This document shows positions 1 through 45,969 of a DNA stretch of 45,969 nucleotides, piece by piece. The stretch is from a virus. Within the stretch, counting starts at the first letter, position 1; each line of letters starts with the position of its first letter. The translations under genes and the position numbers were made by a program. Below the pieces are notes generated by a model. It did not search any database. It worked only from the letters and a program-made list of their open reading frames with translations, and was not told the origin of the DNA. Location of the stretch: the IMG/VR virus record IMGVR_UViG_3300022665_000379, positions 1-45,969 of that record; one strand, written 5' to 3'.

Positions 1-1
1 G

Positions 2-2380
2 GGTCTATTTAGTTCCACAACAGCGACACCTTCTGCGGCTACAGCCATCGGATCCGTGGTCGATCCGACCACTGTTCTAGGTTCGATTTCACTATGTGAT
101 TCGACGGGCGGGGGAGTATCTTTCATACACTCCGCGACTTCGTTTTTCTCAAGCAGAAATAAGATCACCCTCGATAACAGTGCCAGCAGCTCTACGCTAA
201 CCGACTACCCCATGTTGGTGCGTCTAACCAGTACGTCGATAGACTGGTCTGTGGCTGCCGCTGCTGGAGCAGACATACGATTTGCTCTTGCTGACGGTAC
301 TCTTCTTGACTACGAAATTGAAGATTGGGATGATGGCGCAGAGACCGCAGAGATCTGGGTACACATACCGTCCTTCGCTAATACAGCCAGCGAGACGATG
401 TTCATCTACTATGGCTCAGGGGATACAGACGGTCAGAATGCAATAGGTGTATGGAATTCTGATTTCCGTGGAGTTTTCCATCTGCATGATGACTTCTTGG
501 ATTCTACATCTAATGATAATGATGCAAGTTCATTACCCTCAGTAACAGTAGACCCCGATGACGTAACGGGTGTAATCGCAGATGCTGAGGAATTTAATCT
601 CCCCTCCTTTAATAATGAAGCACTGCGACTTGATACTGTCGATACCATACCCGATGGTGATATGCCAGCATCTCTTGAGGTCACTGTTGTTACTTTATCT
701 GCTTGGGTCAAAACCTCATTAGTACAAAACACTAATGCTGCAATTTTAGCAAAGTGGTTCACAAGTATAACGCCACAATTTGGACCAACATGGATGCTCC
801 AGATGATGGGTACTTTCTTCTCGCCAAGAGATGGACGTGCGCGTTTTCTAGCAGGAGTTGGACCTGCGAGCACGGGACCAAATGCAACTGTTGAAGGTAA
901 CATTGCAATAAATGACGGTCAGTGGCACTACGTAGTAGGAACATGGGACGGCACTACTCCTCGACTTTATATTGATGGTGTACAGGATACTGGTGGAGTA
1001 ACTACCGTCACCACAACTGGGACCTTTGATGTATCATCTTCTACCCGATCCTTCATTGGTAGGTCACAGACACAACTTGATGCTGAATACTGGCAAGGCA
1101 GTATTGATGAAGCCCGCATCAACGGCGCAGTCATGACAGCTGATTGGATCACCGCTGACAGCAGTTTCCAGGAGGAGTCATCTACCACCACAACAATTGC
1201 TGCCACGGAAGGGGTGTGTGTCGCACTGGCCGGCAGTGGCACGATCGCTCCTACAGTGATCGCCGGCGACGTCCTAGTAACGCCCACACCGGCATCCGCG
1301 ATTGGAGCCATCGGAGATCCATCAGTGACCTTCGCCATATTCACCGATGCGGCAGCCGCCATTGGAACAGTAGTAGATCCCACGGTCGTCATTGGAGTAC
1401 CATCCTTCAAACGCCTAATCACAATCGATAACAGTGCCAGCGGTACTACTTTCACTAACTATCCATTGCTGGTGAGACTCGACAACACCAAAGTCGACTT
1501 CTCTAAGATCGAGCCAAATGGTGCAGACATACGATTCAAAACCACTGGTGGTGTTGATCTTGATTATGAGATTGAGCAGTGGGATGATAGTGGTTTAACA
1601 GCTACATGCTGGGTGCGTATACCTTCACTCGGTAATACAGCTGGCGAAGAGATAGAAGTTCACTACGGTACGGGTGAAGCGGATGCCCAGAACCCAACAG
1701 GCGTATGGAACTCAGACTTCTTGGCTGTTTGGCACCTTCACGATGATTTTCTAGATTCGACATCGAACAACAACGATGGAACGAATGATGGATCAACTGA
1801 TTTATCTCCCGGTCTTGCAGGTGATGCGCAGACCTTCGACGGTGTTAATGATAGAGTCACAATTCCATCTGGTTCTACCCTAAATCCGACAAGCATATCA
1901 GTATCGATATGGGTGAACTCCACTACGGTAGCGAATGCTGATGGGCTCATCGGCAAGTTGTTCTCTGGTTTCGTTCGTCAATATGCTTTAGAAGTACATC
2001 CCTCTAGTGATGGTCGAATATGTTGGTATATCAACAAGGGAACTGGAACCAGCACCACGATTATATGTGCTCCGGTCTCACCTAATATCTTCGATGGTAA
2101 TTGGCACTTGGTTACTGGAACCTACGATCAATCGTTCTCAAGAATCTATATTGACGGACAACAAGCCGCCGCCCTGGCATCCACTGGTACACTTTCCACC
2201 AGTGCTACTGAAGTGGCCATAGGTGATGAGACAGGTTTTGCAGGTAAGGAATTTGCTGGTGACCTAGATGAAGCTCGTATTGCTGGGCTTGCTCTTACAG
2301 CGGATTGGGTAGAAGCAGACTTCTTATTCCAAGAGGAGGGTTCCGCACTCCTAGCATTCGGTGCCGAGGAATCAGCCTAA
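2..2380 (+). CDS. DUF2341/LamG tandem-domain virion fibre-like protein (5' partial)
   Basis: The reading frame is open from base 2 and continues past the left edge, so the N-terminus is missing. A GTG at 56 is internal because the same repetitive sequence (SAATAIGSVVDPT) runs on upstream of it. Two copies of a module follow. Each has a DUF2341-like domain (NSAS...YPLLVRL...ADIRF...LDYEIE...W...WV.IPS, ending IYYGSG or VHYGTG) and a LamG/concanavalin-A-like domain (WHYVVGTWDGTTPRLYIDG; NWHLVTGTY..SRIYIDG). Between them lies a repetitive linker with A-x-AIG-x-x-x-DP-x-V units. LamG folds usually bind glycans, so a surface-exposed adhesion role is inferred. The gene lies upstream of the scaffold and coat genes, which suggests a head- or neck-associated fibre, but this is not certain. 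Confidence 0.8.
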   Translation, partial: GLFSSTTATPSAATAIGSVVDPTTVLGSISLCDSTGGGVSFIHSATSFFSSRNKITLDNSASSSTLTDYPMLVRLTSTSIDWSVAAAAGADIRFALADGTLLDYEIEDWDDGAETAEIWVHIPSFANTASETMFIYYGSGDTDGQNAIGVWNSDFRGVFHLHDDFLDSTSNDNDASSLPSVTVDPDDVTGVIADAEEFNLPSFNNEALRLDTVDTIPDGDMPASLEVTVVTLSAWVKTSLVQNTNAAILAKWFTSITPQFGPTWMLQMMGTFFSPRDGRARFLAGVGPASTGPNATVEGNIAINDGQWHYVVGTWDGTTPRLYIDGVQDTGGVTTVTTTGTFDVSSSTRSFIGRSQTQLDAEYWQGSIDEARINGAVMTADWITADSSFQEESSTTTTIAATEGVCVALAGSGTIAPTVIAGDVLVTPTPASAIGAIGDPSVTFAIFTDAAAAIGTVVDPTVVIGVPSFKRLITIDNSASGTTFTNYPLLVRLDNTKVDFSKIEPNGADIRFKTTGGVDLDYEIEQWDDSGLTATCWVRIPSLGNTAGEEIEVHYGTGEADAQNPTGVWNSDFLAVWHLHDDFLDSTSNNNDGTNDGSTDLSPGLAGDAQTFDGVNDRVTIPSGSTLNPTSISVSIWVNSTTVANADGLIGKLFSGFVRQYALEVHPSSDGRICWYINKGTGTSTTIICAPVSPNIFDGNWHLVTGTYDQSFSRIYIDGQQAAALASTGTLSTSATEVAIGDETGFAGKEFAGDLDEARIAGLALTADWVEADFLFQEEGSALLAFGAEESA

Positions 2381-2646
2381 TGGTCGGATTCAATCATTCA
2401 GCAACAGTCGTTAATCCACTCATTGGACGTAGCGGGCCGAAAGAACCCGGCCATGGACCCCCTCAGACTGCTTATGGCACAACTGTTGGACCCGTGGTTG
2501 TGCAAGACTCAATGATTGTCATTTGCGTACCGGCGGCAGCTATTACGCAAGCTCCTGGCGTAGTGATTACCCAAGGTGTCACCATATCGCGACCTGAAGC
2601 GGCCAATGCCATTATAGCAACTACTGGACCCATCGTATCTTCATAG
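2380..2646 (+). CDS. small hypothetical protein, repeat-like
   Basis: An 88-residue protein starting at the ATG that overlaps the stop of the preceding gene (TAATG), which indicates translational coupling. An in-frame extension upstream to 2305 is possible but would overlap the LamG gene. It is poor in charged residues and rich in Ala, Ile, Val, Thr and Pro. Its units (PAAAITQAPGVVITQG, PEAANAIIATTGPIV) resemble the A-x-AIG-x-x-x-DP-x-V linker repeats of the upstream protein. A minor virion component linked to that fibre is a guess. No family was recognised. Confidence 0.55.
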   Translation: MVGFNHSATVVNPLIGRSGPKEPGHGPPQTAYGTTVGPVVVQDSMIVICVPAAAITQAPGVVITQGVTISRPEAANAIIATTGPIVSS

Positions 2647-2654
2647 AGGCAGAC

Positions 2655-3173
2655 ATGGCACTTTCTATATCCATTTATGGCTCCCGCATTGAAGCGGATG
2701 AGTATTTTCAGAGAAAGTTGCATGAGATATTCTGGTCTGAAGCAACAGTTGAAGAGCAGGATGAATCACTTCTCCTCGCTCGACGATCCATTGATACACT
2801 GGCGTACAAGGGATGCAAAGCAACGGTTTTCACATTGTTGCAGGGCAACCCGGAATCGACAAATGAAGAGATCCGCGTGGCGGAAGCGGCTCAAGAATTG
2901 GAATTCCCCCGGGGTGATGATACCATCGTCCCCGAAGACATACGGATTGCTCAGTACGAGGAGGCTTATGCGAGGCTCGCAGGACAAGACCCTGAGCTGG
3001 AGTATGAGGCTCTCTCGGTAACCCAACAGCAGATCGAGTTGGTGAAAACCAGCTTCGACCGCAGTAATGTTCCCAGTGAACACCTTGTGAATGGGATTGC
3101 CAGTCTGGTGGCATGGCGTCGCTTGCGACCCTACCTCCGGGATGGTCGGTCTCTCCGACTTCTACGGGTTTAG
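2655..3173 (+). CDS. DnaT-like head-tail adaptor protein
   Basis: A 172-residue protein that fits the phage family often labelled DnaT-like ssDNA-binding, found among structural genes. The visible pattern is an N-terminal A-x-x-YF-x-x-(K/R)LH...W helix, then an LLLARRSIDTLAYKG helix, an ELEFPRG segment, and a P-x-x-I-x-x-AQYEEAYA helix. The name DnaT is probably misleading; the position beside scaffold and coat genes suggests a connector or head-completion role. It starts 8 bases after the previous stop. The family match is from motif memory, not from a search. Confidence 0.6.
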   Translation: MALSISIYGSRIEADEYFQRKLHEIFWSEATVEEQDESLLLARRSIDTLAYKGCKATVFTLLQGNPESTNEEIRVAEAAQELEFPRGDDTIVPEDIRIAQYEEAYARLAGQDPELEYEALSVTQQQIELVKTSFDRSNVPSEHLVNGIASLVAWRRLRPYLRDGRSLRLLRV

Positions 3174-3245
3174 TCTCCCGGTGGCATACCAGGTATACGC
3201 CGACCAGTATGTTTCTTGTTCCAGGCGGAAGTAAGGAATGTTCTT

Positions 3246-4145
3246 ATGAGTATTGTTTATCGTGTGATCCCCCAGAGCATTTGCTATGATGGTGAGGCTG
3301 GAACCGCAGTGGCAACCCCGCCAGCTGGAAAACCAGCGGCTGGAAATACCCCCTCCGGTGATGGCAACCCTGCTGGGACTGAAACCCCGCCAGCGGCAAC
3401 CCCGCCAGCGGCAACCCCGCCAGCGGCAACCCCGCCAGCGGTATCGGGAACTGAAAAGGATTTCACTCCGATCACGACTCAGGATCAGCTCAATTCGAAA
3501 ATGGCTGAAAATCGACGCAATCTCCAAGACGAGCTTGTACAGACGAAAGCCTCATTCGCTGAAACTGAGTCGAAACTGCAAGAGGTGTTACAATCACAGC
3601 AGTTCAGTGAAGAGACCACTCTCAAACTGCAAGATACTCTGACTCAGGTCCAATCGCAGCTCCGTACGAGGGAGCAGCAAGCTGAGATCGATAAGCAAAA
3701 GCTGGATGGTGAATGGCAAATTAAGTATGAGACTGAAAAGACTCGTGCTGATACTGCCAGCACAACCCTAGACAATCACCTGATGGAGCGTGGTTGGATT
3801 GATGCCTTGGAGGGCGACGCACATAGTCTTGCAATATTCCTTGATGTTGTGCGGGACAAAACACAAATGGTTGAAGGTAAGCCTCTAGTTGACTTACCCG
3901 ATCTCGATGCCGAGAACAAACCGACCATTTCGAAATTTACTCCAACCGAAGCTGTGGCTCGGATGAGAGATTTACCAGCGATGTACGGTGGTCTCTTCAA
4001 GAGCAACATGATCAACGGTATTGGAGGTACAAACGCGACCGGGGGCGTCAACTCGGGTGCCACAAAGATTAAGCTCACACCGGAGACAACCTTCGAGGAG
4101 TTTAAGCAGGCAATGAAGGATAACCCAGAAACCTTCGGCATGTAA
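3246..4145 (+). CDS. Scaffolding protein
   Basis: A 299-residue protein starting at the ATG placed 8 bases after an AAGGA ribosome binding site; an upstream in-frame TTG at 3216 lacks such support. The order is a 14-residue leader ending SICY, a Pro/Ala/Gly-rich segment with TPPAA repeats (about residues 20-65), a long charged helical coiled coil (about 75-175), and a C-terminal part with TPTEAVARMRDLP and a final TFEEFKQAMKDNPETFGM segment. Acidic, helical, low-complexity proteins directly upstream of the coat gene are typical scaffolds, which guide procapsid assembly and then leave. The coat gene follows after 53 bases. Confidence 0.75.
   Translation: MSIVYRVIPQSICYDGEAGTAVATPPAGKPAAGNTPSGDGNPAGTETPPAATPPAATPPAATPPAVSGTEKDFTPITTQDQLNSKMAENRRNLQDELVQTKASFAETESKLQEVLQSQQFSEETTLKLQDTLTQVQSQLRTREQQAEIDKQKLDGEWQIKYETEKTRADTASTTLDNHLMERGWIDALEGDAHSLAIFLDVVRDKTQMVEGKPLVDLPDLDAENKPTISKFTPTEAVARMRDLPAMYGGLFKSNMINGIGGTNATGGVNSGATKIKLTPETTFEEFKQAMKDNPETFGM
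3384..3443 (+). repeat. Four tandem 15-bp repeats in the scaffold gene
   Basis: The 15-bp unit ACCCCGCCAGCGGCA occurs four times in tandem (3384, 3399, 3414, 3429; the last copy ends in GGTA). It encodes T-P-P-A-A repeats in a flexible linker. Being in frame, copy number can change by slippage without breaking the gene. Confidence 0.9.
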
Positions 4146-4198
4146 GCCAGTAAAGTCTGGGGAAGACTAACCATTCCCTTTCATTGAGGAAAATACTC

Positions 4199-5638
4199 AT
4201 GAACTTTCTGTACCTTTGCCAGGCCGTAAGCATTTGCTACGCCAATGGCGATCTCAACGACAACTCGGCCACGAAGCCCGAATTCTGGGCTAATCTTGGC
4301 CTCATGTTGCTCGAAGAGAAATCTGTCATGATGGATTTAGTCCATCGTGAATTCGAGAACGAGGTTGCTCAATCAGGTGACCTTGTTCACACATACCGCC
4401 CCAACAAGTTCCGTATTAAGCGTAAGTCTGATACGGATGAAGTTGAAGAGCAGGATGCGATTCTCGATGCTATCCAGGTTCCCCTGGATCAGCACATCTA
4501 CACGAGCTTTATTATCAAGGACAAAGAGTGGTCCTTGAACAACAAAGATCTCGTGCGTTTGCATCTGGCACCAGCGATCAATGCCGTCTCGCGCGGTGTG
4601 GACCGAGTCATCAGTGGCCAAGTCCATCGCTTCCTCGGTGCTCCTGCTGATCGCGTTGGTTTGCTTAATGGCCTGACGCCAGCCAACACTCGTTCCTCGG
4701 TCATCGCTGCTCAGGAAAAACTTGACCTGAACAACGTCCCCGAAGATGAGCGCCGGTTGATCCTCAGCCCCCGCAGCCGCAGCCAGTTTCTCAATACCGA
4801 CCTAATCGTGAAAGCGAACGAGGCTGGTGTCGATTTCAACGCTGCTCTGCGACGTGCATTCCTTGGCGACCTGTTTGGATTTGAAACGTTCAAGTCCAAT
4901 AACATCCCCCAGGTTACGGACGATGCGACTGACAAGGCCGAAGGCACTGTTACTGCCGCTCTGCTTGCGGGTGAAGTAACTTCTTTGGAGGCCGTTACCA
5001 TTACGGGCTACGAAGTGAACGTGGGTGAATGGGCTGTTGTTGCTGGTAACGATCAGCCTCAGTTCATCACAGCTGCTACGACAGGTGGTGGTAATACAAC
5101 TGCCGTCACGTTGAATGAAGCGCAGAAGTTCGCCTCGGATTCCGGTGCGGTACTCAAGGTCTACAAGAAGGCTGACGCCAAAGGCGCGTTTGCTGTGGGC
5201 TTTGACAACGACATCATTGTCGACGGTCATAGCACCAGCCTGCCGCCTCAAGTGGGTCAGATGCTTGCTACGGGCATTGGTGCAACTCGACGCACCTACA
5301 CCATCATCGAGGCCGAAGTCGTGACAACGACTGAGACCAAGATCCTGCTCGACCGACCGTTGGAAGTCGCTTTGGCTGATAATGAAGACGTCTTCCCGGG
5401 ACCTGCTGGTGTTCTGAACTTGGCCTTCCATAGAGAAGCCCTTGCGTTGATCACTCGTCCTCTGGCGATGCCTCCCAACAACTTGGGCGCTCTCTTCGCG
5501 GTCGCTCAGAATGGATCGATCGGCATTCGTGTTTCGATGCAGACTGACACCAAGAAGCAAGGCACTCGCGTGAATGTTGACGTTCTCGCTGGCCTGGCCC
5601 TCCTGGACGCGGACATGGCTTGCCCAGTCCTCGGCTAA
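4199..5638 (+). CDS. Major capsid protein, P22 coat-like (HK97 fold)
   Basis: A 479-residue protein. The ATG at 4199 is preceded by GAGGA at 8 bases; the in-frame TTG at 4184 would overlap that site. After a 14-residue leader ending SICY, the sequence has the look of the P22 gp5 coat family: an N-terminal helix (FWANLGLMLLEEKSVMMDLV), a basic strand (YRPNKFRIKRKSD), an LSPRSRSQFLNTDL segment, and a central beta-rich insertion (about residues 235-345) that would correspond to an inserted I-domain. The C-terminus (FHREALALITRPLAMPP...GIRVSMQTDTKKQGTRVNVDVLAG) is typical of P-domain and belt strands. It would form the icosahedral shell. A terminator-like hairpin follows. Confidence 0.85.
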   Translation: MNFLYLCQAVSICYANGDLNDNSATKPEFWANLGLMLLEEKSVMMDLVHREFENEVAQSGDLVHTYRPNKFRIKRKSDTDEVEEQDAILDAIQVPLDQHIYTSFIIKDKEWSLNNKDLVRLHLAPAINAVSRGVDRVISGQVHRFLGAPADRVGLLNGLTPANTRSSVIAAQEKLDLNNVPEDERRLILSPRSRSQFLNTDLIVKANEAGVDFNAALRRAFLGDLFGFETFKSNNIPQVTDDATDKAEGTVTAALLAGEVTSLEAVTITGYEVNVGEWAVVAGNDQPQFITAATTGGGNTTAVTLNEAQKFASDSGAVLKVYKKADAKGAFAVGFDNDIIVDGHSTSLPPQVGQMLATGIGATRRTYTIIEAEVVTTTETKILLDRPLEVALADNEDVFPGPAGVLNLAFHREALALITRPLAMPPNNLGALFAVAQNGSIGIRVSMQTDTKKQGTRVNVDVLAGLALLDADMACPVLG

Positions 5639-5647
5639 CCTCTCTCA

Positions 5648-5695
5648 TGAGTCGCCCTGCCTACCTTCCCGGCGGGCGGGGCACTCATTTCTTTT
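5648..5695 (+). terminator. Possible terminator after the coat gene
   Basis: Arms GAGT-c-GCCCTGCC and GGCGGGGC-ACTC form a 12-bp stem with one bulge and one G-U pair (5649-5686), followed by the T-rich stretch ATTTCTTTT. It lies 10 bases after the coat stop and could limit transcription or protect the abundant coat mRNA. The tail of T residues is not ideal. Confidence 0.5.
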
Positions 5696-5708
5696 ACGGA
5701 GGTTCCCC

Positions 5709-5927
5709 ATGGATGAAGCCACCAAAGTAACGTTGAAGATTATGCAAGAAGACATCGGTGAAATCAAAATGTACCTCACCGGAGACGGTGATCGCGTCGG
5801 TTTGATAATCGAGGTTGACAGGCTTAAACGTTCACGTGCTATGGCAAACGCAATTATGTGGACTGTCTTCACCACTATAATTGGTGTTGGAGCAACAGCT
5901 ATTGGCGCCGCATTGTATTTAAGGTAG
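5709..5927 (+). CDS. Small single-TM protein, XhlA-like layout
   Basis: A 72-residue protein that begins at ATG 6 bases after ACGGAGG. It has a charged amphipathic N-terminal helix (MDEATKVTLKIMQEDIGEIK, EVDRLKRSR) and one C-terminal membrane segment (AIMWTVFTTIIGVGATAIGAALYL). This layout is shared by XhlA-type haemolysin/holin accessory proteins, but also by other phage membrane proteins, so a lysis role is only a possibility. It sits between coat and neck genes, an odd place for a lysis gene. Confidence 0.6.
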   Translation: MDEATKVTLKIMQEDIGEIKMYLTGDGDRVGLIIEVDRLKRSRAMANAIMWTVFTTIIGVGATAIGAALYLR

Positions 5928-5934
5928 ACGTTTC

Positions 5935-6432
5935 ATGGTTCGTTTTAATGCACATCGTCAGAAGATGCTAGAGCTGAGTCTCTATCAACTGAAGAAGGAT
6001 CTGGGTGTGGGACCTGTAGATTTCTACAAGTACGGAGGCACTGAGACTGACTTGAGTACAGGTGAGAGAATTTTGACTCGCACCAAGGCAACTGTAGAAC
6101 TTGCCATACCTTTAACGACGCAAACTAAGCGCCGAATTATTCAAACTATCTCAAAGATCGGTGCGGCTAAGGAATTTGTCTATGGTGGATATTTCGATCG
6201 TGATTCAAAGATCTTCATCATAGACAGGAGAGATCTTCCATTTGAGTTGAACCTAGATGATTGGTTTATCTTCGATGGTAAGAAATTTCAAGTTAAAGAG
6301 TTTGATGAGTGGGATACGGCAGCAATTTATGTAGTACTTGGACAGAGACAAAGAGGCGATACGTTCAGCCAGATTCATGATCAACGCGCTCGTGACGTTA
6401 TCTTCTTAGAGGAGTCAGCTAATGCCAGCTAA
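5935..6432 (+). CDS. Neck/head-completion protein (putative)
   Basis: A 165-residue protein with mixed alpha/beta composition (ELAIPLTTQTKRRIIQTISKIG; YFDRDSKIFIIDRRDLPFELNLDDWFIFDGKKFQVKEFDEWD). The segment 'DDWFIFDGKKFQVKEFDEWDTAAIYVVLGQR' in pattern (not quoted fully) resembles head-closure proteins, in which a strand pair reads out a connector surface; this is a loose likeness. Position between coat and tail tube genes supports a connector role. It overlaps the next gene by 11 bases. Confidence 0.55.
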   Translation: MVRFNAHRQKMLELSLYQLKKDLGVGPVDFYKYGGTETDLSTGERILTRTKATVELAIPLTTQTKRRIIQTISKIGAAKEFVYGGYFDRDSKIFIIDRRDLPFELNLDDWFIFDGKKFQVKEFDEWDTAAIYVVLGQRQRGDTFSQIHDQRARDVIFLEESANAS

Positions 6433-6925
6433 CAGAAATTGGCGTCGCTGGATTCACGCTTCTATAGGAGATCAATTGTCTGCTATTGCTGCTGCTGAAG
6501 ACCCTCCGATTCCCTCTCTTGTTGAGGGGATTCAACTTCGTGAAACTGCCTTCATGGAAGCCTCTGATCGAATTGAAATCAGGGTAAATGGACCTTTCAC
6601 AATCCAGTACGATCCTGAGAATTGGACTGGACGTGTTTTCATAAATGTCCTTGTAGCAAGTGCTATAGGCGAAATTAAAGCTGCCTACACATTTGATGAC
6701 ATACTTGGGTTATTCCATCGTGAGTTGGGACAACCAATTGAGTGTTTCAGAAAGGGCACCGGATTCGATGATGATGGAACATCTATCGGATGTTTGATTC
6801 CTTTGGGAGAGAAAGCAACACCAGTACGTGTGCTTGACTTTGGGGAAATAGATCCAACTGACCATCTCCGCCAGGGTATGGTGACAGGGGTCTATGAGAT
6901 TGAACTCTTTGAACCTTCATGCTAA
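6422..6925 (+). CDS. Putative neck/tail terminator protein
   Basis: A 167-residue protein starting inside the previous gene with GAGGAG upstream of its ATG. It has beta strands (RIEIRVNGPFTIQYDP; RVFINVLVASAIG; GMVTGVYEIELFEPSC) flanking a helical middle (YTFDDILGLFHRELG). The place just before the tail tube gene and this alpha/beta size class match tail terminator or neck proteins of siphoviruses. No specific family motif was recognised. Confidence 0.5.
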   Translation: MPANRNWRRWIHASIGDQLSAIAAAEDPPIPSLVEGIQLRETAFMEASDRIEIRVNGPFTIQYDPENWTGRVFINVLVASAIGEIKAAYTFDDILGLFHRELGQPIECFRKGTGFDDDGTSIGCLIPLGEKATPVRVLDFGEIDPTDHLRQGMVTGVYEIELFEPSC

Positions 6926-7731
6926 TGACCAGATTATATCTATACCAAGTGACTAACCTAGTCAACGGCAAGAAGTACATTGGGCTAACTTGCGAGCCAG
7001 ATAATCGATGGGCTTGCCACCGAACGGAAAAGGGTTCTAGACTTATTGCTGCTGCGATTGCCAAGTATGGACAAGACCAATTTGAATTTGAACTCCTAGC
7101 GTGCGGACCAGATTGGTATATCATTGAAGCTGAGACTTTACTCATCCGGGCGTACAACACACGCCCGCCGCATGGATACAATCTCAGTGAAGGAGGTTCT
7201 GGATGTCAAGGAGTGAGACACAGTAAGGAGACTAAGGAGAAGATGAGCGATTCTCAGAAGGCTCAACATAAAGCCTATCCAAAGAAGCATTCATCTAAAT
7301 CAATAACCAAGATGAGAGAAATACAGTCTAATAGACACTGGTCCACTTGGACAAAGTCTATTATCCTCGACGGTCTTGAATACCCCTCTATCACTGAAGC
7401 TGCCAATCGTCTTGGCATTGGTGAACGATGTTTACGAATGCGTATCGGAAGACAACGCAGTCGTGGTATCACTGACTTGTTGTCTAGTCCTCCTCGTAGG
7501 AAAGGACATACTAATCAAGGTGTTCGGGAGGCAATGTCCCAACCAATCATGCTTGATGATATTGAGTACCCGTCTCTTAAGCAAGCTGCCTTTGATTTAA
7601 GTATCAAGGAACCAACTTTGCAAGGCCGCGTACGGCGACAACGTCAACGAGGAATAAGTGAAAACTGTTTAGAGTCTTGTCCCAGGCATTTACCATGCGG
7701 TGGTGCGAGTCCTAATTACTCTCTCTCATAA
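6919..7731 (+). CDS. GIY-YIG homing endonuclease with NUMOD repeats
   Basis: A 270-residue protein (ATG 6919, or 6925 which overlaps the previous stop as TAATG). An N-terminal GIY-YIG nuclease domain spans about residues 4-95: LYLYQVTNLVNGKKYIG, then the conserved Arg of DNRWACH and the helical KYGQDQFEFELL, a metal-binding Glu in EAETLLIRAYNT, and GYNLSEGGSG. A NUMOD3-like basic segment follows (GVRHSKETKEKMSDSQK). Two tandem NUMOD1/IENR-like DNA-binding modules come next (IILDGLEYPSITEAANRLGI; IMLDDIEYPSLKQAAFDLSI), each ending in RxxRQRxRGI. This is a mobile homing gene placed between neck and tail tube genes. No intron structure was recognised around it, so it looks free-standing. Confidence 0.88.
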   Translation: MLMTRLYLYQVTNLVNGKKYIGLTCEPDNRWACHRTEKGSRLIAAAIAKYGQDQFEFELLACGPDWYIIEAETLLIRAYNTRPPHGYNLSEGGSGCQGVRHSKETKEKMSDSQKAQHKAYPKKHSSKSITKMREIQSNRHWSTWTKSIILDGLEYPSITEAANRLGIGERCLRMRIGRQRSRGITDLLSSPPRRKGHTNQGVREAMSQPIMLDDIEYPSLKQAAFDLSIKEPTLQGRVRRQRQRGISENCLESCPRHLPCGGASPNYSLS

Positions 7732-7743
7732 AGGAACAGTACA

Positions 7744-8505
7744 ATCGCCAAAATAAGAATTAACGATACTGTGTTTTCTATGCGTGACGGGACTGCCGGC
7801 ACTGCTGCCGTGAATGAATCCGTCACTCCCCCTCCTGCGGGTGCAACGAGTATGGACATCGATACTGTTGTCTTAACTCGATTTGGTACCCCTGCTGCGA
7901 CCGCCGTCCCTGTGGGCGTGCGCTTTACAATCGCCGGTGAGACTGGTACACCAGTCCACGTGGTGTCTGCAAAAGTTGAAACTGTCACAGACATCACTGA
8001 CAACATCACGTTTTCGCCAGCTATCGCTACGGGTGGCGTGGTTGACGGTGCTGTCATTACATTCGACAGTATCAGCCTCGACTTTAAGATCGGGGAAGGC
8101 AACGTTACGTGGACAGAAACAACTGAGTATGATACGGAACTTGAACGTGGCGACCTGGAGACAGGTACGATCTCGGCAGGTGATGATCAGGCAATGACTG
8201 TTACGACAGCATTCACCTTCGAGTCGTACACGACTGGTACAAACGAGTCTGTCTCTCCCGTTGATGCCCTCAAAGGCGTCGGTGGAGCAAGTGAGTGGGT
8301 TACAGCTGGCGCTGATGAATGTGAGCCCTATGCTATCAAGTTGTTTGCTATCCATTCGCCAACGTGTCCTACCGGCACTAAACAGCAAGAACTTTTTGAG
8401 TTCCCAGAGTTTCGACGTACGGCAGTCAATCCTGACTTCGACGCTGGAACCATTTCTATCACGGGTACGTGTAAGGTCGTTGAACCTATTGTAACACGTA
8501 TCTAA
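7744..8505 (+). CDS. Major tail tube protein, apparent ATC start
   Basis: A 253-residue protein if it starts at ATC 7744. An AAAGGA site (7730-7735) lies 8 bases before this ATC. The reading frame is open back to the endonuclease stop (7729-7731), and the peptide after the ATC (AKIRINDTVFSMRDG) looks like a genuine N-terminus. The nearest standard starts, GTG 7771 and ATG 7780, have no visible ribosome site and would cut this off. The rest is beta-rich and acidic (MDIDTVVLTRFGTP; TFDSISLDFKIGEGNVTWTE; SITGTCKVVEPIVTRI), in the position of the tail tube gene before the tail assembly chaperone. The tube identity comes from context and composition. Confidence 0.65.
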   Translation: MAKIRINDTVFSMRDGTAGTAAVNESVTPPPAGATSMDIDTVVLTRFGTPAATAVPVGVRFTIAGETGTPVHVVSAKVETVTDITDNITFSPAIATGGVVDGAVITFDSISLDFKIGEGNVTWTETTEYDTELERGDLETGTISAGDDQAMTVTTAFTFESYTTGTNESVSPVDALKGVGGASEWVTAGADECEPYAIKLFAIHSPTCPTGTKQQELFEFPEFRRTAVNPDFDAGTISITGTCKVVEPIVTRI

Positions 8506-8532
8506 ACTCTTTCCTACCAAGGGAGATAAATC

Positions 8533-9006
8533 ATGAAACTTAAAGGAAAAGCCACAGCTGGTGGTCGCTATGTGGATTGCATTGCATTTCCACGCCCAGA
8601 TGAACCTATCGGATTCTATGTTCAAGCATTAGATGATGAATGGGACTTCTGGAATGACAACTGTCCTCGTCCTGAACCACCTACTGAAACGAAGGCCGGT
8701 GGCGAGGAGGTTGAGTTAGATGAGGACGAAGGCTATCTAGCTCAAGTGGCAGATTGGGGCACAATGAAGATGAACTTCATTGCGGTCTATTCACTCACGA
8801 TCCCAGACAATGAAATTGAGTGGGAACATGTGAAACTAGATAAGCCTTCTACTTGGAGACATTGGACAAAGGAAATCAAAGACTTTGGCCTGTCTCGTGT
8901 TGAAGCAAACCAGTTGTTCCTCAAGTGCCTAGATGTGAACTCGCTAGGTGAAGGGCTTATGGACCAGGCCCGCGCGGATTTTTTGCGTGGTCAGACGACG
9001 GCGTAG
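8533..9006 (+). CDS. Tail assembly chaperone, short form (gpG-like)
   Basis: A 157-residue protein with GGGAG upstream of its ATG. It lies between the tail tube and tape measure genes, the conserved place of lambda gpG-type chaperones. It is acidic and mostly helical toward its end (STWRHWTKEIKDFGLSRVEANQLFLKCLDVN). Near the end, T TTT TTG at 8979-8985 is a slippery heptamer in the correct phase, and the -1 frame continues for 75 codons. The short form is the unshifted product and ends at TAG 9004. Confidence 0.75.
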   Translation: MKLKGKATAGGRYVDCIAFPRPDEPIGFYVQALDDEWDFWNDNCPRPEPPTETKAGGEEVELDEDEGYLAQVADWGTMKMNFIAVYSLTIPDNEIEWEHVKLDKPSTWRHWTKEIKDFGLSRVEANQLFLKCLDVNSLGEGLMDQARADFLRGQTTA

Positions 9007-9212
9007 AACGCAACTACAACTTTCCGCCATATAAGCGGGCAGATTTTGCGGTCTATCGAGCTTGCTACCGATTCAAGATTAGGCCCCCACGGGTCATGGA
9101 GCGGTGGCAGGATTGTGATGCAATGACTAGGGCTCGTCTCCTTGTGTTCGATCAAACACTTGAACATGAGGAGTATGAGCGGCTCAACATAAATCCATTT
9201 GCTGGCCTGTAA
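8533..9212 (+). CDS. Tail assembly chaperone, -1 frameshift form (gpGT-like)
   Basis: A -1 shift at the heptamer T TTT TTG (8979-8985) joins the gpG-like frame to an open frame ending at TAA 9210-9212, giving about 226 residues. The extension has no start of its own with a ribosome site. Its composition is that of gpT-type extensions, with aromatic/basic helices (NFPPYKRADFAVYRACYRF) and a C-terminal LVFDQTLEHEEYERLN helix. Such GT fusions recruit tail tube subunits onto the tape measure during tail assembly. The stop is only 2 bases before the next ATG. Confidence 0.75.
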
Positions 9213-9214
9213 TC

Positions 9215-9784
9215 ATGTACATACTTGAGAAGGAGAAGGTTGCGTACATCGCGCATCCAAAGACAGCCTCATCATCCATTGCACATGTTCTCATCAATGA
9301 ACTAGGTTTTGATTTCGCTGGTAGGCGATAGTGTGAAGGACGAGTCAGGCACCATGAGATTGTGGAACCCCCCGGAGGCTGGGAGGGTTGGTCCGTGATA
9401 TCAACTATCCGTGATCCATTGGACACACTTGTGTCCTGGTATTTCCACCATACCAAACACATGAAAGAAAATCAAACAGCTTTTCCGCTGTGGCTGCGAT
9501 CTTGGTTACAACGGCCTAATCCCGTAGTCAAGGATCGACTCTTCTTTGGGTTGAAGTATACTACGCACGTACTCGTATATGAGCATCTTCAGTATTACTT
9601 CGACAACACCATGGCAGATCTTGGTCTACCGACCACAGAGATTCCCTGGAAGAATGTAGGCAATGCGAATCGTATTCCATACCAGAAATTCTATGAGGAG
9701 GTAGATTCTCGGCTAATGACAAAGGTCCTCACTAAGTATGAACAAGACATCCAGGACTATGCAGCATTGGCGAGTGGTGTGTAA
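9215..9784 (+). pseudogene. Sulfotransferase interrupted by an in-frame TAG
   Basis: One continuous frame from ATG 9215 to TAA 9782 is broken only by TAG at 9329-9331 (codon 39). The part before it carries the sulfotransferase 5'-phosphosulfate loop (YIAHPKTASSSIAHVL). The part after it carries the 3'-phosphate motif (STIRDPLDTLVSWYFHH). Both are needed for a PAPS-dependent sulfotransferase, so the stop splits one enzyme. The second half could be made alone from GTG 9362 but would lack the cofactor loop. CAG or another sense codon is the likely ancestor. TAG ends several other genes here, so it is not a reassigned codon. Explanations are a recent nonsense mutation, readthrough in a suppressor host, or a sequencing error. 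The location between chaperone and tape measure genes marks it as a cargo gene. Confidence 0.7.
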
Positions 9785-10293
9785 TGTTTCAGATCAGAGC
9801 TAATCTTGAACTCCCGCAGGTCGATCTAGTTGGCTACAAGAATACTCTAGCCCAAATTCTTGAGAAAGCCATAACAGAGGCTGCATTTGGTTGGGTGTCG
9901 ACTGCTATTTCTCTCATCCCAATCTGGTCTGGGGCCTCGCGAGCGACCTTCGCTGCGCTCGCCGCAGACATAAACTTCTCTCTCCAAGTAGCCCCCGTGA
10001 CAACTGCTCCGAATAGGGTAGCAGAAGGCGCAGAGGCGTCAAGTGGAGGAGTTGTTTTCGACCGGAGCGCCGGTATCTTCTCATTTTCCTATTCAACTAC
10101 TCTGGGTCATTTGATCTTCAATGAGAATTTCAACGCCAACGTTACGAAAGACCCCAAGGTCTTTGCAAAACTGTTGCAGCCTGGTCCATACAACTTTCAA
10201 GAGCTGGCAAACAGGCAAGCTGCCGGAGTTATCGATAGTATTGTGTACCCTGACCCCCGGGACTTCATTCTCGTCACTCGACTGAGCATCTAA
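9784..10293 (+). CDS. Putative tail-completion-like protein
   Basis: A 169-residue protein whose ATG overlaps the previous stop (TAATG). An N-terminal helical part (YKNTLAQILEKAITEAAFGWVSTAISLIPIWSGASRATFAAL) resembles HK97 gp10-like tail-completion proteins, in which a helical hairpin is followed by 'P-x-W(S/T)G-x-x-R'. The rest is beta-rich (GVVFDRSAGIFSFSYSTTLG). The family likeness is modest, and the location just before the tape measure gene is compatible with a minor tail role. Confidence 0.5.
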   Translation: MFQIRANLELPQVDLVGYKNTLAQILEKAITEAAFGWVSTAISLIPIWSGASRATFAALAADINFSLQVAPVTTAPNRVAEGAEASSGGVVFDRSAGIFSFSYSTTLGHLIFNENFNANVTKDPKVFAKLLQPGPYNFQELANRQAAGVIDSIVYPDPRDFILVTRLSI

Positions 10294-13200
10294 TGGTAGA
10301 TCGCATAGAACAACAATTTATCGTCGAGGCTGGCCGTGCCTTGCAGGAATTGAATCGCCTGGAAGCCGGATTCGCTAAAGCTCGGCGAGCGATTGGTGGA
10401 CTATCACGGAGTCTGAAAACGTACAATGCACGAGCGAGAGAAGCTGTCGACATCACTCGATCTCTGTCCTCTACACTGCCCGCCGTGGGCAAAGGACTCG
10501 CCAATATAGGTCGGAGTACTCAGAAATTCGGGAGGAATATAGACAAGACTCGCGAGCTGGAGACAAATCTTCGTAATGCTTTTAGGGGGACAAAGGTACT
10601 TGATAAGGGGCTCAAAGCTGCTGGTAAAAGTGCAAATAATTTAACGATTTCCTTCGAGACCTTTGCCAGGATCATTGGTACACAGATAATTGTGCGCGCC
10701 TTGGGTGCCATACAGAGAAGCATAACAGACTCTGTTACGTCAGCACTTGAACTACAAAAGCAAATAGCCCTCATACAGACTATCACACCTGATGCAGGCA
10801 TACTGCAAATCAGTGAAGCAGTACGTGAAATAAGTGACAAGTTCAATCTCGACATTGTTGAAACTGCTGCGGGACTATACAATGCCCTGTCAAATCAAGT
10901 AGGTAGCTTTGCCGAAGCATTGGAGTTCTCATCCAAGGCTGCTGAATTTGCAAAAGCCACAAACTCATCTCTGGCCGATTCAGTTGACTTGCTGTCTGGG
11001 ATTATCAAAGCATTTGGATTAACCACAAAAGATACAGATAGAATTGCAGCCCAACTATTTGTTGGTATTGATCGTGGCCGTGTAACTGCTGATGAATTAG
11101 CAAACACACTAGGCCGTGTGCTTGAGCCAGCGGATGCTATTGGTATTTCATTGGAGGCACTCGTAGCAGGTATCGCTGAAATTACAGTTAAGGGTACTAA
11201 TGCTACTGAATCTCTAACTCAATTTAGAGGCATCATCAATGCGTTGACAAAACCTACACCCGCATTAGCCAAGGCGTTCAGAGAACTTGGTTTCTCCTCA
11301 TCTGAGGCGGCTATACAGGCTCTAGAGTTGCCGGGGGTATTGGATGCGATTGTAAAATCAACTGATGGTACTCAAGAAGCTTTAGCTAAGCTTTTTCCAC
11401 GTATACGTAGTGTAGGTGGTATTCTATCTCTGACGGGGGAGAACTTAAAGGGTTTTGAGGAAACTACGAAAGAAGTAACAGAAGCTATTGGGATATTTGG
11501 GAAGTTCTCAATAGCTACGGCTACAGATGCAGAGAAATTTACTGCCGCCATAAACAGATTACAGAATGCATTTACGCAGGACATTGGTAATCTTATTGTT
11601 CGACGAGGTGCCGCTCTAGCAGATTTTGTTGGCGGTCTTGAGAACATTGGTCCCATTGTACGCAGGGCAATTCCAGTTATAGAATCGCTTACGTTATCTC
11701 TTGGAGTTTTAATTGCCACGATAGCCCTAGTTAAATTTACGGTGTTCCTTGGGTTAGCTGGACCGATTGGCCTTGTAACAATAGCTCTCATAGCAGCAAC
11801 TGCTGCTATCAAAGGTTTCGCATCTGCCGCCGATGATCGCCGGATCAAAGCTGTCCAGGACGATATCGAAGCAGCTGGCGCAGCTTCTGCAAAGAGATTA
11901 GAAGAGCTCAAGAAGGCGAATCAAGAGGAGATTAAATCAGAGCGTGAGAAGAATAAGGAAATCTTGAAAGAAACACAACTGCTTGCAGCTGCAACAACCT
12001 TAGCGTTGAGAACACAGACACAAGAGGCTCTAACGCGAGACAAAGCACTCGCTCGCAGCATTAAAATCAATCTACAAGATGTTCTATCAGCACGTGAAAG
12101 ACTACTGTCTGCGTTTACCTCTGTAGTGCAGGAGTCTGCGAGCATTATTCGCGACAGTGACGCAATTGTAGAACGGATAACAAGACGCCAAGAAGGTAGG
12201 GATATAGAAGCCCGAGAAGAAGGTCTCTCTGAAGAGGTTAAGACCTTTAACAAGATTCGTCGTGCTGAAGAAGGCTCGACACAGGCAGCGCGTGACTTTG
12301 CTAAAGCATTACGGGATGGCAGTGTAGAGGGTGTAAAACTAGCACAAGCAGCATTCGAACGATCACAATCAGAATTGGATGCCGCACGAAGTAGTGCTAA
12401 GACTCTCAACAATTCTGGTCTACTTAATCGAGCCAATCGAGTTGGTCAAGAAATAACCAGCCGACAAAAACGTTCTGAAGAGTCATTACGTCGGACACAG
12501 GAGCAACGCTTACAGGTAGCAAAGGACAATCGAGCTGAAGTCATCGGAACGAATTCTGAAATCGAAGTACGAGTTAAGCGCATTGGTGAACTTGCGAGAA
12601 CAACAGATGAATTTGGAAGGGCATTAGCCCCAGGAGTAATCGCAAGGAATGCAGCGGAGCTGGAGCGCGAAGTCGCTGAACTAGCCAAACTCACTGTAAA
12701 AGGTTTGGGGGAAGCTACAGCAGCAGGACTGGCCGATCTTGTCAGAGACATTGAGGAAACTCTTAGATCGAGACCCATACAAATCAAATTAGATTTTCTT
12801 GAAGCCCAAAAGCAACTCAAGGCTCAACAACTTGAAATCGAACTTGCTGTTAAATTGATTTTTCCGAATGTGGAACAGCTTAGAACTGTGACAGGTCGAG
12901 CCTTGACTGATCCGGGTGCAATTGGCCAAGCTCAATCTGATATTGTGGCAGAACGGGAGTCTCTGATAACTCTTGAACAGAGAGCAAATGAGCAACTTGA
13001 ACGACGTCAAGGACTCACAGACGAAGTCAACAGATCTATTGCACGTACTACTGAATTAGTAAGAAAGAGAGGTCGGGAAATCAAGAAAGCGGATGTCGAT
13101 CCTCTTATTCCAGGAGTAGAACAGAATGAGACAACAAAAAGGCGAGTTGCCCTTTTAAGAACACAGCAGCAAGCTGCAAACACGTTGCGAGGTGCCTTAA

Positions 13201-13895
13201 CATTATTAGCTGATACGGGTGATACTGAGGCTGTAATACGTGCATTAGCTAACATAGAACGCATAAGTGAGAATACAGGTATCTCATTTAACGATTTATC
13301 CATAGAAATTGCTGGGGCTCAAAAGAGCATTGTAGCATTTGCTAAACTACAGGATGTAAAATTCACACCTGAACAGCAGAAAAGGTTGGACGCCCTACGA
13401 GGAGTTGCTGCTCCTTTCCAACGTCAAGGTGAGAATCTCGAACAATCTCTGGCAACTTCAAAATTGATCGTTGCTGAATTTCAGAAAGTGGAAGATAGCT
13501 CCGGTCGAACGAAGCTGAATTTCTCGGGCTTGCTCCAAGGTCTCGGTAGGTTATTTGGTACTTCTACCGCCCCTGTCACAGAGTTCGCCGGCATTGCTCG
13601 GCTGGCTAACGGAGGATTCACGAGAGGCACGGACACTATACCTGCTTTGCTTTCTCGTGGTGAGTCAGTTATCAATGCTCGCGCATCACAGAGATTCTTC
13701 TCTCAGATTCAAGCCTTCAACGCCGGTGGCACACCTGTCTCGCGGGCTGGAGACAGCAATGTAACCATCAGCACGGGGGACATCAACGTAAATGGTGCGA
13801 CTAATCCAACGGCAACTGCCCGAGAGATAGATCGCACGCTCAATAGATTAGCGCGACGGGGAGCATCCCGCGCAATACGAAGTCGCCGTCGCTAA
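10293..13895 (+). CDS. Tail tape measure protein
   Basis: A 1200-residue protein, the longest in the window, with its ATG overlapping the previous stop. Residues about 150-400 show a TP901-type tape measure core (NLDIVETAAGLYNALSNQ, SLADSVDLLSGIIKAFGL, DELANTLGRVLEPADAIG, LVAGIAEITVKGTNATESLT). Hydrophobic segments near 465-510 (SLTLSLGVLIATIALVKFTV, GLVTIALIAATAAIKGFA) could cross a membrane at DNA ejection. Long charged coiled coils follow to about residue 1080. The C-terminus has FARGGxTxGxDTIPALLSRGE-like sequence (ARLANGGFTRGTDTIPALL), common in tape measure proteins. Its length should set a tail of about 180 nm at 1.5 angstrom per residue. Confidence 0.92.
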   Translation: MVDRIEQQFIVEAGRALQELNRLEAGFAKARRAIGGLSRSLKTYNARAREAVDITRSLSSTLPAVGKGLANIGRSTQKFGRNIDKTRELETNLRNAFRGTKVLDKGLKAAGKSANNLTISFETFARIIGTQIIVRALGAIQRSITDSVTSALELQKQIALIQTITPDAGILQISEAVREISDKFNLDIVETAAGLYNALSNQVGSFAEALEFSSKAAEFAKATNSSLADSVDLLSGIIKAFGLTTKDTDRIAAQLFVGIDRGRVTADELANTLGRVLEPADAIGISLEALVAGIAEITVKGTNATESLTQFRGIINALTKPTPALAKAFRELGFSSSEAAIQALELPGVLDAIVKSTDGTQEALAKLFPRIRSVGGILSLTGENLKGFEETTKEVTEAIGIFGKFSIATATDAEKFTAAINRLQNAFTQDIGNLIVRRGAALADFVGGLENIGPIVRRAIPVIESLTLSLGVLIATIALVKFTVFLGLAGPIGLVTIALIAATAAIKGFASAADDRRIKAVQDDIEAAGAASAKRLEELKKANQEEIKSEREKNKEILKETQLLAAATTLALRTQTQEALTRDKALARSIKINLQDVLSARERLLSAFTSVVQESASIIRDSDAIVERITRRQEGRDIEAREEGLSEEVKTFNKIRRAEEGSTQAARDFAKALRDGSVEGVKLAQAAFERSQSELDAARSSAKTLNNSGLLNRANRVGQEITSRQKRSEESLRRTQEQRLQVAKDNRAEVIGTNSEIEVRVKRIGELARTTDEFGRALAPGVIARNAAELEREVAELAKLTVKGLGEATAAGLADLVRDIEETLRSRPIQIKLDFLEAQKQLKAQQLEIELAVKLIFPNVEQLRTVTGRALTDPGAIGQAQSDIVAERESLITLEQRANEQLERRQGLTDEVNRSIARTTELVRKRGREIKKADVDPLIPGVEQNETTKRRVALLRTQQQAANTLRGALTLLADTGDTEAVIRALANIERISENTGISFNDLSIEIAGAQKSIVAFAKLQDVKFTPEQQKRLDALRGVAAPFQRQGENLEQSLATSKLIVAEFQKVEDSSGRTKLNFSGLLQGLGRLFGTSTAPVTEFAGIARLANGGFTRGTDTIPALLSRGESVINARASQRFFSQIQAFNAGGTPVSRAGDSNVTISTGDINVNGATNPTATAREIDRTLNRLARRGASRAIRSRRR

Positions 13896-13910
13896 ACGAT
13901 ACCAACCAAT

Positions 13911-13940
13911 GGGCTGAGCTACGTTTCGGCCTTTCTTTTC
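13911..13940 (+). terminator. Terminator-like hairpin after the tape measure gene
   Basis: GGCTGA (13912-13917) pairs with TTCGGCC (13925-13931, one G-U pair) and is followed by TTTCTTTTC. It lies between the tape measure stop and the ribosome site (GAGGAAC) of the next gene. Confidence 0.5.
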
Positions 13941-13957
13941 AACCCGCGAGGAACCCT

Positions 13958-14572
13958 ATGAAAATTACTGATCAAATGCGAGCGAAAGAGGCCGGCTCTG
14001 CATCCTGTACCCTAGAGCAAAAGCCCCAAGCTGTTGACAATATTGACGGTCTCACAGGTACATACACCTTCGAACATTGGCGGGCTGGGAAACTCATTTA
14101 CAGTGAGACAGCTACCAATCTGATACTCAACGAAGGTAAGAACAAGTTACTCGGAGTCATGTTCGTCTCCGAGACACAGTTAACGACCTGGTTCATCGGA
14201 CTCATCGATAACGCTGGGTTCGCCTCGATCGCAGTCGGTGACGACTACGACGGTATCAATGACACGAATGGCTGGACAGAGTTCGCATCCTACACGGACC
14301 CCGCGAACGCTAACTCTGCAACTACGCGACCCGCGTGGACGCCGGGCACTCCTGCCAGTCAATCGGTAACCAATGGAACAGTGGTCAGTTTCGATATTAC
14401 GGGCGCCGGCACGGTCAAGGGGATCTTCCTTGCAGCCGGCACGAATGCTCAAACGAAATCTGACTCCACGGCAGCAGGGAACTTTCTCTGGTGTGCAACG
14501 ACATTTACCGGCGGCGACCGCGTGGTCGCGAATTTGGACGTATTGAAGGTGACTTATACGGTCAACGCCTAA
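13958..14572 (+). CDS. Minor tail/virion protein
   Basis: A 204-residue protein with GAGGAA 9 bases before its ATG. It is beta-rich: GTYTFEHWRAGKLIYSETATN, NLILNEGKNKLLGVMF, TTWFIGLIDNAGF, then Ser/Thr/Ala-rich strands. The pattern 'TNLILNEG...L......T.WFIGLI' is familiar from phage virion proteins of unknown function. It lies between two terminator-like hairpins and may be its own transcription unit. A tail fibre-associated role is inferred from position. Confidence 0.6.
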   Translation: MKITDQMRAKEAGSASCTLEQKPQAVDNIDGLTGTYTFEHWRAGKLIYSETATNLILNEGKNKLLGVMFVSETQLTTWFIGLIDNAGFASIAVGDDYDGINDTNGWTEFASYTDPANANSATTRPAWTPGTPASQSVTNGTVVSFDITGAGTVKGIFLAAGTNAQTKSDSTAAGNFLWCATTFTGGDRVVANLDVLKVTYTVNA

Positions 14573-14593
14573 ACCCGTTCTCTCCCTTGGTTG

Positions 14594-14634
14594 GGCTGGG
14601 GGTTGGTATCCATATCGGCCCCCAGCCTATTTTT
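14594..14634 (+). terminator. Strong rho-independent terminator
   Basis: A perfect 9-bp stem GGCTGGGGG (14594-14602) with CCCCCAGCC (14619-14627) and a 16-base loop, followed by TATTTTT. It ends only 4 bases before the ATG of the first fibre paralogue. Confidence 0.8.
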
Positions 14635-14637
14635 GCT

Positions 14638-15528
14638 ATGGTATTACGACGAGAACAATTCGTAAATCACGTCCTGACGACGCTTAACGGTGCCATCAAT
14701 GACACGGTCACTTCGTTGACTTTAACAGACGCCAGCTTGCTTCCTCTAACCGGTGACTGTCGACTCAGGCTGGAGGAGGAAGTGGTCTTGATGACTGACC
14801 GCTCGGGTGACACACTCGTGGTGGAGCGAGGGGCCGATGGAACTACGGCGATTGCACACGCTGATCAAATTGCTGTCAATGCCGTAGTCACACGTGATGC
14901 GATTAAAAGATACATCGACGACATAACCGCCGGAGCCAGCGCCCGAGAGCCAATGCGGATTTTGGATAAGTCCAACAACATACTAATTGCCAGTGATTTC
15001 ACCTTTGTGAACCAAGCCTCCTCGTCTGTGTTTGATGATGCTGGAGGTGGAATCACCATGATCAATGCCGAAACGGGTACAGTCGGATTCAAGATGCTGA
15101 CCAAGGCGGCGCCTTCGACCCCGTACACTGTCCGAGGTAAGATCCTCCTGGGTCCTGGGTGGGATGAGGGAGGATCAGGAACCATTGGGGGTATATGTTT
15201 CCGGGAAAGCTCCACGGGTAAATTCATGATGACCACCTTTGAGCCTGGTGACTTCATGCAGGTGGGAAAATGGACGAATGAAAATACCTTCAATTCATTT
15301 ATTGGTGCGAGTGTTGATTGCAACAATTACTGGGTATGGCAGGAGATCGAAGATGATGGCGTCGACCTGAAGTTTCGTGTATCCTATGATGGTGTAAATT
15401 ACATACAGCTCACCTCAGAAACCCGCACCACGTTCATGGTTGGGGGACCGAATCAAGTGGGCTTCGCTTGCAGTAGCCGAGGGAGGCCAGACAAGCTTAT
15501 GCATCTGAAAGCTTGGAGAGAATTCTAA
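14638..15528 (+). CDS. Tail fibre-like paralogue 1
   Basis: A 296-residue protein, first of three tandem paralogues. About 95 N-terminal residues form a beta-rich module (REQFVNHVLTTLNGAINDTV, GDCRLRLEEEVVLMTDRSGD, VERGADGTTAIAHAD). The C-terminal 200 residues look like a concanavalin-like jelly roll (ICFRESSTGKFMMTTFEPGD, VDLKFRVSYDGVNY, GGPNQVGFACSSRG) with a last KLMHLKAWREF segment. The start ATG follows the terminator's T tract directly and shows no ribosome binding site; an earlier in-frame start near 14491 would lie inside the previous gene. A glycan-binding tail component is inferred. Confidence 0.72.
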   Translation: MVLRREQFVNHVLTTLNGAINDTVTSLTLTDASLLPLTGDCRLRLEEEVVLMTDRSGDTLVVERGADGTTAIAHADQIAVNAVVTRDAIKRYIDDITAGASAREPMRILDKSNNILIASDFTFVNQASSSVFDDAGGGITMINAETGTVGFKMLTKAAPSTPYTVRGKILLGPGWDEGGSGTIGGICFRESSTGKFMMTTFEPGDFMQVGKWTNENTFNSFIGASVDCNNYWVWQEIEDDGVDLKFRVSYDGVNYIQLTSETRTTFMVGGPNQVGFACSSRGRPDKLMHLKAWREF

Positions 15529-16449
15529 ATGGCCGCGAGACGAGAACAACATGTGAATGATGCGGTAACCACGCTCAATGAGGTGTTGGATGCCAGCGAG
15601 ACCGTCATCACTATGACGGATGGTTCAGTATTCCCCACAGAGGGGGACTGCCGTTTTATCATCGGCACAGAACGATTCAAGATGACATCCCGAACGGGCA
15701 ATGACGTGACAGCCGAACGAGGTGTCGAGGGAAGCATAGCGGCGACTCATTCAATCAGTGATCCAGTTAAGATCATCGTCACGGAGAAATCATTCACGGA
15801 CTTTATCAAAGACGCCAGTGCCCTCGGGCTAGGAAACTTGGGCGGCGGTGGCAATCATCGTCGCCCTTTTCGTTTGTTAGACCAGTCCAACAGCATCCTC
15901 ACATTGTCAGATTTCACTTGGTTGAACCAGGGCTCAGCATCTGTGGCGAATGACCCATGGGGTGGAATTACGATGACAGTACCTGAGACGGGTACAACGC
16001 CATGGAAACTCCAGTACAGAACCTCGCCGTCCCCGCCTTACATACTCACGGCCAACTTGGTGTTTGGGGGCGGTATGGCCTATGGGATATCTGGCTCAGC
16101 AATGGGATTGGGATTCCGAGAGTCATCCTCCGGGAAGCTCATGATCGGCCAGGTGGAGGTAGGAGACATTGCCAACTTCAACAGATGGCTTGGTCCTTCA
16201 TCCTTCTCGGCTGCCGCCGCCAGCAATGAGACCACTGATATTATCCACAACGACTACTGGTTGCAAGTGGAGGATGATAACACAGATCTGATCTACAGAC
16301 TATCCACGGACGGTGTAACCTTCTATGAGGTGGGTCGGGATGCTCGCACGGTATTCATGGCAGGTGGACCGAATCAGATTGCCTGGTTCGTATTTGAGCG
16401 AGGCGAAGCGAACAAACTAATGCACCTCAGAAGTTGGATTGAGGAGTAA
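15529..16449 (+). CDS. Tail fibre-like paralogue 2
   Basis: A 306-residue protein whose ATG abuts the stop of paralogue 1. It repeats the same layout: RREQHVNDAVTTLNEVLDAS, GDCRFIIGTERFKMTSRTGN, ERGVEGSIAATHS, then a GLGFRESSSGKLMIGQVEVGD segment and the ending GGPNQIAWFV...KLMHLRSWIEE. A Gly-rich hinge (NLGGGGNHRR) separates the halves. Tandem duplication of a receptor-binding or decorating protein is inferred. Confidence 0.72.
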   Translation: MAARREQHVNDAVTTLNEVLDASETVITMTDGSVFPTEGDCRFIIGTERFKMTSRTGNDVTAERGVEGSIAATHSISDPVKIIVTEKSFTDFIKDASALGLGNLGGGGNHRRPFRLLDQSNSILTLSDFTWLNQGSASVANDPWGGITMTVPETGTTPWKLQYRTSPSPPYILTANLVFGGGMAYGISGSAMGLGFRESSSGKLMIGQVEVGDIANFNRWLGPSSFSAAAASNETTDIIHNDYWLQVEDDNTDLIYRLSTDGVTFYEVGRDARTVFMAGGPNQIAWFVFERGEANKLMHLRSWIEE

Positions 16450-16452
16450 CAC

Positions 16453-17352
16453 ATGGCATTCAGAGCAGAACAATTATTGAACGATATCACGACTACACTC
16501 AATGGCGCGATCAATGACAGTGTTACAACAGCCACACTCACAGACGGTTCGGGTTATCCCCTGGATGGAGACTACCGATTGATGCTCAGTAAGATGGAGA
16601 TTGTCAAGGTGACTTCCAGGACGGGCAACGTGGTAACCATGGAACGAGGAGTTGATGGGTCTCCGCCCTTACCTCACGGCAATGGGTGTGAAGTGGTAGC
16701 CGTAATCACACAGGAAGGCATTGATCAATACGTTCGGGACTTCATTGAACCAGCAGCATTCGATCGACCTCCACATCGACTACTTAACAAGACTGGTGTC
16801 ACACTCACGAAGAGTGATTTCACGGAGGTCAACTTCGGAACGAGCTCCTCCATTGACGACCCTGCGGGGGGTATAACCATCGCCATGCAGCCGGGGACGA
16901 ATCCCCAGCAACGGCTATTGCTGAAATCAGCCCCAGCAACTCCATACACCGTGACCGCCCATATGCTGTTGGGCCCCGGCCAAACTAATAGCACAGAGAA
17001 TATCGCTAATCTAGTCTTCCGAGAAACTAGCAGTGGTAAGTTATCTCTATTGGGATTTAGACCCGGAGATAATACATTCGTGTTCTACTTGGATACACCA
17101 ACATCAGTTGGAACTGCCCCCTCCTCGATTAGTATCGATTGCCCACATAGGCATGACGCCTGGTTGAGACTGGAAGCTGATGGAACCAACTTAAAATTCT
17201 CCATATCATACGATGGATTTAATTTCTTCGAAGTCAAATCCGACCTGAATGCTTTCCACTTCGATTCAGCCCCAAATGAGATAGGCTGGGGTGGTGACAA
17301 TCAAGGAGCTGATGGTGAGTCTGTACATCTACTGTCGTGGGCTGAGGAATAA
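16453..17352 (+). CDS. Tail fibre-like paralogue 3
   Basis: A 299-residue protein 3 bases after paralogue 2. The same modules are seen: RAEQLLNDITTTLNGAINDS, GDYRLMLSKMEIVKVTSRTG, ERGVDGSPPLPHGNG, LVFRETSSGKLSLLGFRPGD, LKFSISYDGFNFFEV, and the ending VHLLSWAEE. It differs most in the loops of the C-terminal domain, as expected if the copies diverged to contact different ligands. Confidence 0.72.
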   Translation: MAFRAEQLLNDITTTLNGAINDSVTTATLTDGSGYPLDGDYRLMLSKMEIVKVTSRTGNVVTMERGVDGSPPLPHGNGCEVVAVITQEGIDQYVRDFIEPAAFDRPPHRLLNKTGVTLTKSDFTEVNFGTSSSIDDPAGGITIAMQPGTNPQQRLLLKSAPATPYTVTAHMLLGPGQTNSTENIANLVFRETSSGKLSLLGFRPGDNTFVFYLDTPTSVGTAPSSISIDCPHRHDAWLRLEADGTNLKFSISYDGFNFFEVKSDLNAFHFDSAPNEIGWGGDNQGADGESVHLLSWAEE

Positions 17353-17355
17353 CGA

Positions 17356-18843
17356 ATGGCCTTCACCTCCAAATTAGGTACTGCCGACTCTACACTCCTT
17401 GGCGACTCCATGGTGATGGGTATCCCCTTAACTGGTGATGTTGCCGCTGTGGACGAATTGGTGCTGACGGAGGAAGCTGTTGCGGGGTTCATCGAGGGTC
17501 TGTCCGATGCGTTCGGCAACACAGAGACAGCAGGTACGACCCAGGAGATGGCAGTCTTCTCAGTCGACACCTTGACCCTCACAGATGAAGCCGTCAACCA
17601 GGCAGTTGAGATTGAGGACACACTAGCCCTGACCGAAGTCTTGGGGTTGATTTGGGAATCCAATGATGCTGTAGTTGATACTCTCGCCTTGACAGAGGAG
17701 GCTGTACCCGGCCTGGATAGCTTACTATCCGCCATTGACACACTGGTATTGACGGACTCGGCGGACCCGCCGGCTGAAGCCTTCGATACCATCGTCTTAA
17801 CCGAGTCGGCTGAATTGGCAGATGTGACAGAGGACTTCTTCGACCCCACTGATACTGCTGGTGTGACCCTGGAGTTGGGTGTAGAAGCAATTGACACCCT
17901 GATCCTGGTGGAATCTTTGGTCCGTGGCAGCCTGGTAATGCCCGTCGGTAGCGACGACGAGATGGAGTCGTTCGACGAGATCTACGATCAGGCGGCTGTC
18001 GAGTTTATCCAGATCCCCACTGGTCTCCGGGATGAGGCTGAAGGAGGGGGGCCAACAGTCGGTGATGCTTTCGACATCATTGCTCTGACAGAGTCTACGA
18101 TTGGGTCCTGGGTGTTAGTGACCGGTGGCTTCAGCGAAGCTGCAGTAGACACACTGACGTTGACTGAACGAGCAGATATTGCCATACCTCTGGCAGCCGA
18201 GGATACCCTAACACTCACAGAATCTGCGGTCGGCGATGCCGGTCCAGTAGCTGAGGACACTCTCACGCTCTCAGAATCCGCCGTCGCCTCAGTTGAACAG
18301 ACGACCGGATTGGCAGCGGTCGATACGCTGACTTTATCCGAGAGTATCGGTTACTCGGTAGACCTAGTCGATCTATCGTGCCGGTACAGCCCGTTTGTCG
18401 GAACAAATACGGACCCCAACGCTCCCCCGCCGCCTCCAACCACGTACACTGCTGCGGGAGCAACACCTGGATTCCGGTTGCAGTTCCCTGAGACTGGTGC
18501 TGTCACCGATGAAGTCATAGTGCGAGATCCCAGTTTTGGAAATATAGATCGTCTCCACTTCTCTCGGATAAATCATGAGTCACGGGGAGGCAAGCTGATT
18601 ATCTTTGCAGACCCAATTTGGCCGAAAACCGAAAATCAAATCTTCTCATTCAGCGGCTTGAAACTGGCCAAGGTAGATGAGATTCAAGCTTTCATGCTCG
18701 CCCACTTGGGACTGGAGATTCGTCTAATTGACTTTGAAGACCGTCTATGGATAGGCATCATCAAACAAGTACAGGACCCAAAGGTACAAGACAACAGAGA
18801 ACGTTTCACAATTTCTTTCGAATTCGAGGGGGAGAAGGTGTAA
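17356..18843 (+). CDS. Repeat-rich tail protein
   Basis: A 495-residue protein in two parts. Residues about 30-335 contain some 12 copies of a short acidic motif of the form (V/E/I)DTLxLTESA (VDTLTLTDEAV, EDTLALTEVLG, VDTLALTEEAV, EDTLTLTESAV, EDTLTLSESAV) at varied spacing. Residues about 340-495 form a separate domain after a proline run (DPNAPPPPPTT), with PGFRLQFPETGAVTDEVIVR and RFTISFEFEGEKV. The C-terminal domain may dock on the tail tip while the repeats act as a spacer or beta-solenoid-like arm. Function is inferred from place and architecture only. Confidence 0.7.
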   Translation: MAFTSKLGTADSTLLGDSMVMGIPLTGDVAAVDELVLTEEAVAGFIEGLSDAFGNTETAGTTQEMAVFSVDTLTLTDEAVNQAVEIEDTLALTEVLGLIWESNDAVVDTLALTEEAVPGLDSLLSAIDTLVLTDSADPPAEAFDTIVLTESAELADVTEDFFDPTDTAGVTLELGVEAIDTLILVESLVRGSLVMPVGSDDEMESFDEIYDQAAVEFIQIPTGLRDEAEGGGPTVGDAFDIIALTESTIGSWVLVTGGFSEAAVDTLTLTERADIAIPLAAEDTLTLTESAVGDAGPVAEDTLTLSESAVASVEQTTGLAAVDTLTLSESIGYSVDLVDLSCRYSPFVGTNTDPNAPPPPPTTYTAAGATPGFRLQFPETGAVTDEVIVRDPSFGNIDRLHFSRINHESRGGKLIIFADPIWPKTENQIFSFSGLKLAKVDEIQAFMLAHLGLEIRLIDFEDRLWIGIIKQVQDPKVQDNRERFTISFEFEGEKV

Positions 18844-18844
18844 C

Positions 18845-19255
18845 ATGGCCAACTTCACAATCTCTGCTCCGTTCCCAGGTATCCAGACCATCATCATTCT
18901 AGTTCCACCGCGATTTAGTGACAGCCACGCGCTCGCGGCTGAGGTGAAGATTGAGCGGGCGCAAGATGGAACTCCATATTCCTACGTGAAAACAAGGGCA
19001 GATGCTATAAAACATATCTGGCAGTTCACTGTTAATCGTGCGAATGGCCTGGCTGCCCGTGCATTCTTCCTATCCTATGCATCATCTCGCATGCACATTG
19101 AAGACCATAACGGAGACAAGTGGTCGGGGTTCCTTTTGAACAACCCTGTAGAGTTCAGCACACCAAGTAGAGGAAGAGTACCGGCGAGCCCAACTGACGT
19201 CGCTGCGGAGAAGATGGCGTTCACGTTGGAATTCCAAGGAGTGAAATTAGCATAA
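18845..19255 (+). CDS. Tail protein, distal-tail/baseplate-like
   Basis: A 136-residue protein with GGGGGAGAAGG upstream of its ATG. It is a compact beta-rich protein (TIIILVPPRFSDSHALAAEV, KHIWQFTVNRANGLAARAFF, KWSGFLLNNPVEF, MAFTLEFQGVKLA). It lies between the repeat-rich tail protein and the large tail-tip protein and overlaps the next gene by one base (TAATG). The C-terminal domain of the previous gene ends in a similar strand (FTISFEFEG), so the two may share a fold that makes rings at the tail tip. Confidence 0.6.
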   Translation: MANFTISAPFPGIQTIIILVPPRFSDSHALAAEVKIERAQDGTPYSYVKTRADAIKHIWQFTVNRANGLAARAFFLSYASSRMHIEDHNGDKWSGFLLNNPVEFSTPSRGRVPASPTDVAAEKMAFTLEFQGVKLA

Positions 19256-22104
19256 TGGTAAGAGTAATCTCAGCCGCGAGTCTCGCTAAGCTCAATCAGA
19301 AGTTGGGTACTGAGCCCGCCAACATCATTGAAATTGATTGGGGTCGGGGTCAATGTCTTTCGTATGCTGATCGAGACATCGGGAGCATCCCAGGTAAGAT
19401 TCTAGAGATGGATGAGATCGATCACATCATAGACATCTTCAACTCCAACTCATCTCAGGAAGTCAGCTTCCGTCTGAGTGATACTGATGACATAATCAAA
19501 GACATCTTCAACACACAGGAGATCCATGAGGTTCCTGTACGCATTTTTCAATGGTTCGTAGATCTAGATGTTGATGAGAAATTTCTCATATTTGCGGGAA
19601 AGATCTCCAGTCCTATTCAGTGGAAGGAAGCTGACAGGTCGTTCACCCTTGGTGCCGTCTCTGAGTTGGAAGATAAGGAGTTCGGTTTCTCCGCAGAAGA
19701 GGGACAGTTTGAATTTCTCCCCTCCGATCTTGTGGGTAAACCATGGCCTAGTGTATTCGGACTAGAGTGTGATGTACCCGCGCTACAAGTCAACAAGGCT
19801 GTAACAGGCACCCTCTTGTGTCCCATTGGTATTGTATCCGGTCAGAATAAGCACTTAGCTGTACCTCTCGGTGGTGATGATTGCGGTATGGGCATGTCTG
19901 TCTCTATGATCAGTACACAAATCAGTTTTCTCAATGTTGCCTCATCTGCTTGGGCTACAAAGAATTTGAAGAGGGCTAATGATCTGCTGGACCAGGCGAA
20001 TCAACTGCGTGTGCAATTGGCTAACGTAACGGGAAGTCGGCAAAATCAAATAGCTTGTGCTCAATCCAAGCGACAAAAGACCATAGATGATGCCGAAGAA
20101 GTGGGATTAGGTTGTAATCCCGCGCGCATACTTGGTGGTGAGGACTTCCCAGTGAATATACCTCTCCAACTTGAGGTCAATGGTGGAGTTATTACGGGTG
20201 AATTCAACGATCCTGAGAATGAGGACAGCTTCTTTATCAGTTCTAGAAGGCACCTGGAGAACGAGACTAAAGCAAATAACACAGAGGAACAAATTCAGGA
20301 TGCCAGGTGCATACAACCAACACCCGCACAATTCTTTGACTTCCACATGGAAGTTCCACCTGGCACAGGAGACTTCTCCCAAGTCGCATCAAGGCAGGTA
20401 GACAGGATCTCGATATTTGATGATACGGGTAAAGTAATAGTTGGTAGCAAACTAGTCCGAGTACCTGATACTGTCCAGCGCAAGGGGTTCATCATTTGCA
20501 ACCTTCCAGCCTCATCGTCACCCCCATCCACAAATGTTCTGCAACACTTTTGGGCCGACGCTGGCTCTCGTGTGACACGGTTTGGGGATGAGCCTATCAC
20601 ATTCATCGTATCGATCACACCAGGCACCGTGCTCGCTGTGAAAGCATTCAAGAACTTCAACGGAGAGAAGCGTCTTGTTAGTGTCCCAGATGATCTGTGG
20701 AGCGAAGAAATAAGAGACTATGGAACTGTGGTTGCTACGCAAATCACGACGTCTAAACCACTGAGCACAATCGAGGATGAAGGATGGGAAGACCGAATCT
20801 ATGTAACGTTTGAGTCTACGATCGGACCAAACCCTGTAGACATTATCGAATACATCATCGAAAATTACACAGACTTAACGTTTGATACAGTTTCGTTTGA
20901 TGAGGTAAAAGCATCCTTGGACAACAGTGGGGATGTCTTGGGTAATGGGATGGCTGTGCTAGAACGAATCAACACAGTTGAGCTGCTCCGAGAAATGGCT
21001 TTCCTAAACAGATGTGCTATCTGGATAACCAATGGTGTCTTCCGGATGAAGTACCTTCCGCTTGAACCAGCTAGTGATCTTACGATAACTACCTCTGACT
21101 TTAGGTTCAAGTCGATTGTAGTAAGTACTGTGGACACAGAAGAACTCGTCACAAAGATGGTTGTTGAGTGGCGGCTTTGCGAATCTGAAGAAGAACCCCA
21201 GAAGATAAATCTGCGGAACAATGTAAGCAAATATGGCACGAAGGAAGAGACCTTCAACTGGTTCACACATAACCAGCCTGATATCATATACAAAGCTGCG
21301 ACCTTCTGGCTGATCCGATTGAGTAATTCATGGAAGCGAATCGAATTTGATGGATTCATGCACCTGCTTCAGTTAGAGACGTTCGATACCGTTACACTTG
21401 ACTTGCCAGACTACGTGGCTACAGGGCCGGTAAAGGCAATTGTAGAAGAAGCTCGATACGATTCCCTGACTCAATCCGTCAAGGTGAGATGCTTGGTGCC
21501 GGTACGACAAGGCGAGATGACTGAGTATCCTTTGTTCTGGCCAGCCCTCAAAGGTGGTGTACCTTATCCCATTCCCGGGGATGAGGATGATGCCGGCGGG
21601 AGTGGCATCGGGGAAGGCGCGACGGGAGTTCTACCCATCGGCGATACATCGGGTCTACTTGCTGGCAAGACGATATTCATCGGGGGTCCTAACGTGGTGT
21701 TTGGGCCACAATCCGATCGTGGTGATAGGTTCCCAGCAGACGTAGGCTTTGTTCCTCAACTACTTGTCTTTAATGTTGCCTTTGCAAATGTAGATGGTAC
21801 ACCCAATCCAAATCCGGCCTTGGGTTTGAATACTGTCGATGCCTTCCCAACACTGGAACGGCCAGACGTAGGGTTCTCCACAACGCAAGAAATTGACATT
21901 CGTACAACCAAGATCATTGACTCAGATTTCAATAACAACTTCACAACGCTAGATTCAATCTTTCACAGGATATTCAATGGACGCTTAGAAATTAAGACAG
22001 GTGCTGCGTACAACAATTTAACAAACACACCAGCACCAGCTGACTGGAAATATGATGCTGAAGACGACGAATGGGGAGCCGGGACTGCGTTCCTGGAAGA
22101 TTAG
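19255..22104 (+). CDS. Large tail-tip / baseplate hub protein
   Basis: A 949-residue protein. The N-terminus (NIIEIDWGRGQCLSYADRDI, SFRLSDTDDIIKDIFN, VRIFQWFVDLDVDEKFLIFAGKISSPIQW) resembles hub proteins that describe a beta-barrel contact with the tail tube. A helical segment (about 235-290) and a secretion-like PPG-rich domain (about 350-450) follow. A hub-like region (about 540-760) contains ELLREMAFLNRCAIWITNGVFRMKYL and TVTLDLPDYVATGPVKAIVEE, recalling gp27/gp44-type tail hubs. The Gly/Asp-rich linker near 770-800 and a C-terminal tail end the protein. It likely organises the tail tip and host contact. Confidence 0.7.
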   Translation: MVRVISAASLAKLNQKLGTEPANIIEIDWGRGQCLSYADRDIGSIPGKILEMDEIDHIIDIFNSNSSQEVSFRLSDTDDIIKDIFNTQEIHEVPVRIFQWFVDLDVDEKFLIFAGKISSPIQWKEADRSFTLGAVSELEDKEFGFSAEEGQFEFLPSDLVGKPWPSVFGLECDVPALQVNKAVTGTLLCPIGIVSGQNKHLAVPLGGDDCGMGMSVSMISTQISFLNVASSAWATKNLKRANDLLDQANQLRVQLANVTGSRQNQIACAQSKRQKTIDDAEEVGLGCNPARILGGEDFPVNIPLQLEVNGGVITGEFNDPENEDSFFISSRRHLENETKANNTEEQIQDARCIQPTPAQFFDFHMEVPPGTGDFSQVASRQVDRISIFDDTGKVIVGSKLVRVPDTVQRKGFIICNLPASSSPPSTNVLQHFWADAGSRVTRFGDEPITFIVSITPGTVLAVKAFKNFNGEKRLVSVPDDLWSEEIRDYGTVVATQITTSKPLSTIEDEGWEDRIYVTFESTIGPNPVDIIEYIIENYTDLTFDTVSFDEVKASLDNSGDVLGNGMAVLERINTVELLREMAFLNRCAIWITNGVFRMKYLPLEPASDLTITTSDFRFKSIVVSTVDTEELVTKMVVEWRLCESEEEPQKINLRNNVSKYGTKEETFNWFTHNQPDIIYKAATFWLIRLSNSWKRIEFDGFMHLLQLETFDTVTLDLPDYVATGPVKAIVEEARYDSLTQSVKVRCLVPVRQGEMTEYPLFWPALKGGVPYPIPGDEDDAGGSGIGEGATGVLPIGDTSGLLAGKTIFIGGPNVVFGPQSDRGDRFPADVGFVPQLLVFNVAFANVDGTPNPNPALGLNTVDAFPTLERPDVGFSTTQEIDIRTTKIIDSDFNNNFTTLDSIFHRIFNGRLEIKTGAAYNNLTNTPAPADWKYDAEDDEWGAGTAFLED

Positions 22105-22662
22105 ATGGAATGGTTTGTTCAATTATTCGAGACGTTTTTCTCAGTCTTTCCTCGGCTCATGTTGATCCGAACAACACACAAAGGGATCAAATGGCGCCAT
22201 GGAAACAACGTTAGTTGTTTAGATCCTGGACTGCATTGGTACTGGCCGATTGTGTCCGACATCGATGTGGTAGTTGTAGCCCGACGGCCTCTGAATCTAC
22301 CATCCCAGGTACTCATGACCAAGGACAAACACCCCGTTGCTCTTGGAGGCTTTGTCGTGTTCTGGATCAACGACGTGGTGAAAGCATACGGAGAGCGTAA
22401 CTGGGACGTCGAGCAAACTGTGGGAGAGATTTCCACGGCGGCTATTGTGGAGACGGTGATGCAGAACAATCTGGATGACCTACTTGCGGGGATCGCGTCG
22501 GGCCCTGAGTCGGATCTAATGACTAATCTCACAGAGAGTTGTAAGAAAGCTACTCGACAGTATGGTGTGGCGGTTCAACGCTGTGGGTTGACAGACTTCT
22601 GCACCTGCCAGACATTCAAACTCCTGGGAGATGGAGCGAGTCGTTTCTTACCCGAGGGATAA
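22105..22662 (+). CDS. SPFH / band-7 (stomatin-prohibitin-like) protein
   Basis: A 185-residue protein with its ATG directly after the previous stop. Residues about 15-135 follow the SPFH pattern: GIKWRHGNNVSCLDPGLHWYWP, VVVARRPLNLPSQVLMTKDK, PVALGGFVVFWINDVVKAYG, then a helical VEQTVGEISTAAIVETVM and NNLDDLLAGI. The N-terminus (MEWFVQLFETFFSVFPRLML) is hydrophobic and could insert in one membrane leaflet, as in stomatins. SPFH proteins build oligomeric membrane scaffolds and often hold proteases such as FtsH. No protease gene lies beside it. It sits within the tail module, so it may be a virion or late membrane protein. The domain call is firm; the role is unknown. Confidence 0.8.
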   Translation: MEWFVQLFETFFSVFPRLMLIRTTHKGIKWRHGNNVSCLDPGLHWYWPIVSDIDVVVVARRPLNLPSQVLMTKDKHPVALGGFVVFWINDVVKAYGERNWDVEQTVGEISTAAIVETVMQNNLDDLLAGIASGPESDLMTNLTESCKKATRQYGVAVQRCGLTDFCTCQTFKLLGDGASRFLPEG

Positions 22663-22664
22663 TA

Positions 22665-23924
22665 ATGGCCATAAGTTCTGAACCCTGGCGTCGTGAAGGT
22701 AACAACAGCTGGAATGATCTGGTCCGACGTGTCAACGAAGTTCTAGAAAATCCTCCAGACAATACAGATTGTGATCCAATCGCTCCCTTGCCCGAGATAG
22801 ATGCGGAATGTCATCAATGGACAACACAAGATATCACTGACATGCAGAATGCACTCAAGGAGGCATGTGACACAAACGTATTCACACCGGTGGTGCCCTG
22901 TGACAAGTGGGAGGTGTCGATCATAGATGAGATCGAAGCGGCCATTGTAGTAGGCTTCTGTGATTGTAAAACGCTGGACGAGTGTGTTCCATCTTGTGAT
23001 AATCAAGCCTTCCCCGAGGAGATATTCATAAAGAGTGTTGTGGAAGATAAATGTACGGAGAGTTTTGGATTGAGCTGCTCAGCGGCTGCTAGTGCTAGTA
23101 CTATTCTATTTAGTGAATATCTAGACTTACAAAATGCGTTCGATTTAGTTCATGCTGAATTATGCGTACTCGAAGAGGAAGTAGCAGATCTACAAGAAGA
23201 ACTGGACGCTTTGCAAGAGCAATTAGACGACCTCACTACTCAAAAGAACACTGAATGTATTGCAAATCCAGGAAGTGCTCTCTGTATATCCTTGACAGCA
23301 GCTGTCAGCGCCAAACAAGTTGAAGTGGATGAGAAGCAGACGGAGTTGGATGATAAAACAGCTGAACGAAATGTGAAGAGTGCTGAAGAAGCACTTGAGA
23401 GAACGGCAATGGTTGCTAAAGCTAATGAGACTGTCACCAATGCCAAATCTGCTATACAAGATGTGGGAGAAGAACCCTTCATTGATTTGGTTAGCTTGAA
23501 TGAACCATGGACAAATTTTGAATGTGATGATCCTCTTAGAATGCCTGCGTGTTCTGGACGTGATGCAAGTTTTTGTAAAACTTCTTGGAGTTTACAACGA
23601 CGAGTCTTTCAAAAGATTAGTAAGAGTTTATTCTTCGGTCCCTGTGACGAAAGTCTAGCACCAGGGTTCCCCAAAGATTTTTCCACGGTACTACAGGGAA
23701 CGACGACATTAGATGGTAGTCTTGTAGTGAGGCCATTTGGTGGCTGTGTGAGTGTCAGCGAAACTGCATGTTTTTCAACCAACTGTTCTGGAGGAATTTG
23801 TCCCCCATGTCAAACTGTTGAAAGCATTACGACTGAATACCGTCTCCTTGTATCACGACCCTTCCCCACCAGTCCCTTTGCGTGCAATACTGGGGTGCCT
23901 TGTACCCCTGGTGAGAACCCTTAA
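22665..23924 (+). CDS. Cysteine-rich coiled-coil late protein
   Basis: A 419-residue protein with GAGGGA before its ATG. It holds about 24 cysteines, most outside a central coiled coil (about residues 155-270: VLEEEVADLQEELDALQEQL, KQVEVDEKQTELDDKTAERN). The ends contain clustered C-x-C and C-x-x-C pairs (GFCDCKTLDECVPSC, CSGGICPPC). The layout suggests a disulphide-stabilised trimeric or rod-like extracellular part, for example a tail-tip or fibre component, though metal binding is also possible. It is the last late gene; its stop is 2 bases from the stop of the opposing gene. No family was recognised. Confidence 0.6.
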   Translation: MAISSEPWRREGNNSWNDLVRRVNEVLENPPDNTDCDPIAPLPEIDAECHQWTTQDITDMQNALKEACDTNVFTPVVPCDKWEVSIIDEIEAAIVVGFCDCKTLDECVPSCDNQAFPEEIFIKSVVEDKCTESFGLSCSAAASASTILFSEYLDLQNAFDLVHAELCVLEEEVADLQEELDALQEQLDDLTTQKNTECIANPGSALCISLTAAVSAKQVEVDEKQTELDDKTAERNVKSAEEALERTAMVAKANETVTNAKSAIQDVGEEPFIDLVSLNEPWTNFECDDPLRMPACSGRDASFCKTSWSLQRRVFQKISKSLFFGPCDESLAPGFPKDFSTVLQGTTTLDGSLVVRPFGGCVSVSETACFSTNCSGGICPPCQTVESITTEYRLLVSRPFPTSPFACNTGVPCTPGENP

Positions 23925-23926
23925 AC

Positions 23927-24175
23927 TCAATATTCGCCTCCTCGTAACTCATCTCGTTCCCGGCGCGTGGCTTCGAGATCGAATAGCAAATACTTCATGT
24001 CCAGACGCAACTGGCCCAACGCCTCCTGCACCAAATTCAAGATCCGCCGACGGCGACGGCTACCATCGACAACCTGTTGAAAGGCGATTTCGACCCTTCT
24101 GCGATGTTCATCGGGCAATCGTGAGATGGCGGTCCCCAACTTAGCCACGTCACGAGGAATTTGTTCATCGTTCAT
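23927..24175 (-). CDS. Small basic/acidic helical protein
   Basis: An 82-residue protein, last gene of the leftward arm. It is predicted to be all helix with heavy Arg content (RVEIAFQQVVDGSRRRRRIL, LLFDLEATRRERDELRGGEY). The gene starts directly at the stop of its upstream neighbour and ends 2 bases from the convergent late gene. A nucleic-acid contact is possible from the Arg run. No family was recognised. Confidence 0.5.
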   Translation of the reverse strand: MNDEQIPRDVAKLGTAISRLPDEHRRRVEIAFQQVVDGSRRRRRILNLVQEALGQLRLDMKYLLFDLEATRRERDELRGGEY

Positions 24176-24451
24176 CTAAGGAAATCTCTCCATGAGTGTG
24201 CGGACTTCATCCGGGTCCGGAGTACCACCTAGCTCACTCTCAGTATCATAATGCAACTCCTCATTGGAACACGCCGACTCCAACATGTAGAGTCCATGGG
24301 TAATTAGCTCGGCCTCTCGTTCGGTGAACAGCAGTTTATTGAGTTCTGAGACAAGCTCATCACGATCATAATGGTCGCTGCTCCACGTTTCCTCGTGGTC
24401 CAGTCCCATAGCTCTATATAGCCAGTCAGCAATTGTTTCTGCGAAAGTCAT
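24176..24451 (-). CDS. Hypothetical acidic helical protein
   Basis: A 91-residue acidic protein (MTFAETIADWLYRAMGLDHE, YDRDELVSELNKLLFTEREA, CSNEELHYDTESELG). It overlaps the end of the upstream gene by 26 bases and abuts the downstream gene, as expected in this packed operon. No domain was recognised. Confidence 0.55.
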   Translation of the reverse strand: MTFAETIADWLYRAMGLDHEETWSSDHYDRDELVSELNKLLFTEREAELITHGLYMLESACSNEELHYDTESELGGTPDPDEVRTLMERFP

Positions 24452-24593
24452 AAACCCTTCTCCTCTTCAGTAAACGTCGGAAGCACTTTGGACACCTGTA
24501 GTAAGGCGAACAGTGCGGACAAGGCGGACGACGATTAGAGTTCTCCAGTGAGGCCACGCGCTGTTTCAGTTGATCAAATTCTTTCTGTGTCAT
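24426..24593 (-). CDS. Small zinc-ribbon-like protein
   Basis: A 55-residue protein. The ATG at 24593 overlaps the stop of the micro-protein upstream (ATGA), which decides this start over an in-frame ATG at 24620. A short helix (TQKEFDQLKQRVASLENSN) is followed by two C-x-x-C knuckles (CPHC and CPKC) and a basic tail (FRRLLKRRRVYDFRRNNC). A single zinc site formed by the four cysteines is likely, which points to nucleic-acid or protein binding. Confidence 0.55.
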   Translation of the reverse strand: MTQKEFDQLKQRVASLENSNRRPPCPHCSPYYRCPKCFRRLLKRRRVYDFRRNNC

Positions 24594-24661
24594 AATCGGC
24601 CCACAATTATTGCTATGCATAGGAGTATAAGTAACACTATAAGCATCGTGACATTTGTCAT
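24590..24661 (-). CDS. 23-residue single-TM micro-protein
   Basis: A micro-protein made almost wholly of one membrane helix (MTNVTMLIVLLILLC followed by IAIIVGRL). Its ATG overlaps the stop of the exonuclease upstream and its stop overlaps the ATG of the zinc-ribbon gene, an ATGA join at both ends. Such coupling on both sides argues for real translation. Its function is unknown; small membrane peptides in phages can act on host membrane proteins. Confidence 0.55.
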   Translation of the reverse strand: MTNVTMLIVLLILLCIAIIVGRL

Positions 24662-25296
24662 GCTACATTCTCCGCGACACCCACCTGCGTCCAACGCTGG
24701 ATTAACTCAGCGACATCACGCGCATCGGCCAGGGCTGTGTGAGACACCCGTCCCTCCATCCCGGCCCTCTTCATGCAAGTCTTGGTGTCAGGAAGCACTG
24801 TGCCATCCACTTCGGGAGTCCAGTAGAGATTGCTCGGATCAATGAACCGGTGTCTGTGTGGTGCGAGCGTCCCAGGCAGTGCCTGCAATTTCGGAAGATC
24901 GAATACACCGAAGTTCTTACCCGCGAAAACGAACTTATCGTCTTCGAAACAATGCTTCCACTGCAGCATCCATTCATTCAGATACGAAATTGCGTGTGTG
25001 TAACGGACGTAAATACCCGGGTACTTAATCTCCTCCCTGCTAAAGTCCAGAACATCCACCCCCTTGGCCATGCGAACGCTGGCAATGGCGTACAGAATCT
25101 CCGCATTCATCGCAGCCGCATAGGGCTCCACGTAGTGGAATGACTCTCGCCAGACGTAGAATTCCAACACTGCGGGCACACACTTTGGGTAGTCGACGGA
25201 AGTCGTATCGAACATAGCCGCTCCTATCTGTATGATCGGTGCATCTACATCCAGACCAAGAGTTTCAGTGTCGATACTAATAGCAAAATTACTCAT
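24658..25296 (-). CDS. DEDDh 3'-5' exonuclease, Rv2179c-like
   Basis: A 212-residue protein. Motif I is ISIDTETLG (Asp and Glu metal ligands) followed by APIIQIGAAMFD, as in the Rv2179c-like exoribonuclease family. Motif II lies in FAGKNFGVFDLPKL, and motif III in SHTALADARDVAEL (catalytic His and Asp). An inserted FYVWRESFHYVEPYAAAMN segment matches the family. It should trim single-stranded RNA or DNA from the 3' end. It is overlapped at its stop by a 23-residue micro-protein. It could serve RNA processing or nucleotide recycling. Confidence 0.82.
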   Translation of the reverse strand: MSNFAISIDTETLGLDVDAPIIQIGAAMFDTTSVDYPKCVPAVLEFYVWRESFHYVEPYAAAMNAEILYAIASVRMAKGVDVLDFSREEIKYPGIYVRYTHAISYLNEWMLQWKHCFEDDKFVFAGKNFGVFDLPKLQALPGTLAPHRHRFIDPSNLYWTPEVDGTVLPDTKTCMKRAGMEGRVSHTALADARDVAELIQRWTQVGVAENVA

Positions 25297-25514
25297 TCTA
25301 CAATCTCCTCTTCGAGTCGCGATGCAATCTCGTCTAAAAGTTCCGGATGTTCAACAAAGCGTCTAAGAAGACTTTCCGAAATTGATGGACGCCTTTCATA
25401 ACCAGCATGCCAAGCAACCACAATCCCATTGATTGAAGTTCGCCAAGCACCCCATGTATCAAATTCAAATGTGACGACGGCTGCTGCCATCGCAAGTTCA
25501 TTCATGTTATCCAT
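25293..25514 (-). CDS. Small hypothetical protein
   Basis: A 73-residue protein. Its ATG lies 8 bases inside the end of the upstream gene; a second in-frame ATG three codons on is possible. A Trp-rich strand part (FEFDTWGAWRTSINGIVVAWHAG) precedes an acidic helical C-terminus (RRFVEHPELLDEIASRLEEE). It overlaps the exonuclease start by 4 bases. No family was recognised. Confidence 0.55.
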   Translation of the reverse strand: MDNMNELAMAAAVVTFEFDTWGAWRTSINGIVVAWHAGYERRPSISESLLRRFVEHPELLDEIASRLEEEIVE

Positions 25515-26076
25515 CGTTCTCTATTGCTCTCTCTAATTTCGCGAGAAACTCTTCCCCATTCGTCGTAAGCCAGCCGGCGGAGATCCCGCTGCCGTGTTCG
25601 GTAAAGCCACAGCTGTCAGCCCAGTACTTGAAGAACCAACAGGCGCGATCGTTCCCGTGTAGATTTGTTTCACGGAGCCTGTGTTTTCGAAACCAACTCT
25701 CAAAGTGCTCTCTCCCGACGACGTCCGGTGCTTTCTCCCCAATCAGCTTGAGCCCGTCACGGATATAGCGAGCATTGTCTTCCGGGACGCCGCAGCAACA
25801 GAAGTTTAATTCGTCGTGAATGTCATCAATGGTGGCCGGAGTCGGGGGCGGCTTGGCTAGATGGAACAACTTGTTCCAGGCATTCTCAAACCGATCTTCA
25901 GCTACGTAACACAAGAAGGCGTCAGAGTTGGTATATCTTGCTTTGTGTCGCAGTTCTAGGAGAACATCCTCCACTTCCTGACTTCGATGGTGGTCAGGGA
26001 AGAACAGCTTATCAGTCCCTCTCTGTAGCAGAATCCCCTTGAGCTTGACGTCGTATCCGAATTCAATGTTAGTCAT
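25507..26076 (-). CDS. Hypothetical protein
   Basis: A 189-residue soluble protein. Notable parts are LNFCCCGVPEDNARYIRDGL with three adjacent cysteines, a Trp/aromatic region (ACWFFKYWADSCGF), and a C-terminal GWLTTNGEEFLAKLERAI segment that recalls winged-helix 'T.xGxxfL' wings, suggesting but not proving a DNA-binding fold. It overlaps both neighbours by a few bases. No family was recognised. Confidence 0.6.
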   Translation of the reverse strand: MTNIEFGYDVKLKGILLQRGTDKLFFPDHHRSQEVEDVLLELRHKARYTNSDAFLCYVAEDRFENAWNKLFHLAKPPPTPATIDDIHDELNFCCCGVPEDNARYIRDGLKLIGEKAPDVVGREHFESWFRKHRLRETNLHGNDRACWFFKYWADSCGFTEHGSGISAGWLTTNGEEFLAKLERAIENDG

Positions 26077-26264
26077 ACCGGCACTCCTCCCATTCTACGA
26101 ATGAGATGTAGTGCTTCATGCTTAGTGGGAAATGAGAGTCCAACTTGACACTTCCCCGTCTGGGTTATGATGAGATTAAAACTGTTGTCAGTACACTTCG
26201 TCAATTTCATTTTGATGATCTGACTGGTGTTGATCCACTCATTCTCTTTGACTTCAATGATCAT
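26073..26264 (-). CDS. Small hypothetical protein
   Basis: A 63-residue beta-rich protein (EVKENEWINTSQIIKMKLTK, FNLIITQTGKCQVGLSFPTK) with a short final helix (HEALHLIRRMGG). The pattern is that of small phage regulators or anti-host proteins, but nothing specific is recognised. It overlaps the downstream gene by 4 bases. Confidence 0.55.
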   Translation of the reverse strand: MIIEVKENEWINTSQIIKMKLTKCTDNSFNLIITQTGKCQVGLSFPTKHEALHLIRRMGGVPV

Positions 26265-26265
26265 G

Positions 26266-26550
26266 TTACCAAGCCTTTATTGATTTGATTTGTCGGAGAA
26301 TCGCAATGGCAGTGTCACAAGCGATTGCCTTCTCTACTTTACCAACACCGACACCAACCTCGCATACACCCTTCGTGATCGAGCGTGTTGCCACACACGC
26401 TTCTTCTACACGTGTTACTGCATCCCTGAGTTTAGTCATTAAGTCGCCGGGGGCATAACCCGATATTTCGTCTACGATATTGGTGAGTTCAGTTAGTTCC
26501 TTCACCATAATCTGGTGATTTTCTCGATAAATGGGTGGATGCTTTCTCAT
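26266..26550 (-). CDS. Small helical hypothetical protein
   Basis: A 94-residue mostly helical protein (MVKELTELTNIVDEISGYAP, DLMTKLRDAVTRVEEACVAT). A middle GVCEVGVGVGKVEKAIACDT segment is Gly/Val-rich, and the end is a helix (AIAILRQIKSI). Its ATG overlaps the stop of the Thg1-like gene by 4 bases, so the two are coupled. Function is unknown. Confidence 0.55.
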   Translation of the reverse strand: MRKHPPIYRENHQIMVKELTELTNIVDEISGYAPGDLMTKLRDAVTRVEEACVATRSITKGVCEVGVGVGKVEKAIACDTAIAILRQIKSIKAW

Positions 26551-27260
26551 TGTGTCTCCGGTAAAGCTGCTGTAATGATGTCGTCAATGGCAGTAAAGTT
26601 CGGTGGGACACCATCACAGATCACCCATCCGAGGTCTCCTCTGTACATGAAAGTTCCATTTCGCTCCGCCAGCGTCAGATCAGTCGTCCAATTCTTCCCC
26701 ACACTGTGTAGCATTTCGTGCATATCTCCACAACTCTTACCATGAAGCTCAGTGTGGGAGAACACGGATTGTGCGTACATCGTGACACTGTTTCGATACC
26801 AGTCCTTGGCCCGCCACAAGAAATAATTCGCCACCTCCTCCAGAGGAATGTTGAATGCTCGGGCATCGAACTCCGCCTGTTTTCCCAGAGGCACATCAGT
26901 ATACTCCTGAAGATAACTATTGAAGACCCGAGTCGCAATTGATGCACTGATGCTTGTTAATTTGGCGAGGTTGTAGTCGAACCACGATTCTGTCTGAAGT
27001 GTGTCCCAGTCCGTAAGGAACAGGCTGATTTCATCTGACTGACGATATGCGACCTTACATCCCTGGGCCTCTTTTACTAACGCCTGCATCGCACTTTTGA
27101 TACCCCCCATGATACGCACATCGAACGGGTGGGTGAACCCCCGGGTGAAAGTATGAAACGCACGACCATCGACCCGGATGATTACAGGTGTCCGTCGAGT
27201 CAGTCTGAATTGAGCACGAGCTTCATAGTTAGCCTTCATACGGTCGCCGATGTCTTGCAT
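26547..27260 (-). CDS. Thg1-like 3'-5' polymerase (tRNAHis guanylyltransferase family)
   Basis: A 237-residue protein, the usual family length, with GGGAGG 8 bases before its ATG. Family motifs are intact: IIRVDGRAFHTFTRGF with Asp31, VAYRQSDEISLFL with Asp76 and Glu77 (the metal-binding carboxylates), and FDARAFNIPLEEVANYFLWR plus KDWYRNSVTMYAQSVFS, where the family has the 'WRxxDxxxN' motif. Thg1-like proteins add nucleotides to the 5' end of RNA in the 3'-5' direction, either G-1 of tRNAHis or templated repair of 5'-truncated tRNAs. In this window it accompanies an RNA ligase, so tRNA repair is the favoured inference. No tRNA gene was recognised nearby. Confidence 0.9.
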   Translation of the reverse strand: MQDIGDRMKANYEARAQFRLTRRTPVIIRVDGRAFHTFTRGFTHPFDVRIMGGIKSAMQALVKEAQGCKVAYRQSDEISLFLTDWDTLQTESWFDYNLAKLTSISASIATRVFNSYLQEYTDVPLGKQAEFDARAFNIPLEEVANYFLWRAKDWYRNSVTMYAQSVFSHTELHGKSCGDMHEMLHSVGKNWTTDLTLAERNGTFMYRGDLGWVICDGVPPNFTAIDDIITAALPETQ

Positions 27261-27309
27261 GGTACAGCCTCCCAGGGTTTGTGTTGATGTGACGGCAGAA
27301 GTCTTTCAT
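27229..27309 (-). CDS. Possible 26-residue micro-ORF
   Basis: A basic micro-ORF (MKDFCRHINTNPGRLYHARH then RRPYEG) whose ATG overlaps the stop of the upstream gene (ATGA). It reads into the start of the Thg1-like gene and may only serve to couple translation across the 45-base gap. No independent evidence of a functional peptide. Confidence 0.28.
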   Translation of the reverse strand: MKDFCRHINTNPGRLYHARHRRPYEG

Positions 27310-27572
27310 CGTATCTTAATCTCCCAACAACCGATCACAGCGACTTTGGGTATCTTGATAGGGCAGTCTACATGGTCGTTGTTTAAACATTGGCTGGCAG
27401 ATACGACATATGATTCATGATCTTCAGAAACAAGTAAACCGACCGTACGCATTCGCATATTACAATTATTCATGTAATCTTTCTCTTGCCAGCCTGTCTG
27501 ACCCATTGAATCGACCCAATGAATTTCAATGATTGGTAACTCATCATTATGTTGCTCTTTTAGAAGCATCAT
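27306..27572 (-). CDS. Small hypothetical protein
   Basis: An 88-residue protein (LPIIEIHWVDSMGQTGWQEK, YMNNCNMRMRTVGLLVSEDH, VPKVAVIGCWEIKIR-like end). Beta-rich composition with scattered Cys. It starts inside the end of the MazG-like gene by 4 bases. Its 'I.I.WVDS...GW' opening is seen in several small phage proteins of unknown role. No family named. Confidence 0.55.
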   Translation of the reverse strand: MMLLKEQHNDELPIIEIHWVDSMGQTGWQEKDYMNNCNMRMRTVGLLVSEDHESYVVSASQCLNNDHVDCPIKIPKVAVIGCWEIKIR

Positions 27573-27901
27573 AGCACCGTTGCGAACCCGTGCTTTTCGG
27601 AAGTTTTGTTGAATTTGCGTTTAACAGCTTCAGAAAGGTCAATGTGGAGCTGCATGGCTACAAGATCAGCACAGATGACGACGTCGCCCAACTCATCTTC
27701 GAGGTGTTCAATGTTGGGATCACCCCCAACTAGGCAGCGCAGATGCCGTTCAAATTTCTTGATTTGGTTGCACACCTCGCCGACTTCACCTGCGAGCTCC
27801 AGCCCTCGGAAGGTCAAATCTATCTCGCCATCTGTGTTGCCCCACTCAAAGTCTCGGGTAACGTTGGCCATCCGTAAGTCTTTGAAATCAATTGCCATCA
27901 T
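27569..27901 (-). CDS. MazG-like nucleotide pyrophosphohydrolase
   Basis: A 110-residue protein. A compact MazG fold is seen: GLELAGEVGEVCNQIKKFER (E-x-x-E metal site) and LEDELGDVVICADLVAMQL (E-x-x-D metal site), then a C-terminal helix (IDLSEAVKRKFNKTSEKHGF). Members hydrolyse NTPs or dNTPs to the monophosphate and pyrophosphate and tune nucleotide or alarmone pools. The first two Met codons are adjacent; a third (MANVTRDFEW) is also possible. It overlaps neighbouring genes by 4 and 14 bases. Confidence 0.85.
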   Translation of the reverse strand: MMAIDFKDLRMANVTRDFEWGNTDGEIDLTFRGLELAGEVGEVCNQIKKFERHLRCLVGGDPNIEHLEDELGDVVICADLVAMQLHIDLSEAVKRKFNKTSEKHGFATVL

Positions 27902-28202
27902 TTGGTCTCCAAGTTATCATGGCTTTGTCCCAGTAAACTTCAGCATCTCCCCGTGAGATCTCCAATACGCCGACAGCGAAGCACAACAATTCCTCCTTCT
28001 TCTGTTTAGCATTACGATTGATCAGATGCCATTGTTCCATAGTCTCCGGCATGGCTATATTTCGATGCCGTCTCGTACAGACTGTCTTATTATACGCCTC
28101 GCATGATTCATGGTATTCACTAACAGTGTCCGCCACGAAAGCAAACCTGGGGTCAGGATCATCATCATACGCCCCGCTGTAGAATTCTCCCTGGTCAATC
28201 AT
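27888..28202 (-). CDS. Hypothetical protein
   Basis: A 104-residue protein. An acidic N-terminus (FYSGAYDDDPDPRFAFVADT) is followed by a helical Glu/Lys-rich body (LINRNAKQKKEELLCFAVGV) and a Trp-containing end. Its start overlaps a 47-residue gene just upstream (28195-28338). No domain was recognised. Confidence 0.55.
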   Translation of the reverse strand: MIDQGEFYSGAYDDDPDPRFAFVADTVSEYHESCEAYNKTVCTRRHRNIAMPETMEQWHLINRNAKQKKEELLCFAVGVLEISRGDAEVYWDKAMITWRPNDGN

Positions 28203-28338
28203 CGGACATCATCTCCTGAGCTATATCGTAGCCCTCCCAGTTGTCGACACCAGCTCCTCGCAGAGCTTCAAGGAAATTCTGGTCTGCTATAAGCTGATTG
28301 AATTGTTCAACAGTAATGGTAATAGTCTCGGCGCTCAT
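28195..28338 (-). CDS. 47-residue hypothetical protein
   Basis: A short gene in the gap between two longer ones: MSAETITITVEQFNQLIADQ, a helical NFLEALRGAGVDNWEGYDIA, and the end QEMMSDD. Its ATG overlaps the stop of the upstream gene by one base (TAATG) and its stop overlaps the start of the next gene by 8 bases. A predicted helix-turn arrangement with an acidic tail; the opening TITITVEQFNQLI is common in small phage proteins. Function unknown. Confidence 0.6.
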   Translation of the reverse strand: MSAETITITVEQFNQLIADQNFLEALRGAGVDNWEGYDIAQEMMSDD

Positions 28339-28637
28339 TAGTACCCCTCCTCTATCCATTCCTGATACTGCTTTTGGGCCTCTTCATCCTTTGTGTGAAA
28401 CTCACAAGGTAAGATTTTCAAACAATATCCATCTGGCGAGCTTATACCGCTATCCGTTTTCTGTTGCTGTAGCTTTCCAACAAGTTGACGATATAACACG
28501 TCGTTTGATTTCGCCATATCGTCCGCTGTATCAATATCGTCCAGAAGGTCGTAAAGGTGAATCACCACACGTTGCAGATACTCCATATCGGTAAATTCGC
28601 TAATCGGAGTTCCCACGTCTTCAGTCACATCACTCAT
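28338..28637 (-). CDS. Hypothetical protein
   Basis: A 99-residue protein with a helical, acidic first half (DMEYLQRVVIHLYDLLDDID) and a second half with two cysteines (DGYCLKILPCEFHTKDEEA) and a C-terminal helix (QKQYQEWIEEGY). It overlaps its upstream gene by 4 bases. No family recognised. Confidence 0.55.
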   Translation of the reverse strand: MSDVTEDVGTPISEFTDMEYLQRVVIHLYDLLDDIDTADDMAKSNDVLYRQLVGKLQQQKTDSGISSPDGYCLKILPCEFHTKDEEAQKQYQEWIEEGY

Positions 28638-29155
28638 GGCTCACGTACCTCACATTTGTTGCAAATCTCGGTAGTAACGTGCTCGTTGATGAGCACACAA
28701 AATGGGACGACCACAGGTGGGTCACTGTACTTCTTAGACACCCGTCGATGCCGACAGGGCAGCCATGGCGGTGACCAGTGGCCATCGGCCTCTTGGGTCC
28801 ACCCCTCGGGTGCGTTGGGGATCTCCCCATGTATGCTGCCATCGTCAGTGATGACATAGGGACGTTTGTTCGTGATTTCCGGCACGGACGCGGGGCCCAA
28901 GGGGGCCTGCTCCAGTTGGGGCCAGAACTTCTCGGGACATCCTGCTACCAACATAGCAGCCTTCGCTGGAATGTAACAACCGCACGACAGACACTGATTC
29001 TTCTTCCTGAACTCACAAGGCTCACAGATACTCAGGCGTTCCTTGTATTGCTCCTCCGTAGTTTTCGAGAATCCTGATCCCGCGAACTTCAACATGCTCA
29101 TTGTGAACGCCCACCCCTTCTGAGCTACGGAAGGGGTTTTTTCATTTTCAGCCAT
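28634..29155 (-). CDS. Cys-rich zinc-binding-like protein
   Basis: A 173-residue protein if it starts at ATG 29155, which overlaps the upstream stop by 8 bases; a longer GTG form from 29197 is also open. The centre has a cluster ICEPCEFRKKNQCLSCGCYI then GCPEKFWPQ, with six to seven cysteines in C-x-x-C pairs, a probable zinc site. Another pair lies near the C-terminus (EICNKCEV). This Cys pattern (CxxCExxxxxxCxxCGCxIxxK...CP...W) recurs in small phage proteins of unknown role. A scaffold for nucleic acid or protein contacts is possible. Confidence 0.65.
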   Translation of the reverse strand: MAENEKTPSVAQKGWAFTMSMLKFAGSGFSKTTEEQYKERLSICEPCEFRKKNQCLSCGCYIPAKAAMLVAGCPEKFWPQLEQAPLGPASVPEITNKRPYVITDDGSIHGEIPNAPEGWTQEADGHWSPPWLPCRHRRVSKKYSDPPVVVPFCVLINEHVTTEICNKCEVREP

Positions 29156-29375
29156 TGAGGTGCTCTTGGTTACGTTTCTGGTAATACCCTTCATCACAAT
29201 CGATCATGATAGTCCGCGTCCAAGTAACCGATCCCTCAACTAACGAACAGGCCGCGCCGGGGTAGACCCGAATCTCCTGGATAGTCCCCTCCCACGTACC
29301 CTTGACTGGTGCATCACGAGGAAATTCGGATAAGGCATCGGTAAGATCACCGACAGTTTCAATTACTTTGCTCAC
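29148..29375 (-). CDS. Small hypothetical protein
   Basis: A 75-residue protein (VIETVGDLTDALSEFPRDAP, GTIQEIRVYPGAACSLVEGS). The 'VGDLTDALSEFPRDAPV' opening resembles small phage proteins with an 'L...L..fP.d..V' pattern of unknown function. It abuts the RNA ligase gene by one base. Confidence 0.55.
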   Translation of the reverse strand: MSKVIETVGDLTDALSEFPRDAPVKGTWEGTIQEIRVYPGAACSLVEGSVTWTRTIMIDCDEGYYQKRNQEHLNG

Positions 29376-30268
29376 TAGAACACCTCCGACAAAAGTTCCT
29401 TAACACGGCACGACACGAGCTTGGATAACTTCTTGAAATCAATTGTGGGGTACTTGTACTTCTTGACGAAATTCCAAGATTCCTCACGCACCAGGTCGTA
29501 GTATACTGTGTTGAGTAGGCGAGGTATGTATCGGCTGGTCCAGCCTAAGGGATCATCACTTTCAATTTTGGCCTTCACCTTATCAACCATCGCCTTCGTG
29601 ACGAACTCGTTCGCAATCCTCAGCTCCACAGTAGACTCACCTACCTTGGTCGGGGGGCCCATTTCACGAATATGCTTTTCTTTGAACTCTGCCGCCACAA
29701 CCTTGGCCCACGTGGTCCGGCCATAGCGGTTCCGGAAGTCGTAGTTCTTGATGACGATGCCCTCACCTTGGCAGCCATCCTGCATGAGGAAGGTATTCTG
29801 AGGCAGGAGCTGGTTGAAATCGTATGTCAATGCATTCTCAACTACAGCCATGCACGGGATGTAGTCAATGCCATACTCCTCCAGCTTGGATCGATATTCG
29901 TCATACGGTAAATGATACGGTGCTTCTCCATCAATCACAACATCGAACACATAGAAGCGGCGCCAGGCTTCCTCACGATATGTCTTCAGAGAATGGGGCA
30001 CGAGCCACTCTCCGTACAAACGAAGGCCCTGCCATGTCATGAAGAAGTCCCGTATACCGGAACTCTGGACCCACGCTGCGAACCCAGCGTTGTCATCCTC
30101 TGGGGTGATCACTCGTCGGCGGGACGCGCATCGCACTTCGCCATCTTCCAACCACACCGAGGAGTTGGTACCATCTATCTTGGGGAACACATGGCAAGTG
30201 CCGTCCAGTAACCCATCAACCTCGGTGGTCCCGAGCCGCTCAATATGTTGATACTTGTTAAACATCAT
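29375..30268 (-). CDS. RNA ligase (nucleotidyltransferase superfamily)
   Basis: A 297-residue protein starting at ATG 30268 behind GGGAGAG; a longer form from 30307 is open but would overlap the upstream gene more. Motif I is FPKIDGTNSSVW with the Lys that takes AMP. Motif IIIa-like sequence is RRFYVFDVVIDGE; motif IV is GEGIVIKNYDF; motif V is TWAKVVAAEFKEKH. The SRRRVITPEDDNAGFAAW segment is typical of the RNA ligase (PF09414-type) family. It should seal 5'-phosphate to 3'-hydroxyl RNA ends. With the Thg1-like protein and the HAD phosphatase it may repair broken tRNAs. A DNA ligase role is less likely given the family features. Confidence 0.88.
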   Translation of the reverse strand: MMFNKYQHIERLGTTEVDGLLDGTCHVFPKIDGTNSSVWLEDGEVRCASRRRVITPEDDNAGFAAWVQSSGIRDFFMTWQGLRLYGEWLVPHSLKTYREEAWRRFYVFDVVIDGEAPYHLPYDEYRSKLEEYGIDYIPCMAVVENALTYDFNQLLPQNTFLMQDGCQGEGIVIKNYDFRNRYGRTTWAKVVAAEFKEKHIREMGPPTKVGESTVELRIANEFVTKAMVDKVKAKIESDDPLGWTSRYIPRLLNTVYYDLVREESWNFVKKYKYPTIDFKKLSKLVSCRVKELLSEVF

Positions 30269-30524
30269 CTTCTCTCCCGCATCTAATCGGACATGATCGG
30301 CAGTCAAAAGAATTCACTTCTTCCCAATACAGAGCGTGGTCTTCATTCACGCAGTAGAACCTGGCAATCCCGTTGTCGACTCCGTGAATACGTTTGTGGC
30401 ACTCTGGCCACTTCGCCGGCTCCACAGTCACCTCCGTGCATGTGTACTCGGAGAGGAGATCGACTTGGTGTCCTTCCGGCGGGAAGGGCAGAAAGTAAGC
30501 GGGGAAGGCTGGTTCTTTATTCAC
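30258..30524 (-). CDS. Small Cys-rich hypothetical protein
   Basis: An 88-residue protein with a GTG start overlapping the upstream stop (GTGA) and GGGGAA before it. Pro-rich opening (PAFPAYFLPFPPEGHQ), then cysteines at TCTEV, PECHK, FYCVNE and SFDCRSCPIRCGRE. A zinc site formed by the C-terminal cysteines is plausible. No family recognised. Confidence 0.55.
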   Translation of the reverse strand: MNKEPAFPAYFLPFPPEGHQVDLLSEYTCTEVTVEPAKWPECHKRIHGVDNGIARFYCVNEDHALYWEEVNSFDCRSCPIRCGREDDV

Positions 30525-30787
30525 TCTATTGGATTCCCCTGCTCATCATACGAGGCACACAACTCTTCAAACATTGACGCGAGATGTTGGATAGACTGCA
30601 ATCGCGGGCCCAAGTTATCCAGGAACGCGCCTACCGAAAAGGGGTTCATCTCATCGCCAATTTCTTCCAGATCATCAACTATCCCCTCCATTAAGGTATC
30701 ATGCATATCCTCCACCCGTTCTAGTTGTCCGCGTATGCGATTCAGAAGTTGGGGATTATCCTTCTGCCATTGCTTGATAGTTTGCAT
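30521..30787 (-). CDS. Helical hypothetical protein
   Basis: An 88-residue protein starting at ATG 30787, which has AGGAG 7 bases upstream; a longer form from 30808 is open but less supported. It is all helix (MQTIKQWQKDNPQLLNRIRG, VEDMHDTLMEGIVDDLEEIG, QHLASMFEELCASYDEQ). It overlaps the end of the HAD gene by about 30 bases. Function unknown. Confidence 0.55.
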   Translation of the reverse strand: MQTIKQWQKDNPQLLNRIRGQLERVEDMHDTLMEGIVDDLEEIGDEMNPFSVGAFLDNLGPRLQSIQHLASMFEELCASYDEQGNPIE

Positions 30788-31352
30788 TCTCAATCTCCTG
30801 GAATTCAATTTCTAATGTATCCATGATATCGCACATGCGATTATCATTCCACGGGCGCGGCAGGACTATCGCATGCCCACCCCACTCACGCATGGCATCA
30901 CAATTGGACGGAAGATCGTCAATCAACACCGTATCCTCACGAGCTAACCACCACTTTCGGGGTGTGATTGCATACTGACATTGCATCCAATCAGGCAAAT
31001 TTCTCTCGATCCATTCAAACTTACCTGCCATACATTCCGGACATTCGATCGGAGTTGTTGCAATCAAAATGTTGGTGGGTCCTACGTGCTGACAAGCCCA
31101 ATCAAGAATCTCATGGAAGTCTGGCGTCAGCGTGGCATGGCTCCACACGAAACGGGTTACTGAACCCCAGAATTCCGCGAGATCCATTTTAGGATTCAAT
31201 GTCATTGTAGCCAATGCACAACGAACGTCAAAGCCGCAGTCAATAGGGTACTGATCATACGAGTTTATGTCAACGCCGAAGTGCCGTAGAAGATCCAACG
31301 TGATAGTGTTTAGCACATCATCCATGTCGAGAACGATTCGCTTAATCTTCAT
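30756..31352 (-). CDS. HAD-family 5'-nucleotidase-like phosphatase
   Basis: A 198-residue protein. Motif I is VLDMDDVLN (nucleophile Asp and the second Asp). Motif II Thr lies in ILIATTPIECPE. Motif III Lys is PRKWW. Motif IV is VLIDDLPSNCDAM. The TL...GGHAIVLPRPWN ending is typical of 5'(3')-deoxyribonucleotidases and related phage HAD enzymes. It likely dephosphorylates nucleotides, or 3'-phosphate ends of nucleic acid as in polynucleotide phosphatases; the sequence alone does not choose between these. The start overlaps the upstream gene by 11 bases. Confidence 0.8.
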   Translation of the reverse strand: MKIKRIVLDMDDVLNTITLDLLRHFGVDINSYDQYPIDCGFDVRCALATMTLNPKMDLAEFWGSVTRFVWSHATLTPDFHEILDWACQHVGPTNILIATTPIECPECMAGKFEWIERNLPDWMQCQYAITPRKWWLAREDTVLIDDLPSNCDAMREWGGHAIVLPRPWNDNRMCDIMDTLEIEFQEIENANYQAMAEG

Positions 31353-31683
31353 AGATACACCCCACGTAGAACTTGCCGTGCTTTTTCAGCAATTTGAGAA
31401 TAACGCTAGATGCCTTAGAATAAAATGTTATTCTACGCCCCTCAATTAAAGCCCAACCGCTTTGATATTCTCCTGTGGATTCAAATTTCACACGATCCTG
31501 GCCTGGCCTATCATAGGCAGTGAATCTGATATTACGAGCATTATTGGGTATATCAAAATACTCCAATATGCTCTCGATACAGATCATCCAACCATAATCT
31601 TTTTGGGGTCCGTAAAGGATACCCCACGTATTAAGACCACTTGGAGTATTTGTATTCAGCTTAGGTGTTGTAAACAAGATCAT
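31342..31683 (-). CDS. Tandem paralogue B, hypothetical
   Basis: A 113-residue protein with an ATGA overlap to its upstream copy. The shared pattern with that copy is MI-x-(F/Y)-x-TP-x-L at the start, IC(I/L)E-x-(I/V)-x-E(Y/F)F-x-IP in the middle, then R-x-(G/A)-x-DRV-x-(F/L), and Y(V/I)-x-C(I/V)YE(D/E) at the end. Two gene copies thus lie head to tail. It is a beta-rich small soluble protein with no known family here. Confidence 0.6.
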   Translation of the reverse strand: MILFTTPKLNTNTPSGLNTWGILYGPQKDYGWMICIESILEYFDIPNNARNIRFTAYDRPGQDRVKFESTGEYQSGWALIEGRRITFYSKASSVILKLLKKHGKFYVGCIYED

Positions 31684-32009
31684 GGTGCCCCCTCCTCATA
31701 GACGCATTGGATGTACAGCTGGTCGCGTCCGGCCATGTGACGGTTGACAATAGAATTCATTGTGTAATAGAAACTCACCTCCTCACCGTCTAGACTAAAT
31801 TCAATGATTCCACCTAAATCCTCCGCCGTCAATTCCACACGATCCTCTGCGGGGTGGTTGTGAACAATAAATTGCACACTCTTTGTATCCGCAGGAATCA
31901 CAAAGAATTCACGAACTCTTTCCAAACAGATGTGCAAGTTCCCCTTAGAGAAAGATGGGAACCCCAGATATTCTCTGAGTCTTAATTCGGGTGTCTCGTA
32001 GATGATCAT
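31680..32009 (-). CDS. Tandem paralogue A, hypothetical
   Basis: A 109-residue protein. ATG 32009 overlaps the stop of the upstream gene (ATGA) and lines up with the start of paralogue B; an in-frame start at 32021 is less likely. It contains MIIYETPELRLREYLGF, ICLERVREFFVIPADTK, HNHPAEDRVELTAEDLGG and YIQCVYEEGAP. It diverged from paralogue B but kept its spacing, which suggests two related roles or a heterodimer. Confidence 0.6.
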   Translation of the reverse strand: MIIYETPELRLREYLGFPSFSKGNLHICLERVREFFVIPADTKSVQFIVHNHPAEDRVELTAEDLGGIIEFSLDGEEVSFYYTMNSIVNRHMAGRDQLYIQCVYEEGAP

Positions 32010-32188
32010 ACGTCTTTCCATCCTCTCAGTCTCCGTCGGAGACGCTTAAAAATCCCATTCTCCTGGCGCCATTCAATGTTGTCTCGACGAATCTCAATCC
32101 GTTTCACCCGCCGCTTCTGCGCACTATTTGCGGTGTGTGTCAAAGTGAGGACCGCGATGATCCCCAGGACGATGTATACGAGTGTCAT
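32006..32188 (-). CDS. Small single-TM basic protein
   Basis: A 60-residue protein with one N-terminal membrane segment (LVYIVLGIIAVLTLTH) and a strongly basic cytosolic-type tail (KRRVKRIEIRRDNIEWRQEN, KRLRRRLRGWK). The layout is that of type I/III small membrane proteins. It overlaps a second TM gene (32124-32297) by 65 bases in a different frame. Membrane role in the secreted cassette is inferred. Confidence 0.6.
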   Translation of the reverse strand: MTLVYIVLGIIAVLTLTHTANSAQKRRVKRIEIRRDNIEWRQENGIFKRLRRRLRGWKDV

Positions 32189-32297
32189 AAAACCTTCTCT
32201 TTTCGATATTAGTGACTAGTAAAGTGATGGCAAACAGTATACCAACGGCAATCCAGATGGTGATTGGTGATTCGATCATGTCTGTGCTGTAACTCAT
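32124..32297 (-). CDS. 57-residue single-TM protein
   Basis: A small gene whose ATG overlaps the upstream stop (ATGA). Its membrane helix (SPITIWIAVGILFAITLLVT) follows an acidic N-terminal head (MSYSTDMIE) and precedes a basic tail (NIEKRRFYDTRIHRPGDHRG). The last 65 bases overlap the next TM gene. The coupling supports it; function unknown. Overlapping TM genes can form a pair such as holin-antiholin or spanin subunits, but no lysis motif is seen. Confidence 0.55.
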   Translation of the reverse strand: MSYSTDMIESPITIWIAVGILFAITLLVTNIEKRRFYDTRIHRPGDHRGPHFDTHRK

Positions 32298-32557
32298 GCT
32301 GCCCCCTCTGTTAACACTAACTTGCCAGTTTTGTTTGCTGTGCCGGAATTAAACTCCTCACCATTAGCCCATTTATAGGTCCCTACATCATCCTTGAAGA
32401 CTACTACACCACCCCCTCGAACACGATACCCAAGGAAGTTCTTGACAAGGTACCCAGAACGTTTCAATGCACGGGCAATCGGGCAATCTGTTACATCACA
32501 ATACTCGCCTTCGAGATCTTCAGGAATAATTGTCAATTCAGCGGGTAGATCTTTCAT
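32294..32557 (-). CDS. Small hypothetical protein
   Basis: An 87-residue protein (MKDLPAELTIIPEDLEGEYC, DCPIARALKRSGYLVKNFLG, GGGVVVFKDDVGTYKWANGE). The CDVTDCPIARALKR segment is typical of small phage proteins in which an alpha-helical 'DCPIArAlKr' strip precedes beta strands; it is widely found but unnamed. It overlaps both the TadG-like stop and the TM start (ATGA). Confidence 0.6.
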   Translation of the reverse strand: MKDLPAELTIIPEDLEGEYCDVTDCPIARALKRSGYLVKNFLGYRVRGGGVVVFKDDVGTYKWANGEEFNSGTANKTGKLVLTEGAA

Positions 32558-33726
32558 TTCACTAACCTCAGTTGGTGTACGTTTGAACCTTCTGTTATTG
32601 GCTGAACGGCCAAGTACTTGGTGTTGCCTTGCAGATCCACATGCATGATCTTGACGGCAACAAACTTCTTGATAACGAATTGGGAATTAGTTCCGTTCCC
32701 ACTGGCACTGGAATAGAGGGCTAGAAATCTTGGTTGACCAATGATACCTTCATAGTCACCTGACCCGCCCATGAAAGCTTTCTCCACTGTAGCAACCATA
32801 CCGGTCTGACCAGAAACCGTATCGCCCACCGAGATCTGGTTCCCATGGAAGGCCATATCATTGGCACTGGGTCCCTTATCGATCTGACGCATCAAAGTAG
32901 CAGCAGAACTGTTAGCTCCGATCTGGATAGCTCCGAAGTTACCTGGCGGCATACCCACACCATTCCAGGCACCGGGGAATATGAACACCTCCGGGATACC
33001 ATCATCCCCGAAATTGTCACCATCTCCCCCGGAGGCCAGTGTATTCCACTTGTCTTCGCTTGTGGTGAATGGCAGCAACGTGGGGTAATCAACCCGCGCT
33101 ATCGCTGTCTGAGACGTCTCGAATATGCCGTTGAGATTGGGAAAGAAGAGACCTGCCGAGCCATTCGTGTGATCCCTACGTATATGGATCGTAACCTGGA
33201 CGGCATTGGGTTGAACATCGTCTGGGGTCATCACCCCATCCTGGAACCGGCCAACGATAATATCCCCGCCCTCAGTATTCCAGGAGTTAGGGTCCGTGGT
33301 GTAGTCACCAGGCCGCACATTGTTTACGTGTAGATCTACAAACTGCCGGGCAGTGTCATGGCCCTCACCAGTGTAGGTGACTCCAATGCCGATCTTCGTA
33401 AGCTCCAAGGCATTATTGACGTGTAACGCCCCGGCACCAGCAAGGGCCCCCGAATCCGCGCATCTCTGTGCTTCAGCCTTAACCAGCCCCATGTAGGCAT
33501 GATCTATGACGAAAGCCATCAGGAGACACATAAAGGACATAAGGATGGCTGCAAGCGGAGCGATGGCTCCACACCGGATTATCATGGCAGCTCGCTCGTA
33601 CGGAAAATTATCCTGGAGCTTCCGGTAATGTCGCTCATTAGCTCGTTTCTTAATCTTACTGGACACGGAAATCTCCACACCATAAAGTAACAGGATGGAT
33701 AACGCAGCGAGTGCAAGGTCAATCAT
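32554..33726 (-). CDS. TadG-like (Flp pilus-type) membrane protein
   Basis: A 390-residue protein starting at ATG 33726, which has GGGAG 6 bases upstream; a longer form from 33756 is open but lacks a ribosome site. Two membrane helices are seen: DLALAALSILLLYGVEISVS (about residues 3-22) and GAIAPLAAILMSFMCLLMAF (about 52-72). After the second comes VIDHAYMGLVKAEAQRCADS then GALAGAGAL, the mark of TadE/TadG-type pilin-like proteins, where a helix exposes 'A-x-A-A-L-A-G-A'. The rest (about 90-390) is a beta-rich extracellular domain rich in Gly/Asn/Asp. TadG normally serves tight-adherence pilus systems of bacteria. No other Tad component occurs in the window. A putative own promoter precedes it. 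Confidence 0.7.
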   Translation of the reverse strand: MIDLALAALSILLLYGVEISVSSKIKKRANERHYRKLQDNFPYERAAMIIRCGAIAPLAAILMSFMCLLMAFVIDHAYMGLVKAEAQRCADSGALAGAGALHVNNALELTKIGIGVTYTGEGHDTARQFVDLHVNNVRPGDYTTDPNSWNTEGGDIIVGRFQDGVMTPDDVQPNAVQVTIHIRRDHTNGSAGLFFPNLNGIFETSQTAIARVDYPTLLPFTTSEDKWNTLASGGDGDNFGDDGIPEVFIFPGAWNGVGMPPGNFGAIQIGANSSAATLMRQIDKGPSANDMAFHGNQISVGDTVSGQTGMVATVEKAFMGGSGDYEGIIGQPRFLALYSSASGNGTNSQFVIKKFVAVKIMHVDLQGNTKYLAVQPITEGSNVHQLRLVK

Positions 33727-33763
33727 GAGGGACTCCCAGGGATACAAAAAGGTCATTATCTTC

Positions 33764-33792
33764 AGTATACCTTACGAATTGAGTATGAGCAA
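33764..33792 (-). promoter_or_regulatory. Putative sigma70-like promoter before the TadG-like gene
   Basis: On the minus strand, TTGCTC (plus 33787-33792) and TATACT (plus 33764-33769) are separated by 17 bases. The -10 box matches the consensus at five of six positions, the -35 box at three. The start would fall about 30 bases before ATG 33726. It lies in the 158-base gap between the two genes, the largest gap in the leftward arm. Confidence 0.4.
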
Positions 33793-33914
33793 ATAACAGG
33801 AAATTACTTGCATCGCGCACCCCAGGAAACACAGGGAGGAGAACAAACTCCACCCTGGGCTTCTAGCGTGATAACTAGTGAACTCAGATACCAGATCATG
33901 AACATAACCAAGGA

Positions 33915-34421
33915 TCACCTCACGATGATGTAACGGACTCCCCGATACATGAAACTCGGCACAGGTTCTATCTTGGGCGTTTTCGGACGAGGCTGTGGAG
34001 CCTGATAGACTGGCTGAATCGGCACCAGAGGTACATTCCATGGAGTCGCCTGGTACACCGGTCGCCATGGATTAGTGATGAAGGCTCCCATGCCAAATCC
34101 TCCAAATCCTCCAAACGTTCCACCAGCTGCCACTGCACTTGCCTCCACGTTCAAATTGACGACATTGCTGGCACTGGAGCTGGCCGACGCAGTTTGAGAT
34201 TGCGTCTGGTGCTGTCGGTTCACATTGGTGTTGTGATTGTGAGGGGATCGAGGGGATCGAGGGGGCTTTGGCGGCTTCGGTGGCTTCTGGTGATGACCGT
34301 AGCCATTGCCCTTGTGCTCAGCATGCCCCTTCCCCTGTTGGTTTTCGTGCCGGTCCCCAGGGGAGCCCAGTGCCGGCGCTGCAAGCGCGAATGTAAGTAG
34401 TACTGCTATGAAGGTCTTCAT
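33915..34421 (-). CDS. Secreted Pro/His/Gly-rich protein
   Basis: A 168-residue protein with AGGAGAG before its ATG. A Sec signal peptide (MKTFIAVLLTFALAAPALG, cut near ALG-SP) is followed by a His/Lys/Gly/Pro segment (HAEHKGNGYGHHQKPPKPPK), a Ser/Gln/Ala/Asn low-complexity zone (QTQSQTASASSSASNVVNLN), a Gly/Phe strip (GGFGGFGMGAFITNPW), a Pro/Gln-rich part, and an end FMYRGVRYIIVR. It is a small exported, mostly disordered protein; no enzyme motif. The His cluster could bind metal. Sits with the TadG-like gene. Confidence 0.65.
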   Translation of the reverse strand: MKTFIAVLLTFALAAPALGSPGDRHENQQGKGHAEHKGNGYGHHQKPPKPPKPPRSPRSPHNHNTNVNRQHQTQSQTASASSSASNVVNLNVEASAVAAGGTFGGFGGFGMGAFITNPWRPVYQATPWNVPLVPIQPVYQAPQPRPKTPKIEPVPSFMYRGVRYIIVR

Positions 34422-34429
34422 GTTCTCTC

Positions 34430-34897
34430 CTATTGTCTAACGTAGGGGTTAATGATCACAACCGGTCCACCACCCCAGCGGGTCTGCGTGCGGTAGGTAC
34501 GTTGCATACTAATGCCCGAATAACGAGTTTCGGAAGTCGCACCAATTGTTGCACCAGTGGATGAAGCTTGATCGCTCTGATTAAGATCGCTGGTTGAAGT
34601 GTAATCATTGGTCTGCACAAGAACATCCAAGGCAGGATTCCGGACAATCCATCCATCCGCGCGATCACGGGCTCGCTGGTAGGCAGCCGCATTCTGCGCG
34701 CGTGCCCATTTAGCGAAAGCTTCATCGCTCATAGGTACGGTATAGATCGGGAGCTTATCAAACACACCGATATTCTCAAAAGGCATAGCCATAGTGTGAA
34801 CACCCAACTCAGAGTCAACGGGTGCCATTGGCCCCGGTAGATCTGCGTTCGGAAAAGGAGTTGTGATCAGAAACAGTAATGGAAACAGAAAATGCAT
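34430..34897 (-). CDS. Secreted hypothetical protein
   Basis: A 155-residue protein. ATG 34897 has GGAGAG before it; an upstream in-frame start would lack this. A signal peptide (MHFLFPLLFLITTPFPNA) precedes the mature part: an acidic stretch, helical MSDEAFAKWARAQNAAAYQR, a Ser/Thr/Gln/Asn-rich zone (TSTSDLNQSDQASSTGATIG), and an end GGGPVVIINPYVRQ. There is no lipobox cysteine, so it is not a lipoprotein spanin. Ser/Gln/Asn-rich middles occur in both secreted neighbours. Function unknown. Confidence 0.62.
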   Translation of the reverse strand: MHFLFPLLFLITTPFPNADLPGPMAPVDSELGVHTMAMPFENIGVFDKLPIYTVPMSDEAFAKWARAQNAAAYQRARDRADGWIVRNPALDVLVQTNDYTSTSDLNQSDQASSTGATIGATSETRYSGISMQRTYRTQTRWGGGPVVIINPYVRQ

Positions 34898-34907
34898 AGG
34901 TTCTCTC

Positions 34908-35000
34908 CTATAAAGTGATTGCATACACAACGAAGAATATCATTGACAGGGATACCCAGCCGATGACGAAACAAAGTACACAGGTGTCTATATCTTTCAT
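34908..35000 (-). CDS. 30-residue single-TM micro-protein
   Basis: MKDIDTCVLCFVIGWVSLSM plus IFFVVYAITL: one membrane helix after a short acidic head, with AAGGA 8 bases before the ATG. It fills most of the gap between the methyltransferase and the secreted protein, and its stop lies 10 bases before the next gene's start. A ribosome site and placement support it. Confidence 0.5.
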   Translation of the reverse strand: MKDIDTCVLCFVIGWVSLSMIFFVVYAITL

Positions 35001-35012
35001 GAATTTAATCCT

Positions 35013-35756
35013 TCAGGCAGCCTCGGGGTGCTCCTCTACTAAGTGTTGGTAGTAAACTTTGGATTTCTCGATCAAGGTACACTGGCGGTCAATCCTCTTG
35101 CACACTCGAAGCGTAGTACCGGTGCCCCCAAAGGGGTCCAGCACATGATCACCGGGTCGCGTGGTCAGACGGATCGCCCGCTCGACTAGATCCTCATGGA
35201 GCTGTGTCTCATGCCACTTGCGTTTCACCTTGGCATTGCCAGGGACTCTCGGGTAGTCGTAAACGTCGTTCGGGAATGTGTACTCGTCCCAGTAAACATC
35301 GCCGGGCACTTTCCCCCGCTTATCGGCTCGCTTATCCCCATTCAGTTGTCTCCACGACGGAATCCGAATGTCATCGGGATACTCTGTATGGTCTCGTACC
35401 ATAAGACGCCAGAGAGGACGGTGGGCATTCCCGAGCGCGGAGCCATTCTGTTGGTAGAACGTGATGACTTGAACTCCTGGGTCGAATTTGTATTCGGGGT
35501 TGTACTTAATCCAGTACGCCATAGTGTTGGCAACTTCAAGGGTCCATCTAGCATTGAAGGACACCCAAAGAACAGGTGTGTGAGCAACTGCTTCTATGAT
35601 CCAACAATGCAGTAAATGGGAGTATTCGTCATAGGGTAGTTGGTCATCAACATCCTCGTATTTGAGTCCTATGTTGTCCGGAGGGTCCATGAAGATACAA
35701 TCCGCTGGCCGTAAATGTTCCAGGCAATCACCGAGAATGATATTATGATTCTTCAT
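35013..35756 (-). CDS. DNA methyltransferase (N4-cytosine/N6-adenine type)
   Basis: A 247-residue protein. Catalytic motif IV (IFMDPPDNIGLKY) lies near residue 23, and the SAM-binding motif I (HVLDPFGGTGTTLRVC) near 215, the order of beta-class amino-methyltransferases. The central part (TVLWVSFNARWTLE..., KRKWHETQLHEDLVERAIR) holds the target-recognition features; RRIWHETQ-like sequences before the last motif are common in this class. It should methylate adenine N6 or cytosine N4. No restriction endonuclease lies beside it, so protection from host restriction or regulation is likely. Specificity is unknown. Confidence 0.85.
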   Translation of the reverse strand: MKNHNIILGDCLEHLRPADCIFMDPPDNIGLKYEDVDDQLPYDEYSHLLHCWIIEAVAHTPVLWVSFNARWTLEVANTMAYWIKYNPEYKFDPGVQVITFYQQNGSALGNAHRPLWRLMVRDHTEYPDDIRIPSWRQLNGDKRADKRGKVPGDVYWDEYTFPNDVYDYPRVPGNAKVKRKWHETQLHEDLVERAIRLTTRPGDHVLDPFGGTGTTLRVCKRIDRQCTLIEKSKVYYQHLVEEHPEAA

Positions 35757-35940
35757 CTAGAACCTCCACGCCACAAATCATTCCAACACTTAGTACCCAA
35801 CTGTCCCCGGTATACTCCCAGATCGCACGCCGCCCATCATCTCCGAGAATAATGAAACGGTTGGGATTGATCTCTTCATACCCCTGCTTACGGAGTGACT
35901 CACGGAAAGCATCCGCCATTCCTATTGCTAGAAATTTCAT
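35743..35940 (-). CDS. Small hypothetical protein
   Basis: A 65-residue protein (MADAFRESLRKQGYEEINPN, RAIWEYTGDSWVLSVGMICG). A helix and three to four strands are expected. It overlaps the methyltransferase start by 14 bases and the exonuclease stop by 4. No family recognised. Confidence 0.55.
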   Translation of the reverse strand: MKFLAIGMADAFRESLRKQGYEEINPNRFIILGDDGRRAIWEYTGDSWVLSVGMICGVEVLDEES

Positions 35941-36557
35941 AATAGCACATCAAACTTAGTAAGAGCCGCATACACCCGGGCGCCAGTGATGGCATCAGGC
36001 AATGCATCGTGAGGTCGAGGATTCACAATCCCGAAGTAGTTACTCAACCACTTCAGATTCACTTCCTTAAACGGAATTTCCTTCCCCTGATAAGCTGCCA
36101 TGTCATTGATCCCTAGAGCAAGAGCTTGGCTGTCGCGCGCTATACCCATGAAGATCTCATCCAGAAGTGGGACTCCCAGCCAAAGCCCGGCCATGCCCTT
36201 CTCGAATGGCCAGTTGTGTGCCACCGGAATCATCCGACGATCAATTGGTAAGCCGAGTTTGTTCTTCCAATCAATCAATGCATCCTCCACTTCGTCTGGA
36301 TGGGCAGCCGTCTCCAAATCCTTCAGAGACAGCTGGTTCACTCGCATAGCCAGCGGGTCCGCCCGCTCCGGAAACAGCGGACGCATGTAGCACGTGAAAT
36401 TCCTCAACGTAGGATGGGGCTCGTAGTCAATGTCAAGCGGCTGTATCGCGACCTGAATGATTTCATGATACCCCAAGTGCGTACCAGTGGTCTCCAGGTC
36501 GACCGAGGCCAGCAGGTTACCATTGTGGTGAGGCAGTGAGCGGTATGAACGTGGCAT
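35937..36557 (-). CDS. DEDDh exonuclease (DnaQ-like)
   Basis: A 206-residue protein. Motif I LLASVDLETTGTHLG (Asp, Glu), then IIQVAIQPLD. Motif II PVAHNWPFEKGMAGL (Asn and helix) and motif III RPHDALPDAITGARVYAAL (His, Asp) are seen in order. This is a full DEDDh core of the polymerase III epsilon type. It could act in DNA proofreading or degradation. Its start overlaps the stop of the upstream membrane protein (TAATG). Confidence 0.83.
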   Translation of the reverse strand: MPRSYRSLPHHNGNLLASVDLETTGTHLGYHEIIQVAIQPLDIDYEPHPTLRNFTCYMRPLFPERADPLAMRVNQLSLKDLETAAHPDEVEDALIDWKNKLGLPIDRRMIPVAHNWPFEKGMAGLWLGVPLLDEIFMGIARDSQALALGINDMAAYQGKEIPFKEVNLKWLSNYFGIVNPRPHDALPDAITGARVYAALTKFDVLL

Positions 36558-36955
36558 TACGGTCCCTTCGGATTCACTATGTCTGTGAGCTGTTCAATGA
36601 TAACAACTCGCGGAGACACGTATGCTTTGATGCTCTGACATGCTCTCTCGCTTGCACAAGCGATCGCGCCAATCATCAATGCAATCACTATAACACCGAG
36701 ACCCCACCCGTTACCCCTAGCATCTCTATCAGTATCGTGACGCATGCCTCTCAATTTTGTAAAGTTGAGGAAAAGGAAACCCAATGAGATTGCCGAGAAG
36801 AAGACACACCAGATTATCCCCTCCGCGATTTGCCATCGGATTATCTCCTGGGCGTACATCGGCGCCTGTTCAATCACGAAATCTGAAGTGCTCGATACTG
36901 CGCCTTCTAAGGTCTCCAGGTAACTCATCAATCGTTTTTGAAGTTCTTCGTTCAT
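36557..36955 (-). CDS. Two-TM membrane protein
   Basis: A 132-residue protein. An N-terminal helical part (EELQKRLMSYLETLEGAVSS) is followed by two membrane helices (GIIWCVFFSAISLGFLFLNF and GWGLGVIVIALMIGAIACAS), joined by a basic-acidic loop, and an exposed C-terminus. Two-helix phage proteins include holins, but many are membrane effectors. The place in the replication-side operon does not favour lysis. It overlaps its upstream gene by 4 bases. Confidence 0.6.
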   Translation of the reverse strand: MNEELQKRLMSYLETLEGAVSSTSDFVIEQAPMYAQEIIRWQIAEGIIWCVFFSAISLGFLFLNFTKLRGMRHDTDRDARGNGWGLGVIVIALMIGAIACASERACQSIKAYVSPRVVIIEQLTDIVNPKGP

Positions 36956-37176
36956 GCTACTAATTCCACATCTTTAAGTGTGACTAATCTCCCGATGTCA
37001 GGCAGATATGATAGAATTATAGGCCCACTTTCAAGAAAACAAACAACTTGATTCTCATCGCTATCTTCCTTTCGCACGACAAAATTTAAGTCTCCATCAG
37101 TGTCCACATACAATTGACCCAGGTCAAGATCATCGATGGATAAATCCGATGCTTCGATTTTCAATTTCAAGTACAT
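36952..37176 (-). CDS. Small beta-rich hypothetical protein
   Basis: A 74-residue protein starting at ATG 37176 (MYLKLKIEASDLSIDDLDLG, LYVDTDGDLNFVVRKEDSDE), with an upstream in-frame extension to 37269 that would lie inside the previous gene. The 'DLNFVVR..D' and 'VVCFLESGPII' segments resemble the C-terminal domain of the preceding protein (VDDQEDVCQVLDEEKGNRRVVCLSVG...), hinting at a common origin. Function unknown. Confidence 0.55.
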   Translation of the reverse strand: MYLKLKIEASDLSIDDLDLGQLYVDTDGDLNFVVRKEDSDENQVVCFLESGPIILSYLPDIGRLVTLKDVELVA

Positions 37177-37922
37177 AACAACGTAGCCTCCTCTTGGGTA
37201 ATAATTCGGTCCACTTTCACCAAACTCGCCAGTACGGGTCGGATGTAGGGGAGTCCAACTGAAAGACATACAACTCGACGATTACCTTTCTCTTCATCCA
37301 GCACTTGGCACACATCTTCTTGGTCGTCAACAAAGAAGGTGCCGCTCTCCAGGTCGTGGGCGGTCTGGATCTTAGGCACCGGCTCATTATCCCAAGTGTT
37401 GGTGCCCTCCCAGGTCGACGGATCGATTGGGTTGTAGCCAGGGCCGTCATCGACCGTATCCGTTGCTTTGCAATCCGGACTAGGCCATGGCGCAGGATCG
37501 GGCTCGACGTCCGCGATTACCACCGAGCATTCCTTCAATGGTGATGGCATTTTCTCAGTGTGATGATCCATAAGCTCGCTGGCCTTGCTCGGGATCGGGC
37601 GATCGTCAATAAGTCCATCATTGATCATTGCGTCGTATAGAATGGCGAGAGTGGCCATGGCATGTCCTAGATGATGGACACCGCTATCCTTGGCGTACTC
37701 CTCACTGCAATCCCACCACAGCTCGATGTGACGGCGAGCGGCGACAACGTACGGACTGGCCTTGATTTTGATGGCTCTCCAGTTGTAAGGGCCATACTTC
37801 GCAGCCCCGTCCTTGAATGCCATAGCTGCGGCTATGTTCGCCGTCAGCGGAATCAAATGCAGAGGTGGCTTCCGGGAGCCGACAATGTCCTTGGGATTCT
37901 CTGGATCAATTGGAGTTGTCAT
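37167..37922 (-). CDS. dATP/dGTP diphosphohydrolase-like protein (PF18909-type)
   Basis: A 251-residue protein starting at ATG 37922, which has GAGGA 8 bases upstream (upstream in-frame Met codons are less supported). The N-terminal 110 residues carry the family pattern: KPPLHLIPLTANIAAAMAFK, DGAAKYGPYNWR, VVAARRHIELWWDCSEEYAK, SGVHHLGHAMATLAILYDAM. Metal ligands are Glu and Asp in these helices. Such enzymes cut dATP or dGTP to the monophosphate. Some related phage enzymes supply precursors for 2-aminoadenine (Z) DNA, but no PurZ partner is in the window. The C-terminal half (Pro/Asp-rich linker then an ETFFVDDQEDVCQV domain) is additional. Confidence 0.68.
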   Translation of the reverse strand: MTTPIDPENPKDIVGSRKPPLHLIPLTANIAAAMAFKDGAAKYGPYNWRAIKIKASPYVVAARRHIELWWDCSEEYAKDSGVHHLGHAMATLAILYDAMINDGLIDDRPIPSKASELMDHHTEKMPSPLKECSVVIADVEPDPAPWPSPDCKATDTVDDGPGYNPIDPSTWEGTNTWDNEPVPKIQTAHDLESGTFFVDDQEDVCQVLDEEKGNRRVVCLSVGLPYIRPVLASLVKVDRIITQEEATLLCT

Positions 37923-38175
37923 CTTCGTCTTCCTCACTAAAGTCCAAGGGATCTTCATCACCAATGACTAACGATTCAGCATTTAGCGTTTGAATCTTAT
38001 CGATGGCGACGTCAACCGATGGGAATGTGAGCCAGCTTTGAGTCAACCAATCAGGTCCTTCATCAAATTGCATCTTGACGACCTCACCGAAAGAACGAAT
38101 GACCCCCCGCTTAGCCTTAAAGAGTTCCTCGGGTCCGATGTACTTACCCAACTTCGTGTTTTTATCTTTTGGCAT
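37906..38175 (-). CDS. Small acidic hypothetical protein
   Basis: An 89-residue protein starting at ATG 38175, supported by GGAG 7 bases upstream. Basic N-terminus (MPKDKNTKLGKYIGPEELFK), a central strand-helix part (WLTQSWLTFPSVDVAIDKIQ), and an acidic tail (DEDPLDFSEEDEDDNSN). Acidic tails occur in ssDNA-binding and DNA-mimic proteins; it lies two genes after the primase-helicase, so a replication link is possible but unproven. Confidence 0.55.
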   Translation of the reverse strand: MPKDKNTKLGKYIGPEELFKAKRGVIRSFGEVVKMQFDEGPDWLTQSWLTFPSVDVAIDKIQTLNAESLVIGDEDPLDFSEEDEDDNSN

Positions 38176-38566
38176 CTGGTATCTCCAGGACAGAATCTTG
38201 ATCAATTTCCCACTCCTCCACATTGAAGAATAGGTTGCTTTTTGTTTCCCAATCTTCACCGATTAAGAATTTAGCTCTTACCTCCCCACTACCGAGGAAA
38301 ACCAATTGGGCCCAACGTCCGCGAAATTGTGGTTGGTCACCAGTGTACACGCCTGTGGCATAACCCATTCCTGTTGCACTAGTAACTGCGCAGCCACGTT
38401 CGAATCCTTTCATAAGGGCTTCTTTGTATCCCGAGTCGTAACCTTCCTCCCGGGCAGCTCTATGATATGAGAGCCCAGCGGACGCCTCACCGTCCGTGCG
38501 ACCTTTCTCATATCCACGCGCAAACCCGTCCTCATACTCGGGTGTCGTTCGATCAACATTAACCAT
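38162..38566 (-). CDS. Hypothetical protein
   Basis: A 134-residue protein. The ATG at 38566 overlaps the primase-helicase stop by 8 bases and has AAGGA upstream. The first half has repeated Y/G/E helices (YEDGFARGYEKGRTDGEASA, YDSGYKEALMKGFERGCAVT) like 'YxxGYxxG' motifs. The second half is beta-rich (GRWAQLVFLGSGEVRAKFLI). No family recognised. Confidence 0.55.
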   Translation of the reverse strand: MVNVDRTTPEYEDGFARGYEKGRTDGEASAGLSYHRAAREEGYDSGYKEALMKGFERGCAVTSATGMGYATGVYTGDQPQFRGRWAQLVFLGSGEVRAKFLIGEDWETKSNLFFNVEEWEIDQDSVLEIPDAKR

Positions 38567-41180
38567 TATTCTCGATCCTTTTCCACTGAAGATCTGAGAT
38601 AAATCTGACATTACCCTTGCCGGCTACAATTCTGTGCTCGACGGGCATATTCTTGCTTACCTTAATCTTACTCCATTTTTCACTAGAAGGCAACCAAGCT
38701 TGGAATTGAGCAAACAAATCCTTGAAAGAAATTTCGCGGGCACCCTCACGTTTTTCAGTCATTTCAGCCAGAAATAGGCCCAAGAGATCTTGGTTCATTT
38801 CCTGAGCCGAAAGTTTGTCGTCTGTAACGATCATAGGGATATTCAGACGATCTTCAGGGTCGGGAAGACGGAAATCAAACAAAGTGTGAAGAAAAGCAGG
38901 AGCCTCCTCCATTAGTTTTTGCTGCATGATGTGCCTGGGAACTTCTTTCTTTGGAAGCGGAACATACAGTGCTGTTATACGAGTATCCCCCGACAACTGG
39001 TATAATGCAGTAGCATTATTCGCACATTGCATCCAGTGTGTGAAGTTATCCACCATGTAGACATCTGTTCGCATACGACGAATGGCCAACTGAATGGCAG
39101 TAACTACAGCTTTGATCTTTTCATACACACCCCTAATTGATGAGATATCCTTTTCTTCTACATAGCAAAGAATTGATTTCTCCAATTCGCCATTGAAATC
39201 CGCCATTGAGGTAAGGGCTCTCGATGCTTCAACAATGCCGATCCTATCTTTAATAAGCAAAGCAAAAGATTCATGTAAAATCGACTTACCACCGTTCTCT
39301 GGACCATACAGGAACAAATAAGGTAACCGTCTATGCGGTTCACGAATCAGAGAAGCAAACCAACCCTGTAGATATTCCTTCCCATTCGCCGCCCATGGCT
39401 GGTCACCTAACTTACTATCCAGACTTTGACCGATGTGAGAGAAAACCATATCCCAGTGCGGGTGAGGCCCCGGCTCCGCCGAAGGAATGAAAGCCAACTG
39501 CGGGGCATTCAAATTCCAAATACGATCACCCGGATATTCCGGTTGAAAAGGAAGTGAAACCATCTTCCAAGGCCGGTACTCAGCACGGCCCATCAATTGT
39601 TCAGCCTCTGGCTTAGGATTCCCCATGAATTGCAAGAGTGTTTTGATACTACTCGCTGTCTTAAACACCCAACCAGCATGGTCGGTCATCGCGCACCAGC
39701 CCGCAGGTTGATTTTGAGGCGTAATAAGGCAGCGAATGTGACTATCAAGATCTTCGCCCTCTCCACTCTGTAGTATCGCTGACTGATTTGTTTTTGTCAC
39801 GAAAGTCCAATATCCTCGCTTATCAACTGAGTTCCATCCTGGAGGCTGTGAATCAGAATTTTCTTGCACAGCCTGAATCGTTAAGGTACCCACAGAGCTC
39901 TCAATCATTACTGTCTTACGATGCAACAAGAAGTCAGGAATATCTTTTGGAAGACCATCTGTAATTTCTTTGGCAGCCTTTAATGCTTGACTGAGTGTAG
40001 GATATTCATAACCCCCATTCTTCAAGGCAGAAGCCTCACAAGCAAGTGAAGCTGTTTTCAGATCGGCTTGATGATTGAACCAACACGAGGTCCATCCGCT
40101 CTTATCCTGTTCCCAGGTTCCGACCTCTGAGGTGCTGTTGCCGAATCGGTACACACGCCATGCACCATCTGCCGCTGGGAACATAAAGCAATTACAGTCT
40201 GTCGTTCCCCGAGAGCCAGTCTCGAAGACCCCCTTGTACTTGGCCGAGATTTCCTTCAAGGCCAAGGTGTGCGTCTGGCACAGATAATGATCGCGTACCC
40301 AATTCGTCTCGTAATCATCGAGAGCTTCTAGGTCGCTCATGATCTTCTTATGCTCGTCATCGAGCTTCACCCGCCGGTACGCGGAGGCCAGCTGGGTGAA
40401 CAATCCTTCTCGGGACGGCGCAACGCCTCGCACAGATACCCTCTGCCGCTCGCGGGTAACAACGGGAATGTGATCCCTCCAGTTCTTGGGCAGCTGGTCG
40501 AACTTCTCCGTCGCTGGCTTCAGCAGTGCGAGCCCTTGATTCTGCGGTGTCGCCCGGTCAGCCCAGATCCAGATATTGGACCCACATACGTCGACCTTAC
40601 CTCCGAAGTCAAAAGACACCTCATCAGACATAAGCGACAAAACCGCCCGGGCTATGGCCGCATGCTCCGTGTGATTATCCACGTGGACGTTTTCAAGTGG
40701 GATGTACAGGTGGAGACCGCCGCCACTAGTCGACCGGCGAAGTTCAACCCATGGGATGTCTCTGACAGCATCCTGGACAGCATTGAGTTCTTTTCGTGTG
40801 ACACCGATGCCTTGCGCATGTCCAGCAATCTGATCAAAGTCAAACGCGACCCAGAGGCTTTGATGGCTCTCCCAATGGAATCCCGTGGAACCAATGCAGT
40901 CGACATACCTAGCGAGTGACCATTGCAGCATATAATTATCCCATTCCGGCTCCGTCCGGGCGTTTCTAGGGATACGGAAATTGAACCACTGATCGATCCC
41001 ATCAGTGTACGTGTTTTGTCTGCCCTCAACCGGCTCTCCGAGGTTCTTCTGGATGTTAACCTGAAGTTCAAGACCCGTGCCATGTGACAGCACCCGCTCT
41101 AACAGGTCCGCGCAGTGCGGTAGCCTTTGAGCTCGATCACACAGAAAATGATGGATTTGTTCACTAACTAGCCCTGACAT
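38559..41180 (-). CDS. Primase-helicase (AEP-like primase + D5-type SF3 helicase)
   Basis: An 873-residue protein with AGGAG 7 bases before its ATG. The N-terminal region has an archaeo-eukaryotic primase-like core: VAFDFDQIAGH (catalytic acids about 114-116) and RRSTSGGGLHLYIPLENVH (about 150-170). The centre (about 320-560) is a linker domain. The C-terminal third is a D5/poxvirus-like SF3 helicase: Walker A FLYGPENGGKSILHESF (about 625), Walker B-like KSILCYVEEKDI, and sensor NATALYQLSGDTRITALYVP with the arginine finger. It would prime and unwind DNA at the phage origin. It lies at the head of the leftward operon beside the palindromic control region. Confidence 0.88.
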   Translation of the reverse strand: MSGLVSEQIHHFLCDRAQRLPHCADLLERVLSHGTGLELQVNIQKNLGEPVEGRQNTYTDGIDQWFNFRIPRNARTEPEWDNYMLQWSLARYVDCIGSTGFHWESHQSLWVAFDFDQIAGHAQGIGVTRKELNAVQDAVRDIPWVELRRSTSGGGLHLYIPLENVHVDNHTEHAAIARAVLSLMSDEVSFDFGGKVDVCGSNIWIWADRATPQNQGLALLKPATEKFDQLPKNWRDHIPVVTRERQRVSVRGVAPSREGLFTQLASAYRRVKLDDEHKKIMSDLEALDDYETNWVRDHYLCQTHTLALKEISAKYKGVFETGSRGTTDCNCFMFPAADGAWRVYRFGNSTSEVGTWEQDKSGWTSCWFNHQADLKTASLACEASALKNGGYEYPTLSQALKAAKEITDGLPKDIPDFLLHRKTVMIESSVGTLTIQAVQENSDSQPPGWNSVDKRGYWTFVTKTNQSAILQSGEGEDLDSHIRCLITPQNQPAGWCAMTDHAGWVFKTASSIKTLLQFMGNPKPEAEQLMGRAEYRPWKMVSLPFQPEYPGDRIWNLNAPQLAFIPSAEPGPHPHWDMVFSHIGQSLDSKLGDQPWAANGKEYLQGWFASLIREPHRRLPYLFLYGPENGGKSILHESFALLIKDRIGIVEASRALTSMADFNGELEKSILCYVEEKDISSIRGVYEKIKAVVTAIQLAIRRMRTDVYMVDNFTHWMQCANNATALYQLSGDTRITALYVPLPKKEVPRHIMQQKLMEEAPAFLHTLFDFRLPDPEDRLNIPMIVTDDKLSAQEMNQDLLGLFLAEMTEKREGAREISFKDLFAQFQAWLPSSEKWSKIKVSKNMPVEHRIVAGKGNVRFISDLQWKRIENNG

Positions 41181-41211
41181 AGATAACTCCTGAGTACATG
41201 GTTCGCTCTAC

Positions 41212-41224
41212 ACTTAGTCTAACG
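41212..41224 (-). promoter_or_regulatory. Outward motif copy, leftward
   Basis: Read on the minus strand, CGTTAGACTAAGT lies 32 bases before the primase-helicase ATG. Its inverted partner lies at 41505-41517 before the opposite gene. A shared promoter or operator element of the two divergent operons is the simplest reading. Confidence 0.5.
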
Positions 41225-41504
41225 GCAGAAATCCGAATTTTGTTTCGGAATTCTCAATTTTCAGATGTGAAATATCATGAAGAGATGCGCATTATAACGG
41301 AAAGAGCGCACATACGGGGTATAGGGGCTGGGAAGTTAGTTAATTAACCTGGAAAGGCATTATAGTGCTCTAGGGAATTTTTAGAATCTCCTAGAGTACT
41401 AAGTACCATCTACATGATTAACTATGCCCCGTCATAATCCCACCTTCAGAATCTATTTTTATTCAGTTTTTTCCAAAATTCTCAAACTGGAATAGCTCAT
41501 CTCG

Positions 41505-41517
41505 CGTTAGACTAGGT
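41505..41517 (+). promoter_or_regulatory. Outward motif copy, rightward
   Basis: CGTTAGACTAGGT lies 13 bases before the ATG of the ParB-like gene, directly ahead of its ribosome site (AGAGGAAA). It matches the leftward copy (41212-41224) at 12 of 13 positions in inverted orientation. Confidence 0.5.
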
Positions 41518-41530
41518 AGAGGAAAAGATT

Positions 41531-42382
41531 ATGACCACCACATTTGACTGTCCAATTTACCAAATTAGGGACCCTCGATTGCTGCTGCGCCCCGTACATC
41601 GTGACATGGTTCGATATCAAGAGTTGTATGACTCCATAAAGGAGCATGGGGTTCTGACGGGCATTCTTGTGATGCGCACCGGAGAGAACGAATATGAGCT
41701 CGTGGCGGGCATGCACCGATTGGACATATCTCGGCGACTGGGCTATGAGTCTATTCCCGTCATTGTCAAGGATTACTCACCCCAGAAAGCCCTAGAGCTG
41801 CAACTCCAGGAAAATGTTCAGAGGATCGATTGTACCCGAAGCGAGATCGCAAGACAGCTGATTCGAATTCAGAACGTTTACCCGAAGATTACCCTTCTCC
41901 AGTTGGCGAGGTTATCGGGGAAATCCACCAAGTGGGTAAAATGTCAACTGGAATTGCTGAAGCTTGATGACAAAGTACAACAATCCGTTGATCGGGGTGA
42001 CATGCCTGTAATGAACGCCTATCAGCTCACTCGTCTGCCAGCGAGGTCTGTTCCGGATTTCATTACTGCTTCCATCTTAATGGGTCGTGATGAATTTAAG
42101 GCGTTGATCAACAAGAAAGTAGTGGATCTCCGTGAGTCTAGGGCGCCTCCCGCCGGCCCCTCTAATGAATTTGAGCCACATCCCTACATGCGAAGCATCA
42201 AAGAGGCTCTGAACGATGCGGATAGAGTAGCTATTGAGCTTGGTGGTGGTGATTTATCCCATTGTGAAGGATTTCTTTCAGGGGTGCTTTGGATGTTGCA
42301 CTTAGACCCACCCACTGTGAGTAGACGACGAGCGGAGTATGAAGATCGACTCGCTACGCAAACACTTAAAAAGGAGATATGA
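41531..42382 (+). CDS. ParB-like nuclease/partition-family protein
   Basis: A 283-residue protein with AGAGGAAA before its ATG. An N-terminal ParB/Srx-like domain: an ILV-rich DPRLLLRPVHRDMVRYQELY, IKEHGVLTGILVMRT, YELVAGMHRLDISRRLGYES then IPVIVKD, and QLQENVQRIDCTRSEIARQL. A helix-turn-helix follows (ITLLQLARLSGKSTKWVKCQ), typical of ParB KorB-type DNA-binding domains. ParB proteins bind palindromic sites and can hydrolyse CTP; here it starts beside a palindrome-rich region. Likely a DNA-binding regulator or replication factor. No ParA is seen in the window. Confidence 0.85.
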   Translation: MTTTFDCPIYQIRDPRLLLRPVHRDMVRYQELYDSIKEHGVLTGILVMRTGENEYELVAGMHRLDISRRLGYESIPVIVKDYSPQKALELQLQENVQRIDCTRSEIARQLIRIQNVYPKITLLQLARLSGKSTKWVKCQLELLKLDDKVQQSVDRGDMPVMNAYQLTRLPARSVPDFITASILMGRDEFKALINKKVVDLRESRAPPAGPSNEFEPHPYMRSIKEALNDADRVAIELGGGDLSHCEGFLSGVLWMLHLDPPTVSRRRAEYEDRLATQTLKKEI

Positions 42383-42410
42383 ATGAAAACGTAAATAACT
42401 GATAACTGAT

Positions 42411-42439
42411 TTGACCCCTGGACTTTTATGAACTACACT
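42411..42439 (+). promoter_or_regulatory. Putative sigma70-like promoter
   Basis: TTGACC (42411-42416, five of six matches) and TACACT (42434-42439, four of six) are spaced by 17 bases, ahead of the ATG at 42457. Upstream is a direct repeat ATAACTGATAACTGAT. This would separate the next genes from the ParB-like gene. Confidence 0.5.
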
Positions 42440-42456
42440 TCATTAGGAACTGATCT

Positions 42457-43209
42457 ATGACTACAGAATTGACCACCAAAGTTGACACTGCAAATCTCCC
42501 CGCGACCCGAACGGGCGGCAAGGGCTTGTTTAAGCGTGTGGCTAAAGCCAACGATTTCCTGCCCCGCCTCCAATTGTTTTCCAAGGGAAAGGCAGTCAAC
42601 AAACGCCTGGTCCAGCCGGGACAATATGGCGTACAGGTGTCGGATGATGAGGTCACCGTTTATGGTGACACGATTGACATGTTTGTCTTTGCAGCCCGTG
42701 CCAAAGCCTTGGACCGGACAAATCAGAAATCTGTCGTCGTGAATTTTGAAGATGAATCGACCATCTTCAAGAGCATTGAGAAAAGATCCTTCGAGAAGAT
42801 GCCGGAAGGCAAGATTAACCCTTGCATGTTCGGGATTGCTTTTCTCACATGGATTAGTGGCTACGGATTTCATGAGTACTTTTGTCGTACGAAGAGCTCT
42901 CGCGCCGAATGCGGTAAACTTGAGCCCTTCATGCCTATCAGCACCGTCGATGTAGAAGAAGCTTTGGCTGATGGAGAGGAGCTTTTTGCGCAGGATGCAC
43001 AACCGGTTACGATCGGTGCTCGATGCAAGGAAGCGGATGACTTCTCCTGGCACATCATGACGATCCATCGTTGCACCCAACCTATTTCGGATCTGCCCGA
43101 TCAGGAAACGGTCAATGAAGAGATCACTAAGTTTCTCTCCCAGAAGTCCACTGCTGTTAAGCTGGATGAGAACACGGGTGGGGCTGCCGAGGAAGGTCGT
43201 GTGCGATAA
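42457..43209 (+). CDS. Hypothetical early/replication-region protein
   Basis: A 250-residue protein with AGGA 9 bases before its ATG and a promoter-like element upstream. A basic N-terminal part (TGGKGLFKRVAKANDFLPRL, RLVQPGQYGVQVSDDEVTVY) precedes a core with GDTIDMFVFAARAKALD and CMFGIAFLTWISGYGFHEYF. The C-terminus is Glu/Gly-rich and probably flexible, as in ssDNA-binding and recombination-mediator proteins. No family is recognised. It overlaps the next start by one base (TAATG). Confidence 0.6.
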   Translation: MTTELTTKVDTANLPATRTGGKGLFKRVAKANDFLPRLQLFSKGKAVNKRLVQPGQYGVQVSDDEVTVYGDTIDMFVFAARAKALDRTNQKSVVVNFEDESTIFKSIEKRSFEKMPEGKINPCMFGIAFLTWISGYGFHEYFCRTKSSRAECGKLEPFMPISTVDVEEALADGEELFAQDAQPVTIGARCKEADDFSWHIMTIHRCTQPISDLPDQETVNEEITKFLSQKSTAVKLDENTGGAAEEGRVR

Positions 43210-43640
43210 TGCACGTTGTCAAGCTCATCGGTCAGTCTGTGTATGAGTGGGAGCCCTTACTTGAGCTTGCTCTCCAGGCTACCGGTGATCGCTTGGCGGA
43301 TGAGGCTGACGCGAGTCCGCGAGAATTCACGAACTGTGAGCGGATCGCGTCCGGTCTCCGCCGTCTGATACTCAGAGAGGGGCGGAATGAGCTTGACCAC
43401 ATTTACTTGACCTTCGCATTAGTGATAGACGAACGTGCTCTAGACGAAGTCATTACGGAGCTGGGGGAGTTGGCTGTTATACAGAGGAGTTCACATACAA
43501 GAGCAGTTCTTCTTGTCGTCAGCGGTACTTTTGCTCAATGGAAACGCTACTGCCAAGAGTCGACTGGACCAATGTGGGATGATATCGAGACCGTACTCCG
43601 ATCCTTACTCCCTTTCACCAATCAAAAGAGGTTAGCATGA
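43209..43640 (+). CDS. Hypothetical protein, possibly degenerate ThyX-like
   Basis: A 143-residue protein. The order of elements recalls flavin-dependent thymidylate synthase ThyX: an opening (HVVKLIGQSVYEWEPLLELA), a central DHIYLTFALVIDERALDEVI that parallels the ThyX 'EHxxFTFxIxxVSRA' strand, and LLVVSGTFAQWKRYCQ that parallels the 'NxRxWxxFxxxR' helix. The ThyX RHR-x7-S motif is not present: at the matching place it reads LGELAVIQRSS. So a catalytic role is unlikely if the likeness is real. The likeness is a by-eye judgement, and it may be unrelated. Confidence 0.35.
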   Translation: MHVVKLIGQSVYEWEPLLELALQATGDRLADEADASPREFTNCERIASGLRRLILREGRNELDHIYLTFALVIDERALDEVITELGELAVIQRSSHTRAVLLVVSGTFAQWKRYCQESTGPMWDDIETVLRSLLPFTNQKRLA

Positions 43641-43641
43641 C

Positions 43642-43848
43642 ATGGACACCACCGACACACTCGATTTGATGGTGTGTGGAAACCCTTTGATAATTCCCAC
43701 TGACTACAAATCATTAGAAGCTGCCAGAACAGCACTCCAGAATGCTTTGGAACGTGTGACTGCCGAATTGGATTACATTGATAATCAGCCTGTAAAAGGT
43801 GACGCCCACACACTTACACTTGCAGATCATAGAATGGAGAGTCGATGA
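43642..43848 (+). CDS. Small hypothetical protein
   Basis: A 68-residue protein (MDTTDTLDLMVCGNPLIIPT, LEAARTALQNALERVTAELD) with one long amphipathic helix. It starts one base after the previous stop and overlaps the next gene by 4. No family recognised. Confidence 0.5.
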   Translation: MDTTDTLDLMVCGNPLIIPTDYKSLEAARTALQNALERVTAELDYIDNQPVKGDAHTLTLADHRMESR

Positions 43849-44090
43849 TCCATCCCGCTATACAACTTTTTGACGTCCGAAGAAAACTTAGTGAATTGGC
43901 GATAACTGAAAAGGAATTAGAATCCCAAGTTATGGAGATTATGGGCGATTCAACTGAAATAGTAGTAGCGACAGGCCAAAGTGTTGCTGGCTATGCGTCT
44001 AATGTGCTTCTGGTTTGTAGGACGAAAGATACCTGTACACCAAATCTCGTGGAGATCAAGAAGTTTCCACTCGTGAGGGGAGAGGGATGA
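43845..44090 (+). CDS. Small hypothetical protein
   Basis: An 81-residue protein with a helix (FDVRRKLSELAITEKELESQ) and a beta part (STEIVVATGQSVAGYASNVL then LVCRTKD). Its stop overlaps the helicase ATG by 4 bases, which suggests coupling. No family recognised. Confidence 0.5.
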   Translation: MIHPAIQLFDVRRKLSELAITEKELESQVMEIMGDSTEIVVATGQSVAGYASNVLLVCRTKDTCTPNLVEIKKFPLVRGEG

Positions 44091-45853
44091 CCAACGTAAC
44101 GTGGCCATTGAAATCGGGACCTTACACCACATACAAGCAGGTCGTGTACGAGACCGATCGGGGTAGAATCATATTTCATGAGCAGGAACCATATGACCTG
44201 TTCCCCTTCAAGGACGATATCAAATCCATGCAGGGCGCCAAGTGGGATGGCAAGAACTGGAGTGTGAAGGATTGTCCCCGGAATCACATTCAACTAGACT
44301 TTCTGGCTGGGAAGAATCCCTTGGAGTGGTTTGATCGACCAGTGCAGAAATTTGAATATAAGCGAGACTTGGCCGGTCACCAGTTGACGATGTCGAATGC
44401 AGTTCGCACGTATCACTACCAAATATTAGCGGCGGTACCCGGTGCGGGAAAAACGCTATCATGCATAGAAGCATTAGAAGCCGCGAATTTAACAGGCGAG
44501 GCCCTCTGGTCATGCCCGGCACGAAACATAGAAGCAATCGAGGCTGAATTCTATAAATGGAATTTGAACGTACCCTGTCAAATCGTTAGTCACGCGAAGC
44601 TGAAGAACTTAGCTCGTGATGGTTTTGTCCCACAGTTCTTGGTACTGGATGAAAGTCACAAATTCAAGACAGCTAATACAAGACGAACGTCAGCCGCCCA
44701 GTTTCTAGCCGACGCTACCCGTGCCAAATATGGTTTCGATGGGTATGTCTTGGCTCTCACGGGTACCTTCTCTCCTAACGAACCGATCGATCCCTGGGCC
44801 CAGGCTGAGATAGCCTACCCGGGCTTTCTGAAAGAGGGGTCCCCCAAAGCATTGTTGCGTCGGCTCGCAAACCTCAAGAAAGCTGCAGGCAACAACGGAT
44901 TTTATGAGGAGATATTGAACTGGAAGGAAGATGAAGTCGAGCTTATGTTCGTGCGTATGAAGGGACTCATAACGACCATATTCGATGAGGATCTGGATTG
45001 GGTTCTGCCAGACATGGAGTTTATTCGTCGGAATCTCCAACCTGATGAGGCGACTACGCGCGTAGCGAGATCTATCGCAAGGACCTGTCCCAGTGCCGCC
45101 ACTGCGGCTATGAAGTTGAGAGAAATCAGTGATGGTTTCAACTACATTCAGGAAGAGGATGGAATGACTTCATGCCCAGCATGTAAGGGTCAAGGTACGG
45201 TGACTGAATGGATAGATCCAGATAATGAGGAGCGATCGTACAAGTCCATTGAAATGTTCTCACCGGAAGTCTGTGCTAAGTTCCGACCCACGCAGGTTAT
45301 ATGTTTCCAGTGTAAGGGTGAGAAGGAAGTAGTCAATTACAAGAAAATCGCGTATGAGGTGCCGTGTCCGAAAGAGGAGGCTCTCCGTGAGGAGTTGAGG
45401 GACTGTGAAGAAGTGGGTCGTGTCCTTATATTCGCTGGTTTTACAGGATCACTCGACCGGTGTGTGAGAGTGGCTAAGGAGGAGGGTTGGACAATTATTC
45501 GTTGTGATGGTCGTGGTTTCCGCGTTCTTGGTAAGCGAGGTGAAAAACCGCTTAGGTTTTGGATGGATACGGAATCGAATAAGAAGGTGGCGTATATCGC
45601 ACACCCGGAATCCGGAGCAACCGCTTTTACATTGACAGAGGCGAACGTCGTTATATTCTACTCCAACACGCACCGACATGACCACCGACAACAGGGACTT
45701 AAACGGGTTCACAGACCCGGACAAACAAGAACAGTGAAGATAATAGATCTCTGTCATCTACCAACTGATTACCGGGTACTGGATGTACTCGACAACAAGA
45801 AGAAACTCGAAGGCATGACGCTGGGCGAATTTTTGGGAGATGCGTTTGAATGA
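44087..45853 (+). CDS. SNF2-type SF2 helicase with zinc-knuckle insert
   Basis: A 588-residue protein. Motif I is AAVPGAGKTLS (about residues 117-126). Motif II is LVLDESHKFK (about 188). Motif III is ALTGTFSPNE. A C-terminal part has VGRVLIFAGFTGSLDR (motif IV) and IFYSNTHRHDHRQQGLKRVHRPGQTRTVKI (motifs V-VI, quoted in parts) with the SNF2 RxHRxGQ pattern. Between the lobes (about 360-410) lie CPACKG and CFQCKG pairs, a DnaJ-like zinc knuckle. The N-terminal domain (about 1-90) has an SH3-like look (KSMQGAKWDGKNWSVKDCPR), as in HARP/SMARCAL1 proteins. It should translocate on or remodel DNA at replication forks. Confidence 0.83.
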   Translation: MTNVTWPLKSGPYTTYKQVVYETDRGRIIFHEQEPYDLFPFKDDIKSMQGAKWDGKNWSVKDCPRNHIQLDFLAGKNPLEWFDRPVQKFEYKRDLAGHQLTMSNAVRTYHYQILAAVPGAGKTLSCIEALEAANLTGEALWSCPARNIEAIEAEFYKWNLNVPCQIVSHAKLKNLARDGFVPQFLVLDESHKFKTANTRRTSAAQFLADATRAKYGFDGYVLALTGTFSPNEPIDPWAQAEIAYPGFLKEGSPKALLRRLANLKKAAGNNGFYEEILNWKEDEVELMFVRMKGLITTIFDEDLDWVLPDMEFIRRNLQPDEATTRVARSIARTCPSAATAAMKLREISDGFNYIQEEDGMTSCPACKGQGTVTEWIDPDNEERSYKSIEMFSPEVCAKFRPTQVICFQCKGEKEVVNYKKIAYEVPCPKEEALREELRDCEEVGRVLIFAGFTGSLDRCVRVAKEEGWTIIRCDGRGFRVLGKRGEKPLRFWMDTESNKKVAYIAHPESGATAFTLTEANVVIFYSNTHRHDHRQQGLKRVHRPGQTRTVKIIDLCHLPTDYRVLDVLDNKKKLEGMTLGEFLGDAFE

Positions 45854-45969
45854 TGATAGAACCATCAGTATATGGTTGGGGAATAAACGACGCTGCCTAC
45901 ATTACCTGCCGGTGTCCGATCTACCAATGTTGGCGGGATATGATAAAGCGTTGCCATTCTCCTAAATAC
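45850..45969 (+). CDS. HNH/AP2-like phage protein (3' partial)
   Basis: The ATG overlaps the helicase stop (ATGA). The 40 visible residues include VYGWGINDAAYI and CPIYQCWRDMIKRCHSPKY. The pattern Y-x-x-W-x-x-M-x-x-RC-(H/Y)-x-x-K-Y is common to N-terminal parts of HNH homing endonucleases and related phage proteins of unknown role. The gene runs off the right edge, so its domain cannot be confirmed. Confidence 0.55.
   Translation, partial: MMIEPSVYGWGINDAAYITCRCPIYQCWRDMIKRCHSPKY

Follow-up and report, generated by a model that had tools for sequence, protein, structure and literature searches.

Thg1-like polymerase, RNA ligase and a deoxyribonucleotidase-type HAD phosphatase in a probable accessory gene block of an uncultivated tailed phage

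The DNA analysed here, referred to below as the window, is an IMG/VR record of 45,969 bases from an uncultivated tailed phage. The major head protein and tail genes lie on its plus strand and are followed by a long run of minus-strand genes. Neither a terminase nor a portal was recognised among the window genes examined, and the record is therefore probably incomplete. No tRNA gene was found in the window, and a megablast search of positions 20000-44000 against an annotated phage collection returned no near phage. Amid the structural genes, positions 6919-7731 encode a GIY-YIG-like endonuclease (sequence judged by eye), which is likely a homing endonuclease.

From 24176 to 33756 every gene lies on the minus strand, mostly overlapping its neighbour; no gap exceeds 45 bases, and the largest, of that length, stands directly before the Thg1 gene. 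Promoter and terminator scans gave results at shuffle level. This run contains the genes for a Thg1-like polymerase, an RNA ligase and a HAD phosphatase, with a MazG gene and small genes of unknown function between them. A preliminary description of this DNA had placed the three in one packed operon with intact motifs, and both the packing and the catalytic motifs are borne out. The features of the locus are as follows.

22665..35936, no strand: segment separating the tail module from the replication module, missing from syntenic relatives (comparison with contigs L167, L168 and L169)
24655..25296, minus strand: DnaQ-like 3'-5' exonuclease with a weak Rv2179c-like match (phrog_192, E=1.3e-11; PF16473)
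26547..27260, minus strand: Thg1-like 3'-5' polymerase (TLP), 237 aa (PF04446, phrog_4717, BtTLP 4kgk; catalytic residues)
27569..27901, minus strand: MazG-type nucleotide pyrophosphohydrolase, 110 aa (PF03819, E=8.8e-8; phrog_229, E=2.9e-11)
29375..30268, minus strand: ATP-dependent RNA ligase, 297 aa (PF09414, phrog_548; motifs I-V)
30756..31352, minus strand: HAD phosphatase of 5'(3')-deoxyribonucleotidase (NT5C) type, 198 aa (profile against PDB, family scan, AlphaFold2/Foldseek)
35013..35756, minus strand: N4/N6 DNA methyltransferase; a counterpart lies near the HAD gene in 17 of 30 related loci (PF01555, E=3.1e-24)

The Thg1-like protein matches PF04446 (E=5.5e-29; 101.2 bits against a cut-off of 29.2) and phrog_4717 (E=1.7e-78). 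Its closest solved relative is BtTLP of Bacillus thuringiensis (PDB 4kgk, E=5e-48), with which it has about 43% identity over 200 residues and shares the active-site carboxylates, S75, K100 and R134. Among 32 aligned proteins R29, D31, S75, D76, E77, K100 and R134 are invariant, and the metal-binding carboxylates (D31, D76, E77) and the activation/transfer residues (S75, K100, R134) are all present. The eukaryotic HINNLYN motif is absent, the aligned segment reading WYRNSVTM. All polymerase residues examined are invariant but one: BtTLP has Lys43 where the window protein has His44, a position held by K or R in 29 of the 32 aligned sequences, and His is rare there in phage Thg1-like proteins. 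Lys43 of BtTLP has been tied to ATP-dependent activation of the 5' end (PMC6471195). Bacterial Thg1-like proteins carry out Watson-Crick-templated nucleotide addition to 5'-truncated tRNAs, their preferred substrate, and are able to add G-1 in vitro (PMC6471195). The preliminary description had this enzyme rebuild bases lost at anticodon breaks; we infer that such replacement is unlikely, because the unpaired anticodon loop gives no template for the addition. In the phages FADO and Grayson, which have different hosts (L029, 412-2779, and L024, 497-2837), genes for NAD+ supply, namely a PRPP synthetase/transferase and a nicotin(amid)ate phosphoribosyltransferase, are found within a few kb of Thg1, possibly a common counter-defence neighbourhood.

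The RNA ligase matches PF09414 (E=5.6e-17) and phrog_548 (E=3.4e-51). The TTG listed as its start codon is probably wrong, and an ATG at 30268 gives the protein of 297 aa. Single-sequence IMG/VR searches with the ligase and with the capsid protein returned no relatives, and an alignment of three ligases then gave 80 ligase loci. Motifs I (K30-I-D-G-T-N), III, IIIa, IV and V are retained across 83 relatives, with K30-x-D-G-x-N, E87, E169-G170, K174 and K189 present in 82-83 of the 83 sequences. Motifs and length are the same in the phrog_548 ligases of Cellulophaga phage phi19:3 (gp003, 54% identity), of MW202692, and of Listeria and Staphylococcus phages. A score of 23.4 bits against the curated cut-off of 197.15 (TIGR02307) rules the protein out as a T4 Rnl2 equivalog.

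The HAD protein scores 18.2 bits against the NT5C Pfam family, below the cut-off of 24.8, and for this reason a family of 25 relatives was assembled from IMG/VR. The motifs DxD, T, K and DD are retained in the 25 relatives, and 24 of them match NT5C (E<=0.1). Searched against the PDB, the family profile finds credible matches only to 5'(3')-deoxyribonucleotidases and to a protein designed on their scaffold (best E=2.8e-7). An AlphaFold2 model from the 25-sequence alignment reached a pLDDT of 95, superseding an earlier one built from 3 sequences (pLDDT 65), and by Foldseek each of its top 16 PDB matches is either a deoxyribonucleotidase or a protein designed on that scaffold. The mammalian and Staphylococcus enzymes (1mh9, 1z4i, 2jao, 3bwv) share with it the HAD fold, the motifs and a C..GK..W-type motif, at TM-scores (query) of 0.61-0.68; identity is only about 21%, and the substrate specificity of the window protein is a prediction. 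HAD_PNKP (PF25109), the T4 Pnkp-type 3'-phosphatase, is matched neither in the window nor among the 25 relatives, and the Swiss-army-knife HAD (PF18143) does not match the window protein and matches one of the 25 relatives at E=0.095. Family, profile and fold all point to the NT5C type and not the Pnkp type, and the reading as an RNA 3'-phosphatase was rejected on these grounds.

The proposal that the HAD enzyme clears 3'-phosphates in RNA repair was not supported, and the alternative mentioned at the time, service to nucleotide pools, is favoured by the NT5C-like assignment. Because the enzyme is of NT5C type and has MazG in the same gene run, nucleotide turnover is the simplest reading of its role. 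Among 30 loci with a HAD relative, 17 have an N4/N6 DNA methyltransferase like that of the window within 10 kb of it, and this linkage points to a function connected with DNA modification or the supply of dNTPs. At 37167-37964 the window encodes a dATP/dGTP diphosphohydrolase N-terminal domain (PF18909, E=1.6e-23), a third nucleotide-metabolism gene besides MazG and HAD. The exonuclease at 24655-25296, described earlier as Rv2179c-like, just reaches the cut-off of that family (PF16473, 27.1 bits against 27), but the phage DNA-polymerase-exonuclease family (phrog_192) fits it better.

Comparison with relatives places these genes in an accessory block. Three contigs (L167, L168, L169) show synteny with the window over tail, primase, ParB and helicase genes. 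They retain window positions 17353-22101 and an exonuclease corresponding to 35937-36557, with about 1.8 kb or less between the two, as against about 13 kb in the window (22665-35936), where Thg1, MazG, the ligase, HAD, the DnaQ-like exonuclease and the methyltransferase lie. No convincing Thg1 or RNA ligase is present in the records of the three contigs, and both are absent from the 81.8 kb record behind L169. A Thg1 match in L168 was discounted, as it covers 22 residues, falls below the cut-off and lies inside a helicase frame. In the stretches compared, L002 and L013, which carry the nearest relatives of Thg1, and L112, which carries a relative of the ligase, have no further gene in common with the window. 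The absence of the block from the syntenic contigs, together with the lack of other genes shared with the Thg1 and ligase relatives, makes it likely that these genes were acquired separately. Also encoded in the block is a protein of 400 aa (32554-33756) whose N-terminal part matches TadE/G-like proteins of Flp pilus assembly (PF13400, E=4e-5).

Co-occurrence of the three genes in other phages had been set beforehand as a test of the repair set, and it largely failed. Within 10 kb, in each direction of the test, none of 80 ligase loci had Thg1 or a window-type HAD, none of 33 Thg1 loci had a window-type ligase or HAD, and none of 30 HAD loci had Thg1 or a window-type ligase; many IMG/VR records are fragmentary, and scanning the collection by pattern recovers only part of each family. 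Across whole records, Thg1 was present in 1 of 50 with the ligase, about 15 kb away and frame-broken. Thg1 occurs in 127 of 50,697 annotated phages, a base rate at which at least one ligase record with Thg1 arises by chance in 12% of samples. The Thg1 gene of this ligase-bearing contig (L161, near 1528-1538) is frame-shifted within a run of T, which may be an assembly error. Of 30 whole HAD records, none had Thg1 and 3 had an RNA ligase of any kind scoring above the cut-off. A PF09414 ligase is present in 3 of 17 Thg1 records (40-170 kb) against 3 of 17 size-matched HAD records, i.e., there is no enrichment. Ligases are frequent in larger Thg1 phages, but RNA ligases have been reported from every jumbo phage group (PMC7824862). 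Single phages have an RNA-repair gene near Thg1, including polynucleotide kinase (L023), RtcB (L031), a CCA-type enzyme (L025) and a T4-like RnlA (L030). These cases speak for RNA maintenance by each enzyme, not for the trio.

Repair of fresh anticodon cuts made by metal-independent nucleases needs partners such as polynucleotide kinase and RlaP. For the kinase, the window of this probably incomplete record gave no AAA_33, HAD_PNKP or PNK-profile match, in searches that rested on few seeds, and a kinase could lie beyond it. Profile searches for RlaP, RtcB and a CCA enzyme were likewise without a match in this fragment. RlaP is absent from the 50 records searched, nearly all of them ligase relatives. 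The ligase relatives are mostly solitary; a polynucleotide kinase adjoins the ligase in a few of their contigs, and a Pnkp-type phosphatase is found in 3 of 48.

We consider it probable that the locus is an accessory block of separately acquired genes, in which Thg1 and the ligase serve RNA maintenance and HAD serves nucleotide turnover. The Thg1-like protein would most likely rebuild or edit tRNA 5' ends, adding nucleotides in the 3'-5' direction on a template, and the ligase would most likely seal RNA breaks with 3'-OH and 5'-phosphate ends. During infection both enzymes probably maintain host or phage RNA in a usable state, perhaps in the face of defences that cut tRNA. HAD, for its part, would most likely dephosphorylate (deoxy)nucleoside monophosphates, such as those that MazG frees from NTPs or dNTPs. 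Against the reading of separate genes, transcription shared with Thg1 could mean that they cooperate in this one phage. A single pathway for tRNA cut by host anticodon nucleases, with HAD removing 3'-phosphates, Thg1 restoring bases and the ligase sealing, seems to us very improbable. It would suit the single packed run with intact motifs, the Thg1-kinase-ligase neighbourhoods known from bacteria (PMC2904730) and the place of HAD phosphatases in phage RNA repair (PMC7824862); however, this HAD is of neither PNKP nor Swiss-army-knife type, the window yielded no kinase, the three genes do not co-occur in relatives, and Thg1-like addition requires a template. What stands of the three-enzyme repair set in the preliminary description is that Thg1 and the ligase belong to families with a proposed role in RNA repair, while the NT5C-like HAD and the unconserved trio speak against the set.

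Thg1 and the ligase might also mend, as a pair, RNA cut by metal-dependent nucleases (e.g., VapC-type PIN or Toprim effectors), since the resulting 3'-OH and 5'-phosphate ends need no kinase or phosphatase. Both enzyme classes act on 5'-phosphate ends, the two genes share a run, and neither a kinase nor a PNKP phosphatase was found in the window. This record is probably incomplete, however, the pairing recurs only in the single frame-broken case among the 50 ligase records, and ligases are not enriched in Thg1 phages relative to size-matched controls; we therefore regard the pair as unlikely. Distinctly improbable is the narrower version in which a kinase-free pair answers metal-dependent tRNA-cutting defences and the His44 Thg1 activates with GTP. 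It is also quite unlikely that Thg1 acts in tRNA-His maturation only, adding G-1 for phage or host, with the ligase acting on unrelated RNA or nicked duplex. This is the named function of the family (phrog_4717), but the window has no tRNA gene, and G-1 is already gene-encoded in most bacteria. The addition of G-1 by bacterial Thg1-like proteins in vitro speaks for such a role, and their preference for truncated tRNA against it (PMC6471195).

If the Thg1-ligase pair does cooperate, phages would have a way to reverse tRNA cleavage without polynucleotide kinase, and bacterial and phage Thg1-like proteins would gain a biological role. At present, the analysis is of value mainly as a negative finding: relatives do not repeat the gene set, and its phosphatase is one of nucleotide metabolism.

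RNA repair by Thg1, ligase and kinase, phages included, was proposed already in 2010 and 2021. Anantharaman and colleagues connected Thg1 to polynucleotide kinase and RNA ligase, proposing for phage 201phi2-1 a repair that counters host defence (PMC2904730), and Iyer and colleagues found Thg1, RNA ligases and HAD phosphatases among jumbo phage genes (PMC7824862). The window shares with these neighbourhoods and phage sets the enzyme classes and the idea of counter-defence, whereas it lacks the kinase and its Thg1-ligase pairing is not conserved. With the tRNA repair of T4 by Pnkp and Rnl1 the common point is a phage-encoded RNA ligase; the window differs in having no Pnkp, a PF09414 ligase without a listed Rnl1-family match, and a HAD of a different family. 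MW202692, in which RlaP, ligase and polynucleotide kinase stand in a row, shows the form of a fuller repair operon around a ligase of the window type, which here stands without both partners. We read the window genes as a probable assortment of known parts and not as a repair set in its own right.

Follow-up and report, generated by a model that had tools for sequence, protein, structure and literature searches.

In the current model of the Tad pilus, TadE, TadF and TadG make up a complex at the tip of the filament, with the large TadG as its backbone and bearing a modular C-terminal domain (PMC12075869). Phages disable the pili of their hosts through other proteins, for superinfection exclusion (PMC11436027, PMC11656802). 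Genes for TadE (PF07811) and for a TadG-like protein (PF13400), annotated as hypothetical, are found in the Burkholderia phages Milagro, Momento and Musica.

Here, we describe a TadG-like protein of planctomycete type that is encoded, as is rare, by a phage and has been re-anchored; its gene shares a phage-specific island with genes for small exported proteins. The locus had been singled out in an earlier note, made without database searches, as a cassette of TadG-like, secreted and membrane micro-proteins; the features discussed are listed in Table 1.

Results

The virus record and its accessory island

The window analyzed is the whole of IMG/VR record IMGVR_UViG_3300022665_000379 (G000; 45,969 bases, class linear). 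Its structural genes encode a major head protein, a tape measure protein and tail proteins; a helicase, a ParB-domain protein and a primase-type protein with DUF5906 are also encoded. Neither a terminase nor a portal was recognized in the record and its first ORF reaches the sequence edge, and the record is therefore taken to be a fragment. Searches with the primase and the tail protein yielded 12 related IMG/VR contigs. A scan of genome contigs with the tail protein did not find the host; six planctomycete genomes gave distant tail-protein matches, and none of these six has a gene order in common with the phage, so it is the TadG homology alone that suggests a planctomycete host.

In nine relatives, the core tail gene and the core exonuclease gene face each other at a distance of 1.1 to 5.5 kb, while in the window the same pair is separated by 13.8 kb. 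The extra ∼12 kb hold about 25 to 28 genes, all on the minus strand, which besides the cassette include genes for a methyltransferase, a nucleotidase, an RNA ligase and a tRNA-His guanylyltransferase. Among the island genes, a good counterpart in a relative exists for the methyltransferase alone, and there it is sited elsewhere in the genome. In GC content, the island equals the rest of the record (0.494 versus 0.489). Because the junction is short in the relatives and nearly all of the island genes lack good counterparts, we take the cassette to belong to an accessory extension of the early operon that is specific to this lineage. Neither the cassette nor any Tad protein is present in any relative, and conservation of the cassette as a system was rejected on this ground. 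Also rejected was the exonuclease gene at 24658-25296 as a duplicate marking an insertion, the two exonucleases showing no similarity to each other.

Table 1. Coordinates of the cassette, its neighbors and the flanking core genes in the 45,969-base window
Feature	Position	Strand	Evidence or remark
Core tail protein, other side of island	19255..22104	+	23-52% in relatives
Accessory island with cassette	23927..35936	-	nine relatives lack it at this junction
Two adjacent paralogous 113-aa genes, same operon	31342..32021	-	26% identity over length, E 5e-17
60-aa single-TM protein, basic tail	32006..32188	-	overlaps 57-aa gene, different frame
57-aa single-TM protein, basic tail	32124..32297	-	TM scan, start site
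87-aa soluble protein	32294..32557	-	ATGA overlap with TadG-like stop codon; GAGGT site
TadG-like protein, 400 aa	32554..33756	-	PF13400, tblastn, TM scan, start sites
Promoter candidate TTGCTC-N17-TATACT	33764..33792	-	read from sequence
33-aa micro-ORF, possibly exported	33804..33905	-	9-nt Shine-Dalgarno match GAGGTGATC
Signal-peptide protein 2, 168 aa	33915..34421	-	Shine-Dalgarno AGGAG
Signal-peptide protein 1, 155 aa from ATG 34897	34430..34897	-	Shine-Dalgarno AGGAG
30-aa single-TM micro-protein	34908..35000	-	Shine-Dalgarno AAGGA, 8 nt spacing; hydropathy 2.63
Core exonuclease, one edge of island	35937..36557	-	33-45% in relatives

A TadG-like protein with planctomycete homologs

The TadG-like ORF matches PF13400 (Tad) with 24.3 bits against a cut-off of 22.3 (29.3 bits in the genome search), and Tad_C (PF09977) with 15.7 bits, below the cut-off of 22.1. 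Two membrane helices, spanning roughly residues 9-33 and 65-83, are predicted from hydropathy, and the layout reads as a first helix (TM1), a basic loop (34-61), a Tad pilin-like helix (63-85) and an ectodomain that extends to ∼387; the Gly motif that precedes the pilin-like helix is kept as R61-C-G63-A. By the positive-inside rule, the basic loop would be cytoplasmic and the ectodomain outside. An alternative start at ATG 33726 (GGAG site) gives a protein of 390 aa. Both this codon and the first ATG lie ahead of TM1 and have Shine-Dalgarno-like sites, while ATG 33585, past TM1, lacks one; ATG 33726 is the likelier start, and the first helix is retained with either. An origin of TM1 in the neighboring micro-proteins was considered and rejected, as the similarity was not above that of shuffles. 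An AlphaFold model computed from an alignment of 3 rows had a mean pLDDT of 33.6, too low for the model to be of use, and no solved homologous structure was found by sequence. The TadG-like identity is well supported by the profile match and by homology along the Tad helix and ectodomain. The resemblance to TadG and the two membrane helices described in the earlier note both hold, the resemblance being closer than could be told without database searches.

A planctomycete origin of the protein was presumed at the outset and then put to a genome scan. With the ectodomain as query, 84,980 species genomes gave two confirmed loci, both in Planctomycetota (Pirellula sp. PB1.007 and Aporhodopirellula aestuarii); the window sequence was used to confirm candidate loci, and a host-family consensus row served solely as a search probe. 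In tblastn, the window protein matched 17 of 392 planctomycete genomes, the best being a Pirellula genome (residues 54-387, 38% identity, E 1.4e-28), so that homology covers both the Tad helix and the ectodomain. Fifteen host homologs were aligned, and all have one membrane helix right after a basic leader ending in the Gly motif; the additional N-terminal helix and basic loop ahead of the pilin-like helix occur in the phage protein and in 0/15 of the homologs. We treat the number of helices as a difference within the planctomycete TadG-like family and not as a defining feature of it. TadE-like genes (PF07811) adjoin most host homologs, a secreted protein family adjoins them in seven loci, and three (L036, L063 and L064) score above the Tad_C cut-off. 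No full tad operon was present in the 5 to 12 kb neighborhoods read. In a tree, the phage protein forms a long branch among planctomycete proteins (34% best identity), and the Burkholderia phage proteins sit apart from it.

Genes and expression signals of the cassette

Two signal-peptide proteins and three small single-TM ORFs accompany the TadG-like gene, as the earlier note had described. Its picture of low-complexity middles fits the 168-aa protein, which is H/K/P-rich and then S/A/Q- and G-rich, better than the 155-aa one. Neither protein belongs to a Pfam, PHROG or NCBIfam family, no families were found for the small cassette proteins, and neither signal-peptide protein has any likeness to the secreted partner family of the host loci. 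In planctomycetes, signal-peptide protein 2 gave low-complexity matches only; signal-peptide protein 1 found no relatives in an IMG/VR pattern scan either, and its start is likely ATG 34897, with its AGGAG Shine-Dalgarno site, not the listed TTG 34930. The 60-aa single-TM protein is possibly a paralog of the 57-aa one. The gene set as first drawn up stands for the members that it named, and to it must be added the soluble 87-aa protein and possibly the 33-aa micro-ORF, which was missing from the first list. The Shine-Dalgarno match of this micro-ORF, GAGGTGATC, partly coincides with the preceding stop codon, and the ORF overlaps an RNA hairpin (z -2.85). TadE (PF07811) is absent from the record, and no TadF, prepilin peptidase or other pilus gene was recognized among the record proteins scanned. 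The lack of a pilus motor and secretin, pointed out in the earlier note, is weak evidence given that the record is a fragment and that the host homologs also sit outside pilus operons in the 5 to 12 kb neighborhoods read.

Membrane or secreted genes account for 6/7 in the cassette versus about 2/56 elsewhere (hypergeometric p ∼3e-6), a clustering that is beyond chance. Adjoining genes overlap by ATGA at several points, which, with starts matched by Shine-Dalgarno sites, supports translation of most cassette ORFs. The cassette continues directly into the 113-aa, nucleotidase and RNA-ligase genes of the same operon and so lacks a sharp edge; its genes are a portion of a longer co-directional early operon. 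The dedicated promoter candidate of the earlier note is a TTGCTC-N17-TATACT pair; its -35 box has only 3/6 matches, the pair is missing from the output of the promoter scan, and the region is not clearly enriched in promoter-like sites (13 versus 8.5 ± 2.5). A transcript from this candidate would start on the first ATG of the TadG-like gene or directly beside it. The 158 intergenic bases ahead of that gene have a stronger fold than shuffled sequences (z -2.85), and because of this fold and the weak promoter-like pair at its end a separate transcript for the TadG-like gene is possible.

Occurrence in phages

No match to the window TadG-like protein was obtained by tblastn in 50,697 phages or in 72,556 plasmids. 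A weak tblastn lead in phages, from a query with one residue R in place of C, led to Milagro, Momento and Musica, the only records among the 50,697 phage genomes matched by the queries used. Milagro gp54 scores above the Tad_C cut-off; in Momento, a transposase insertion disrupts the TadG-like gene, and another TadG-like gene is present. The TadE/TadG genes of these phages, carried without a pilus machine, were counted as support for the mechanism discussed below. Neither the TadG-like protein, nor its Tad segment, nor signal-peptide protein 1 found relatives in IMG/VR pattern scans, and profile-pattern scans for the host family and the Tad helix returned 50 and 138 pattern matches, respectively, none of which was confirmed, so that no phage with a TadG-like protein emerged from the Tad-helix scan. 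Given searches of limited sensitivity, TadE/TadG genes in phages look very rare, and the cassette is shared by no other phage in the collections searched. The earlier assertion that no described phage system with this set was known holds in part: the Burkholderia phages, which carry TadE and TadG-like genes without pilus machinery, are a precedent, one of genes annotated as hypothetical.

Discussion

The earlier note suggested that the proteins depend on host export systems and act at the host surface; both ideas are reasonable, and the small exported and membrane proteins probably modify the infected cell's surface. In our leading reading, the phage lineage took the gene for a planctomycete-type TadG-like, minor-pilin-like protein from a host and kept it as an early accessory gene. 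The Sec machinery of the host would insert the protein into the inner membrane as a hairpin, with the basic loop inside and the ectodomain periplasmic or outside, where it may meet TadE/TadG-type proteins of the host itself. Since the published model makes TadG the backbone of the complex at the pilus tip, the phage protein would enter that complex or titrate it, kept in the membrane by the extra helix. In consequence, a Tad-type filament or the cell surface would be altered or blocked, plausibly to the exclusion of other phages, with the secreted and micro-proteins acting on the same envelope. That the phage protein enters or titrates host TadE/TadG complexes and thereby alters or blocks the filament or surface is our leading but tentative reading, to which we give a probability of roughly 40%; the PF13400 match, the planctomycete homology, the extra helix and the non-random cluster of membrane and secreted genes speak for it. 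Against it, a pilus role is unproven for the planctomycete family, as the homologs examined sit outside full tad operons, and the record shows no recognizable TadE, TadF, prepilin peptidase or other pilus component. A more specific version is doubtful, namely that the host-derived TadG with its extra anchor is a decoy tip protein that jams or re-programs the Tad filament together with its secreted and micro-membrane partners. It is equally doubtful that such a decoy would amount to superinfection exclusion or surface control of an undescribed kind, its outline possibly shared with the Burkholderia phages.

Nearly as likely as the pilus mechanism is a pilus-independent role, in which the cassette is a moron acting on the host envelope and the TadG-like protein and its secreted partners are stand-alone surface proteins for adhesion, aggregation or receptor masking. 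The host homologs sit apart from pilus operons, accompanied by a TadE and frequently by a secreted protein, and these motor-less planctomycete TadE/TadG loci may serve the cell likewise. The relative G003 has a different exported pair elsewhere, one member of which is clearly a PEP-CTERM protein (28.0 bits, cut-off 20.7) while the other scores below that cut-off, and it looks as if exported accessory genes are exchanged within the phage family. However, the two signal-peptide proteins are unlike the host partner family, and the TadE/TadG proteins studied to date function in pili (PMC12075869).

Two further readings are less likely than either of these. It is improbable that the cassette is genetic freight, a captured host gene with fast-turnover small ORFs and no selected role: the uniqueness of the cassette to this phage among its relatives and the lack of families for the small proteins would fit, but the intact 400-codon ORF, its long branch (34% best identity) and its phage-like GC content (0.515 versus 0.49) suggest long residence under constraint, and the gene is translationally coupled to its neighbors. 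Least probable is an unusual lysis module of holin- or spanin-like micro-proteins with periplasmic helpers. Several small TM proteins do adjoin signal-peptide proteins, no endolysin was recognized among the families scanned in the record, and the relative G012 has lipoprotein-like and holin-like ORFs at the same junction. Yet the cassette has no peptidoglycan hydrolase or lipoprotein, lies in an early operon and centers on a homolog of host Tad proteins; the late region of the window and of its relatives has a small TM protein (5574-5927 in the window) encoded after the capsid gene, and in a record that lacks terminase and portal the lysis genes may merely be missing.

To our knowledge, few planctomycete phages are known, which makes the phage family useful in itself, and its TadG-like protein would give a handle on the role of the stand-alone TadE/TadG genes of Planctomycetota, which are poorly understood. 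Compared with the Planctomycetota Tad proteins (PF13400 with Tad_C), the phage copy shares the Tad helix with its basic leader and Gly, and an ectodomain that matches to the C-terminus at 28-39% identity. The host genes encode one membrane helix and usually have a TadE neighbor, whereas in the phage an N-terminal helix is added, TadE is absent and the secreted neighbors are unrelated. Milagro, Momento and Musica likewise carry PF13400 accessory genes with no pilus machinery; unlike the window, they are temperate P2-like phages with a clear TadE partner and no extra helix, and their TadG-like proteins, on a separate tree branch, align with ours over residues 55-220 only (27% identity). The TadG/KilN minor pilins resemble the phage protein in having an N-terminal pilin helix and a large exposed modular domain (PMC12075869), whereas the phage protein comes without a TadE/TadF partner or a pilus locus. 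Tip and Aqs1, which act on PilB, Zip, which acts on PilZ, and a Pf4 protein have the same outcome as that proposed here, a pilus disabled or changed (PMC11656802, PMC11436027). But Tip, Aqs1 and Zip are small inhibitors of pilus motors or regulators, the Pf4 protein belongs to a filamentous phage, and none is a pilin homolog; a pilus-tip homolog carried by a phage would be a strategy different from that of small motor-binding inhibitors.

Further genes of the island, its relatives and other carriers of TadG-like genes

The accessory island of early genes that holds the TadG-like cassette also encodes a Thg1-like tRNA-His guanylyltransferase and an RNA ligase, which together form a possible tRNA-repair pair, as well as two adjoining paralogues. 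The RNA of the intergenic stretch before the TadG-like start folds strongly (z −2.85), and a putative exported micro-ORF of 33 amino acids, containing Cys, overlaps it.

Features discussed in the text
Feature	Location	Strand	Remarks
DUF2341 + two Laminin-G-type domains	window 56-2380	+	among structural genes, at record edge
Band 7/SPFH (stomatin-like) protein	window 22105-22662	+	PF01145, 9e-17
tRNA-His guanylyltransferase (Thg1-like)	window 26547-27260	-	island
RNA ligase	window 29375-30307	-	island
Paralogous 113-aa genes	window 31342-31683, 31680-32021	-	family unknown
Intergenic folding RNA	window 33757-33914	-	
TadG-like genes (2), Burkholderia phage Momento	L007 1218-2282, 3396-5954	-, +	
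Tandem signal-peptide proteins (2), relative G003	L020 8250-9328		IMGVR_UViG_3300028840_001168

The Band 7/SPFH gene adjoins the tail genes and is kept in two relatives (L004 and L012); such a protein is unusual as a phage core gene. In the tandem exported pair of relative G003, a PEP-CTERM motif scored above the cut-off in one protein and below it in the other.

Seven stand-alone planctomycete TadE/TadG loci, among those with host homologues of the TadG-like protein (L061-L075), encode an unnamed secreted family with a 'VEEDWEL'-like motif and no Pfam match. The P2-like phage Momento carries TadE alongside both its TadG-like genes, one of which is split by a transposase insertion, and all three are annotated as hypothetical.
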